Below, piece by piece: positions 1-64,000 of a stretch of 64,000 bases of DNA. The translations under genes were made by a program, and so were the position numbers. The DNA is from Cinnamomum chago (lineage: Eukaryota; Streptophyta; Magnoliopsida; Laurales; Lauraceae). The stretch lies in contig CP142451.1 of the NCBI GenBank assembly GCA_038049695.1, positions 43,535,001 to 43,599,000 on the forward strand. Reading direction: 5' to 3'. Every line of letters starts with the position of its first letter. The stretch's first letter is position 1. Below the pieces are notes generated by a model that saw nothing but the letters and a program-made list of their open reading frames with translations, was not told the origin of the DNA and ran no database searches.

Positions 1-195
1 CACTGTACTCGGACCATACAGCGCGTCGCTAAGTAGGGGACGCCCCCACGAAATTTCATTAGGTCTCAAATCCATAAAGAAATCCGACTGAGTATTGTGC
101 TGGCTGTCGGCTACCTAACGCACAACCCTCCTCCTTTGTCCGGGCTTGGGACCGGCTATGTCAAAGATACCCCAACATAGGCGGAGTTAAAATAA
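1..195 (-). mobile_element. 5' end of an RTE-type LINE (copy C), cut by window edge
   Basis: Positions 1-106 match 63,895-64,000 in the same orientation with four mismatches. The right-hand copy is the start of a LINE whose endonuclease ORF reads on the minus strand, so this is the 5' leader of a second copy of the same LINE. The leader seems to run to about 195, where an A-rich stretch begins; that inner limit is approximate. The body of this copy would lie to the left of the window. Confidence 0.75.
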
Positions 196-1962
196 AACAA
201 ATAAATAAAAGAAAGAAAATCACAAAAGTGTCTTCAGAAGATGTCTTGTACAAGGGGGGAGTGAGTGCCGCATGGGGATTAGTGTGTCGGGTTGTGTGCA
301 CAAATCCCAATGCTTATGGGGTTAAGTTGTGGGCCCCAAGACTTGGAGCCCTCTGTGTTCTTCAATTTTATTTCTTTTCGGCACCATATCCTTTTGTCTT
401 CTCATAAATCTCTAATAACATCTCCTGTGGACCTTCCCGATGTGGGGTCTTCCATAGCGTGCCACAAGAGGCCTTCAACAAGCCAGACACCGGATACAAT
501 AGTGTATCTTATTCAAAAAATAGATCTAATGGTGGGTCTTCTCCAGAAAACATATCCAATGGTGGATCTTCGTGATATTGATGTATTAAGCCCTGGAAAG
601 GCTGATCCATCCAAAACTAAGCTTTGACTGCCCTGTTCTTCTTGTGACGATGTCCCCATCAATCAATCAAATGATTTTTCTTGCATCCAATCTGACTTCT
701 CTCCATAAAAAACCCAATTATAGAGGGGGCCCTAATACAGACTCTTATCAACTCTAGCTTTAGTGATGCAGGCCAGACAATAGGTCGGCCAACCCTATTG
801 TCTGGCCTGGCCTGCATCATCATTTATCCATAAATTAGCCACCACATTGGAGTGAGTATCTTTAATAATATAATGCAATCTCCATGGAAAAAAAATTGCA
901 AAGAAACCATGACTGTTGAAGGAATTACTACCCACTATTAAGATTTCTTTAAGAGGCAATGAAGATCCTCAAGTTCAACACCTCTCTTATATCCCAAATC
1001 TCTATGTCATTTGATTCCATGATACCCATGGGACCCAGAAAAGGCCACGCATTTTCCTTTTTTTGTTAATAGAGTACCGCCAAGAGCCTGCTCCCAGCTT
1101 CCTTTAGCAGCCCCAACACTAAACCACCCTGATGGGGGTGAAATTTATGATGCTGCATTCTGCACTTCACTTTTGCTCCATCTCATACAAGCGTCCAATT
1201 AGATAAATCCATCCATCTTGTAATCATGAAATTCCGGTCTAGATGACACCCTCCTTTCGATTCTAGCGACAACCAAATCAATCATTCCTTCCCCCTCTCT
1301 TTTGAACTGACAATTCTATTATTTTTCTCCTTTTGAAAGAACCAAAGAGTAGCTAACACTGATCACCATAGGATATTTGCCTACTTTAAGGGGAAGAACA
1401 TATCATTGGAAAAGGCCAAATTATTCTTCTCTCTTCTTCCATGGGTTATATTGATTTCTGTTTTAATGTGGAGAGAGGATGAGTCTTCTATTTACCGTGT
1501 ACATTTTTTTTTATTGCTTCATTTCATAAGATGTTGTCTGGGTTCATGGGTTCCGATAAAGGGAACTTTATAGATCTTTTTTTATTATTCTTAAGACACA
1601 AGCTATTAAGTACACACTTTAAAATCTTCTTTATTAATTCTAGAAAGAAGCTTAGAAGTACCCACACATGCATATGATGTCCGTTTGGTCCTAAAAATGT
1701 TTTTTACCATAACTCTGTTAAATTTAAATTACAAACTCAATGTGGAGAGAGAGAGAGAGTTATATTTATTGTACTATATAAACTTCCTGGTAACCTTCAG
1801 GAAATGGAAAATCCATTGTGGCAGTTAGGGCCTACCATTGGCAGCTTTCACTTGATGGTTTCTAATTTTATTATTGTCACTCAAGTTCTTACTATGTTTA
1901 AATTGTCACTGCGCTATGAGGTCCTAGTGACATTGTTATTTCTACTATACAGTCTTTTGCAG
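196..1962. other. No gene recognised; AT-rich unique-looking DNA
   Basis: Short open stretches occur here (for example 292-627 plus), but none shows a recognisable domain. The only structure I can support is the inverted repeat at 765-818. The last part (about 1,740-1,962) has a pyrimidine-rich tract ending in an AG and could be the intron in front of the exon-like stretch at 1,963. Confidence 0.4.
765..818. repeat. Inverted repeat (hairpin)
   Basis: A 20-nt arm beginning GATGCAGGCC at 765-784 is followed after a short loop by its reverse complement at 794-818. The right arm carries an extra GGCCT unit near its end. It lies outside any recognised gene. It may be a small foldback element or the ends of a deleted one. 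Confidence 0.6.
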
Positions 1963-2279
1963 ATCTGTGGGTTGATTTTCTTCTGAAAGAAACCGAGGAA
2001 AGAGAAAGGAGGGAATTGGCTCAATCTGCCAACACGTATAGTACGGCCCTTGAGAGAAGTGCAAATCCTGTGACAACACCGGCTCCTGAGCATAGTGTGA
2101 GTGCATCTGGTTCAAAAACACATTCATATGCAAATACTATCAGTAACACCCCTAATGTGAGAGGAAATCAGCAGCCTGAACATTTGGATAGTGAGTTCTC
2201 GACTGTCTCCCTTGCATCCTCAGGTTTCTTGTTACCGGAAAACAGTTCCAAATTCTCAAGAATGGTCCCAAGGTACTGA
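1963..2279 (+). CDS. Exon-like open stretch, unrecognised product
   Basis: A frame is open for about 105 codons after a good splice acceptor (TTTTGCAG at 1,955-1,962) and ends at TGA 2,277-2,279. The predicted peptide begins with a charged segment containing LWVDFLLKETEERERREL, then becomes rich in Ser, Thr, Asn and Pro, as a disordered tail would. A possible donor (TCAG followed by GTTTC) at about 2,222 would end the exon earlier. No start codon is needed if this is an internal or last exon; the first ATG is at 2,016. I do not recognise the family. It could be a last exon of a real gene, a pseudogene piece, or chance. Confidence 0.25.
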
Positions 2280-2289
2280 AGCTTAGTTG

Positions 2290-3925
2290 ATGTGTAACTA
2301 ATTTGTGTACGAAACGATCTTTCAAGCAATTCATCCAATTTGTTTAGGTGAGAAAGTGTTAGCATTCGATCCTTTTTGTTACCTTCGTTCCATTCTATCC
2401 TCGAAAATTAAATAAATGTGCAATGAAAATGCATGAGATGTACATAGTTTCATTTATATTTTCATTGTTGTTGTGAAACTCCATGGTTTCGAAGGTTTGG
2501 CACCCATTTGGAACCCATTTATATCCAGGAAATCTCCATGGTTTCGAAGGTTTGGCACCCATTTGGAGAGTCCTCATGAGGGAAAAAAAAAAAAAACCTT
2601 CTCCCTCCCTCCCTTTCTCTCGAGTTGCATGTTGCCACTCTCTCAACTTGTCCACTCCATCAACCCAATATCCTAGAATAGCACCAGATGAGGGAGCACA
2701 ATCATAGTTGTCAATTTTGTTTCATACACTATTTTGGTTTGAATCCAAATTGAAACATTCCAGCTGGTTCGGCGTTTCAGTCTTTCATTGTGGAGTTTTG
2801 TTTCTGAAAAATATTGACAATTTAAACATACACGATTATGAAAAATAGTAGAAGGTTAAACAAACTATATATTTAACAACTGCCTATTCTTTCAATCCCT
2901 TAATAAAGTGTTGATGGCTGTTATAAGAGGGGGAAAAAATTGCAGGAAGTAACCATTTTGAAGTGTATTTGATGCAGTTTTTAAAAATTTAAAATCAATG
3001 CTAAGGAAATAGAATATTCAACTCAAGTAATTTTATAATGAGGCTTACAAAAATGTCTAAATGATGAAGCCAGTTCCATGAAACCATATAAGTAAGACCA
3101 ACCAAGTGACCAACTATCTAAGGGCCTACACAGATGAGTAGCTCTTATCAGTGCATATGTATTCCAGGTTTCATCCATACCCTATTCCAGTACTTTCCCA
3201 CATTCACATAATGGCTTGAAGAATCATGGGGCAGAAAACATTGGTTAGACTTAATTTGCAGGTGGACATATCGCTTCAATAGATCACCCAGTAAAACCAC
3301 CCAAACATTAGACGAGGAAAAATGGTTTGATGATAATGAAATTTTATCATTTTTCCATCACGTCTTTTCCAGAACGGAATGCCCTAAAGGCCAGAACACC
3401 AGAATGGTCCGTTTTAGGTCCAAACTGGATCGGGGAATGACGCGACTGAAACAAAATTGAAAAGTATGGTTCCTTCTTCTACCTTCTTCGTACACCCAAA
3501 GAGACTCTTTTAGGGCATGTTTGTTCACATTTGTGATAAAGTAAAGGTGAAGTAAATATCACACCAATGGTAAAAGTAAGATAAAGTAAAGGTGAAGTAT
3601 TTTCTTTGTTTTGTATGAGGTAAAATAAAGTGAGGAAGAGTGGTAAAGTAGGCATTTTTTTGCCATGGATTTACTGAGAATAAAAAAGTGACAGCTGGTA
3701 AAGTTTGTGGCAGCTGGCGGCTGGCGGCTGGCGGCTGGAGATTACATCCCCACTCTATTTTGTCAACCATACATGGTAAAGGGAGAAATTGTGACTGTTG
3801 GGTCAACTTTACTACCTACTAAATAAAAATGCCCGTAAGTTACCCACATGAATAAGTGACAAGAAACATGCTAAGATTGAGGATAGATAAAAGATAAAAT
3901 TAACAGAAAGAAATATGTAAACTAA
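2290..3925. other. No gene recognised; includes a heptamer microsatellite
   Basis: No exon or transposon domain is visible on either strand apart from the 34-bp repeat listed separately. Around 3,712-3,739 the 7-nt unit CTGGCGG is repeated about three and a half times. The segment 3,500-3,850 contains related AAAGTAAAGGTGAAGTA phrases repeated several times. Confidence 0.4.
2479..2567. repeat. 34-bp direct repeat, two copies
   Basis: The 34-nt unit beginning CTCCATGGTTTCGAAGG occurs at 2,479-2,512 and again at 2,534-2,567, identical and 55 bp apart. A poly-A run follows at 2,583-2,596. No coding or transposon context explains it. Confidence 0.75.
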
Positions 3926-3930
3926 GATAC

Positions 3931-4928
3931 TGTAAGTGCAAAAAATATCGACTCACAAGCTTAGGGGGTGCCTTTGAGGACTTATCCAAATGACTATATG
4001 CGGTTATCCGCTTCAGGGACTCAGATGAGGTTTGTGGAGCTGTTGGAAGCTTTTGGGAGAAGGATCAGACGCCTGAAACCTGAAAGGAAAGGAGAAGCAA
4101 CGGTCAGGGACCCTGGCTGCTGGCAGCGCAAGGCCCTCCGACGTCTGAATTAGTGTCGGCACTGAGCAAAGGGTGAAGTGAGGTGGAGAAGAAGAGAGAG
4201 CTCAGAGTAAGGGAGGTCCCTGTGTCTAAACCTCCCTGTATTCTGTATGAGCCTCAACACATACCCCCGTTGAGTTTACCTCTTGCCTGTATATGTAGGG
4301 GGAAAAGTTCAACCGGAAGCTTCCTTAGTGGAGGTAGGTGAAAAAGGGGATGTCTCATCTGCCCATACCTTGATCCCTGGTGGATGTAACCGTTCGGCGC
4401 CCATCCTATCTGTCAGTTCGTACTGCAGCGTAGCTGTCTTGTCATCTAACACTGCTGCCTAGATGGAGAACTTGGCCGAGGTGAAGTACTGGGCCGAGAT
4501 GAGCTATCTGGCCGAAGTGAGCTGTCTCTGGCCGAAGTGAAAGAGTCTAGCCGAGGTGAGCTGTCTGGCCGAGATGGGCCGAGGAGCAGTCTGGCCGAGA
4601 TGAGCCGTCTGGCCGAGATGGCCGAGAAGAGCAGTCTGGCCGAGATGGCCGAGGAGCAGTCTGGCCGAGATGAGATGTCTGGCCGAGGTGCCTTTTTCGA
4701 GGCCTAAATGATGGAATTTGGCCTAAAAACAAAAAGTCCATTGCACAGGAATGGATTTTGAAGAAATCGCCGTTTCCTTTCCAGAATGGGGTTCTGTTCG
4801 CGATTCTGACTCCGGAACCCTAATTTCGCCTAGTATCGTTAGGGCGAGATGGGTTGAGCCGAGGTGCCGAACTGGTACTCTTACTGGAGCTGAGCACGGT
4901 CTTGGTATTGTGAAATTATCCCCACACA
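3931..4928 (-). mobile_element. Solo LTR, gypsy Tat-like
   Basis: The 998-bp segment is flanked by a perfect 5-bp duplication GATAC (3,926-3,930 and 4,929-4,933). Read on the minus strand it begins TGTGTGGGG and ends GCACTTACA. It shares order and wording with the LTRs of the gypsy element at 21,397-32,512 (for example the GATCAG...CCTGAAA..CTGAAAG block and the GGCGCCCA..CTATCTGTCAGTTCG block) but is clearly diverged and longer. No internal region is present, so this is a solo LTR left by recombination between two LTRs. It sits next to the phosducin-like exon and may be in one of that gene's introns. Confidence 0.85.
4472..4690. repeat. Tandem array of CTGGCCGAGATG-like units in the solo LTR
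   Basis: Units such as CTGGCCGAGATGAG and CTGGCCGAAGTGAG follow each other with small length changes for about 220 bp, inside the solo LTR. The LTRs of the 21.4-32.5 kb gypsy element carry only a few GCCGAGA motifs at the equivalent place, so the array is an expansion specific to this copy or subfamily. Confidence 0.8.
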
Positions 4929-4979
4929 GATACCATTATATATGAACAGACAATTTACTGCAAAAGACTATAAATATAC

Positions 4980-5187
4980 CTTCAGGTGTGCATCTTCTAG
5001 CACCAAAATATGCAAACCTAAATAAGTTGCTTTCACGGCTCCATTGTTGTACACCAAAAGAGTTGGAAGATTACGGTCCGGGTAGTTCGGAATGCAATCA
5101 GTAGAGATAATTTTAACAAATTTTGTGGCTGGATATTTGGTAGCAAGTTCGTCAAGGCACTCAGAAAGTATCCCACATTCCGGTATT
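4980..5187 (-). pseudogene. Exon of a phosducin-like protein 3 (thioredoxin-fold), decayed
   Basis: Reading the minus strand from the acceptor GGTGGCAG at 5,188, the frame gives IPECGILSECLDEL, then a stretch with KYPATKFVKIISTDCIPNYP and LPTLLVYNNGAVKATYLGLH. This matches the thioredoxin-like core of phosducin-like 3 proteins, cytosolic cofactors that help the CCT chaperonin fold tubulin and other substrates. After GLH the family normally continues with a Phe-Gly..Arg-Arg-Cys-Thr-Pro-Glu phrase; that phrase is present here in another frame, which points to a 1-nt deletion near 5,020. A donor (GAAG followed by GTATA) ends the exon at 4,980. Neighbouring exons were not found, and a solo LTR lies 51 bp beyond the exon. 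Family assignment is strong; whether the gene still works is doubtful. Confidence 0.7.
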
Positions 5188-5913
5188 CTGCCACCAATTT
5201 ACAACAACAATCAACACAACAGAAGTACATGAAATAACAGCAACTTGAAGTGTGATTTAAGTTCCATCAAATTGCAGTCTTTTATTTCCTAAATAAATAC
5301 ATAGACAGGTCAGGATTGGCCAGTCTGTTCCGAAGAATGAACAGTCTCACATGGAAGCATGAAAACATGGGGGTTAAGAGGGTTTTAAAGGTCTTCCCAT
5401 GAGGGACCTCCTAGTAAAATGTGAACAATCTGATGATGGGAGGTTTTGAAGGCCTCTTAAGTCAGATGGTGCGAAATTCACATCATCAGCACAAGGGCCC
5501 GCAGAACTTGGATGAGTGACAAACAAATTCTGGTGGGTGATAAATTATGGGGAGAAAAGTGAGTACGAGGGGTCCGGGTTTCATTGATCATAGTGACAAA
5601 TTCTGTCATTGTGATGGCAGTTGTATGTTTTTTCATGCTTGCAATGGCAGCCAGTGCATCACATGGATTGTTATCTAGCACTTCATAATTCAAGAGAAAT
5701 GCAACAGCAGCAACTAAAATCCATAGCTACATTGAAAAAATTAATTAATTAATCAATCTTAATCCAGATCGTCCATCTGGTTGACCCATCATATCCAATC
5801 AACCAAATCCACTCAATACTCCAAATTCACCGCAAAAGGCATCCAAAACCAATCAATGTGTCCCACCCAACTCACTCAGACAGACGACCCAAATCACCAA
5901 CCCCAGTCAACCA
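5188..5913. other. No gene recognised
   Basis: This lies upstream, on the minus strand, of the phosducin-like exon and would hold its preceding intron. I found no matching upstream exon. The rest is AT-rich with no repeat structure that I can support. Confidence 0.35.
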
Positions 5914-7474
5914 TGTTAGGGTTTTCATTAGTTTGCAATTAGATTGGATACATTCATTTTCATAAGCTTGATCTCTCATACTTCTTTATTGAAATCTTTT
6001 TGCATTATATTTAGCTTAGCATCAAAGGTTTTTGCTCAAACATGTTTTGATTTGCTATTTTAAATTAAAAGAAATCTCTTTTTATCAAACATGTTAGTCT
6101 TTAGTCTAGCTTAGTTCTCCAAGACCAAACTTTCCTTTTAAAATCATTTTTCGAGTCTTTAAAAAATAGGGAAAGTTTGGTCAGCCAATCTATGTTCAGT
6201 TAGCTGTCAGTTCCAGATCCAGAATGTAAAATCAGTGTATCAGGGAATATCGGTCAGCTTGTCGGTCGGTTGTCGGTCAGCTGTTGATCGACCGAACTAC
6301 TGTTCGGTGAACCGACAAGTTTACAACAGTCCACAAATTTCAAAAGATATAGCCGTTGGATTATGACCGTTGACCGGACTCCATTTGTCGTTCGACCGAC
6401 AATAGATCCGTTGGAGAGGATATTCTTATAAAAAGAATCCTTCCTTGGTTTTTGTGCTAACATTTTTTAGACTTTTGAGGGCCAAGGAAGATGAGATATT
6501 TTATGCTAAGCTAGAGGGAAGCTAGGAGGGCAAATCATCATGACAAACCTTTGATTCTTCAATGGGTTTGCTTCTCTTATCTTATTTTATTCATGCTTGC
6601 TTTCAAATCTTTGATTTCTTCAAATGGCATGATTAAAGTGTTCAAAGTGTTCAAATGTTGAGTGTTTAAACATGCTTTGATTTTAAAATATGTTTATCAT
6701 TTTAACTTCATCATTTGATTAGTAATCTCACATGTTTAGTCATTTAATGTTTCTTTCAAACTTGTTTGTTTCATCTTAAACTTTCTAAAAACAAGTTTGT
6801 CATTATTTCAAAAGACATGTGTAGTTACTCTATCTCTCATTTACATCATTTATGAGCATTGAATTTCAAAAGAGATAGAAGTAGTTTTAAGGCATATGTA
6901 TCATTTATTGATCTTTGCATTTATCATGCATATGCCTTAGTTTAATTACAACTTTCATATAGCCTATGTTAAGAGGCATTTAATTGTATTCACTTGCATC
7001 TCATTGTATGCTTGTTTAGGCATAGTTTTTTATATTAAAAATCTTGTTGTAAAGGTTTATGCTCAGCCTATTGAAAAGCATATGAGATTTTATAGGTTAT
7101 TGCTTAGCCTTAAGTAAAAAGCATTTGTGGTTGTAAGGTTTGAGGTTAGCCTAAACCTTAAAATTGATAGTGGAACACCGGTAGAAATACCGGGAGTGGA
7201 TGTAGGCATGATTGGCCGAACTACTATAAATTTCCTTGTTATGGTGATTGTGTGGATGATGGATTTAAATTTATTCTTTTCGTATCAATGTCAACTTTGA
7301 TTGTATTCATTGGTTCTTTACTTGGTATTAGATCTTTCAACGATAATCAAGTTAATGAACTTTCAAAACATAATGATATTGATTTAAAGAAGAATTGGGC
7401 TTTGTAATTGAGTGTACCCTATTCACCCCCCCCCCTCTCTCTCTCTCTCTCTAGGGTTCGGTTCTGAACTTTCA
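5914..7474 (+). mobile_element. Long copia-type LTR with primer-binding site, internal region missing
   Basis: The segment begins TGTTAGGG and ends near TGAACTTTCA at 7,474, followed at once by ATTGGTATCAGAA (7,475-7,487), the initiator-tRNA-Met primer-binding site typical of plant Ty1/copia elements. Just before the end it carries the phrase GGAACACCGGTAGAAATACC (from 7,171), a hallmark I associate with long SIRE/Angela-type LTRs, then a CT microsatellite (7,430-7,453). Fourteen bases after the primer site the MITE begins and no gag is found, so this is a 5' LTR whose element was deleted or displaced. The left end is inferred from the TG start only, since no target duplication could be checked. 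Confidence 0.6.
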
Positions 7475-7500
7475 ATTGGTATCAGAATCCTTGAATATAT

Positions 7501-7623
7501 GGAGGTGCTCTTGTGAGAGACACTCTCACCTTACTATGAGAGATAAAGGTGGCGATATGGATGTGAGGGCCCCCACCTTATCTCTCATAGTAAGGTGAGA
7601 GTGTTTCTCACAAGAGCACCTCC
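7501..7623. mobile_element. Palindromic MITE, family M1, complete copy
   Basis: Both arms begin GGAGGTGCTCTTGTGAGA and are inverted copies of about 47 bp with one mismatch, separated by a short GGGCCC-containing centre. It is flanked by TA-rich sequence. Further copies occur at 9,753, 14,836, 15,729, 15,862 and 33,411. It has no coding capacity. The TA-rich insertion sites suggest a Tc1/mariner- or Harbinger-type mover, but the target duplication is ambiguous. Confidence 0.75.
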
Positions 7624-7625
7624 CA

Positions 7626-7855
7626 CAGGGCCGGCCCTAGGCCTAGGCCACTTAGTTGGCGGCCTAGGGCCCCCAATTTTTGCAAAATTTTGGGGCCCCC
7701 TATTTTAGATATGGGTATATATATTTTGGATAGACTGATTTGAGATTTGAGAGGGCCCAAATTTTATTGATAGGTCTATTAACACTTTAATAACTAACCT
7801 AGAAAATTGCTCCTAGTTGTAGTAGACTGTTAGACTTCTACAAAGAAAGGGTAAG

Positions 7856-7907
<52 letters not shown>

Positions 7908-9740
7908 ACGGTTAGACTTCTTCATTAACGGTAGAATTTTTTTTTTGTTCAAGATATAACGTCTCTCTCTCTCTGCATGAAGTTCTCTGTGTGAAGTTTC
8001 TGAACGAAAGTGCTGCCTTTTGCTTTTGCTTGAATGTTGTTGCTACAAAAGGATCAATCTTACTGCCAACAGTACCGAAGAACTCAAGTGACATTTGTAT
8101 TAATGAATTAATACAAATGTTAGCTTCTGAAATTAAAAGTGTAATCATTAATTAATAAGATTAAAGAAGCAAAATATTTTTCAGTAATACTTGATTGTAC
8201 TCCTGATGCAAGTCATCAAGAACAAATGACTCTTATACTGCGATGTGTAGATATTTCAACAAGTCCAATAAAAATAGAAGAATATTTTTTAGAATTTTTG
8301 GAAGTAGATGATACCTCTAGAAAAGGCCTTTTTGATGAACTTATAAATGTAATTAAAAAACTTGGACTTGATGTAAATGATGTAAGAGGACAAGGATATG
8401 ATAATGGATCTAATATGAAAGGAAAACATCAAGGTGTAGAAAAAAGACTACTAGATATAAATCCAAGAGCATTTTACACACCATGTGGATGTCATAATCT
8501 TAACCTCGTACTTTGTGATATAGCTAACTCTTGTCCTAAAGCTATATCTTTTTTTGGAGTATTACAATGTATATACTCATTATTTTCTTCTTCAACAAAA
8601 CGATGGAAAATTTTACAAGATAATATATCTATGTTAACTCTTAAATCATTATCTCAAACGCGATGGGAAAGTCGTATCGAAAGTGTTAAAGCAATCAAGT
8701 ATCAGACTCCGAAAATACGAGATGCTTTAATTCAATTAGCAAAAATTAGTGAAGATCCTAAAACAAGAAGTGAAGCCACATGCTTAGCTACATATGAGAT
8801 TGAAAACTTTGAATTTTTATTGGGTATGAATATTTGGTATGATATATTATTTGCTGTTAACACAGTTAGTAAAAATTTACAATCCAAAGACATGCATATT
8901 GATGTTGCTATTGATCAATTAAAATGACTTATTTCTTTTTTGGAATCATATAGAGAAAATGGATTTTACTCTGCTTTGATTTCATCAAAAGAGATTGCAC
9001 TTGAAATGGAAATAGAACCAGTTTTTCGAGAAAAACGTAAAATTTTTAGGAAAAAATAATTTGGTGATACAATTGAGAATGCAGTAACACTATCAGCTGA
9101 AGAGTCTTTTAGAATTGAGTATTTTTTATTTATAGTTGATCTAGCTATTTCTTCGATCAAGAGTAGATTTGAACAATTCAAAATATATGAAAATATTTTT
9201 GGTTTTTTATTTTGTTTTAAAAAATTAAAATCCTTAGATGATGATAGTTTGAAAAGTTATTGTCTTAACCTTGAAACTTTTTTGAAGCATGACTTATTTT
9301 CTGATATTGATGGTTTAGATTTAATTCAAGAGTTGACTGTATTAAGAAAAGTTCTACAATCTGAAATTAATACTCCAGCTGAAACCCTAACTCATATAAA
9401 ACGATTAGATTGTTTTCCAAATGCATGTATAGCTTTTAGAATATTGTTAACAATACCAGTAACAGTTGCTTCATCGGAGAGAAGTTTTTCGAAACTTAAA
9501 TTAATAAAATCTTATCTCCGATCTACTATGTCACAAGAAAGATTAAATGGGTTAGCTATATTATCTATTGAAAAAGATATATTAACAAAACTTGAATATA
9601 AAAATTTAATCAATGTTTTTGCATCTCAAAAAGCTAGAAAAATATCTTTTAAATAAATATATTTTAATAATTATTGCCTATTAATAGGGCCCACTTTCAT
9701 ATTCTTGCCTAGGGCCTCCGAATTTGTTGGGCCGCCCCTG
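7626..9740 (+). mobile_element. hAT transposon with perfect 8-bp target duplication
   Basis: The 2,115-bp element begins CAGGGCCGGCCC and ends GGGCCGCCCCTG, imperfect terminal inverted repeats that start with CAGGG as is usual for hAT elements. It is flanked by identical 8-bp duplications ACCTCCCA at 7,618-7,625 and 9,741-9,748. The duplication lies at the last bases of the MITE, so the hAT landed on the MITE edge. Inside are a CT microsatellite (7,861-7,905) and a decayed transposase. The identical duplication suggests a fairly recent insertion, although the transposase has stops. Confidence 0.93.
8102..9656 (+). pseudogene. hAT transposase, DUF4371/zf-MYM1-like type, decayed
   Basis: The frame contains an RNase H-like transposase core: [13 protein letters not shown] (first catalytic Asp region), [17 protein letters not shown] with the second Asp, and [15 protein letters not shown], followed at the C-terminus by the hAT dimerisation motif with TVASSERSFSKLKLIKSYLR. 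This is the plant group often annotated as zinc-finger MYM-type protein 1-like. A 4-nt insertion at about 8,150 separates the first residues, and in-frame stops occur at 8,926 (TGA) and 9,058 (TAA). The N-terminal zinc finger is missing, the space before 8,100 being too short. The first ATG of the largest open piece is at 8,226. It is not expected to make active transposase. Confidence 0.88.
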
Positions 9741-9752
9741 ACCTCCCATATA

Positions 9753-9812
9753 TATAAAAGAAATGCTCCTATGAGAGTAACTCTCACACTACTATGAGAG
9801 TAAGAGGGGGGC
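9753..9812. mobile_element. MITE family M1, partial arm
   Basis: ATGCTCCTATGAGAG followed by CTCTCACACTACTATGAGAG matches one arm of the palindromic MITE family after a TA-rich run. The second arm is not present within the next 150 bp. Confidence 0.6.
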
Positions 9813-11430
9813 CTTTATATGTGCTTGGTGCGCATCTTATGCACTGGGCACCTGATGGTCATGATCTATCCGAATGCACCACACACACCCCGCTAATTTC
9901 ACATGGCCCCCGGTTTTGCACCCATCCTAATGGACGGAACCATTGGATCGACTGCACACTCATCCAAACGGAGATTATACGGTTTAGTGATGGGGTTGAT
10001 TTTTTGCATAGATGAAGGGAAAAGGGAGATCTTTCGATCCCACATGGGCCCCACGTTGAGGCGCGCACACCAATCCAATGCGCAAGTTTTGCACTGGATT
10101 AGGACTCTCTCTCTCTCTCTAACTCTCCATTTTAAAAACTTCCCCTTTTTGCTCCTCTATTTTTTTGGGCGTGGAGCTCACCTTAAGCCAATCCAATCAT
10201 TTTACTCATACAACCCTCAGTGAATTGGCATAAAACCCAAGTTTGATACTCACCCAACTTTTACTCATCATTGCATCGAAATCACAAGAAAGTGATGGCT
10301 CTAAACCATTAAACTTTAGGGCCATGGATAAAGAGGTTGAGATAATCTAATAGATTGAAGATTTTCCAACATATGACTTAGGTCTAAGTCATCAATTACA
10401 GCAGTGCTCAGATATTACAACAGGAGTTTATGCTTTGCATGGTTGTTTTGCCTTGCATGCAAAGCAGGACCTACGAGGACTTATGACATAGCTTAAATAG
10501 ACAAGCTTATGATAGCTTATAACCATGTCATGTCTCTGAATCCGGCACAGGACCATTCGGATCCCTTAACTCATCCTTGTATGTTTATCAAAAAAAAAAA
10601 CAAAACAACAAACTCATCCTGGTATAAGCATAGGGCAGTGGTAGCCAAACGAGATTAATCTTCTAACGATCCCCAACTGAATGGAATAGTTACAAGCAGT
10701 CGTGCATGTCTTCTTTTTTTTTAATGGGAACATAGACGATAGGCCTTGTAGGCAAGGGTCTCCTTGTTTTTTGCTTAAGTTTTTTATCCTTAATTTCCAT
10801 ATAGATCTCTGTTGTGTATCATTTTTATTAGTGAAGACCTTTAAATTATTTATTTTATATAAATTTCTTAACCTTTTTACCACCGTGTTACTGTATTAGA
10901 TTCCATGGTCAATCCGACCCCCTTATACTCGTTAACCCTGATGAGTTGTCAGTCACCTTGTTTGATACTAATCTGAATTATAGTTGTTGTAAGATTGTAA
11001 TTCATAAAGAAATCAAGCTTAAGAAGCCATTAAACTTAAAAGATTTTGTATTAATGGTTGTAATGATCTTATTGAGGTCCCTGAAATCATATCCAAAGTG
11101 AGATCTTTGCACCATACTACTATCCCTCGTGATTGTGATGCATCCAAGTGGGTCTCCATGCATCTTTTTTTCTGTTCCTTTCACGCAAGTCATGAGATGT
11201 ACCTCTCACAAAACTGGCCCTTTATGTATAGCTCCTAATAATAATATTTACATAATGCCTTTTCATATGAAAAAATAGAGTAGCCCACCCCATGATGATT
11301 TCATAGCTGGACAATCCAAACGGAGGGAAAATCGTGGAGCTCACCTTATTGATAAAACTTTTGATTTAGTCCTCTCAATAACCTGAATATGATGGGTCAA
11401 TTTGAACTAAACACAAGTTCGAAAAAGGTC
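9813..11430. other. No gene recognised; contains one copy of a dispersed repeat
   Basis: Open stretches on both strands show no domain. A CT microsatellite lies at about 10,107-10,121. The segment 10,150-10,370 resembles 14,020-14,250 and is listed separately. Confidence 0.35.
10150..10370 (+). repeat. Dispersed repeat R1, copy 1
   Basis: Shares with 14,020-14,250 an ordered series of phrases: a CCAAGTTT..ATTCA/CTCACCCAACTTTT block, a GAAATCA..A..AA.TGATG block, and TTTAG.GCCATGGATAAA/CAAA with the following AGATTTT block. The two copies are in the same orientation. There is no coding content, and the type of element is unknown. Confidence 0.55.
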
Positions 11431-13028
11431 TGTTGGAAGTAAGTGGGCCTTTTAGATGGATTTTCAAAACTTTTGACCTTCTTGACGAAGGGATCAAACA
11501 CCCAAAAGGCCAAGGATCCAATCCCATGATCTAAAACCCTTATCTTAATGCATCAAGATCACTTACCAATGTCAGAGACACAGATATAAACATGCACATA
11601 CAAGCATAAAGAACTATAAATAAACAAGTGCAGATCTATACCTGAAGAGCTCTGTTGTGCTCAAATCGAGGAGTTGATATTCTTGACTCCACGAAATTCT
11701 TTCGCATACATGCACGATCTCCTAGGCCTTGTAGTCTTCCACGATATGACTCAATTGCAGAGAGCTTTTCAAAGAGAATGGTGGGATTTTAATTGAGAAG
11801 AAATCATATGCACTTAAGTGGGAAACTAGAGACAAACAGAGAGAGAAGAAAGCACAAAAATTTGTCCGATGCCATATGGGATGTCCATCCCTACTATATA
11901 TAGATTTTGAGACTTCTCTTTTAAGTGCTCTTAGAAGTCATACTTCTATTTCTCTTATGAGTTCTACTCATTTCTCTAGATAACCTACTCCTTTCTCTTA
12001 TGAGTGTTGTTGGAATACAACTCTGCATCTTAGGACTAGCATGCAAACCACTAAGAATTCCTTATATCTAGCTCCAACTAAAGCATTTGGACCCCATATC
12101 TCATGTGAGTTCTGGACCCACATTTAATTGCAAATAACTCCACTATATAAATACAATTGCATTCTAGTCGTAAGAATTTTATAAGAATACTTTAATCTTT
12201 CCAATTACTGTAAGTAGGCCCCTCTATCAATTATATATAGGGTTCCATCGGGATTAAGTTGTATGACTTAATTGGTTCCACCTCTTATTATCCTCGTGAC
12301 CCAATTAATCACACCGATCATCAATACCATTTTATTAACTCTTAATCAAGACAGGTGCGCACTTACCAACGATAAAATCCATTAATAGGCACAAAGGGAT
12401 ATTTCTCACTTATAGGATAGATTCCATCTTGAGAATATATGTCTCATAGTCACACTCTCATCTACCCAAGATACTGATGTGTTGACCTATAATTGGCCTT
12501 ACTCATTGGTAACTCAAAGTAAACGCATAGTTGAAACTTGAGTTCATTACTCTTTCATGATTGAGAGTCTTTTACTTGAGAATTATTAGAGCGTTCCTTA
12601 ATCAGAGACAGCTATTGTATAAAGTGCTACTCATGGTCATTTCAGTACATCCAATGTACTAGCACAACAAGTCAGAGTCTTTCACTTTAATGGTCAAGAC
12701 AAACCACACTATCTCATAGTAAGTGCAGTGCTACAACCTTGCCAGATGAGATGCCCAGTCTCATCACTGGTTGTGAAAAATACTTCAAGCATAAGAGTTG
12801 TGATATATGTGTCTTACATGTGAATCTCAACCACATACATGGATTTCATTTATATACTTAAGGGCTCATGTTCATCTCATGAACAATATTGTCATTTTGT
12901 ATTAATTATGTGCAGCCATTAAATAAAAATCATCCATCTCATGAATAAAGTAAGAAATTATAAATCAATTAAAATAATAAATAAATTTATTCACGTTATC
13001 CACTGGATTGAGGACATACAATCCAACA
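11431..13028. mobile_element. Solo LTR, family S1, copy 1
   Basis: The 1,598-bp segment starts TGTTGGAAG and ends ATCCAACA, giving the short inverted ends TGTTGGA/TCCAACA. It is flanked by AGGTC (11,426-11,430) and GGGTC (13,029-13,033), a 5-bp duplication with one change. Removing the segment restores a continuous flank. It is homologous over most of its length to 17,548-19,237, for example at TAATTGCAAATAACTCCACT and AAGTAGGCCCCTC. No gag-pol is present. Which superfamily it belongs to is not shown by the LTR alone. Confidence 0.8.
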
Positions 13029-14835
13029 GGGTCAACTTGAATTCAGCTACAACTCAATTTCATGGGATTATAGGTTAAAGAGAAAGAAAATAAAAGATTC
13101 ACATCAAGATTAATACTCATTATTAATTAAGTGGCAAAGATATATTAATATTTAATGTTAAGTGGCAATGACATCTTCTAACCTGACCATCAAGGTCTTG
13201 TGTTCTAGGTGATTCCATTCTTAATATTCACACATGTAAGGTAATAAAAACTTATACATGTGAGGAGAATAAACACAACTCACACATGTAAGGTAATAAA
13301 ACTCACATATGCAAAAGAGGGAGGAGGCAAGGTTCGAACCGAAGACCTCCCAATAGCCTATATATTGGTATAATTATAGTAATATAACAAGTCTTTTCTT
13401 CCATTTTCTACTAAAAAAATAATTCTAAAATTAAAAAGAAAACATTAATTGCAAATCTATGTTTTTAATTGCTTTCAAGGTAATTTAGATGCAAATGAAA
13501 TATGATAACAGAATACATGCTCTCTTGAGAATGAAGTTCCAATACTTTTAGGGGTTTTATTAAAGAGTCCTATTTAGACCAAATAATTGCTATCTAATGA
13601 AAGAATGTCAAGATATTACTGAAGAGTTATCTGTTTAAAAACATATAGTTTTTAAATGTCAAAAGTTCCCTTTTTGCTTTATATCACAAATGGTAAAGAA
13701 AATGGCTATCATAAGCTTCTTCGCATTCTCTGCCCCTTTCTTCTTTTTCCTTTTTTTTGTGCTTGGCTTGGTGGCCAAGTCAAAGAGTAGGTTAAAGTCG
13801 AGAGCGGGAGCTGTTACCACCGGGCCATCCATGTATTCCCATTCTCTGCCTTGTTTGTTTGCACTAAAATACAAAGGAAGTGAATACATCGGGTGGTTGA
13901 AAATGAAGATTAAGGTGAATTTCTAAAATTGGGCATCAAATAGCATCTTCTTTTGATTCCGTATTCCTAAAATATATGTGGAAATTCTAAAAAATGCCCC
14001 TTTTTGCGCCCCTCTTTTTTTTTTTTTTTGTCACATGGCCCATTTTGTTTCAATCAAGTATTTTCACACACACTACCCCCCAAATGAATAGTCAGAAGTC
14101 CAAGTTTAACATTCATCCAACTTTTCCTTGCCGTTGGATTGAAATCATAATAAAATGATGCCTTTAAATCATTAAGTTTTAGAGCCATGGATCAAAAAGT
14201 TAGGACGATCTTATAGGCTCAAGATTTTGCATGTAGGTACGCCTCATTTGAATCTTTTCATCCAATAAACTTCCATGATCATCATGCATCCTAAATGGGC
14301 CAAATTAGGAGGGGAGTTTTTTAGAAAAAAAATGCCCGAGCATTGTGTAGCGCTATATATTTATATGTGTGTGTGGGGCTAGCTCTCCTAAGTTGAAGCT
14401 TAACTTATCCTAAGCTGAAACAGTGCTGGTCATATAAATCAAAGTCGATTATTGTTATTTTTTACATGTTGATCCTCTCCAAAATCAAGATAAATCCAAT
14501 TAGAACTGGATTTTTCAGTTCCATCATGCATAAAATAGATATAATCAACTTTAATTTGTGAGATCAGCACTATTCCAACTTAGGATAAAATAAGCTCAAG
14601 TGTGTGGTGGGGCCCACCTGGGGACCCACATGTGAATGGGGATTGGGGGGGGGGGGATTTAAAGGACTCCCTGGATTATCCTCTCTGCAAAAAATCAGTC
14701 TCAACCATTATTTCTATCATATTCATATGGGCCCAAAAGTTTAATGGTCAACAGTCAATTCTGATCGATATATAATCGATCCAATGGTCCAGTAAATTCG
14801 GATCTAACCGAAAGTTGGTGGACATGTGCAATTTA
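13029..14835. other. No gene recognised; AT-rich, one dispersed repeat copy
   Basis: No supported exon. It contains the R1 repeat copy at 14,020-14,250, a poly-T run at about 14,020, and a run of 12 G at 14,646-14,657. A segment at 13,330-13,345 resembles a tRNA box B phrase on one strand, but no SINE body or tail could be defined. Confidence 0.35.
14020..14250 (+). repeat. Dispersed repeat R1, copy 2
   Basis: Counterpart of 10,150-10,370 in the same orientation, with the same order of short conserved blocks and scattered substitutions. No coding potential. Confidence 0.55.
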
Positions 14836-14950
14836 GGGCCTTAGGTGGGGGCCCTCACATCCATATCCAATGCCAACAACTTAAATGTGAGGGCCCCCAC
14901 CCCTATCTCTCATATAAGGTGAGAGATATCTCTCATAGGAGCATCTCCCT
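14836..14950. mobile_element. MITE family M1, one-armed copy
   Basis: It carries the MITE centre (GGGGGCCCTCACAT..TGCCAACAACTTAAATGTG) and the right arm ending in CTCTCATAGGAGCATCTCCC, followed by a TA microsatellite. The left arm is replaced by other sequence. Confidence 0.65.
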
Positions 14951-15728
14951 ATATATATATGTATATGATGTTGTTTTTTAAAAACCGTCTTTAATCTTTA
15001 GTTTCAACCACCCAGTATTTTCAATTCATATACATTTTGATGCAAACAAACATGCCTTAATGGTGGTTCTCGTTGCCTACTTCACTCTTATTGGAGAATC
15101 TTTTACGACAAAATCTTTTATTTTGGCACGACTTCCGCCGCATTGGCCGGCCTTTCTCGCCCAGTAATTGTTGCAATTCTCATTGCAAGTGCTTGGATCT
15201 CTCTTCCATTATAGATTCTCGGAGGTCCTGTTATGATTTGAGATCATCTAATGGTAGCATAGTTGTGTGTATGTGTGTTTTTCTTTTTCTTTTCATGTGA
15301 TGATACTTGGATAAGGATTTTCTTTTATTTTTTGTTGCTTCATAGTTTTGATAGATGGATCTAATATTACTTTTCCAAACTAGAGTGTTGAGGTTTGGGG
15401 TCATTATGAGGAGATGGAGCGTTTGGATGTTTTGATGGATTATAGATCTTATTTCGTGGAAATGTACTTGGCTTTTTTCTCTTCTGTTTTTTTTTTTTTT
15501 TGTTCATTTTATTATAGTAGATCTGTAACTTTGAGGAAGAAATTGCGCAAGTTGTATGTGCGATTAAGATCTTACACCTGGACTTAAGAATAACTTAGTA
15601 AAGTAAAATTACTTGCCGCAACAAGGGAATTTTCGCTACTAGGTCGTGAATTGTGATATCGTGATCAAAGGGTATTTTTGTCCTTCTAAATGTGTTCTTT
15701 TCAAAGGGAGAACCATTTATATATATAT
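14951..15728. other. No gene recognised
   Basis: AT-rich sequence between MITE copies, with poly-T at about 15,488. An open stretch at 15,073-15,300 plus has no recognisable domain. Confidence 0.35.
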
Positions 15729-15853
15729 ATGCTCCTATGAGAGATATCTCTCACTTTATATGAGAGATAGGGGTGGGGGCCCTCACATTTAAGTTGTTGA
15801 CATTGGATATAAATGTGAGGGCCCCCACCTTATCTCTCATAGTAAGGTAAGAG
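15729..15853. mobile_element. MITE family M1, two-armed copy
   Basis: It begins ATGCTCCTATGAGAG after a TA run, has the GGTGGGGGCCCTCACATTTA centre followed by its inverted counterpart, and ends at AGAGCATCTC. Arms are similar but not identical. It stands back to back with a second, one-armed copy at 15,862. Confidence 0.7.
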
Positions 15854-15861
15854 CATCTCTT

Positions 15862-15946
15862 ATACGAACAACTCTTATGAGAGATGCTCTCACTTTACTA
15901 TGAGAGATAGGGGTAGGGGCCCTTATATTTAAGTTGTTGGCATTGA
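15862..15946. mobile_element. MITE family M1, one-armed copy in tandem
   Basis: ACAACTCTTATGAGAGATGC and the following TACTATGAGAGATAGGGGTA repeat the left arm and centre of the neighbouring MITE, in the same order, then run into a TA microsatellite (15,948-15,962). The right arm is lacking. Confidence 0.65.
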
Positions 15947-16336
15947 TATATATATATATATATTTAAAACTTTATAATTGACCGGTGATTATTAGATTTA
16001 AATCTTTTTTTTTTTTTACTAAAACTGCTACATTTTAATCTTTTAGAAAATCGATCTTAGTCATGGCAAAAGAAATTTACATATCAGGCAATACCACTTA
16101 TTATTGGGCGAGTTTTATAACTGTGATTTTAATCTCTAAGTTATGTTTAGGTTGACATGGTTAGCATATTTAATTAATTATTGATTTGAATTTGAGCCTC
16201 TAGGGATATAAACGGGTCGGAACCCTAAACTATTAAGGAGAAGGTGGACCTAAACCCGGACCCCTAACCGTCTCTGGCTCTTAGTAGTTCTACTATATGT
16301 GAGATTGTACTTTAAGCTAATTTTAGAAATAATCAC

Positions 16337-16663
16337 CTGATTGCAGTCCTCACGATGCACAATTCCAACACAACTGCCCTAGTCATCCACAACAGGAACT
16401 GCAACATCTCTATAAAAACGCATCACCGCTTTCTTCAAGTCCAGGCTAGCTTGCAAGGGACTAACTTCTTTAAACGGTGTCATATACTTCTCAATTGGAT
16501 CGCCCAATGATACCTAATTGATAAGAGATACTAAGAAACATTGAGGAGAAGAACAACAACAAAGTATGAAGTAAAAAAGAAGCAGATGAGACACCTGAGG
16601 GAGTAGGTAAGGACAAAACAGTGAACCGTTGAATCCAGATAAAGCTTCGATGCGTACAATAAT
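16337..16663 (-). pseudogene. Two exons of a CBS-domain protein, with an in-frame stop
   Basis: On the minus strand a 69-nt exon (16,663-16,595; acceptor CTGCAG, donor CAG/GTGTC) joins in phase to a 177-nt exon (16,513-16,337; acceptor CAATTAG, donor CAG/GTGAT). The first reads IIVRIEALSGFNGSLFCPYL; the second includes LGDPIEKYMTPFKEVSPL, a VMRFYRDVAVPVVDD stretch and GIVHREDC, the pattern of a CBS domain, a module that often binds adenosyl ligands. In plants a similar CBS pair occurs fused to PPR repeats; that assignment is from memory and tentative. Between VVDD and GSCVG the codon is TAG (16,379-16,381) where the family has Trp. Further exons were not found. The clean phases argue that this was a real gene; the stop argues that it is now a pseudogene fragment. 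Confidence 0.6.
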
Positions 16664-17547
16664 CTGCAGCACAGTGACGCATAAATAATCTCATGCAGCC
16701 TATTTTTAATATGTAAAATATAAGAATGCAATGGGATGCAGATAATTTATCTTCCATTATGTGTTAGTTATTAATAGATGGCATAGACAAGCAACTGTAC
16801 AAGACGCAACACTGTAGCCCACTTTCAGTATATAATTTATTCATTTAATGTTTTCTAGCATATAATGGACCACTTAATATCTTCCCCACTAAAACACTCT
16901 ACCCACATAATTGACAATTACACTAAATAGCCCAAATTTAACTAGGGCAAAATGGTAGAATCAAGTATATAAACAGTCATGGCTCATCATGTTCTGACGA
17001 GTGACGATATAGCAAATTGTGTATATTTCTCCAGCTCCCCCACTAGCAAATTGTGCATAAGGAGATGCGCTGACGAGCGACGCTAGCGTCACCCTCATCA
17101 GACACAAGCGACACTAGTGTTGCTCCTATCAAAGTTAAAAAAAAAAAAAAAAAAAAGGAAATAAGGCCTGACGGATCTCATTGGTGCTACACAATTTGCG
17201 AGGACCTTTCCGGATATATGGCTATATTTCAGGATTTTTCCAGTAAAATCCTCAATTATCTTTTAACAAATGCTTTGTAGTGTACTTCTACATTTCGCGT
17301 CCACTTTATTTTGTTGGTTGGAATGGATTGTAACAATTGGCAAGATTTAGGGCAAGTTTTAATTTGTTTGAAATAAAGCTGATCGATTAAATCTATTTAA
17401 ATAAGAGTGAGTTCTATTAGAGCATTTTACAAACAAATTGTTTTGTAAGATGCTTGGTATGTTTGATTCAATTGAAATAACAAACTAGTCATATGGTAAA
17501 ACTTATATGAGCAAGATTTAAAAAATATATATATTAGAAGTTGTTTG
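16664..17547. other. No gene recognised
   Basis: AT-rich flank upstream, on the minus strand, of the CBS exons; earlier exons of that gene would be expected here but I see none. A poly-A run lies at 17,138-17,156, and two short similar phrases with CGACGCTAGCGTCA-like wording occur near 17,090. Confidence 0.35.
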
Positions 17548-19237
17548 TGTTGGAAAATAGGTGGGCCATTCAGATAGGTTTCAAAAACTTTTGACCCACT
17601 TGATGTAGGGATCAACTATCTAGAAGGCAACAAACCCAATCCAGGATGCAATCCCTCAAACTCATAAATCACGTACAGCAATATAACCTATCTAGAAGAT
17701 AGAAAACAGCACTTAAACATGCAACCACGAAATTCACAACGTACAAAGATATAGATTATACCTTTGGAGCTTAGTTGTGCTATAATGGAGAAGTTGATTT
17801 CTTTATTTGATGATGAACACCTTCACTAATCAAATTAGAATCTTCAACACCTTTTGATCTTCCAAGCTATGACCCGTATCAGATTCTCTCTTCTCAAGAA
17901 GATGGTGGAATCTCCAAGAGAAAAACCCTAGAGGAAACTAGAAGAGGGAGAGGAAGAGGAGTGCGCAACACTTGCACAAAAGGGGCTTGGGCGTGAATTC
18001 CAAGATGGAATTAATGCATGGGGACGTCCAAGGCACTCCTCTCCCCTTTTTATAGCACTTAAGCAACCACCTCATTCTAATTGAAATAGAAGTCTTACAA
18101 CCACAACAATTAGTTGCTTACTAAATCACTATTAAAAGTCTTACTTCAAATATGATTAGTAACTTTCTCTTTTTCTAATTAAAATAGAAGTCTCACTTCC
18201 ATTAATAATTAGTAACTTACTATTACCACTATTAGAAGTCTCACTTCAAATAGAAATAGTAACTTTCTATTTTCTTTTAGAGTTCTACTATAATTAGTAT
18301 CTTTCTAATATATTGGGCAAGCGTGGGGACCACTAGGAATTCCTTAGAAAGCTTCCTCCAACTGGGACATGTGACCCCACATCTCATGTGCAATCCGGGC
18401 CCATAGTTAATTGCAAATAACTCCACTATATAAATGCAATTGCACTATAGTCTTAGAAATAAATTATAATGAAGACCCTAAACTTCCACATTACCACAAG
18501 TAGGCCCCTCCATCTATATCCATGGGTCAATTGGACCTGTCCACCAAATTAGATCCATATCTTATTATCCTTGGGCCCCAATTAATTATAATGATCATTT
18601 GGTACCGATCCGATTAACTCTTAATTGGAATGAGTGCGCATTTATCAATGATAAATCCATTAATTGGCACAAGGGGAAATTAAAGATAGATTCCATCTTG
18701 ACCATTGAATGTTCCCACAACTCTACTACCACGTACCCAAATCACCGAGGTGTTGACCTACAATTGGCCTCACTTATTGGTGACTCAAAGCAAATGAATA
18801 GATAGAAACTTGAGTTCATTAATGTCTCAGGATTATGAGCCTATTGCTAGGGAATTATGAGAGCAGACCTTAAAATAAAGACAGTGTATATAAGGTGTTT
18901 CTCATGGTCCTTCAATACATTCAATGTACCAGCACCATGATTCAGAATCTTACATTCCGATGATCGAGATAAATTACACTATCTCATAGTGATCAAAGTG
19001 TTGCAACCTTGTTAGATGAGATGTTCAATCTCATCACTGGTTGTGAAGATATTTAAGTATAAGATTTGCAATACATATCTCCTGTATGTGGATCTCATTC
19101 ATACACATGTATTACATCTAGTATACGTGTGGACTCCGGTTCATCTCATGAAAGGAAAGCATGATTGTATTGATAAATAAAGAAATGAGTCAATTTAATA
19201 TATCATATACTTGGTATTGAGACCATCAAAACTAACA
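17548..19237. mobile_element. Solo LTR, family S1, copy 2, perfect duplication
   Basis: The 1,690-bp segment starts TGTTGGAAAA and ends ACTAACA, and is flanked by identical 5-bp duplications GTTTG (17,543-17,547 and 19,238-19,242). It is homologous to the solo LTR at 11,431-13,028, including the opening GTGGGCC..TTTTGACC..TTGA block. No internal region remains. Confidence 0.85.
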
Positions 19238-21396
19238 GTTTGACTGTTTCAAGGCTCTTTGGCATATATGATGCTTTTGAAATAAAGTTCTTTAATTAGA
19301 ATTGTTTGAAATAAAAATATATCATTTTTTATTTCTTGAAAGGTAAGAAGTGAAGATTTCCAAAAGAGCAATGTACAATGTACAGAGATTGAGGAATAGC
19401 TCTATTCATTTACCACTCCAAATATAGAATAGTAACCAAAAGGAGTTGAACCACCCAAAAAAAATGCTCTTTTAGCCAAAAGAAAAACACCCATAGATCG
19501 GGCTAAAGAAAGGAGTAAAGAACAAAGATAAGAAAAATGCTCATTGAGCAAAAAATAAATATAAAATAAAATAAAGGCCCACATGCCGCTGATTTTTTTA
19601 ATTGAGGTAATGGTCTCTGTCATTTGCTTGAAATATAAATGTTTTAATTAGATCTTTCACAAATAGAACATTGTTATATCCCGGTCAATTGAAAATAAAC
19701 AAACTTATCAGATAATAAAAGTAGTACATAACTTATCAATAACACGAGTAGTACAAATTAAAATTTTCACAAAATAAGAGTTATATGAGCAAACCTGTCA
19801 TGAAAGAAAAAAAAAGGTTGTTTCATTGCCTTAGATATTGATGTATAATGTTTTTTTCTTTTACTCCTTTTTTAAGAAAAGACAAAAGTCTTAAAGCTGT
19901 TTCAATCATAGTTTTAAACAAACTTTCCCAAATAAGCCAAAAAAGTATGTTTGAATTAATTTTAAGTCATTTACGCAGAACCAAAAGATAGATTTGTGCA
20001 TTTTAGACATTGATGTCTAATTGGATATTCATCACTTTCTTAACTTATTTGGAAAACAGAAAAATAGTCTTAATGGTGATTCAATAGAAATGGATTTTCC
20101 CAAATAGTTTAAAGCAATCAAACAATTGTTGGATTAGTTTTGAGTTAAAAATAGACCTTATTATAAGAGATATTAAAGGAACCTAGTCTTTCATAGAAGG
20201 ACTTTGCCAATTAGGGATGGCAATCAGTCGGTTCAGACTTAGTTTAGACCAACCTGAATTGAACCCTAATGGAGCCTCCTTTGCCCTATACCCAACCTGT
20301 CCCATGTCAGATTTACAGTTTGTATTACCAATTCCGCCCATTAACTGGTGTGAGGTAGGGCAAGTCGGCTCAGCTTGGTTCTGCTTGGTTTGCTAATAGA
20401 TTTTTCCTCATTTTAAAATTATTATATATAAAAGAAAAACTCATGTATGGGATGTGTTTCAAATGTAAAAGAATGATGTACTTCTTATTATGACTTGTAC
20501 TATTGTTGACTTGTATGAAAAGATCTAATCGGTAATGTATTTAAGTTTAAACAGATGGGATGAGGCTTGCTAAGTACATCTAAAACCTAAATCGGAATAA
20601 ATTTGACTTGGGATTAAAGTACAAAAACCCACACCCTCCTTAAACTGACCAAGTCAACTACCAAATCTTTTCCCTAATAAAAACGAGTAGTGGACCTCAT
20701 TTAAAGTATAAACCCAACGCATTCCCATACCTATGGCCATTGTGGCCAATCCATTTATTAGCAGCTCCTGGTAGGAATCTCTTCCCCTCCAAAGAAGTAA
20801 TATTAAGAAATGGGTTTGGTTGTGCAGTGGCCGGTGACTTGGACACTCTGCGGAACTCTGTGAGTGAAGGAAAAAAAAAACCATGCAAGTAATCTAAAGT
20901 GGTTGGTGCAAACATTATGAAGATAAAGACATACAGAAGTATAGTCCTGAATGCTGTAGGACTGGTCAATAAATAATCATTAAAAAAGTATACTCATTGA
21001 ATAGAAAGTGTAAGATGATGGTGCAATATGCAAAATGAAGTTTTAAAACATTTTCTACCTCCTCATCCGGTTGTCAGGTTTTTTCATATTTGAAAATTTG
21101 AAATGGAGAGAGACTTCTCCTTCTTTACAGGTGAGCTATGTACGTTTGGATTCCTTAAATGTTTTAATGGCCGTCTTCTTGGGACCGCTGCAAAATGAAG
21201 TCATCCAACACTACCCACTACGCCCGTCGCCTGCCCTACCTACCTACCTCTGGCAGGATAAAAAAAGTAAGAAGCGCTCCTTCCCCACCTTCCTGCCCCA
21301 TAAGAGGAACGGCTTTCTTGGTTTTTTTTTTCTTCTTCTTCTGCTGCTGCTGTTTTCATGAAACTTATTTACATCCCGCATTTATTTTCTTTCTAC
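19238..21396. other. No gene recognised
   Basis: AT-rich DNA. At 20,213 the phrase TAGGGATGGCAATCAG resembles the terminus of some plant hAT elements, but no partner end was found. A CTT/CTG microsatellite lies at 21,328-21,352, just before the gypsy element. No exon could be supported. Confidence 0.35.
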
Positions 21397-22037
21397 TATA
21401 AGTGCCTAAAAATTACGAATTTAATTAAAAGAGGATTAAACCTTTGATTCGATGATTTTGGGATGATTGGGGGAATGGATCAGGCCTCCGGCAATCTGAA
21501 AGAGAAAATAAAAGTCAGAGCCTCTGACTATAGGCAGCCGAAGGCACTCCGATGCTTAAGTTAGTGTGGTAAATGGAGAAGGAGCAGTATGGGGGGAGGA
21601 CTTGTTGCGTACCTCATGTGGTTCTCCTTCATGCAATATATAAACGTGAGAGTCATCATTGGACTGGATCCCTCAGGGAGAGATGGAAGTCCCATCAGCA
21701 TGTACATTTCTCTCCTGAGTGGGGGTAGGTAAAAAGGGAACGTCTCATCGGACCATCTCCCTATACCTATGGACATGACCCTGAGATAAGGCATGTCACT
21801 TATCTAGGTCCGGCGCCCACTCTATTTGTCAGTTCGTCGTCCCCGTCACGGCAGCGCATTTATGGCTGAATGACAAGAGGTCGAGATCGGGCTTAAGGCC
21901 GAGACCGAGGTGGATGCTCGTGAACGTAGCCACCGAGATGGTGCAACTGCCGAGCTTGGACAATACCGAGACTAAGGATAGTTCGAAATCGAGGAGTGGC
22001 CCCATACAAATCTGTGATTACCAAACGACCCCACACA
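21397..22037 (-). repeat. 3' LTR of the gypsy element
   Basis: Read on the minus strand it starts TGTGTGGGGTCG and ends GGCACTTATA. It lacks the 22-bp insertion found in the other LTR near 32,395. Directly inside it (22,038-22,050) is a run read as GTTAGGGGGCAAC on the minus strand, the polypurine tract. Confidence 0.9.
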
Positions 22038-22387
22038 GTTGCCCCCTAACTCTCGACCTCTTTGGTTCCCCCCGAGGTCGGGAGCTAAGATTTGAATGGA
22101 TGGGCTGGCCCTGTCTAATCGTATCTTGTTGTCGTGCGATCCTCATCATAACGTCCTTTCGCTTGCCCTAGGCAATAAATTTGGTATCATAATTGCTTTG
22201 CCAAGGTGGGCACGCGGGCGTCGTTCCGTATGCTCGAGGTGATAAATGTCGTACCAGAGGCATGGTGAGAGATGGACCGGCACTGCCACGTGTAACCCTT
22301 CGTCTGGTTGTTCACCGGGACCGAAGCGACGCATGGCGAGTCCGAAGCGTTGCTTCGCGTGCGAGATAATCAAGAGGGGCATCCCTC

Positions 22388-22395
22388 TATAAAAT
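22388..22395 (+). promoter_or_regulatory. Candidate TATA box of the antisense gene
   Basis: TATAAAAT at 22,388-22,395 lies about 290 bp before the first ATG (22,681) of the plus-strand antisense gene in the gypsy element. The intervening leader is pyrimidine-rich, as plant 5' leaders often are. Placement and context are suggestive; no transcript evidence is available. Confidence 0.45.
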
Positions 22396-22680
22396 GGGGA
22401 CACCCCCCTCCCTTTCTCCTCTTATCTTTGCTCCGAAGGAGATCCTGCTGAAGAAGGCATCCTGCTACAATCCTGCTAAAGATAGAACCTCACCGAACCC
22501 GGAGACTTCTTTCCCTTTGCTTTTCATTCTCAACAAACCATCACATCCTCTCTGTGAGTTCTCTTCTCTATTACTCTCCTTTCACCTCTTTTTCCTTTTG
22601 TTTTAGAGGGTTTCAGCCCCTTAGGTTTTTCTAGTTTTCGCTTCCTCTCCTTTGCTCTCTGCCCCCTTAGCCCTTAGGAA

Positions 22681-24990
22681 ATGGGAATTTACAGTCATTG
22701 GTTAGAGGGTCCCGCAGCCTTGGAGGGATTCAGGGTGGCGTTTAAGATTCCTGCTGACGTTTTGGTGAAGCCCGATGACCTCCAGAGCCTCTTCGACGGC
22801 CTCACCCGATACAAGGATTGGATGCCATTTCCTCTGTTGTCGGTATGCGAGGTGGGGTTAGGTTCCCTATCCACCCGCTTCTCCGATCCTGCCTCAGTTC
22901 GTGGCGGATTTTCCCTTTCCAGCTGATGCCAAATGAGTTTAAAATTATAATGGGCGTGGCGGAGCTGAATTGGATCCTCGACATCAACCTCGGTGTACAT
23001 GACATAGAGGATGTCTACGACATCTGTTAGACCGCGGGGGGCGAGGATTCATACTATCTTCGGGCGAAGGCTAGACGCCGGCCCTTGATCAATGCCCTGG
23101 AAGACTCGAGCAAGTATGCCGGGGATGACCGCATACTGGTCTCGGGGAACTGGGAGTTCGGGGAGACCGATACCGAGGAGGAGCGGAGAATCCAGGTCCC
23201 ACGGAAACCTGGGACCCCTCCGAGTAAATACCTGTTTCTCCGGGCTTATTTGTGTTGTTTTTGCGCGTCGACTTGCCGAGCTGATGTCCTCTGTTTTCTG
23301 CGCAAGTGTTCAGCGAAGGAGGAGAGAGACCGGCCTTGATCGTTGGAAGAGGAACGATGCGTGGCTAAAGAAGATCTACCGCTACCACGGTCACCACGAT
23401 CGGGCTGCCTTTTCGCTGCTCGGATACAAGCCGCGGTACCAGTTTTACACCAGGAAGACTGCCGAGACCCCCCTTGAGCCGATAGGGGAGATCGTGCTCG
23501 CGCTTGCGGAGACCAGTGGCCAGGCCTCGGAGCCCCAGGGCCCGATCTTAGTCGCAGGCAGCTCCCCCGACCGAGACCAAGCGGAAGAGGAGATGGACGG
23601 GCCGCGCCCTCCTTTGAAGAACTGGGGGCCATGATTCTCGGGGGCCGAGCTCCCCCCGCCTCGAAGCGTGCCCCCAGCGGGCTTGGCACTGTTCAAGGCT
23701 CTTCAGCCAGCGCCCCCTCCGGTCCCTCGGGCGCAGCATGGACCTCCTCCTCCGCGAAAGGCAAGAGTGCGCGAGGCCCTCCGCAGGAAAAGAGAGGGAG
23801 GTCGGAGGAGCCTCCCAAGGACGCCAGGCCGCCCAAAGACTCTCGGCTGCCCAAGGAGACTCGGCCACGGGCCGCGGAGGCGGAGAATGAGGGTGAGGGG
23901 CCCCCACCCGAAAAGAGGCCCCGCGTGGGAGGCGAGGAGGAACGGGTGTAGGAAGCGGATCCACATACCCGGCCTCACAAGCCGATGCCCTGGAGGCCCA
24001 ACTTCGACCTCAACCCCTACGAGCCTATGACCGTGGAGGACTGGATGGGGACCTCCACCAGGACGCTCTCGGCAGTTGCCCGGGGATGTGCTCTCCCTTT
24101 GAACATGGAGAGGCACAATAAATCCGGGACAATGAGCCTGCTCTACTCGACGATGAAGGCTTCGCTCAAGGTGATTCCCGCTTCTTTTGCCTTTGAACTA
24201 TATGCCTTGGTTTTCTGTTCTGACCTCCTGCCCCTTTTGCTCTTTTGCAGAATGTATAGAGGCTCCAAATAATACTGGAGAGGACGGAAAATACCACCAC
24301 TCGGGTTATCGAGATGGATAAGGAGAAGAAGAAAATGGGGGATGCCCTGGAAGCCAGTGCGGTGGAAATAAAGAAGGCGGAGGGGAAGATCGCCGCTTTC
24401 ACAACGGAACAACAAGCGGCAAAGGCCGAGATTATCAAGTTGCGAGGCGAGAATAAACACCTAAAGGGCGCAGCCGAGGACAAGGCGAGGAGGGTGAGTC
24501 AATTGGAGGCCGAGCTCGCCAAGAATGAAACCGAATTGGCTGGGAAGGAGGCCGAGCTCGAGTCCTCCAGGAAGGAGTGGGTCGATGTCGAGTCCACTCT
24601 GCGAGCCCAGGTTGCCAAGGCTTATCAGGAAGGACTGGACTGGGCATCGGCGGAGTATGTGGCTCAAATCAAGGATCTGAGCCCGGTGTTGTACGAGATG
24701 GGATGCAGGGAAGCTCTTCACGAGTATGGGGTTCCTGAGGACGACCCCATATTCGCGAATCTTCCCCAATTCCAGTCTGTCATACCGAGCCCAGAGTCAG
24801 AGCCTGACTCCAACCCTCCGGAAGCCCCTCCCGAAGTTTCAGGCCCTCCTCCTCCGCCCCTCGACTCCTGCCGAGGGCGACAAAGCCCAGGCTTCCTCCG
24901 TGGCTCCTCCACCCGAGACTTCAGGCGCCCCCGCGTCGTCCGTCCCTCCAGAGCTAGAGAATAAAGCTGCGGCGCCTGTGCAGAAATAAT
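22681..24990 (+). pseudogene. Antisense gene of the Tat element, two probable introns, coiled coil
   Basis: This runs opposite to gag-pol. It begins MGIYSHWLEGPAAL at 22,681. Downstream, in another frame, VRFPIHPLL..FPFQLMPNEFKIIMG resembles the Pfam domain called putative gypsy-type transposase (PF04195), seen in plant retroelement proteins of unknown role. Two introns look real: 23,224-23,313 (GTAAATA...TGTTCAG) and 24,171-24,250 (GTGATTC...TTTTGCAG). The middle part is Pro/Arg-rich. The last exon holds a Lys/Glu/Ala coiled coil from about 24,314 to 24,640 with heptad-like spacing, then a Pro/Ser tail. Damage includes a frame change near 22,840 and a TAG after VYDIC at 23,028. A TATA box lies upstream. 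The function of such antisense proteins is unknown. Confidence 0.65.
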
Positions 24991-24999
24991 GTATTTTTT

Positions 25000-25520
25000 C
25001 TCCTTTATGTACTTTTTTATTTTCTTCCGAGTGTACAAAACTTTGTAGTCATCTTTCTCATTAATGAAAGACAATTTTCTCCAGCTGTCTTTTCATTTCT
25101 TTCTTCTTGCAATGGTGAGTGGATGTTGTTCTGATGTTTAAGCAAAATTGAGGCCCCATGTTCTGACTAATTTCTCCAGACCTGTAAGTGGCTGAGATCG
25201 GCGAACTTTATAAAAACTGGACTTCGACCTTCTAACCTAGGGATACTGAATGAGAATGAGGCCCCCCTGCCTCTAAGTGGCTAAGGTCGGTAAACATCTG
25301 GCCCTAAGGCCGGGCTTTAACAACGTGCATTTGAGGGAAACGCCTTAAAGGAACTTGTAGTTAGCTTGGACCCACACCCTGGGTGCGACCCTGTTGCTGG
25401 AGAGTTGGGGCCACGCCATTAACTTTGATAACCCGGGGGGTTTGGCTGGACTTAAAGGTAGGCCGAACTCCGTGACTTCAGAGTGAATTTTTAGATAGTT
25501 GATTGCATCCTTGTTCAAGG
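25000..25520. other. Spacer between antisense gene and tandem array in the gypsy element
   Basis: No ORF. It contains likely polyadenylation-type AT-rich sequence after the antisense gene (25,000-25,080) and short repeated TAAGTGGCTGAGATCGGC-like phrases at about 25,183 and 25,276. Confidence 0.5.
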
Positions 25521-25524
25521 GGAT

Positions 25525-25810
25525 TGGCCCAGTGACCGAACTCAAGGAGGCTGGTGCGAGGACCGGAGCCTTGGGAGTTGGCCCTATGACTGAGCTCAAG
25601 GAGGCTGGTGCGAGGTCCAAACCTTGGGAGCTGGTCCTATGACCGAGCTCAAGGAGGCTGGTGCGAGGACCGAACCTTGGGAGCTGGTCCTATGACCGAG
25701 CTCAAGGAGGCTGGTGCGAGGACCGAACCTTGGGAGCTGGTCCTATGACCGAGCTCAAGGAGGCTGGTGCGAGGACCGGAGCCTTGGAAGCTGGCCCTAC
25801 GACCGAGGCT
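25525..25810. repeat. 53-bp tandem array inside the gypsy element
   Basis: A 53-bp unit containing CCTATGACCGAGCTCAAGGA and GGCTGGTGCGAGGACCG is repeated about five times, with the middle copies nearly identical and the outer ones diverged. It lies between the end of pol (25,883) and the antisense gene. Tandem arrays in this position are common in Tat-lineage elements. Confidence 0.9.
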
Positions 25811-25882
25811 CAAAACTTGAAAGATTCAAGGCACACTTCTTCCATAAGATCCTTCTTTTATTGATTTATCATTCGAGTACAT

Positions 25883-27661
25883 CTAGAAGTAGTATTTCTT
25901 GAGGTGCGCGGCATTCCATGGTCGTGGCAATTCTTTGCCATCCATGCTCTCAAGTCTATAGGCCGACCTCCCGGAGACCGAGACCACCTTGAAAGGCTCA
26001 AACCAGTTCGGTGCGAGCTTGCCTTCGTTAGGATCTTTGTCCGCTGGAAGCGCCCTTTTTAAGACTAGTTCCCCGATTGAGAACTTCCTTTCTTTGACCC
26101 TCTGATTGTATCCTCTGGATAGTTGTTGCTGGTAAGAGGCCAGGCGTACGGATGCCGCTTCTCTTCGCTCATCGGCCAGGTCGAGCTCTTTGGCGAGGTT
26201 TACTTCATTCTACCCCCGGTCGAAGAGATCCGACCTCAAGGTCGGGAGGCCGACCTCGAAAGGGATTACAGCTTCCATTCCGTAAGCTAAGGAAAAAGGG
26301 GTTGCTGAAGTAGACCGTCTCGGGGTGGTTCGGTATGCCCAGAGGACACTTGGTAACTCTTCTACCCATCTGCCTTTAGCTCTATCAAGTCTCTTCTTGA
26401 GTCCGTCCAGCACCACTTTGTTTGAGATTTCTGCTTACCCGTTGCTCTATGGGTAGGCCGGGGTTGTATAGAGGTTCCTGATACCGAGCTCCTAGCAGAA
26501 GTTCTTGAAGAAGTTTGAGTCGAACTGGATCTCGTTGTCCTAGACCAGAGCTCGGGGGATCCCAAACCTTGTGACAATGTTCTTCCATACAAAATTCTTT
26601 GTGTCCTGCTCGGTGATGGAGAACAAGGCTTCTGCCTCTATCCATTTGGTGAAGTAGTCAGTGGCCACTATCAGCCACCTTTTGTTTCCTAGAGTTTGGT
26701 GAAGAGGTCCCACGATGTCTAGCCCCCATTGAGCGAAGGGCCATGGGCTGGAGAGAGGACTCAAGTCCTGAGCTGGTTGGTGGAGAGAGTGAGAGAATTT
26801 CTAACATTTTTCACATTTCCTTGCGTAGAGCTGGGCATCCTTCTGCATATAGGGCCACCAATAACCCTGACTGATGGCTCTGTATGCCAGTGACCTTCCT
26901 CCGATGTGACTTCCGCAGATTTCTTCGTGAATTTCCAAAAGGAAGTCCTCCACTTTGCTAGGGTGGACGCATTGGAGATATGGTCCTGTGAAGGACTTTC
27001 TATATAGCTTTTCTTCTGGGGATAGCAAAAAATGAGCTGCTTTCATTCTGACCTTGTGGGCTTCATTCCTGTCTTCAGGGAGTCTATCTTCTTTGAGGAA
27101 TGCTATGATCGGATCCATCCAGCTTAGACCGAGATCAACGCACAGGACCTGCCGAGCTGGAAGGAGTTTTATGCTCGCCTTTTTCAATGTCCCCACATCA
27201 ATTGTCCTTTTCTTTCCTGCTTCTACGGCCGAGGCCAAGTTGGCTAGGGCGTCTACGTGGCAGTTGGACTCTCTGCCTATTTGTTTAACTTTTGCTTTTT
27301 CGAACTGGGAGAGGAGTTGTTTCGTGTGGGCCAAGTAGGCTGCCATCCTTTCGTCTCGGGCTTAATAGTCTCCGCTTAGCTGGTTCGTCACCAACTAGGA
27401 GTCGCTGTAGACTACTAGCCGAAATGTCCCCAGTATTCTTGCGCTACCGAGACCCGCAATCAGCATTTCGTACTCTGCTTAATTGTTGGAGGCTTTGAAG
27501 TCAAGGGTCAGTGCTTGTTCGATGACTAGCCCCTCCGGGGATTGGAGGACTATGCCAACGCCAGCCCTTTTGGATGTCGAAGATCCGTCGACGAAGACCT
27601 TCCAGGCCGACCCAAGGAACTGTTTCCAAGATCGGTCTTTTTCAGGTCTCGACTGTCTCAT
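25883..27661 (-). pseudogene. Gypsy RNase H end and integrase, many stops
   Basis: A single frame can be followed from 27,661 to the stop at 25,883. It contains an RNase H motif (WKVFVDGSSTS, later AEYEMLIAG and YSDS), the integrase zinc-binding region (a His..His..Cys-Glu-Lys-Cys pattern near 26,810-26,950), and the integrase core (WGLDIVGPL with the first Asp, then DNEIQFDSNFF with the second, and the [11 protein letters not shown] segment). It ends with NWFEPFKV and a C-terminal domain ending HLKKYYF. Stops interrupt it at 27,479, 27,395, 27,362, 26,801, 26,540, 26,492, 26,447, 26,435 and 26,210. Most replace a Gln conserved in the family. The protein cannot be made whole, but the domain order is intact. 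Confidence 0.88.
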
Positions 27662-29596
27662 TGTTCCTGCTGCTCCCCAGTTCGGTATCGAGTAAGGTCA
27701 GTGCCGAACTAGGAGAAGTGAATTCGACGATGAAATCTGCCAGGATTTGTGCTTTGATCACCGTTCTGGGTTGATATTGGATATCGAATTGCCCCAGTTC
27801 GACGGCCCACTTGGAGATTCTACCGGAAAAGTCCACCTTCTGAAAGAGGGATTTGAGCGGGTACTCCGTGACAACCACCACCGTGTATGTCTGGAAGTAG
27901 TGAGAGAGTTTGCGAGAGGCACTGATGAGTGCTAGTGCCAGCTTCTCGAGCAGCAGGTACCTGGTCTCGGCGTCGAGCAGGATCTTGCTTGTGTAGTAAA
28001 TGGGTTGTTGCTGCTTGTCGTTCTCTCGAACTAACACCGAGCTCACTGCGTGGTCCGAGACTGCTAGGTAGAGATAGAGGAGGTCACCTTGTGATGGAGT
28101 GGACAGTAGTGGTGGTGAAGAGAGGTACTCCTTGAGTTTTTTCAGCGCTTGATCACATTTAGGGGTCCACTGGAATTTGGAGCACTTTTTCAGGAGTTGG
28201 AAGAAGGGACGACATTTGTCCGAAGCTCGGCTGATGAAGCGATTGAGTGCAGCAACCATCCCTGTGAGCCTTTGGACCTGCTTGGCCGAGGTCAGGCTTT
28301 GAATCGCCTGGATTGCTGCAATTTGTTCTGGATTAGCCTCGATCCCTCTCCGGGTTATTAGGCTCCCTAGGAACTTGCCGGAGCCGACACCAAACGCACA
28401 CTTGGAGGCATTCAGTTTAAGCTGGAATTTTCTGAGGGTGGCGAATGTCTGGAGCAAATCAGCCAAATGATCCCTCGACATCTTGGACTTGACCACCATG
28501 TCATCGATGTAGACCTCCATTGTCTTTTCGAGCTGGCCTTGAAACATCTTCGTGACCAGCCTTTGGTATGTTGCCCCGGCATTTTTCAACCCGAAGGGCA
28601 TCACCTTGTAACAGTATATGCCCCGAGGCGTTATGAATGCAGTTTTTTCCTCATCGGGCCCATGCGTGGGGATTTGGTGGTAACCTCGGTATGCGTCGAG
28701 GAAGCTCATTTTATCATGTCCCGAGGTGCGTCGATCATCTGGTCGATCTTCGGGAGGGGGAAGCTGTCATTGGGGCAGGCTTTATTAAGGTCGGTGAAGT
28801 CCACGCAGACCCTCCATTTTCCATTTTTCTTCTTAACTACTACTGTGTTGGCCAGCCACTTTGGATAGTGCACTTCGCGGATCGCCCCAGCCTCGAGGAG
28901 CTTGTCGACTTCTTCAAGCACTGCCTCTGTTTGTGGGACCCTTGTCCTGCTGACTTTTTGCACTACGGGTTTGTGTTCGGGATCAACATTCAGCTCGTGG
29001 CACATGACTTCGGGGTCGATCCCGGGCATCTCATATGGAGTCCAAGCGAAGACATCCTTGTTTTGCAGTAGGAAGTCTAGCAGCTCGGCCTTCTCGTTGT
29101 CGGGGAGCTGGCTTCCCATTAGGAAATAGCGCTCGGGGTCATCGGAATCGATTCTGACCTCGGTAAGTTCTTCGACGCTCTTCTGCTCTGCTGTTCGTCC
29201 GATATCCTCGAGTTCGGCTTCGAGTTCAGCCATATGTACTTGCCTCGGTTCCGTCTCTCCAGGCACTACGGTCGTGAGGCACTCTCTGGCCATTTGCTGA
29301 TTTCCCTGTACGGTCACTATTTCGACCGTCCCTCCAGCCTTCTTTAGTGGAAACTTGAGCTTCTGATGAAAGGAGGAAGGTACTGCCTCCATGGCATGCA
29401 GCCAAGTTCGCCCCATTATGACATTGTAAGGAGATGGCGCGTCCACTACCAAAAACTCGGCCATCTTCGTGGTGCTTCCTATCCGGACTTCAAGCGAAAT
29501 CCTCCCCTTGGGATACAGCGGCTTGGCTCTGAAGCCTACCAAAGGGACGCGGGCTTCTTTAGATCGGACTCGATCAAGCCGAGCTGCTTGAAACAA
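27642..29596 (-). pseudogene. Gypsy reverse transcriptase and first part of RNase H
   Basis: Two overlapping frames. The first (29,596-28,706) has the aspartic protease tail (APSPYNVIMGRTWLHAM), the linker and the beginning of RT with AIREVHYPKWLANTVVVKKK and WRVCVDFTDLNKACP. The second (28,709-27,642) has FLDAYRGYHQI, PFGLKNAGATYQRL, the catalytic VYIDDMVVKS box and the connection to RNase H (PIYYTSKIL). The frames meet at an A-run near 28,707, where one A seems to have been lost. RT makes cDNA from element RNA in cytoplasmic particles. Both catalytic Asp residues of the IDD box are present. Confidence 0.92.
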
Positions 29597-30075
29597 CTAA
29601 AGTAGAGGATCTCAGATGAGCTCCCTGGATCTACAAAGACGCGCTTCACAATATAGTTGTTGAGCCGCAGGGTGAGGATGAGGGCGTCGTTGTGGGGGAG
29701 CTGGACCCCTCCCAGGTCCTCGTCCGAGAACCAGATCTTGGGCTTTTCCTTCCTAGCTCTCTTCGGAGCACTCTCTAACTCATCTGACATCACCTGTTTG
29801 CCATGAGCAGCCTTCCTGGCCTCTGATCGAGCTTGGGCACTTCCCCCATTTGGAGCGGGGGCCAGGTGAATGACGTTGATGATACGTGCCGGTTCGTCGC
29901 TGTCCTGATCATCATCGGGTGGGGCGTGCTGCTGGGCTAGGTTGACCCTCTCTCCCTCCTTGACGTACTCCCGGAGGTGCCCGTCCTTGACGAGCCTCTC
30001 GAGGTGGGATTTCAGAGTCATGCAGTCCTCGGTCATGTGCCCGTGATGCTTGTGATAGGAGCAGTTCTTACTTCA
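29536..30075 (-). pseudogene. Gypsy gag end and aspartic protease
   Basis: It opens after a TGA at 30,073-30,075. A Cys/His segment (CSYHKHHGHMTEDC) begins the stretch, followed by an acidic linker and the protease region with FVDPGSSSEILY, where Asp-Pro-Gly replaces the usual Asp-Ser/Thr-Gly, a variant I associate with several plant gypsy lineages. The frame breaks near 29,560 by a probable 1-nt loss and the rest of the protease continues in the RT frame. It would cleave the polyprotein during particle maturation. Confidence 0.8.
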
Positions 30076-31804
30076 GTCTCGGGTGGATGGATCACCTCTC
30101 ATCGGCTGCGGCCACCGAAAGTAGGGCTCCGCCTTGATTTTGTTCAGGAGTCTGTAGATGGTCTCCTTGAAGATGACGTTGACGGCCCTGTAGGGGTCCC
30201 TTGCCTAGTTGACGGGTTTAAACTTTGGTCTCTTGCTGCTACCCGAGATAGAGGTTGAGAAGGTTGCCGAACTGGAGGTTGTCCTCTTCTTGTTCGGTTT
30301 TTGTCTGGAGAACACTCCTTCTCCTTTGAAAGTTTGGTTCTTCTGCGGGAGTCCGAACCGCTCCTTGCCATGAGCTTCGTCCTCTTCCTGCTCAATGTAC
30401 TGATTTACCCTTGCCATTAGCGCTTTCATCGTGGTCACGGGAGTCCGGACTAGGTCCTTCCGGAGTTTGTTTCCTGGGAGTAAGGCCTGCCGGAAACACA
30501 TGATAGTGACGTCATTGTTGGCGTTTGTGATCTAGCTATATATTGTCCAAAATCTCCTGGCGAATGCAGTGATACTTTCACCCTCTTTCATCCGAATCGC
30601 CATGAGGTTGCCACCTGTCTTCGGGATGACACGGTGCGCTTGGAACTTCTCGATAAAGGAGTTTCGGAGCTGCCGCCAGTTTGTGATCGTCCCAGAAGGG
30701 ATCGTGTAGAACCATCGGAGCAGGAGGTCGCCTAGGCTTGAGGAGAAGACCTTGCAATTCAGATGACTGACATCCCCTAGACCGACATCCGCTGAGTGAA
30801 ATGCCGCAGGTGCGCTTCTGGGTCCGAGGTCCCGTCATAAAGGACGAACCTCGGGACGCTGAATCTCTCAGGGAGAGAGAAATCCTTTATCTCCTGTGAG
30901 AAGGGGGACATGCCCTGGTCGTCGTCTCCTTCGCAGTCCTCCATTTGGCCTCAGGTGAAACCGACCTCGGCCAGTCGGGCCTGGACCTCTTGTTTGACGT
31001 AGTGGTCCAGCAGTTCCTTCAGGCCTGTCGTGCTCTCTGGCCTCGGGGATCCTGGCTCGCGACGCGATCCCCCGAGGTTGCTAAGTAGGTGGCTGCTGCT
31101 CGAGCCTTCCTCTTCGCAGCGATCTCTCCTTCTATTGTTGAGGACCTACCTCAGATCTCGGATGCCCGAATGGTTCTGCTGTAGCCTAGGAGGCGGAACA
31201 CGAGACCTCCTCTCGTTTGCCTTGAGCCGCTCCTGGAGATGACGAATCAACTCCTCTTTCTCTTGGAGGACCTGATTCTGGGCATCGAGCTCTTTAAGTA
31301 GGGGGTCGTCATCTCTTGCTTCATGGGCCTGGTGAAAAGACTGGCCGTCGTCGTGAGTGCGATGATGAGAGTGATGGGATTTTGCCCCGACAGGGGTCTT
31401 GCCCTGTCGTCGAGGATCTGACGAGGAGACATTCTGCTGTAGGCCCCTGGGTGGCGAGGAGCCTCCTGATGGTCGTCACGACGGGGGGGTGCCGTCAGAG
31501 GTTGGGACGAGGAGTCCAACTGGATAACACCTTCCACGTACGCGGGACCAGATTTTCCTCCGGACTTTCTCTGGCGGGGAATCCTCGAGAGCCCCTGAGG
31601 GACGGGGGGGACCCCCGCTGGTCCCGGAGGGGGAAGGAGAGCAGAGCGAATGCCAGTGGGCGGTTCTGGAGGTGTCGACTGGAGCGGCTGAGGCTGTGAA
31701 AACGGTGGGAATGAGGGTTGTTCTAGCGGAGGAAAGGACGATGCTCTTCGGGACTTCGACGACCCTTCGCCACCGTATCTGGTTTTTGGAGGCATGGCTT
31801 TCAC
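30076..31804 (-). pseudogene. Gypsy gag, interrupted
   Basis: The first ATGs are at 31,804 and 31,795 (the latter giving MPPKTRYGGEGSSKSRR). The N-terminal third is Pro/Ser/Arg-rich and disordered, followed by a short coiled segment around 31,250 that continues in another frame. The capsid-like retrotransposon gag domain lies at about 30,960-30,300, with WTIYS.ITNANND and the QALLPG region, then a Lys/Ser/Thr-rich tail. In-frame stops occur at 30,532 and 30,205, and frame shifts at about 31,247 and 30,840. The primer-binding site lies outside it, next to the LTR. Confidence 0.82.
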
Positions 31805-31828
31805 TGGTTTGATTTTGGTAAAGATCCT

Positions 31829-31849
31829 ATTCCCACAGACGACGCCAAC
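31829..31849 (-). promoter_or_regulatory. Primer-binding site of the gypsy element
   Basis: Directly inside the 5' LTR the minus strand reads GTTGGCGTCGTCTGTGGGAA, beside the LTR end GCACTTATA. Its position and TGGCG start fit a tRNA primer-binding site; which tRNA is used was not determined. Confidence 0.75.
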
Positions 31850-32512
31850 TATAAGTGCCTAAAAATTACGGACTTAGTTAAAAGAGGATTAAACCTTTGA
31901 TTCGATGATCTTGGGATGATTGGGGGAATGGATCAGGCCTCCGACAATCTGAAAGAGAAAACAAAAGTAAGAGCCCCTGGCTATAGGCAGCCGAAGGCAC
32001 TCCGATGCTTAAGTTAGTGTGGTAAATAGAGAAGGAGTAGTATGGGGGGAGGACTTGTTGCGTACCTCATGTGGTTCTCCTTCATGAAATATATAGACGT
32101 GAGAGTCATCATCGGATTGGACCCCTCAGGGAGAGATGGAAGTCCCATCAGCATGTACCTTTCTCTCCTGAGTGGGGGTAGGTAAGAAGGGAACGTCCCA
32201 TTGGTCCATCTCCCTATACCTATGGACGTGACCATGAGATAAGGCGTGCCATTTATCTAGGTCCGGCGCCCACTCTATTTGTCAGTTCGCCGTCTCCGTC
32301 ACGGCAGTGCATTTATGGCTGAATGACAGGAGGCTGAGATCGGGCTTAAGGCCTACACCGAGGTGGACGCTCGTGAACGTAGCCATCGAGATGGGCTCCA
32401 CGCTCTCCCGAGATGGTGCAACTGCCGAGCTTGGACAATACCGAGACTAAGGATAGTCCGAAATCGGGGAGTGGCCCCACACAAATCTGTGATTACCAAA
32501 CGACCCCACACA
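31850..32512 (-). repeat. 5' LTR of the gypsy element
   Basis: Matches 21,397-22,037 with scattered substitutions and an extra 22 bp near 32,395 (GGGCTCCACGCTCTCCCGAG). Ends are TGTGTGGGG and GCACTTATA on the minus strand. Confidence 0.92.
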
Positions 32513-33410
32513 CCTACACAGGCATTTCTTTGAACAATCTTACTTGGAATATCTGACAGCCATACATGTAGAGGCTACTGACAACAATGCATGTAGAGCG
32601 CGCTCTCTTAATTTTTTTTTGAGATTCTCTTTTGATTGGGATTAGATGGAGAGAATTTATGCGACAAGTCACTTATTACCGATTGATTCTCAGAATTTTG
32701 GACTTCATAGTGCTTCTATGCCCTGAGCATTTATGATTTCTACTTTAGTGACCAGCATTTGAAATTTTCCAAATACTATAGGGTTCAGATGATATATACT
32801 CAAATGCTTGCAACCGGACATAGGCGTTTATGATTGTTTGTATCATATCTTACCTTTGCCTTCAACATCTCCCTCATTTTATGAATAGGGTTTGATTAGA
32901 ATTATATATTTTTGTCAATAATTTGATTTGGGTAGATCAAAATAAAGAAATAGAATTCATCTCGACAACTTCAACACAATTGGGACAAGGCTTTGAGGTT
33001 GATAATGAGTTGATTTAGATTTAGATTGAGAATATCATTTAAGATTTTGTTCGTAAGTCTCATTAGGATTAGTTAGGGATTTGATTATAAACTTAACTCT
33101 TCAGACTTGGTTTTGTTGTAAGGGTTCTGATGAGAAATGATCATGAAAACTAGGCATTGGTTGTATATGAGTTTTTTTATCTGCAAGTTGTATATGGGAT
33201 GAGTACGTGTTGAAGATCTACTATCACTTGTCGTGTGCGTGCCTGTGGAAGCACGAAACTTATGATCGAATAACCATGCCACACAAGAGAGAGATAAAAG
33301 ATTTTATGTGGTTCGGTAAAACCTCCTATGTCCATGGCAAGAGAACAACAACTCACATCATGACTTCCAAGTCTATAGTTAAATATTACATTATATATAT
33401 ATATATATAA
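32513..33410. other. No gene recognised
   Basis: AT-rich flank between the gypsy element and a MITE. No exon or transposon domain could be supported on either strand. Confidence 0.35.
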
Positions 33411-33536
33411 GGTGCTCCTATGAGAGTATCTCTTATCTTACTCATAAGAGATAGGGTATGAGCTTTTACATTTAAGTTGTTGTGAGGGCCCCATAATATA
33501 TATATATATATATATATAAAAGGTGAGAGCATCTCC
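33411..33536. mobile_element. MITE family M1 copy in a TA microsatellite
   Basis: GGTGCTCCTATGAGAG at the left and GGTGAGAGCATCTCCAT at the right flank a centre with TTTAAGTTGTTGTGAGGGCC. It lies between TA runs (33,392-33,407 and 33,537-33,555) and itself contains one (33,498-33,518). The arms are more decayed than in the copy at 7,501. Confidence 0.7.
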
Positions 33537-33559
33537 ATATATATATATATATATAATTT

Positions 33560-34969
33560 CTGCTTTCTTAGCCCTATAAAAGTCCCGATACAATGACCAA
33601 AATACATTTGACTTTGAAACTGATTATTGACCAACTTAATGGACCACTCCGGTAAATATTAAATGCAAGACATAAACTCAACAATGAATTTATTATGCAC
33701 CATTTTAATAAAGTTGTACAGTGCATTTGGACTGCACATCAACCACATTTAGAGGTGGGGTCTGCCTTTAGAATGGTCCAGCTGCACAGTGTGCTTGGGT
33801 GAATGTTTTCAAATAAGGTTTGGGTTGGGAAATGTATCAAAAAGGGCCGACGCACCCATATCTACAGGGGCTGACACGCCAATGACCCAGCCCGGCTCTC
33901 CCCCCCGCTCCCCCTCTTTTTCTTGCGTGTCATAATTGCCCCCTGTTTCCATCTGCTGTCCACTTTTTGGCGGATTCTCCTCTTTCGTACTCGAAAGTGA
34001 AAAAAAAATAAAACAAAAGGAGTCCAATGCCACACTGTCCTTAGCTTTGTTCCTTCACAAACCACTTTCCTTTCACGCTATCTCCGGTTTGGTTTTCTTC
34101 TCTTTCCCAATGCCACCAGTTTAGTTTTTACTCTCACTCACTTACATTTTCCAGATATCCATCCATCTGTTCTTGGGATCCATTTTCAGATTATTTGGAG
34201 CTATGGTCTTGCAGCTTTCAACCAGTATGTGGGCCTTCTCAACGGCTTGAAAAGAAAAGGATAACTCCAACTTTTCATTGCATCTTTTTGCATCTGCTTT
34301 TTTGTTTTGGGGGGGCGGCGCGTATTTGGGTTTGGAGCTCTTGAACAAAACCCAAGTGTTATTTTTGGATTGCTTGTTTGAGGTTTGGAATCAGCTTATT
34401 TTAACTCTCTCATGCACTATCTAAGCTCTTGATTTGCATTCTCTGTTTTTTTTTTTTCCCTATCTTTTTGCACCGGTCAAGCTGTTGCTTGTTTTTTACT
34501 CTTCTTTTAATAGATACTTGTAGAGATTCTTATTACACCATAAAAGCAAGCTATGGATAAGAATCCATCTCAGTTTTCACGTGGATCTTAAGGCCCTAAG
34601 ATGCTTGTTGGATTTCAATGGTTCTGGATCTCTGAATTTGAGCTTGTTGCAGCTTTTCAGGTGGGTGTAAATCCATAAGGGTTTTGTTATTTCAGATGTG
34701 GGTTTACTTTGGAGGCATGATGCCCTCTCTCTAAATTTATTTTTGAAGTACTTTCAATAATTTTCATTGCCTACTAGTACTAGGTTTACTTTACTTCCAC
34801 TACCCCACTTCAGTCGCAGTTCCAGTTCTCAGTTTTCTCTGGGTTTCAAATCTGTTACCTATTTTTGAGTGTGGGAGTAGTTTTGTGCTTTTTAAATCCT
34901 TCAGTGAAAGTTGTAGTTTAAGGCCCTTTTCATTTCTTATTTTGAAGCTTGAGGTGGATTTGTGGGGAG
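33560..34969 (+). promoter_or_regulatory. Probable upstream and 5' leader region of the GH17 gene
   Basis: This region precedes the GH17 start codon. It is pyrimidine-rich with long T runs (34,441-34,460) and, unlike the rest of the window, shows no transposon signature from about 33,900 onward, which fits a host promoter and leader. A CTTTTCAG/GTGGGTG junction at 34,653-34,665 could mark a leader splice site. No core promoter element can be assigned with confidence. Confidence 0.35.
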
Positions 34970-35301
34970 ATGGGGCGGTTCTCTGTCTTCTTTACAGTGG
35001 TTTCATGGTTTTGTGTGGTGGGTTCAGTGAGTGGTATTGGAGCTAACTTGGGTAGCCAAGCAAGCCACCCTCTGGCACCTGATATAGTGGTGAGGCTACT
35101 GAGGAATAATGGGTTTCAGAAAGTGAAGCTGTTTGACGCAGATCCGGGTACTTTGAGAGCCCTGGGGAAGACAGGAATTGAGGTGATGGTGGGGATTCCA
35201 AATGACATGCTGGCCACTATGGCTACCAGTCTCAAGGCAGCTGAGCAATGGGTTTCTAAGAATGTCTCTTCATATATCTCCAACAATGGGGTCAACATCA
35301 G
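34970..35301 (+). CDS. Exon 1 of a GH17 glucan endo-1,3-beta-glucosidase-like protein
   Basis: The ATG at 34,970 opens [18 protein letters not shown], a signal peptide ending near VSG. The mature part begins [14 protein letters not shown], followed by [19 protein letters not shown] and [13 protein letters not shown], the first beta/alpha units of the GH17 barrel, as in the plant group of GPI-anchored endo-1,3-beta-glucosidases 5/6. These act at the cell wall on beta-1,3-glucan such as callose. The exon ends inside an Arg codon (AG/GTGAGA at 35,301-35,302), the expected first-intron position before the YVAVGNEP segment. Both catalytic Glu residues lie in exon 2, which is not found in the window. 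The frame is intact, so the gene may be functional with a very long intron, or be truncated. Confidence 0.88.
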
Positions 35302-37344
35302 GTGAGAGATTTTCCTCTTCCTCCTCCTCCTCTCCCCTTCATTCGGAGAACAACTTATTGACAAGGATTAAACTTGTCTTTATGGTGGTGGGCTTGACTC
35401 TTCTGCTTACTGCTTTTGGGTTTTAATTGGGTTCATTAAAATCTGACAGTGATGGTAGATAATTTGTAAATTAAACCCCAAGGTCGACTAAAATCTGGTG
35501 TGTTTTTGCAGCGAGAGGTTTCTGCTCTATGCATATTTTCATTTCCGGGATAGAGAGGAATCCAGGATTCCTACCCCTCCCTCTCATATAGTAATTTGAA
35601 ACCTTCTCTGTTGGAAAAAAGTTCAGTTCATTTTTTTCCATTTCCACGAGAAAAATGCATTGTACCAAATGATGGAAAAAGGGGCTGCACGGAATTTCAA
35701 AACAATTCTCCTCTCTACTGAGGATTGCTCTCAATGCACAAATGCACCCTTATACAGCACTATGTGATTCAGCTTGAATTTTGTTGCAGAAGTTGAAAAC
35801 AATCATAGGTTCACTGGAAATTAAAGTGTACGCATTAAAAGCAGTTGGTTAAAACTCTAGAGTTTGTCTTCTCTCTTGGAATAATGGAAGTTCAATTGAA
35901 GATAACAGTCTGATGCATCAATGACTTTATAGGTTGCTATGGCATGGGATAGAACTGACATATATATGACTTGGAATGTTAAAAAGTTAGTTTGTTAGGG
36001 CCCATATCGTATCTACCTTTTCTGTATGCATAGAAAGATTTCAATGTTTCATGATCGTTGAAGTTATTTTCTTTCTTATTATTTATTCACAACTTACAGT
36101 TTTCAACCTAAATATTTGAGTATATTAATGCTCCAATGATGGCGATGCTCATAATGTGGTTCTCTGAAAACTCATACAATTCAATTCGATTAAAAAGATC
36201 TTCTACATTTGCATTTTCTATCAATGATTATGATGGTTTCAGTTTCTGGCTTTATAAGTTTTGATTTAGGGGGTAAGGATTTTTTACTTTTTAGCCCCCT
36301 ACTTTTCATGTCTTGCTCATTATCTTGTAATTTCGCGTCATTGAGAGTTTTTGGCTCGTTAGCATGATTAGTAACTTGGTCACAGTAGCAACAGCTTCGG
36401 AAACACTGCTTTCTGTCGTGTGATGGATCTTTCATTTGAGAATTATTGTTGGCGTGATTGTCTGGGATCACATTTTCATGATATGAACAATTTTATTTGG
36501 TAAATTACAATAAATAAAAGATCATATTCGATGTAGTTGGTGTTGTGGTTTTTTGACATCTTGATGAGACCAATTTTTTTGTTTCACTTCTTACATTAGT
36601 TTTCTAATAGATTTGTCAACATAGACAAAGAGAAGAAATTAGATCGTGGGGTTTGTTCTTTGCATCATATACAGTTGTGAAGTTTAATTATCTTGTTCCA
36701 TCGTAAGATGGAGTTTGGCTTAGATATTCTCCTTTAGTGGTGTAGCTCATGTTTTGCATGGTTTATGATTTTGGGATTTGAATAGCATAATGTTTATTGT
36801 TTTTGAGTGAAAATGTTGGTGTATGGTTTACTTCTAATTGAAGAGTTTCTGTTGTTTAAGTATGTATGTTACTCACTTCCATTTGAGGAGATGGGAATAA
36901 TGCCTTGTCGAATAAGTATGTACATGTACATATTTCCAATGTAGTATTTTTGTCTTGTGCTCTGCTTAATAAGATAACTTGAGTTTTCTTCGATTTCAAT
37001 TTCTTGAGTGTTGTAATTTCATAAATAAATAATAAATACTGAACGCAAGTACCATCAAATCTTAAATCGTTTACACAGGATAACAGCAGCATGGTCTTCT
37101 AACTTGACGCCTGAACCCCATCATAATATACTGGATCATAGAGTAAGGTGAAAACAATCATCATCATAATCAAAGCCTTGTCCCAACTATGTCCTTACTA
37201 ATTATAGGGCCAAGGTAGCGGAAAGAATCACTTCGTGGTATTGCATGGTCTTCAATTCTCACAGTAGTTTCAGCTCTTTCTATATGCCCACGGAAGTTAC
37301 AATTCATATACCATGAAAAAAAAGGTTACAATCCATATGTTCCA
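35302..37344 (+). other. Probable intron 1 of the GH17 gene (start)
   Basis: It begins with the donor GTGAGAGATTTTCC and continues AT-rich. No GH17 exon 2 sequence can be seen here or in the transposon-filled 26.7 kb to the right. No other exon or repeat stands out before the LINE at about 37,345. Confidence 0.5.
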
Positions 37345-38176
37345 TCTTTGTACGGCTTATTGGATTCGAAAGCCTCCCGCCACCTCTCGAGCTTTGCATT
37401 CACACAATCTCTTGATTCGTCTACCAACTCAATATCATCTGCAAATAACATGCACCAAGGTGCCTCTTCTTGAATATGAGCAGTTAACTCATCCATAATC
37501 AGTGCAAAAAGATAAGGGCTTAGGGCTAACCTCTAATGCAAATCTATAGTCACAGGAAACTCCTCTGTCTCTCCACAAGTAGTTCTTACATTCGTTACTG
37601 CTCCTTCATACATGTCTTTAATAATTTTAATATAACCTCTTGGACCATTCATTTTATTTCAAATCTACGAAATTAAATTTGTAAATACCTTGTCGTAGGC
37701 CTTTTCTAGATTTGATGAAGACCATATACAGATTTTTTCTCTTTGCTCGAGATTTTCACATTACTTGCCTAAGTGAGAAGGTAGCTTCCATTGTTGACTT
37801 TCATGGCATCAAACCAAATTGATTTTCAGATATCTTAGTCTTCTCTCTAAGTGTTTGCTCCATTATTGTCTTCCATATTTTCATAGTATGACTCATAAGT
37901 TTAATCCCATGATAGTTGGTACAATTTTGTATATCTCTCTTGCATGGATGAAAATATCGGCCGTTACATAGCGTAGCGGCCGACAAAATGTGAAATAGTG
38001 CCTTTCACATCCGTATCGGTGTGTATCGGCCGCTATTTACCCGTAGCGGCTGATACGCACCGATACGTTGCGTATCGGATGCAACGAGCTATATTTAAAA
38101 AAAAAATTGTTTGACTGGAGGAAGAAGATGAAGAATAAAAAGGAAGAGAAAAAAAATATAGAGAATAGATACAGGA

Positions 38177-38456
38177 TAACAATCGTGACATGCAAGAATA
38201 GCTTCTGAATTGTCAAAATTTGTGTTCCTTTACATTGGAGATTTCCTCCCATTAAATAGAATACAGATGCCTAATCAAAGGCTACAAATTAGCTAATCTA
38301 ATCTAATTACAATCTATTATTAATGAAAGAGACAAATCAGCTAATTACAATCTATTTAAAAGGAATAAAACTTGAGTAAATATTTGACCAAATCCAACGA
38401 GATTGGATTCCACCATATTGGGCCTAAATGGGCCTAAATGGTCTTTGTATTTGACA
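38177..38456 (-). repeat. 3' LTR of the young copia element
   Basis: 280 bp; lacks one 6-bp AATTAC unit found in the other LTR. It contains two tandem GGGCCTAAAT phrases near its right end (U3 on the minus strand). Confidence 0.95.
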
Positions 38457-38463
38457 CCCCCCC

Positions 38464-40084
38464 TCAAATTGATGCTGGGGAATCCACAAGCATCAATTTG
38501 CCAACCAAGAACTGATGACGAGGTCGCGGAAGTCCCTTTGTGAGGATATCGGCATTTTGAAGATCAGAAGGGATGTGAGGAAGGCTAATGACATCACGCT
38601 TGTATTCGTCGCGGATAAAATGGCAATCAATCTCAATGTGTTTAGTGCGTTCGTGGAAAACTGGATTGGCAGTAATTCGAATTGCACTAGTATTGTCTGC
38701 ATAGAGAGGAGTGACACTATCAGCAGGAAATCCGAGATCGGAAAGCAACCCGCGAAGCCAGAGAATTTCTGAACAAGCAGCAGACATGGCACGATACTCA
38801 GCTTCGGTGGAAGATTTGGAGACCTTATCTTGTTTCTTACATTTCCACGAGATCAAGCTATCTCCCAGATACATGCACCATCCTGTGGTAGAGCGACGAG
38901 TATCCGGACAACCAGCCCAATTAGCATCTGAGTATGCTTTGAGTGTTAGGGAATTGTTGGCCGGATAGAATAATCCACGGGTTGGTGTCCGAATTAGATG
39001 TTTAATAATACGTCGGACTGCAGCCAAATGAAGATGTCGAGGATCAGTCATGAATTGACTGACTAAATTGACTGCATAAGAAATATCAGGACGAGTTATC
39101 GTCAAGTAGATCAAGCTGCCAACGAGGCGACGATAAAGTGTAGGATCAGAGAGAGGATCCCCACTGTCTTGCTGAAGTTTAACATTGACTTCGATTGGAG
39201 TATCGACGGGAGCAGATCCTTGGAGTCCAGCCATTTCAATTAACTCGAGCATATTTATGTTGATGAAGTACGATGCCTTTTGCAGATTGATGAACTTCAA
39301 GACCTAGAAAATAGTTCAGAGGACCAAGATCTTTCATGTGGAAAGATTCATGAAGAGAGGCCTGAAGTTGGTGAATCATATCTGCATCGGTACCTGTAAT
39401 GATGATGTCATCCACATAAACAAGAAGAATAGTAATCCCCGTAGAAGTATGATGAAGAAACATGGATGGATCATATGGACTAGGATGAAACCCCAAGTGG
39501 CGAAGAGCATTGTGGAACTTTTCAAACCATGCCCTGGGGGCTTGTTTGAGGCCATAAAGAGAACGCCGTAGTTTGGCAACGGCACCGGTGATGATAGATG
39601 AAACCCCCTGAGGAAGGCGCATATAGACATATTCTTTAAGATCGCCATGAAGAAATGCGTTCTTTACATCCATCTGGAAGAGAGGCCAGGATTGGGATGC
39701 TGCGATGGCAAGAATAGTCCGAACAATTGTCATCTTTGCTACAGGAGCAAAAGTCTCCTCATAATCAATACCATATTCCTGCCGATTACCCAGAGCGACA
39801 AGACGGGCCTTATACCTATCCAGAGTTCCATCAGGTTTAAGCTTGATAGAATAGATCCATTTGCAATCAATTGGCTTAACTGAAGGAGGACACGGAACCA
39901 CATCCCATGTATGATTTTGCGCAAGAGCATCCAATTCATCCTGCATAGCTTTGTTCCAACACTCATGCTGCACAGCCTGAGAGTATGAGTTCGGAATAGA
40001 TGTAGAAGACATGGTGGCCATCAAGGAAGTGTGGGTAAACCTATAACGAGTTGGAGGCACTGAAATCCGAGATGATCGACGCAA
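38464..40084 (-). pseudogene. Copia reverse transcriptase and RNase H, one frame shift
   Basis: The RT frame (40,084-39,236) has WNKAMQDELDAL, WDVVPCP, KWIYSIKLKPDGT, FAPVAKMTIVRT, QMDVKNAFLHGDL, and the catalytic LLVYVDDIIITG. It runs out at 39,236 after HKYAR; the continuation LIEMAGLQGSAPVDTP is in the next frame, so 2 nt were lost or 1 nt gained near 39,247. RNase H follows with YSDANWAGCPDTRRSTTG, KSSTEAEYRAMS and the DNTSAI and HIEIDCHF motifs, ending at 38,464 just beside the polypurine tract. All catalytic residues visible in these motifs are present. Confidence 0.95.
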
Positions 40085-40914
40085 GGGAGGTCTCCAGTTG
40101 GACCAGATGTAGTTGGGCGATCGTTAGGGGGACTATCTATGTTTGCCGCATTACTCCGCCTATGATACACAAATTTAGGATCAAATTTAACAAATGGAGT
40201 TTTGTCCGAAAAATCAGGTAAGGAAACAACAGATGGGGACTCGACAGACTCAAGATATTGTTGGAAAAAATATTGATTTAAAAAAAAAACAACATTACGG
40301 GAGGTACGAATGCGCCGTATTTGAAGATCATAACAAAGAAACCCCTTTTGATGACTAGCATATCCAAGAAATGCGCATTTAGCAGATTGGGCAGTAAGTT
40401 TGTTACGCTCAGAAGGAGGTAAATGTACAAAACACACCGATCCAAAAACATGCAGATCATCATAAGACGGTGTAGTTTTGTATAATCGAGAAAAAGGACT
40501 CTCATTTTCTAAAGAAAAGGAAGGTAATCGATTTATAAGGTGGACAGCAGTGCTAAGAGCTTCTGTCTAAAAACGTGTAGGAACAGAGGATTCAATAAGA
40601 AGAGAGCGAGTAACATCAAGGAGATGTCTATTTTTTCTTTCAACGACCCCATTTTGCTGAGGGGTATAAGGACAAGATTTTTGAGAAAGAATTCCTTTTT
40701 GTTGTAAAAAGGTTTGAAACTCTGTAGACACATATTCACCTCCCGAATCAGAACGTAAAATTTTAATGCAAGTGGAAAATTGATTCTCAACATATGCTAA
40801 AAACATTTTGAAAACATGAAAGACATCAGCTTTAGAATGTAGAAAATAGACCCATGTAAATCTACTATAATCATCAATAAATGTCACAAAATATTTATAA
40901 TGAGCATGAGACAA
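40021..40914 (-). pseudogene. Copia integrase, one stop and a frame shift at its end
   Basis: The core begins with FVTFIDDYSRFTWVYFL (first Asp), continues with RSDSGGEY (second Asp) and GVVERKNRHLLD (catalytic Glu). A TAG at 40,568-40,570 follows PTRF, where copia integrases have Trp. After it the frame resumes through NRLPS, the FGSVCFVHLPPSERNKL stretch, and CAFLGYASHQKGFLCYD. A 1-nt shift near 40,088 separates it from RT. Integrase inserts the cDNA into the genome; here it would end early. Confidence 0.92.
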
Positions 40915-40929
40915 ATGAGGAGCAATACA

Positions 40930-42552
40930 TCAAACATCACTATGAACTAAATCAAAACATTGAATGCTAGTAGAAGTGGAGACAGAAAAATGAAGAGTTT
41001 TACTTTTTCCCATCTTACATGTAGCACAATCAAAGGAAACAAACTTAGAAAATCCTATTGAGTTTAACAATCCAGAATTAACCATGTGAGACATGGTTTT
41101 AAAATTAGGATGTCCAAGCCTACTGTGCCATAATTGACAATTATTTTGAGCTGAAAAACAAAAATCATTTGCTGAATTATTCCTAATTGGAGTAGATAGA
41201 TCAAGAGAAAACAAGCGTCCATTTTTAGGCCCCCTCGCGATCTCCCTCCCTGACATCTGGTCCTGCACAACACAACCAGAGGAAGAAAAGGAAACATTAT
41301 AGTTGTTTTCAACAAGTTGTCCAACGGAAAGAAGGTTTGAAATTAAATTGGGACAGTGATAAACATTCTTTAAGGGCAAGATACTGGAAATATCTCCAAT
41401 GGCAGTGATAGGAAGATGTCCGCCATCGGCTGTTTGAACATGAGCATTGCCAGTATATTTTGTCAAGCTAGAGAGTTGTGCACTGGAATGAGTCAGGTGA
41501 TTTGATGCTCCGGAATCAAGATACCAAATGGAAGAAGGGGTTTTAGATTTACCTGTGATGCCAAGTGCAGAAAAAGCATTGACGATCATTTGTTGAACCA
41601 ATTCGGGAGTGAGAGCAGGGGAAGAAGAATCAGGCTGTGAAGGCACAGATGTGGACGCAGCATGAGCAGGAGAATAGTCTACGTGAGCAGCATAAGCATT
41701 GGGAGTCCGAGTTTGTGGACGGCGGCGACATTCAGTAATGATATGTCCCTTCTTCTTGCAGTAATTACAGAACTTCTGGTTGCATTGAGTTGCAAGGTGT
41801 CCATATTTTTTGCAAGAGTAGCATTGGACTTTGCTCATATCACGAGTCTGAGGAGTCGGAGAAGACTGTGAGATCTGAAGAGATTGAGTGTTCCCTTTAG
41901 CTGAGTATGCAACATGATAGGTTTTAGTGTGCTTTTGTTCCAGATGGGCTTTTGTGCGAATGCGTTGTTCTTCTTGAAAAAGCTCATTCAAACAAACATC
42001 CAAAGATGGTAATGGGCTCCGGCTCAGCAGAGACGATGTTACAGTCTCATACTCGGGACGCAATTTCATCAAAAACTGGTCCCTGTGACTTGAGGCTTGA
42101 AGTTCTTGTATAGTTTTAAGAATATTGTTTGGAACAGAAGCATATTTAATCCCATCGTATTCACTCCACAGATTGCGGAAACCAGAATAGTAGTCCTGAA
42201 TGGTCAAGGTGCCTTGACTGTATTCTGCAATTTCACACTCAAGTTGAAATTATCGTGCAGAATTATCTTGATGATAAACTGTCTGCAAGTAACCCCACAT
42301 CTCCTTAGAGGTTGTATAGGGTTTGAGGTTCAGAATCAGATGAGGTTCCACAGCCCCAAGAATCCATGTTTTTATTTTTGCATCCTTTGTATTCCAAGTA
42401 GAAATCTTTTTATCATCCTCTGTAGGCTTTGGATCAGCACTAGAAACAAATCCCCATAATTCCTTGGCCTCAAGATATAATTGAAATTGAAAAGCCCATG
42501 CTGGGTAGTTTTTACCATCAAATTGAATCAATTTAACCTCAGACTTCTCCAT
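40930..42552 (-). pseudogene. Copia gag, protease and pre-integrase region, one internal stop
   Basis: It starts MEKSEVKLIQFDGKNYPAW at 42,552, a copia gag start. A TAA at 42,247-42,249 interrupts NSAR/FQLECEIAEY in frame. Further on come a CCHC zinc knuckle (CYSCKKYGHLATQC) and a second one (CNYCKKKGHIITEC), the protease motif WYLDSGASNHLTHS, and the pre-integrase zinc finger with WHSRLGHPNF and CATCKMGK. A TGA at 40,928-40,930 stands where Trp is expected after VHSDV. The two nonsense changes next to integrase are G-to-A on the coding strand. Confidence 0.93.
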
Positions 42553-42559
42553 TTGAGAA

Positions 42560-43622
42560 CCAAATAAAGAGAAGTAGACAATAAGAGGTTAATCCAACGG
42601 TGCACAACAGCAGACAGCAAAAAGGCACAAAAAAATGGTTCAGGCGACCTTAAAATTGACTGAAGATTCCTGGCGTGGGGCCCACGATTTGATCAAATGG
42701 AGAATCAGATCAATGAGATGCAAGCAATATCAAAATGTGTTTCCAGCAATACAAGTTTTACTAAAATCCATCCACAATCCAAGATTTTGTACGGCTGTGA
42801 TTAAAATGATATGATAAAGATGGAAAATCACAAGTGGGGTCCAAAAGCCTACCTCTGATCCCGAAAAAATGGTGAAAAAATTACCAAAAATATCAGCAGA
42901 GATGGTCGACCATGGCTGTAGAATTTCTTGAAGATGTCATGATGATCGCAGGGGGGCCACTGTTGATCATATCGTGACAGACGACTTTCTGTTTCCAATA
43001 ACCTCAGATCACTGATCTGGATGATGCCAAGATTATAAATCCTTGATCTGTGTGTCTGAAACACAAGATTATGTCTCCCAAGAGCAGTAGAATAAATCAA
43101 CAGCAGCAGCAGTATTGTAGAGAAGCAGCAGTAGCAATCTGATATGAATCAGATGTTCACAGAGACAAAAAAACAACCCAGACGACCTTCAGGATTGTGT
43201 TTGGATGAGCACGTGGAGTCCACAGAGGGATTGAAATGCAAATCAGGTGCAAGGTCTGATTGCCAGACTTAATTGTCTTCCTTGAGATGAAATCTGGTGT
43301 GCAGATTCCAAGGATCCAAACTTTTGGACGGTGGAGATGAAAACTACTGCCAGAAATGGGAAAATCACGAAATTGAGCAAATGGCCTACCTCTGATTGGC
43401 AAAAAATTGTGAAAAAATTACCAAAATTCCCTCCTGCAGTGGGCGACCAATACTGTTGAAGTTTCCAGTTGTGTTTGGATAATCACAAGTGGGCCACTGT
43501 TGAACGGCTATGATCAGCAGTGGATGAAAAGACTCTGAGATGTCTGAAACAGATCCTAGATCTGTTCTTTACTCCGGGAGAGGTTGATTCCTCTCAGATC
43601 ACTTGGAAGATTGCAAATTCTA
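42560..43622 (-). other. Untranslated leader of the young copia element
   Basis: About 1.06 kb between primer site and gag start. It consists of two similar halves (compare 42,640-42,900 with 43,175-43,440, which share TACCTCTGAT, TGGTGAAAAAATTACCAAAA-like and GTTGGGCCC-like phrases), as if duplicated. No ORF. Confidence 0.65.
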
Positions 43623-43634
43623 GCTCTGATACCA

Positions 43635-43920
43635 TAACAATCGTGACATGCAAGAATAGCTTCTGAATTGTCAAAATTTGTGTTCCTTTACATTGGAGAT
43701 TTCCTCCCATTAAATAGAATACAAATGCCTAATCAAAGGCTACAAATTAGCTAATCTAATCTAATTACAATTACAATCTATTATTAATGAAAGAGACAAA
43801 TAAGCTAATTACAATCTATTTAAAAGGAATAAAACTTGAGTAAATATTTGACCAAATCCAACGAGATTGGATTCCACCATATTGGGCCTAAATGGGCCTA
43901 AATGGTCTTTGTATTTGACA
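43635..43920 (-). repeat. 5' LTR of the young copia element
   Basis: 286 bp, with an extra AATTAC unit relative to the other LTR and two substitutions. It ends beside the primer-binding site TGGTATCAGAGC. Confidence 0.95.
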
Positions 43921-46538
43921 CAGGAAACATACCTGTCCTCACTCCAGCAATGGCAGCGGGCGGCGGTAGAGGTAGCAGCGGATGGCTGCGCAGAGGCGGT
44001 GGCAGAGGAGCGCCTCTTCTTCTTCTTCTCCTTTCTTTTTTCTCTTCCCCTTCTTGGTTTTTGTTGACCCTTGTGTTGGGAATGGTAGTAGGCACCAAAA
44101 CCCATTTAATTTCAGCTTTGGTTTTCATTCATTTCATTAGGGGCACTTAATGGGCCCTATTTAAGTTCTAAACAAAAAGTTAAATGGAGCGCCTCTTTTC
44201 TTTCTTGATTTGTGTGCATCAACCCCTAAGCCTATTTAATTTCAGCCCTGATTTTAATTCATTAGGGGGCACTTAATGAGCCATATTTAAGTTTCAAACA
44301 AAAATTAGATGGAGCCCCTCTTTTGTTTTTCGATTTGTGTGTGTCAACCCCCTCTTTTATTGAATCATTAGAGGGCACTTATGGACAGTTTGAAAGGCAT
44401 AAATAGAGGGCACTTATGGATAGTTTGAAAGGCATAAATTAAAATTAAATGACCCCTCTTTTATTTCATTAAAGGCCACTTATGGGTACCTTGAAGGTAT
44501 AAATAAAATTTAAATAAACCCTCTATAAAAATAAAACCTGAAGCACCTATTGCCTTTGACCATTGGTGGGCTCCACAATGGGGCCTAAATTTAAAAATAA
44601 AAAAGTCAAGGCTTAGCCTAATATTGCTTAATTGAAATCAAGGCCTTAGCCATATTTCACTCTACTTGAAAATAGAGCTCAATCAAATTTCACTCTTATT
44701 AGAAATAAGATCATAGCCTATTTTTACACTATTTGAAAATAGTGCTTAACCAAAGCGAACTCTAATAGGAAATAGGGCCTTATTAACCAATGGGCCATTT
44801 TCTCTCTAATAGGAAGTAGAGTCCTAATCAAATTTCTCTTTAACAGAAAAATTTCCCCCATATAAATACAACTGTGAAATGTGATATGCTAAGCGTGATA
44901 TGCTAAGCAACGGTATTGGTATTGGTAATATATTGATGACACCATTGATTATAAGCATTTTATTAGTTTTTAAGTTAACATAACTAAGCAACATAAATAC
45001 ATGTTAAAAAAATGATCATTACTATTATTTTCTATTCATATAGCGATACAGGATCTCATATAATGAGGGAACCTCTACACCCCCTTATTTAAGTTACTTT
45101 TGCAAAAAAAAAAAAAAAACATTTTCAATCATTTTTCAATATTCTGGATTTTCTAGAAAATTTTCATATTTTTTTGACGATTTTTTAACGTACCGCTACG
45201 TAGCGCCCGCTTCGTAGCGTTTTGGCGGTCCGCCGCTACCGCTATTTTCATTCTTGCTCCCTTGTTCTTATAAATAGGTACTACAACACTTCTCCATTCA
45301 TGTAGCATTTTCTTTGTCATTAATATCTTATTGAAGAGTCTAGTTAATCAGATCTCCCCAACTTCTCCTAAGCATTCCAAGCCTCAATCAGAATGTCATC
45401 TGGACCCGTAGCCTCTCCTGTCTTCATTTGTTTTAATGCTTTCCTCATTTCCACCATCCTAATTCTACGAAAAAAAATATGGTTTGCTATTGAAGTATCA
45501 GTTTTTGTTCTTAAGTCTCCTATATAGTCTTCATTTAACAGTATGCTAAAATAATCTCTCCACCTTTCTTTGATATCGTTGTCCTTCACTGGAACCTTTT
45601 GGCCGTTGCTCTTAATATATTTGACACAATCCAAGTCCCTTCTTTTCCTTTCTCTTATTTTTGCAAGCATAAAAATATCCATCTCTCCTTCTCTTGTTCC
45701 TAACCTATTAAATTGGTCATCATATGCTTTGCACTTTGCATCACTTACTACTTTCTTAGCTTCTTTCTTTGTCGCCTTGTATATCTCATAGTTTTCCAGA
45801 TTCTTAGAGCCATGCCAAACTTTGTAACAACGTCTCTTCTCCCCAACAGCTTCCTAACCTCTTCACTCCACCACCAGGTTTCTTTATTATCTTGTCTCTT
45901 CCCTTTCGACTCTCCAAGCACCTCTTTAGCAACCTTCCTAATACAGTTAGCCATTTGATTCCACATCGCTCTAGTTTTTCTTTCAAAATTCCATTCTTCC
46001 TCATCAATCATTCTGGCCTTAAATACTGTTGCTCTGTCTCCTTTCAAATCCCCCACCTTGTTTTAAGGCACATTTTATTTACTACACCTCTTTCTACCTC
46101 TAATGCACACTTGTAAAACTACTAGCCTATGTTGCATGGTCAAACCAAGGTTTTAAAACCCGGACTCAAGACTTGACTCGGGTCGGCCTGAGTCCGAGTT
46201 GACAAAAAAGAAAAAAGGGGAAAAAAATGTCTAAAAAATAGTGAAAGTGGATTGGCATTGCCTAATAGTCCTTCACTCCTTCAATCCATGTAGATAGTTT
46301 TACTCCTTTTATTCTTCTACGTTAACGATAGATTTTGTCATTTTTTTGGAATAATTCAATAAGACAAGCCATTTAATAATTTAATTGCAATTAAAACTTA
46401 AAAGTAGAAAAGACAATATCCACGTTCCAATTTCCAAATCAATTATCAACTAGTAAGATGTAGCTAAGTTTCAATTATAGCATATAAAAATGTAAAACCA
46501 TACCTTAGCTCTTTCTTTTTAAAATTTAAATTCTAATT

Positions 46539-47791
46539 CTATGTTGAATGCCTTGTGGGTTCTAGATCTTCATCATCGTCGTTATTTTGACTTCGACGAT
46601 AGTATTGAGCAATGTCAAAATGAAAGAACGCTTGCCCCGCTCTTGGAGTTGTAGGACCTTCTCCGTAGTTTGATGATGGAGCCATGACTTGGAATTGAGG
46701 ATATGCATATGGTGGTGGTTGTTGCACTTGCGGGGGGTACCACAAAGATTACATACTGTTGTTGCCCATACCCATGTGAAGGACCACCGTACCCACCATA
46801 TTGCTGCTGCTGCCCATACTCATACGAAGGATCATGGTGTGAGTGTCTATACTGTTGCCCATACCCATATGAACTATTAGAACTTGTGATCCAAGGACTT
46901 GATGCCATTTGCTTCGGCTGAGGATATTCATCCGATGGCTCGTTTCCTTCACCTCTGCCCCACCCACCAGCTGGCTTACTTGGACCACCATGTAACGGGT
47001 CATATACATTAATGTTGTCATCTCCACCACCACCACCACCACCACCATCACTACCTTCGTATGCCTCCTCGTTCTAGCCCTGATCACCCCCTTCTTGTGA
47101 GCCACTCTTGCTAGAAGATGATGTTTTGCGGCAGCGTTCTTCTTCTTCATGAGTGGCCAACCTTTGGCTTTGACTTTGAGTCTTTGCATGGGTGCTCTTA
47201 TCCTTTGACTTTCGCTTGTATTGGAGAGTTCGGTCTTTAATCCATTGTTTGGCTTTAGAGATGGGGCCACTTGAATTAGTTGAATGTGATGATCTATCTC
47301 TAGCCCCCGCAACATGCTCCGAAGTAGAACGTGTCAACTTTGGCTCACGGCTATGACCACGTTGTGAGCCTTGTGATGACGACGCCGCTACACCATTGCC
47401 CTCATCGCGTGCTGATGGCGCTGTAGAAGTAGGTGTAGGAGATCTGCGAGTGGGAGGTTGTGGTGGGGAATTATGTCCTTCATCTGACTGAAAGTCATGT
47501 ACATCAGCCATTGCTTCATTGAGGAATTTTGTATCATTCAATATTGGATCATCTCTTTTAGCCAATCATTCACCAAGAGGGTCATCTTCCTCAAATATAT
47601 AATCCAAATTAATTGGTTGGGAGTCTCCATTGTCTCTTCTCATTAGATTCCTTCCTTGTGTTGTAATGGACAAAGACCAACTTCCCCAACTTTTGCACAG
47701 TAAGGTGATTACGGGTCTTAGTGTGGATCAAACTGAATGTGCTCCAATTCCTTTCACATCCCAAAGATGAGAATGCTTGGCTTAATATTCT
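46539..47791 (-). pseudogene. hAT transposase, C-terminal part with Tyr/Gly/Gln-rich tail
   Basis: This is the continuation of the transposase beyond the solo LTR insertion. It opens with RILSQAFSSLGCERNWSTF, the C-terminal half of the hAT dimerisation domain, then IHTKTRN..LGKLVFVHYN. After a frame shift near 47,640 and a TGA at 47,566 comes a Ser/Thr/Arg-rich region, a run of Gly from a CCACCA repeat (47,023-47,046), and a tail with YGQQ repeats between 46,760 and 46,900. A stop at 47,072-47,074 and a frame shift near 46,748 interrupt it; the original end seems to be at 46,539. Extended low-complexity tails occur in plant DUF659-type proteins, but I cannot judge how usual this one is. Confidence 0.75.
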
Positions 47792-47796
47792 TTCTG

Positions 47797-50700
47797 TGTC
47801 ACGACCCAAATTCCGGGGCCCTATCGGATTTCTGGATCGTGATTATTTGGCAACATGCACCACACATTCATCAAATAACTTTCAGAAGGAATTAGGCATT
47901 TAGATCTAACTATAATTTCAATTAACTTGTAAAAGTCAAATAACATCAATAATCACTGAATAAGTAAAATTCCCATGTTTTGGCTCAAATCAATGATGTC
48001 TAAAACATTGAATAAAATTTCCTAAACAAGGGCTAATCCCTCTATCAATTAATTGAATTTTTCCTGCCTCTCTCTTTAGCCACGCATGCCGAAGTCTACA
48101 GGTTGAAAGTCGTTCTACTCTGGCCCACCCACAATGTGATCATCTGAATGGGGCAATACAACATCTGTAACATTGGGGAATGAGTTCTCCTAATCACCCA
48201 TACAACATAGAACATAACATCAAATAAAACATACAAGTCTAAATTAACAGGTCAAACACAATTAAAAGTCCATCCATTTAAAACTTCGCGCCCAGTGCAC
48301 ATTACTACGCCACCATGGCTAATCATACATGTTCACATGCCCCTTCTGGCATTAACTCGTTAACCGCGTCCACTAAGGACTTGCCAATACAACGGCCACC
48401 GTGGTCCAAATCCATAAATTATCCGGACACCAAGACCAACATCCTACATCTAGGATCCATTTTGCAATATTTGCTTACCATGTTCACCACCCTAAACATA
48501 TCATAAACATTGTAACAACCAGAAACTCAAAGAAATATCAACAACATACACAAATCAGCAGTGTGGACCCAGTCCCCTACACAATTTACTTGTCGCTGCC
48601 CCACTTCTAATCATGACTGGTAGTTATAGGTGTAGGGGTGGCCCACCCTTCATTATAAATAGAATATTACACAGCATCATTCCAAAATTCCAATAAAACA
48701 GTCCATACACTTAATCATAATCCACATAAAGCCTTATTTTATATAAGTGGGAGGGTTATATTATAGTTGCATACAAAGTCCAGGGGCTGCCCCAAATTAT
48801 AGACTCCTCCCAGGCCTCAACTACACACACAGCCTAAAAACAAGTAATCCATGCCTAAAACATCTTGGCATAAGGTGCAGTGGGTCCCACTGACCTAAAG
48901 CATGATCAGACCTACTCTCTAGGATCGCCTAGGGATAAGTTCTTATGCTAATGGATATGATTCATCATCAGACCACTCCCTAGGGCCCACAAATCAAAAC
49001 AATTACTAATGGGTTTCAAGCAATAATTCTTGCCTGAGAATTTTGTGGCTGTTAGATAGAGAAACAGATGGGACCTACTTCCTATGAGTCCACCATCACT
49101 AGGGTTGACCATGGGTCCCCTACAAGATGTGAGGTCCTGATCTTTGATCGGGTCAACCCTGTGACCCCACAAAGGCTGTTGACCTCAGCCCTGCCCATGG
49201 ATGAAAATATCTACGTAGCGGCCGAGCCCACCACGCTTCATAAGATTTATTGGGTATCGCACCCCATGGTGCCTGTAGCGGCCGCTACGCATGGATCGCC
49301 ACGTTTTGTAGCGCCAGCTACGACTCGGCTGCCCAAAAAATTAAAAAAATCTAGAGAGACCTAGAGAGATCGGACACTATTGTAGCATGCAGAACTGAAA
49401 TGTTAAAAAGAAAAGGAGCTCTATTTCACCAGAAGATGAACGAATGAAAAAAAAAAAAAAAAAAAAAAGACAGCAGATGGAGAAACGTACTTGGAACTGC
49501 AAGTAGCAGCAGCAGTGGCACCACTTTTCTTCTCCTTCTCCTTCTCTTCTTCTTCCTCTTTTCTCGATCCTTCTGTTTGGGAGAAGGAAGTAGGGCCATA
49601 AAAGCCTCTTTCAGTCCCTTCTTTATTTAGCTAGTAGGGTAAATAAGAATGGGCCCATATTGGGCTCCCCTTATGAAAGGTGTAACTAAAGATTAAATGG
49701 GCCCACAGTGGCTCACCTTATCAAAGTTATAAATAAAACTCAATTGGCCCCTCAGAAAAAATAAAGCTGATGCACCCAATGTTATTAGTTATTACCATTG
49801 GTGGGCTCCACAATGGGTCCTAAATATTAAAATAAAAAAATCATGGCTTCGCCAAATAAATAAAAATTAAGGGCTTAGCAAAATTTTACTCTAATTAGAC
49901 ATAGAGACCAATCAAATTTCACTCTAACTTGAAATAGGGTTATGGCCAATTTCACACTAATTGAAGATAGGCTCTAGCAAAGTTTTCTCTAATAGGAAAT
50001 AGGGCTCAACCAAATTTCATTTTAATAGGAGATAGGACTCTAACCAAATTACGCTCAATAGGACACAGTGGCCCAAATTAATTTTACTCTGATAGGAAAT
50101 AGGGCCCTGATCAAAATTTTCTTTAACAGAATATTTTAAACTATATATATATATTTCAAAATACAACTCAGAAATGTGATATTCTAAGCAATGATGGTGA
50201 TAATATTTTGATAACACTGATTACAAACATGAATATATGTGAAAAAAAAAGATTATTCCTACTATTTTCTATTCATACAGCGATACAGGACCTCGTACAA
50301 TGAAGGGACCGCTACGCTCCCTTATCTCAGTTACTTTTGCAAAAAAATAAATAAATACATTTTCTATCATTTTTCAATATTTTGGATTTTCTGTGATTTT
50401 TTTAGAATTTTTGCACGTTTTTTTTTTCAAAATGCGCCGCTACCCCGCTACTGCTATTTTCATCCTTGGCCCTACCTCCTACAAGTAATACGCCTCCTAG
50501 ATGTAAGTGCAACAAGATAGTGGACCAGATGGGTCCCACTCCATCTAAGTCCAGCACTAATATGGTCAACCAGCAGTACCCCACCAGATCTCCGGACCTG
50601 ATTTGGAATCAGGTGGGCCATGGGGTCCCACAATCCCAAACTCTGCATTCCTATGTTGACTTCAAGGGTTTTTTTTCATGAATCCAGATTGATGTTCAAA

Positions 50701-51330
50701 ATATTTGGAGATTCAAAAGAAAACAAACACCTGATAATCATGTGCCTATGATAATCAAGATTTACATGATCTCCATGACTCAAAATAGAGTCTATATCTA
50801 ATCCCTAATTACAAGAGAATTATTGAATACAATAGCATTGCGCAACAGTAAAGACATACCTTATTATCAATCATTCGAGTGAATAATCTAGGGTATCTAG
50901 GAAGATCCACTCACCTTCGATAGAAGATTTCCGCGTTCGCGATGTGAGGGCGCGAGTAGGATATCCGCTGATCGCCTTCTCACTGATTGCCTTCTTCTTC
51001 TTCTCCTAGATTTCCGGCCACCAAACTCACTCAGATTTTCTCTCAAGAAGAAGAAAATTGATACCAGAACTAATGGTCGATGGTTTGTTTATATACACAC
51101 TAGAGTCATTATTCTTCTCAAACTACTCTTAGAATCCTATGCAAATTGAACATATAGTCCTACTAATACAAGACACGCAGGACTCTCAATTGGAGTTGAG
51201 ATACAACTCCTAAATCATCCTAATACCAACCCACGTGGGACTCTTCCAATAAAATAAACAATATTCGAGGGTCCCACCTGGGCCATACTAATAATGCTAA
51301 TCCTGGGCCCAGGTGACTCTGGATATTACA
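47797..51330 (-). mobile_element. Large solo LTR inside the hAT transposase gene, family S2
   Basis: Read on the minus strand it runs TGTAATATCC to GGGTCGTGACA. Removing it joins the two halves of the hAT dimerisation domain (..LRAFAI and RILSQ..). The 5-bp flanks TTCTG and TATTG agree at three positions, so the insertion is old. Net of the nested hAT copy it is about 2.25 kb. An LTR of the same family begins at 59,789 on the opposite strand; both share TGTAATATCC, a CGCGAACGC segment and a GTGAGTG..ATC block. No gag-pol is present. Confidence 0.8.
49196..50468. mobile_element. Non-autonomous hAT element, family H1, copy 2
   Basis: 1,273 bp, beginning CATGGATGAAAATATC and ending TATTTTCATCCTTG, with flanks GCCCTGCC (49,188-49,195) and GCCCTACC (50,469-50,476), an 8-bp duplication with one change. 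Subterminal GTAGCGGCC-like motifs occur at both ends. The right half (CAGCGATACAGGA..CTC and TCAGTTACTTTTGCAAAAAA) matches 45,046-45,115 of copy 1, and the left-centre GCAGCAGC and CTTCTTCTTC blocks correspond to 43,950-44,040. It sits inside solo LTR S2. Confidence 0.9.
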
Positions 51331-51335
51331 TATTG

Positions 51336-53484
51336 CAAAAGCTCTTAGATTAGCCTCATCGCCAAATGTAGCCCACCATTCAGTTGTGTTAAAAAATCAA
51401 ATCAATAAAGTCAATTGTTTGTCATAATTCATAAATAAAATTCATATAGTACTATAATCAAATGAACGTTAAAGAAAAATAATTTCAAATAATAGTAGTA
51501 TTGAAATAATACCTGGATCCATCTTCTTACGACCCAATATGGCTGCATCTGATCCAAAACTACTAAGAGCGCCCTTGTAGTTTCTCAACTATAGAAGTCA
51601 AAATCTAAAAGTTAGTGACAAATTGATGAATAGCAATGTCATGTGATATGACATCTTACCTGGTTAAGAATTGTAACTTCTTGTTGCGGGTCACGTGTCA
51701 TGGTCTCTAAATTTTTTTTCAAGCCATGGAAAACTTCTTCATACTTGGAGAAGTGTTTGGTATAGAAGCAGCTTGGGTTCAAGTAGTACGCTGCATGCCA
51801 TGACGTCATTAAGTAATAGGTGTTGAATTCTAAAATAAGTAGTTACTTACTAGTTACTAGTTAGTATTTTTAGTAACCATGATGAAAATGTACTCATAAT
51901 CAAAATTTACCTGCCGCGTGTATGTCTTGATGCAATTGTCAATAATTTTCCAAAGCTTCTTATAATAAGTCCCATTCTTTGCTCTGGACCCTTGCTCTAT
52001 AGCAAGTTTTGCTCTATCCATGGCATCATACACAAAGCCCATTGTGGACTTCGTATCACCATCCACTAGTTTCAAGACCAAGACGAGCGAGTGAGTTAGT
52101 AGATCGTTCTGCCTTATTCTAGAAATCCTCTCCAAGGACAATCTGTTGTACATGGTGTGCCAAAGATTGATGTGAAAAATCTGAATTTACATATGCTTTC
52201 CTCGTCCACATTTGCATTGTGTGCTTTGGCACGACAATGACTCGCAAGGGCCACGGAATGCATAGCAAAGCGTGTGCTACCCGACCTCAGAATCTCATGA
52301 CCCTCATTCATTTCTCTTAGCAGATCGGTCATAAACTGATGGTTATAGATCAAAGATGTCACTATCTTTCCCTCATCAATATTATCACGGACATCATCTA
52401 ATTTGCTAACGTCCTCCAAAATGAGATCAATACGATGTGCCGTGCACGACACCCAAATAATACTCCCATTTTTTTCACGCAATTTCTTCGCCGCGGCCTT
52501 AAAGTTAGTCGCATTGTCCGTCACAATTGCAACAACATATTTGTGCCAATTTTTAATCATACACAAGGTATCATCAATCAAACTATACAAATATTGGGCA
52601 TGCATCCATTCTATGCCCGCTTGTATCTACAGACCTAATAAAAAATGTCCCACTACACAGTAAGCTATGAAGTTAATAATGTGCTGCCTATTGTTGCTTG
52701 TCCACCCATCACACATAAGCGTGCACCCATACTCTCAAGTTTTGAAGTGGTCTTCCAATAATCGTCACATTCCATATCAAGATACTTTCCGCCAATCTAA
52801 TAAACAGATGGAGGTTTGACTCCAGGCCCCACCTCAGCTATAGTATCAACCTTGGCTTGATAGGATGGGGAATTAGCAACATTTGGTGGAATCCTATTAT
52901 AATGGAAGAACTTTGAGATGGCTCTCCCCATTTTCATGGCTCTAGCTTTCATATCACCCATGATAGAGCTAGAAATCTTTGGTTGTTTCATACTTTGGGA
53001 CCTATGCAAGAATGAATCCAATGTCCCTCTCCTAGCTGTGTCCTTATAAGGGCCAGGAGGAGCTCCTGAAGAACCGGCCCCACCCCGTGTCTCTTCCATA
53101 CGAGCCTGCTCAGAAGCATACGCTCACGGCTCGCTCTCATAGCCCTCCTTAATTCCCTCTCCTCATCATCACCACCACCATCAGAGTCATCATCAGAACT
53201 GTCAATCCTCTGCATATGTGCAACCCTCTCATCAAATTTTTTCTTTCATTCTCACTCTTCTTTCCCTACAAGATATCTCTCATTTGTTTCCTCACTTCAG
53301 TGGGGACATTTGCACATGGTTTTGCTTCCCCTTGTATACCTTCTAGGTGGTGTTTAAATCTGTGGATCCCACCACTAAGAGTCTTATGACACCATTGGCA
53401 TTTGACCTTATGACGGTCTCCTGCAACCATCTACCCATGTTCCCATCCTGGATCAACTTCTTTCTCTTTATTTTTTGGTGCCAT
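51336..53484 (-). pseudogene. hAT transposase, N-terminal part (BED finger and DUF659 core)
   Basis: It starts at 53,484 with MAPKNKEKEVDPGW. A BED-type zinc finger follows (CQWCHKTLSGGIHRFKHHL, with Cys-x2-Cys and His-x4-His), interrupted by a TAG just before it. The catalytic core has the conserved AIVTDNATNFKAAAKKL and WVSCTAHRIDLILEDV. Further on FGDEANL precedes the solo LTR, the first half of the dimerisation domain. Several frame shifts occur (near 53,100, 52,800-52,600 and 52,130). The protein would bind the element ends and cut them; this copy cannot make a full product. Confidence 0.85.
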
Positions 53485-53934
53485 TGTGATCTAAGTGGCT
53501 TTAATCTGCACAGTCAAGATTCTAGATTTAACTTTAAGACAAGAAATGTTTAAAAAACATTACCCTAAATAATCTCATGCCAAAAACATAAGTAAATAAT
53601 GAAAAAAAATTCGGATTTCTTATTATTTTAAAAAAATTACATAATAATAATCAAGAAAATCACATTCTTTTAACCAAACAAGAGTTGAAATATCATCTAC
53701 AAGCATAACACACTTGTAATCATCTATTCTACACAATTTAATAATGTAAAAAAAAAACATATTATTAATAATTATTTTAACTAGAAAAAGTTAAGAAAGT
53801 ATTATTCTTGCACATACATGCATAGATCTAGGGTTAGAACCATAGATCCATGTTATACACCCAAAATAATAATCTCATGCAAAAAACATAAGTAAATAAT
53901 GAAAAAAAAAAAATTGGATTTCATATTTTTTCAT

Positions 53935-54738
53935 GTGTACCTTGTGATCATAACATAAAAATCCTTTTTGGTCATGTGCATATCCTAAGAAGGCACACTT
54001 AGAAGATTGAGTAGATAGTTTTGTTCGTTCAGCTGGAGGTAAAAGAGCAAAACATACACACCCAAATGTATGGAGATGAGAATAACTAGGCTGTTTTTGG
54101 AACAGACAAAAATAAGCTGTGCCATGCTGAATCTGAGGAGATGGTAACCAATTCACAACATGAACGGTTGTTGATAGGGCTTCAGGCCAAAATTTTGCAC
54201 GAACAGAAAATTCTAAGAGTAGAGAACGAACAATGTCCAAAAGATGTTTGTTTTTCCTTTCGGACACCCCATTTTGTTGTGGAATATATGGGCAGGTTTT
54301 TTGAGACATAATTCCTTTGTGTTGCAAAAATTTTTGGAAATCTTTAGAAGTATATTCCTCACCCGAATCAGTCCGAAGTGTTTTAATTGTAGTAAAAAGT
54401 GATTCTCAACATAAGCTAAGAAAATTTTAAAAGTTCAAAACACCTCAGATTTTGTATGTAAGAAATAAACCCATGTAAAACGACTATAATCATCAATGAT
54501 TGTAACAAAATACTTAAAATTGGAATGTGATATCACAGGTGCGATAACCCATACAGCACTATCCACAAGATCAAAACATTTCAATGATAAAGAAGTATGA
54601 TGGAAAAAGGAAGTGTTTTGCTCTTGCCCATTTTACAACTAGAACAATTAAAAGAAACATCGTTAAGGGAAACTTTATTATCAAGAAGCAAACCAGAATT
54701 AAATAAAAACAATAATGCTCTAGAATGGGGATGCCCTT
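53935..54738 (-). mobile_element. Old copia fragment (pre-integrase and integrase)
   Basis: On the minus strand, SSCKMGKSKTLPFS (54,600-54,660) is the end of the pre-integrase zinc finger, and 54,327-53,935 gives integrase with GVSERKNKHLLD (catalytic Glu) and KCAFLGYAHDQKGFLCYDHK. The first Asp region between them is frame-shifted. It is related to the young copia element but far more diverged. LTRs are missing, and its upstream side is cut at 54,738 by the copia LTR that follows. Confidence 0.8.
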
Positions 54739-56499
54739 TGTAGAAGATTATGGGCTCTGTAAAATAATGTTGAGGCCATATACAGCCTGTATATAATCCC
54801 ACACGTGGGATCTAGTCTCGGATTGTTTATGCTAATTTGTCTCATATTACTCACTTGTATAGACTAGGAGATTTTGTTTATTATTCTGATTTGCATTATT
54901 AGCATGTTTAGAGCCCTTGATTGAGGCATAATGAGAATATAAATATACACAGTTGATCCTCTATTGAGTTATCACTCTCTCCAAAACTCTCTTCTTCTTC
55001 TTTCTTCTCTCATTCCATATTATAACATGGTATCAAAGCTTTGGTTATGATCAATCCCTCATCTCTTATTGATCAAAAACCTATTCTGGCGTGAATCCTC
55101 TCTCTACTGCTGCTGATAGTGCCAGACGTGTCCCTTGATCAAAAGGGGCCCACCACTGATCAACTTATCACCAAGAGAACTCCACAGCTGTGATTGCTAG
55201 TCCTTAAGGGTTATTCTAAGGATTTTTTTGGATTTTTTCGTCACCATTTGAGGTAGGTTTCACACTCTTCTTCCCCTGTCAGTTTTGGTTGATAATTGTC
55301 AGACAGATTTCATCCGGACTGTCCAGATTTGTGGATCTGTATCAAATTCTCATCATATTTGGACCGAAGGAAGTAACTTTTAACTCCTTCAGGAAGTTCA
55401 ACCTTGATCTGAGATTAGACCATTTGGTGGGCCCCACGCACAGATCCCCTCTCTTTTGTAGTTCGTCTGGCACTATTTTGGTGAAAAACTGCACTGTTCT
55501 GTGCTGGTTGATGCTGGATTCTTCATCCACCACTCAATCTACCATCAAACTGCTGTATAAGCAGATTCATAGCAGATTCAATCACCTCTGCCTTCTGCTT
55601 CTTTGCACATTGACTGTTTTTCTTCATATCTGAGGGCTGATCTCCTTTCAAACTGCTGATTTGCGTACTTTCTTCTACATTCTGCAATGGACAAATATGA
55701 TGTCATCCCAATTAAATTTAACGGGCAGAATTATATGTTCTGGTCCTTCCATTTAAAGAACTTTGTAGAGGGACTGTGGCTTTTTGGTTATCTTGATGGA
55801 TCAATCACTAAGCCTCAGACTACAAGTACCACTGACTCAAAAAGCTTAGCCACCTGGTCCAAAGAAAATGCTAAAGTGGTCACTTGGATCCTTAACTCTA
55901 TTGATCCATCTCTTGCTTTGGCTCTTCAAGCCTACACTACTGCAGCTGATATGTGAGCTCATCTCAAGAAAGTCTATCATCAAACCAATAAGGCCCGGAA
56001 GTTTCACTTGGATAGTGAAATTGCTAAGTATAATCAAGGGGATAAATCTGTGCATGAATACTTTAATGGTTTCCTCACCTTATTGACTAAAAGGGATTCC
56101 ATGTTGATCCAAACAGTCTCTTTTGGATTTCTATCTGATGCTCTCAAGTTACAAGAAGAAACTCACATTAGCCAGTTTCTTATGAATCTACGACCAGAAT
56201 TTGAATCTGTCCGATCTGCCCTCATGAATAGAGAAAATTCTGCTAATCTTGATACCTGTTTTCAAGAAGTCCTTCGCGAAGAGCTTCGTCTCACCTCACA
56301 GCATACTATTATGGAAGAACCAAAAGCCTTCCTTGCGCCTCTTCCTGTTGACTCGGCTCTTCTGGCAACCCAAAATCCGAAGCTGACTTAATGTTATGAA
56401 TGCAAAGGCTTCTGCTATATTGCCAAAATTCCCGCAAGAAATTGGTTTGTAAATATTGCAAACGGTCTGGTCATCTTATTGATGACTGTCGCAACCTAC
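54739..56499 (+). mobile_element. Copia element B, 5' half only
   Basis: LTR 54,739-55,027 (TGTAGAAGAT...TTATAACA) is followed directly by the primer site TGGTATCAAAGC and a leader, then gag from 55,687. The element ends exactly where copia element C begins (56,500), shortly after the zinc-knuckle region. No protease, integrase or RT of this element is present in the window. Confidence 0.85.
55687..56499 (+). pseudogene. Copia B gag
   Basis: It starts MDKYDVIPIKFNGQNYMFW. A TGA at 55,954-55,956 replaces the Trp found in the sister copy (DMW in element C). The frame continues to 56,391 with FLMNLRPEFESVRSAL and LDTCFQEVLREELRL, meets a TAA, and then the first zinc knuckle is damaged by an indel (CYECKGF, then a shifted frame). 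gag forms the particle shell and binds RNA. Confidence 0.85.
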
Positions 56500-57411
56500 T
56501 GTAGAAGATAACAGGCCCAGCCCATGTGCCAAGCCCACTCGTGGGATAGACACAAATCTGTACATGATAAGATTTAGTCCCTAATTTCTCTCCTTCTATG
56601 TATAGGATATAATTGATTCTTTCCATTCTTTTGTTATTCTGATTGGTAATCCTTACTTAATTAGAGCCTTGATTAAGGCATCATATCAATATAAATATGA
56701 TAGTTGATGCTCTGTGTTGGCATGACTTTCTCCCACAATTTCTCTTCTTCTTCCTCTCCTTTCTTCATATATTATTACATGGTATCAGAGCCATAATATC
56801 TTGGAGACGTCATCTACATCATCTTGGCAATACAGATCACGCATCTGTGCCTTTTGGAAGCAAAAACGTGAGTGAAAACTCACTGTTTCTCATCGTGATT
56901 ATAGTGGCCCACCTGCGATGAGATCATCACAATATACACAAGTCTCTCCCCAGCCTTGGTCGCCCATCTCTTGTCTTTTTGAAGATTTTTTCAGAATTTT
57001 TCATAGATCAGAGGTAGGCCTTTTGATCCATCTTGTGATTATTCAACTTTCTGAAATTGTTTTCATCACAACCGCACAAAATCCTAGATTCTGAATGGAT
57101 TTTGATGCGACCTCCACTGTTGGAAAGGGATTTTCATCCTGGTTTCTAGCCTCATCTGATTATCAATCAGATCTCCTTGTGGGGCCCCATGAAGGGATCA
57201 AGCCATCAAAATCCAGTTCGTCTGGACTGTTTCTGGGCTGATTTTTTGCACCTGTGTGTGCTGTGTGCGTTTGGACACCTCATCCCCTACTATTGAAGTG
57301 TTGTCTTGGATCTGGGGGTGGTTTGAACTCCTCATCAACTATTGTTGGCCTGCTGATGGTTGTTTTTCTTCTTTAAATTGCTGCTGATCTTTCTTATCTT
57401 CTATTTCTGCA

Positions 57412-58222
57412 ATGGAAAAGTATGATGTTATCCCAATTAAATTTAACGGACAAAATTATATGTCCTGGTCTTTCCATTTAAAGAACTTCGTTGAAGGACA
57501 AGGGCTTTTTGGTTATCTTGATGGGTCGATCACTCAGCTACAGCCTACCAGTACCACTGATTCCAAAAACTTAGCCACCTGGTCCAAAGAAAATGCTAGA
57601 GTGATCACGTGGATCCTTAACTCCATTGATCCATCTCTTGCTGTGGCTCTTCAAGCCTACACTACCGCAACTGACATGTGGGCTCATCTCAAGAATCATC
57701 AAACCAATAAGGCCCGGAAGTTTCACTTGGGTAGTGAAAATTGCAAAGTATATTCAAGGGGATAAATCTGTGTAGTAATACTTTAATGGTTTCCTCACCT
57801 TATGGACTGAAAGAGATTCCATGTTGATCCAGACAGTCTCTTCCGGATTTCTATATGAGGCTCTCCAGTTGCAAGAAGAAACTCATATTAGCCAATTTCT
57901 TATGAATCTACGACCTGAATTTGAATCTGTCAGGTCGGCTCTCATGAATAGAGAAAATTCTGCTAATCTTGATACCTGCTTTCAAGAGGTCCTTCGCGAG
58001 GAACTTCGTCTCACCTCCCAGCGTACTATTCTGGAAGAACTAAAAGCCTTCCTTGCACCACTTCCCGCTGACTCGGCTCTTTTGGCAACCCCAACTCCGA
58101 AGCAGACTCAATGTTATGAGTGCAAAGGCTTCGGACATATTGCCAAAAATTGCTGCAAGAAATTGGTTTGTAGGTATTGCAAACGGACGGGTCATCTTAT
58201 TGAGGACTGTCGCAGCCTGTAG
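57412..58222 (+). pseudogene. Copia C gag with two zinc knuckles
   Basis: It starts MEKYDVIPIKFNGQNYMSW and is very similar to B gag. A small deletion near 57,695 (LKN/HQTNKA, lacking the KVY of B) and a TAG or frame change near 57,765 interrupt it. The downstream open part (57,821-58,222) keeps two CCHC knuckles, CYECKGFGHIAKNC and CRYCKRTGHLIEDC, and ends at TAG 58,220-58,222. Confidence 0.87.
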
Positions 58223-58498
58223 TGACGGAATGAGACACAGCCTAAGACGTCTCCCTCCAATCTGCCACGCCAGAATTTGCTTTCCGCGTTCTAGGCTCAT
58301 GCACCTTCATCTGATGCAGGAAGCACTTCATCTGGGGATGTATCCATGACTCCTGCTCATATTTAAAAACTGATCTAGAGCACGGTTACCTCTGCATATG
58401 CGTCTATGGGCTTCTCTGGCGGTCGGTATCAAACTCATTCTCATATAGCATCTCCAACTTTTCATTCCTTTGCCTCTCTTTCCTCTCCTATTACCTCT

Positions 58499-58937
58499 TC
58501 TACATGGTTTTTAGATTCAGGTGCCTCCAACCACATGACATCTGTATAACATAGTTTTACAGAGTCCCACCCGTACCTTGGAAAAGAGAAAATAACCATT
58601 GCTAATGGTGATCAACTACTCATTTCAGGAGTTGGTACCATTACTTTATCTAGTGTGTCTGGCCAGTCCATCACCCTTCCCAATGTTTACATTGTTCCTA
58701 AATTATCCGCCAATCTTCTTTCTGTTGGACAACTTATTGATGATGGCTATCTTCTTCACTTTTCCTCCTCTAGTTGTGTTATACAGGGGCGACAAACTGG
58801 GAAGGTGATCGCGACGGGAAGTAAACACGGGCGCCTGTTTTTGTTGGACATTGGACATCATTCCTTCTTTGCTGCTTCTTCTTCTAATGTCAATAAATTG
58901 TGGACTGTTTGGCATAGACGTCTTGGTCATGTGATCT
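58499..58937 (+). pseudogene. Copia C protease and pre-integrase start
   Basis: TWFLDSGASNHMTS contains the aspartic protease Asp-Ser-Gly triad. A TAA follows shortly at about 58,547. The frame continues with ITLPNVYIVPKLSANLLSVG and the pre-integrase WHRRLGHV, where similarity to copia ends. Confidence 0.85.
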
Positions 58938-59788
58938 ATCCATCAGGTGGTTAACCTAAAACAATACATTGGATGGTTATTCCGGAACATACATCGAGGA
59001 TTAACCCAGGACAATCAATACATTGAGATGCAGCCCGGAACAATCATAAACCAATACCGATCTACAGTCGTAACCAATCCATCTATCAATCTATAGTCCT
59101 CCCAAAGAGGTGCCCTTCTGTGTTGGATGTTAACAACTGAGTGGCGCTTGGCACAAGAATCTTAAGACAATCAATGAGGGCTGGACTTATCCTGCCTGAA
59201 CAAGATTCCGCAATCATGAGGGGAACTACTTTTCCATCAATCATTCAATCACTCCAATCAATCAATCAATCGATTCAATCATTTTCAATTTCCACGATAG
59301 CTCTAAGCTGTTACAATCAAGGCCGCCTAGTCTCATCACGCTGATCACTACCGATTATAAGGACTTGGTCTGGGCGGCAACCTTAACCATGGGGCGCAGC
59401 ATGTCAACCAGGGGCTTCAAACGGTGAGTCTCCACTAGCCCACATCGAAAATATCCAAGTCCTGACCTTGGGCTTACAAGTCAAATTCCGTCTTAACATG
59501 ATGCGTTTTAAAACAGCGCGGCCTCGGAAACCGTAAGAACTCTGAAGTTAAGCGTCCTCGAGCAGGAGCAATACTAGGATGGGTGACCTCCTGGAAAGTT
59601 TTTGTGCGCGCATGCCAAAGCGAAGCGGGGCGGGGCGGCGACATCGATGACAATCAATGGGGGTCCTATGTTCAATTAATCTATGCCCTCAATATGATCC
59701 CGACAATATAAAATAATATAAATCTATAGAGCTTGCACGAGCCATGTAGACGCCAATAACAAGACAATACAATTCAATCCCGTTCAGT
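58938..59788. mobile_element. Cassandra-like sequence containing 5S rRNA-derived stretch
   Basis: No ORF. The segment 59,430-59,615 contains CCCACATCGAAAATATCCAA and TGGGCTTACAAG phrases of the kind found in Cassandra TRIM LTRs, followed by a 5S rRNA-like stretch. Exact element ends and a second LTR were not identified, so a complete Cassandra cannot be claimed. The left part (59,220-59,280) has an AATC microsatellite. Confidence 0.55.
59526..59615 (+). ncRNA. 5S rRNA-derived sequence with internal promoter boxes
   Basis: GAAGTTAAGCGT (box A region) and ACTAGGATGGGTGACCTCCT (box C region) are kept in the order and spacing of plant 5S rRNA, with scattered substitutions elsewhere. The first 30 or so nucleotides of 5S are not recognisable and no T-run terminator follows. 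It is therefore a retroelement-borne or decayed 5S sequence, not a functional rRNA gene. Confidence 0.8.
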
Positions 59789-60916
59789 TGTAATATCCTA
59801 GGTACACTAAGGGGGACCTTGAATTTTTTTTTCAACATTAATGATTTTGAGTAGTTTATTTATAGGCCTTAGTTTGGTGGGCCCTAGCTTAATGTATGTT
59901 ATTGTGGGTTGATGTGGGCCTTAATAATGCTCTTATTTTAGTAGAAGGGGTGGCTGTGGGACCTTTGAATGAAGTTATTAACTTCAGTGTTGGGCCCCTC
60001 GTAGTATGATACAACACTCCTTGTGGGACTTTTGTAAAAACCTATTATTGTAAATAAATGACTTTTCTCTATATTCACAGTATTGTTTTCTAGTTTCAAA
60101 GGTTTTTTGAGAGGAACAAACCCTAAGTGGAGAGCTTCTGGATTCTAGGTTTGGAAAAAGGATATCACGAAGAAGACAACCTGTAGAAGGATTTGGTACC
60201 GAATGTCCTACTTTCGATCTCGTTTCGCGAACGCAACAATCTATTACAAAATGTGAGTGAATCCCTTATCTAGTGGTCTACAAGATTATTCTCTTCTAAT
60301 TAAGGCACAAGTTATGCTGGGATTTGATTGATGTGGATGCATGTGATGAAAGGCCTAGTGCTTTGGGTGACTGTGTGTTGGGTTCAAAACCCTAGACCAT
60401 GATGAAACTAAGGTGCTATGTGTGGTCGGATTCAAGGGAAGAGGGCCTTGGGTCAGTTGAACCCTAGGGATGGATGAAGATGATGGCCGAAGCCCTATAT
60501 AGGGAATTTCAGCCTTGACTGAACTCTAGGTTTCAATCCTTCATATCCAATATCAAACCCTAGATTTTAGGGTATGCATGAGTTAGGGTTAATTGATGAA
60601 TCTCTTTGTATGGTGATAATATTATCTCACAATTGGGAACTAGAATTTTTTTCCAAAGGCAGAATTCAGACCTTTTAATTGTATGGATTGTATGGTTATT
60701 ATAATGAATAAGATGCGGATGAATGAGAATTTTGTTAAATAATTATTGGTATATGTTGAATAGGGTTCAATTCAGAATAATTGAAGGAGAGCCTGGTTTC
60801 ACTTTCTAATACAAAGTTTAAAGAGAGAACTGAACCTCTTTATGGTAATCAGTTTGGCCAGACCATAGGTTGGTGGGTCATGCGCACTGATTTGTGAGAC
60901 TCCATAACAGATTAGT
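59789..60916 (+). mobile_element. LTR of family S2, cut by a LINE insertion
   Basis: It begins TGTAATATCC, the same start as solo LTR S2 (47,797-51,330, opposite strand), and shares the TTCGCGAACGC segment and GTGAGTGAATC block (60,210-60,270). The expected end GGGTCGTGACA is not reached before the LINE tail at 60,917. The region from 60,280 onward has no ORF. Confidence 0.65.
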
Positions 60917-61189
60917 AAACCAAACCAAACCAAACCAAGCCTTTTCCCACTAGGTGGGGTCGGCTATATGGATTTGACGACGCCAATCAAATCTGTTTAG
61001 GGCCATGTCCTCCGTTAGATCCATGTAGGCAAGATCATGTTTAATAGTTTCTTTCCAACTTCTCTTGGGTCTCCCTCTCCCTCTCCTACTCCGGGCAATC
61101 TCCATGCTTTCACACCTTTTAACAGGTGCCTCCGTTGGGCGCCTTCTAACATGGCCGAACCATCTCAGTCAATTTTCTCTCATTTTATC

Positions 61190-62751
61190 TTAAATCGGTG
61201 CTATTCCTACTTTGCCCCTAATCTCCTCATTCCTAATCCTATCTCTCCTTGTGATCCCGCACATCCATCTTAGCATTCTCATCTCCGCAACTTCCATCTT
61301 CTTAACATGATTATGCTTTACTGCCCAACACTCTGATCCATATAACAACGCTGGACGTACCGTCACCTTATAATACTTTCCTTTAACCTTGAGGGGGACT
61401 TTTCGATCACACAAGACCCCCGAAGCACTCCTCCATTTGGTCCACCCGGCCTGAATCCTGTGACTTTCATCAGTATCAATCTCTCCATCCTGTTGCACCA
61501 TAGATCCAAGGTACCTAAATTTTTCTTTCTCTACAATCTTTTGTGTGCCCAAACTTACTTCTAAGTTACCAAGTGTCCTACTTTGACTAAACTTGCATTC
61601 CATATATTCCGTCTTGCATCGACTTAGCCTAAATCCTTTTGTCTCTAACGTTTTTCGCCACAATTCTAGCTTAGCATTCACTCCTTCTCTCGTTTCATCC
61701 ACTAAAACAATGTCATCTGCAAATAGCATACACCACGGCACCTCATCCTGAATGTCTTGTAATCTCATCCATAACTAGGGCAAATAAGTACGGGCTTAAC
61801 GCTGAGCCTTGGTGTAGACCAATCGTGATAGGAAACTCTTTAGTCTCTCCGCTAGTTCTAATAGATGTCACGACTCTATTATGCATATCCTTTATCGCCT
61901 CAATATATGCGACACACTCTTTTCTTTTCCAGTACTCTCCATAGAATCTCCCTAGGAACTCGGTCATAGGCCTTCTCCAAGTCAATGAACACCATATGTA
62001 AATCTCTCTGGCCTTCTCTATACTGTTCCATTAACCTTCTTAGGAGAAAGATAGCCTCCATGGTTGATCTCCCAGGCATGAAACCAAATTGATTCTCTGA
62101 AATGTTTGTTGTTCTTCTTAATCTTCTCTCAATAACTCTCCCATAATTTCATTGTATGACTCATCAATTTAATCCCTCGGTAGTTCGCACAATTCTGAAT
62201 ATCTCCTTTGTTCTTGTATATGGGTATAAGAATACTTTTCCTCCATGCATCAGGCATCTTCTTGCTCTTTAGCACTACATTAAAAAGCTTTGTGTCAACC
62301 AACTTATGCCCTCCTCCCCCAAGCACCTCCAAACCTCAATAGGGATACCATCTGGCCCAATCGCTTTTCCTTTCTTCATCATTTTCAATACTTCTTTAAC
62401 TTCTTCCCTACTGATTCTCCTATAAAACATATGATTCGATTCTTCCCTAGAAATGGTAAGTTGCCCCAATTGTATGTCACTACTACTGCTATTGTTAAAT
62501 AACTTGTAGAAGTAGCTCTTCCAACGCTCCTTTATCTCCTCATCCTTTACTAATACCTTTTCATCCTCATCCTTAATGCATTTAACTTGGTTTAAGTCCT
62601 TGGTCCGCCTATCTCTTGCTTTGGCAAGCTTGAATAGCTCTCTTTCGCCTTCCTTAGTGTCGAGTCGCCTATATAGCTCCTCAAAAGCCTTTGCCTTTGC
62701 TTCACTAACTGCCTTTTTGGTTTCTCTTTTTACTTCTTTATACCTCTCCAA
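61190..62751 (-). pseudogene. LINE reverse transcriptase, frame-shifted
   Basis: The N-terminal part (62,751-62,275) continues the endonuclease frame with KERWKSYFYKLFN and MMKKGKAIGPDGIPIEVW. Frame shifts near 62,300, 62,120 and 61,755 move it on through NKGDIQNCANYRGIKLMSH, IGLHQGSALSPYLF and the catalytic MLFADDIVLVDE, ending with MLRWMCGITRRDRIRNEEIR. The FADD form of the catalytic box is normal for LINEs. It would copy LINE RNA at the cut target site. Confidence 0.92.
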
Positions 62752-62790
62752 GTTTGCTTCATTTCGATCATTTTGCCAAGTTTTAAAGCA

Positions 62791-63969
62791 CTATCTTTTA
62801 ACTCTTATCTTGTTTTGGACGGCCTCGCTCCACCACCATGCCTCTTTCTTTGCCGGAGCACCCCCTTTGGATTCTCCTAAGACTTCTTTCCCTATCCTCC
62901 TAATACACTCTGCTACCTTATCCCACATATTATTTGCACTCTCATTTACCGCCCAAACGTCTTCCTCTAGTACTTTTTCCCTTAATGCTAGTTGCTTATC
63001 ACCTTTCAAGTTCCACCATTTAGTCCTTGAGCATCTATGCAACTTTTTTCTAGTCCACCTTTGTAGCTGCACATCTATGATCAACAACCTATGTTGGGAA
63101 GTCAAGCTCTCCCCCGGTATAACCTTGCAATCTTTACAAGCTAAGCGGTCTCTTTTTCTAGTTAAGAAGAAGTCAATCTGTATCCTTGAGGAGCCACTCT
63201 TATAAGTCACCAAATGTTCCTCTCTCTTCCTAAAAAAGGTGTTAGTTACCATGAGATCATAAGCCACTGAAAACTCCAAAATATCCTTCCCTTCTTCATT
63301 TCTATTACCGTATCCATGTCCCCCGTGTACTCCTATATATCCATCTACGTCACGTCCTACATGCCCGTTCAAATCTCCTCCTATGAAGACCATCTCGCCT
63401 TGGGGTATCTCTAGTAGCACTCCTTCCAAGTCTTCCCAAAACTTCTCCTTATGTCCATCTCCTAAGCCCACCTGGGGGCATAAGCACTTCACTATCTCTT
63501 CTCCTAACACTAACTTAATGGCAATAATCCTATCTCCACATCGCTTTACACTAACTATATCTTCCTTTAAGTCCTTGCTTACCACTATGCCGACCTCATT
63601 CCTCGATCTATTAAGTCCCGTATACCATAACTTATGCCCAGTCCTCTCAATCTCTTTAGCTTTCTGTCCCACCCACCTTGTCTCTTGTAGGCAAGCAATT
63701 GCGATTCGTCTCCTTTCCATTGTATCCACCACTTCCATAAGTTTCCCAGTTAGGCTCCCAATGTTCCAAGTACCTAATCTCAGCTTTCTATTTTGGACTA
63801 GCTTCCTTACCTCCCACACTCGTCCCAAGTGTGAGGACCCTTCCCTATTTAGCACTGCACCCGGGCGCCGATGCAGCGGTCTTTGCTCACTTATCACTGT
63901 ACTCGGACCATACAGCGTGTCGCTAAGTAGGGGACACCCCAACGAAATTTCATTAGGTCTTAAATCCAT
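62791..63969 (-). pseudogene. LINE apurinic/apyrimidinic-type endonuclease domain
   Basis: The frame is open for 392 codons. The APE fold motifs are in order: LRLGTWNIGSLTG (metal-binding Asn), IACLQETRWVG (catalytic Glu), GGDLNGHVG (Asp and Asn) and SQHRLLIIDV (catalytic His, with Ser-Gln-His in place of the usual Ser-Asp-His). A TAG at 62,791 separates it from RT in the same frame, so the original protein was one ORF, as in the RTE clade. It nicks target DNA to prime reverse transcription. Confidence 0.93.
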
Positions 63970-64000
63970 AAAGAAATCCGACTGAGTATTGTGCTGGCTG

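Follow-up and report, generated by a model that had tools for sequence, protein, structure and literature searches.

Nested transposons occupy positions 37345 to 54738 of the window, the 64,000-nt stretch of Cinnamomum chago DNA analysed here. On the left lies LINE-A, present as a 3' part (37191-37942, minus strand) and an upstream part, as far as present (45257-46145, minus strand). Between the two sits H1c1, a non-autonomous hAT-like element (37943-45256) that holds a copia element (38177-43920, minus strand). On the right, a BED-type hAT (46146-53936, minus strand) holds an LTR-like insert without an internal part (47797-51330, minus strand), which holds H1c2 (49196-50468), the second copy of H1; no strand is assigned to either H1 copy. 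Of the five nestings claimed in a preliminary description of this DNA, four hold and one is unproven. All element comparisons were made against copies inside the window.

Beside the hAT lies a copia fragment reaching from the integrase to the SH3-like domain (53937-54738, minus strand, edges by eye; SH3_retrovirus at 70 bits). Its positions 53946-54659 are 70% identical to 40326-41041, within a local alignment covering 53878-54702. It is followed at 54739-58950 (right limit by eye) by two consecutive copia 5' parts whose LTR-like starts, TGTAGAAGAT, were placed by eye at 54739 and 56499, and whose gag portions are 88% identical. A 5S rRNA-like sequence at 59500-59615 scores 40.8 bits, just above the Rfam cut-off of 38, and may be what remains of a Cassandra-type element carrying 5S sequence. 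Elsewhere in the window, 21395-22037 and 31848-32512 form a direct repeat (665 columns, 91% identity), and 25533-25813 is a tandem array of a 53-base unit in 5.2 copies with 92% matches.

LINE-A, H1c1 and the copia element

The 3' part of LINE-A contains the RT core and beyond. By tblastn matches with pieces of LINE-B it extends to at least 37191, and judged by eye it may go on to about 37156. The left limit of 37345 given in the preliminary description falls within LINE-A; the DNA match extends to 37294 and the protein match to 37191. The upstream part is defined by tblastn matches at 46143-45853, 45829-45377 and 45383-45258, the alignment with LINE-B reaching up to 46143. LINE-B itself (60915-64000, minus strand, left end by eye) runs off the window and served as the empty-site copy. 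When LINE membership is judged by an endonuclease together with RT, LINE-A offers RT parts only, with RVT_1 in its 3' part at 21.8 bits, under the cut-off of 29.6. Its upstream part is without the endonuclease part, and the two ORFs of at least 100 aa scanned there have no Pfam match. In LINE-B, Exo_endo_phos is above its cut-off (29.4 bits) and RVT_1, at 23.8 bits, is below that of 29.6. We label both elements putatively RTE-like. They are 67.8% identical over 566 columns in the left part, LINE-B being a diverged copy. Positions 1-106 and 63895-64000 form a direct repeat with 96% identity, the window opening within a further member of the LINE-B family and closing inside LINE-B.

The termini of the two H1 copies can be defined independently of any duplication, as CATGGATGAAAATA on the left and, on the right, TATTTTCATTCTTG in H1c1 or TATTTTCATCCTTG in H1c2. 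These boundaries and the flanking duplications are directly established. H1c1 is flanked by CTCTCTTG (37935-37942) and CTCCCTTG (45257-45264), H1c2 by GCCCTGCC (49188-49195) and GCCCTACC (50469-50476). As expected of hAT elements, both thus carry an 8-base target duplication, matching at 7/8 positions in each case, and terminal inverted repeats, identical at 12/14 bases in H1c1 and 13/14 in H1c2 when counted on the end strings. Among 391,748 position pairs drawn at random from the region, 264 agree at 7/8 or better. H1 yielded no transposase. In their right parts the copies are 70% identical over 726 columns, and their left ends have just 16 bases in common in a local alignment. If long gaps are made cheap, a global alignment pairs identical bases at 895/1097 positions, a figure flattered by the gaps. 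H1c1 and H1c2 are related by their ends and right part, though they are not close copies.

The preliminary description placed H1c1 within a LINE and proposed that the layers be checked against empty sites. For this layer LINE-B directly provides the empty site, although it is a diverged copy, and the placement holds on this site and the 7/8 duplication. LINE-A rejoined at the H1c1 boundaries given above aligns to LINE-B through the junction, gap-free there, with a score of 139. Among 2,025 cuts (45 x 45) the best score is 143; it is shared by four cuts, one of which retains the right rather than the left copy of the duplication. A join that retains both copies scores 131.

The copia element has LTRs at 38177-38456 and 43635-43920, and its reading frames are broken into pieces. 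Its boundaries, too, are directly established by the sequence CAGGA at 38172-38176 and 43921-43925, a 5/5 match reached by 0.14% of random pairs. Six ORFs were scanned separately. Five of them carry domains above cut-off (gag, zinc knuckle, Pol_BBD, gag_pre-integrs, rve, SH3_retrovirus and RVT_2), and the ORF at 38467-39303 carries none. Sub-cut-off matches to Peptidase_S8 and rve_3 on these ORFs were set aside as chance. The integrase precedes the reverse transcriptase, the latter is of the RVT_2 type, and the LTR pair is accompanied by a 5-base duplication, all of which identify a Ty1/copia element. One transition and one transversion in 280 sites, together with one 6-base gap, separate the LTRs (K2P 0.0072). 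Because the LTRs differ at just 2/280 sites, the insertion is recent. Rates between 1.5e-9 and 1.3e-8 substitutions per site per year would put its age at 2.4 to 0.28 million years.

The claim that the copia lies within H1c1 is borne out by the 5/5 duplication and by H1c1 itself, which aligns to H1c2 once the copia is removed. Around the junction this alignment scores 77, as compared with a maximum of 40 in 200 shuffled runs, but the zone is A-rich and gappy, and base-wise shuffles flatter its score. In a 30 x 30 scan of cuts the cut at the copia boundaries scores 70 and other cuts score up to 77. The H1c2 comparison thus supports the copia layer but not a base-exact junction, which is fixed by the 5-base duplication.

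The BED-type hAT, its LTR-like insert and H1c2

On the minus strand the BED-type hAT displays, in this order, zf-BED (26.8 bits), DUF659 (56.4 bits) and the dimerisation domain Dimer_Tnp_hAT. All of them are above cut-off, the last one on the joined flanks of the insert. No Pfam match was detected in the ORFs at 51860-52186 and 52800-53123; a sub-cut-off match to Herpes_US9 at 46752-47333 was set aside as chance. The element was not found to have both termini with an 8-base duplication. Its limit at 53936 is approximate, the right end not having been found. It is treated as truncated, and its hAT label comes from its protein only. In its 5' region, beside the copia fragment, 53568-53628 and 53868-53931 form a direct repeat of 64 columns with 87.5% identity.

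Removal of 47792-51330, i.e. the insert plus one copy of its flank, directly restores a single frame reading ...AFAI|RILSQ.... On the joined flanks Dimer_Tnp_hAT scores 33.3 bits (cut-off 21.4; one join scored). The C-terminal half alone scores 21.1 bits, just below the cut-off, and the N-terminal half gives no match, although with 22 residues it is hardly long enough for a match of its own. The earlier proposal that an LTR entered the hAT, and that its removal rejoins the dimerisation domain, is thus upheld as to the location of the insert.

The insert is probably a solo LTR, as the same proposal has it. It measures 2253 bases after subtraction of H1c2 and one copy of the H1c2 duplication, and runs from TGTAATATCC to GGGTCGTGACA on the minus strand, so its TG...CA ends fit. 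A relative of its 5' half lies at 59878-60316 (score 108; at most 56 in 100 shuffled runs), while for its 3' half no relative was found in the stretch tested (score 43 against a shuffled maximum of 48). However, its flanks, TTCTG and TATTG, match at 3/5 positions only, a level reached by 11.8% of random pairs. For solo LTRs in wheat the published rule demands a 5-base duplication in which no more than one base differs (PMC4290129). The insert fails this rule, and we therefore call it LTR-like. These flanks, and the lack of an internal repeat that could be a second LTR, would also fit another kind of insertion. We consider this improbable in view of the TG...CA ends and of the related stretch at 59878-60316, which lies behind a TGTAATATCC start at 59789 (by eye). 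The insert would rather be a solo LTR, formed by recombination between two LTRs. The LTR-like sequence to which the related stretch belongs occupies 59789-60914; it begins with TGTAATATCC, is kin to the insert over 59878-60316, and is interrupted by LINE-B at the 3' end of the latter (both limits by eye).

H1c2 lies within the LTR-like insert, as had been described. The evidence for this is solely its own 7/8 duplication; the related stretch at 59878-60316 does not span the H1c2 site. The statement that every layer can be peeled off with its own duplication applies to both H1 copies (7/8) and to the copia (5/5), but not to the BED-type hAT, for which none was found, or to the LTR-like insert, with its 3/5 match.

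The border between LINE-A and the BED-type hAT

The fifth nesting, that of the BED-type hAT within the same LINE, is the unproven one: on the far side of the hAT the searches yielded neither LINE sequence nor a right terminal repeat nor an 8-base duplication. The preliminary description itself names no duplication for this layer. LINE sequence was sought with 13 LINE-B pieces of at least 40 aa by tblastn against the whole window, at E up to 0.01. LINE-A protein matches start at 46143 and end at 37191. A 402-residue LINE-B piece has its endonuclease (residues 76-229) in residues 1-298, which lie upstream of the LINE-A match. At E 0.01 these residues have no match from 46144 to 60900; they match only LINE-B itself and window positions 1-105.

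The searches for the right end of the hAT are also negative. With up to 2 mismatches allowed, the window contains no inverted partner of the 16-mer at 46146 (CAAGGTTTTAAAACCC), nor do four shorter patterns have one to the right of 46170. The short patterns did match at 5570, 16251, 21040, 41092 and 41703, but these sites fall within the copia or to the left of the element and were rejected. Local alignment of the left end with 53480-54800 yields a score of 20, at chance level (shuffled 95% level, 22). No second copy of GGTCAAAC occurs within one mismatch in 53400-54900.

It has to be considered, then, whether the LINE holds both hATs in one nest, its 5' part beyond the BED-type hAT having been lost later, e.g. 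when the copia fragment at 53937 joined on. With the LINE match ending at 46143 and the presumed hAT end, CAAGG, beginning at 46146, the border looks as an insertion would leave it and speaks for one. Set against the missing endonuclease sequence between 46144 and 60900, and the hAT right end and duplication that were not found, this leaves a single nest with slightly less than even odds. LINEs are usually truncated at the 5' end, and LINE-A may alternatively be a 5'-truncated copy that abuts the hAT by chance, in which case the stacks would be unordered relative to each other. No LINE was found on the far side of the hAT as far as 60900, as such a truncation would have it, yet a truncation would only by chance leave the border no more than 3 bases away from the presumed hAT end. 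CAAGG as the hAT end is itself presumed, and we regard a chance abutment as a tentative possibility.

Insertion order and comparison with known systems

The reading that we favour, with a probability of about 0.85, is that of two transposable-element stacks side by side, each step being an ordinary insertion. In one stack LINE-A would have come first, to be entered by the non-autonomous hAT-like H1c1 and then by the copia, which inserted into H1c1. In the other the BED-type hAT would have received an LTR retrotransposon, of which a lone LTR remains, and this in turn H1c2. All steps would be cut-and-paste or copy-and-paste insertions with target duplication.

The nesting thus yields two separate orders, LINE-A before H1c1 before copia, and BED-type hAT before LTR before H1c2. 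Because a second side is lacking for the hAT in the LINE, these are two chains and not one time order, and they are linked only if the hAT sits in the LINE. The single relative order drawn up for all layers therefore has to be divided. Its assertion that the copia is the youngest agrees with the LTR divergence (K2P 0.0072), but the other layers have no dates of their own, and nothing dates H1c2 or the LTR-like insert relative to the copia.

The BED-type hAT resembles the BED/DUF659 type of the hAT superfamily in its order of zf-BED, DUF659 and Dimer_Tnp_hAT, and H1 does so in its 8-base duplications. Unlike that type, the BED element has a broken gene and H1 no transposase that could be found. 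The H1 duplications presumably do not fit the Ac-type consensus. The copia at 38177-43920 is like Ty1/copia in having gag, zinc knuckle, integrase and RVT_2 in copia order, with a 5-base duplication, but its LTRs have TG...TA rather than TG...CA ends. This variant of LTR ends is already known, although a literature search on TG...TA ends found no paper.

Both H1 copies in the window sit inside other elements. H1 might represent an undescribed non-autonomous hAT family with a bias towards older transposable elements as insertion sites, and would then mark relative ages in the genome; we consider this a long shot.

On wheat chromosome 3B nested insertions number 30,199, stacked as many as 8 layers deep (PMC4290129), and 12 plant genomes have 1491 nested LTR pairs (PMC6911290). 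The nests described there resemble the present one in elements within elements, solo LTRs and duplications marking the borders. The difference lies in the three elements per stack found here, and not in kind.

Nests of this sort are common in plant genomes, and the present one resolves no open question. It is a clean small case of insertion order read from nesting, and it shows how such an order can be overdrawn where the host element lacks one side.
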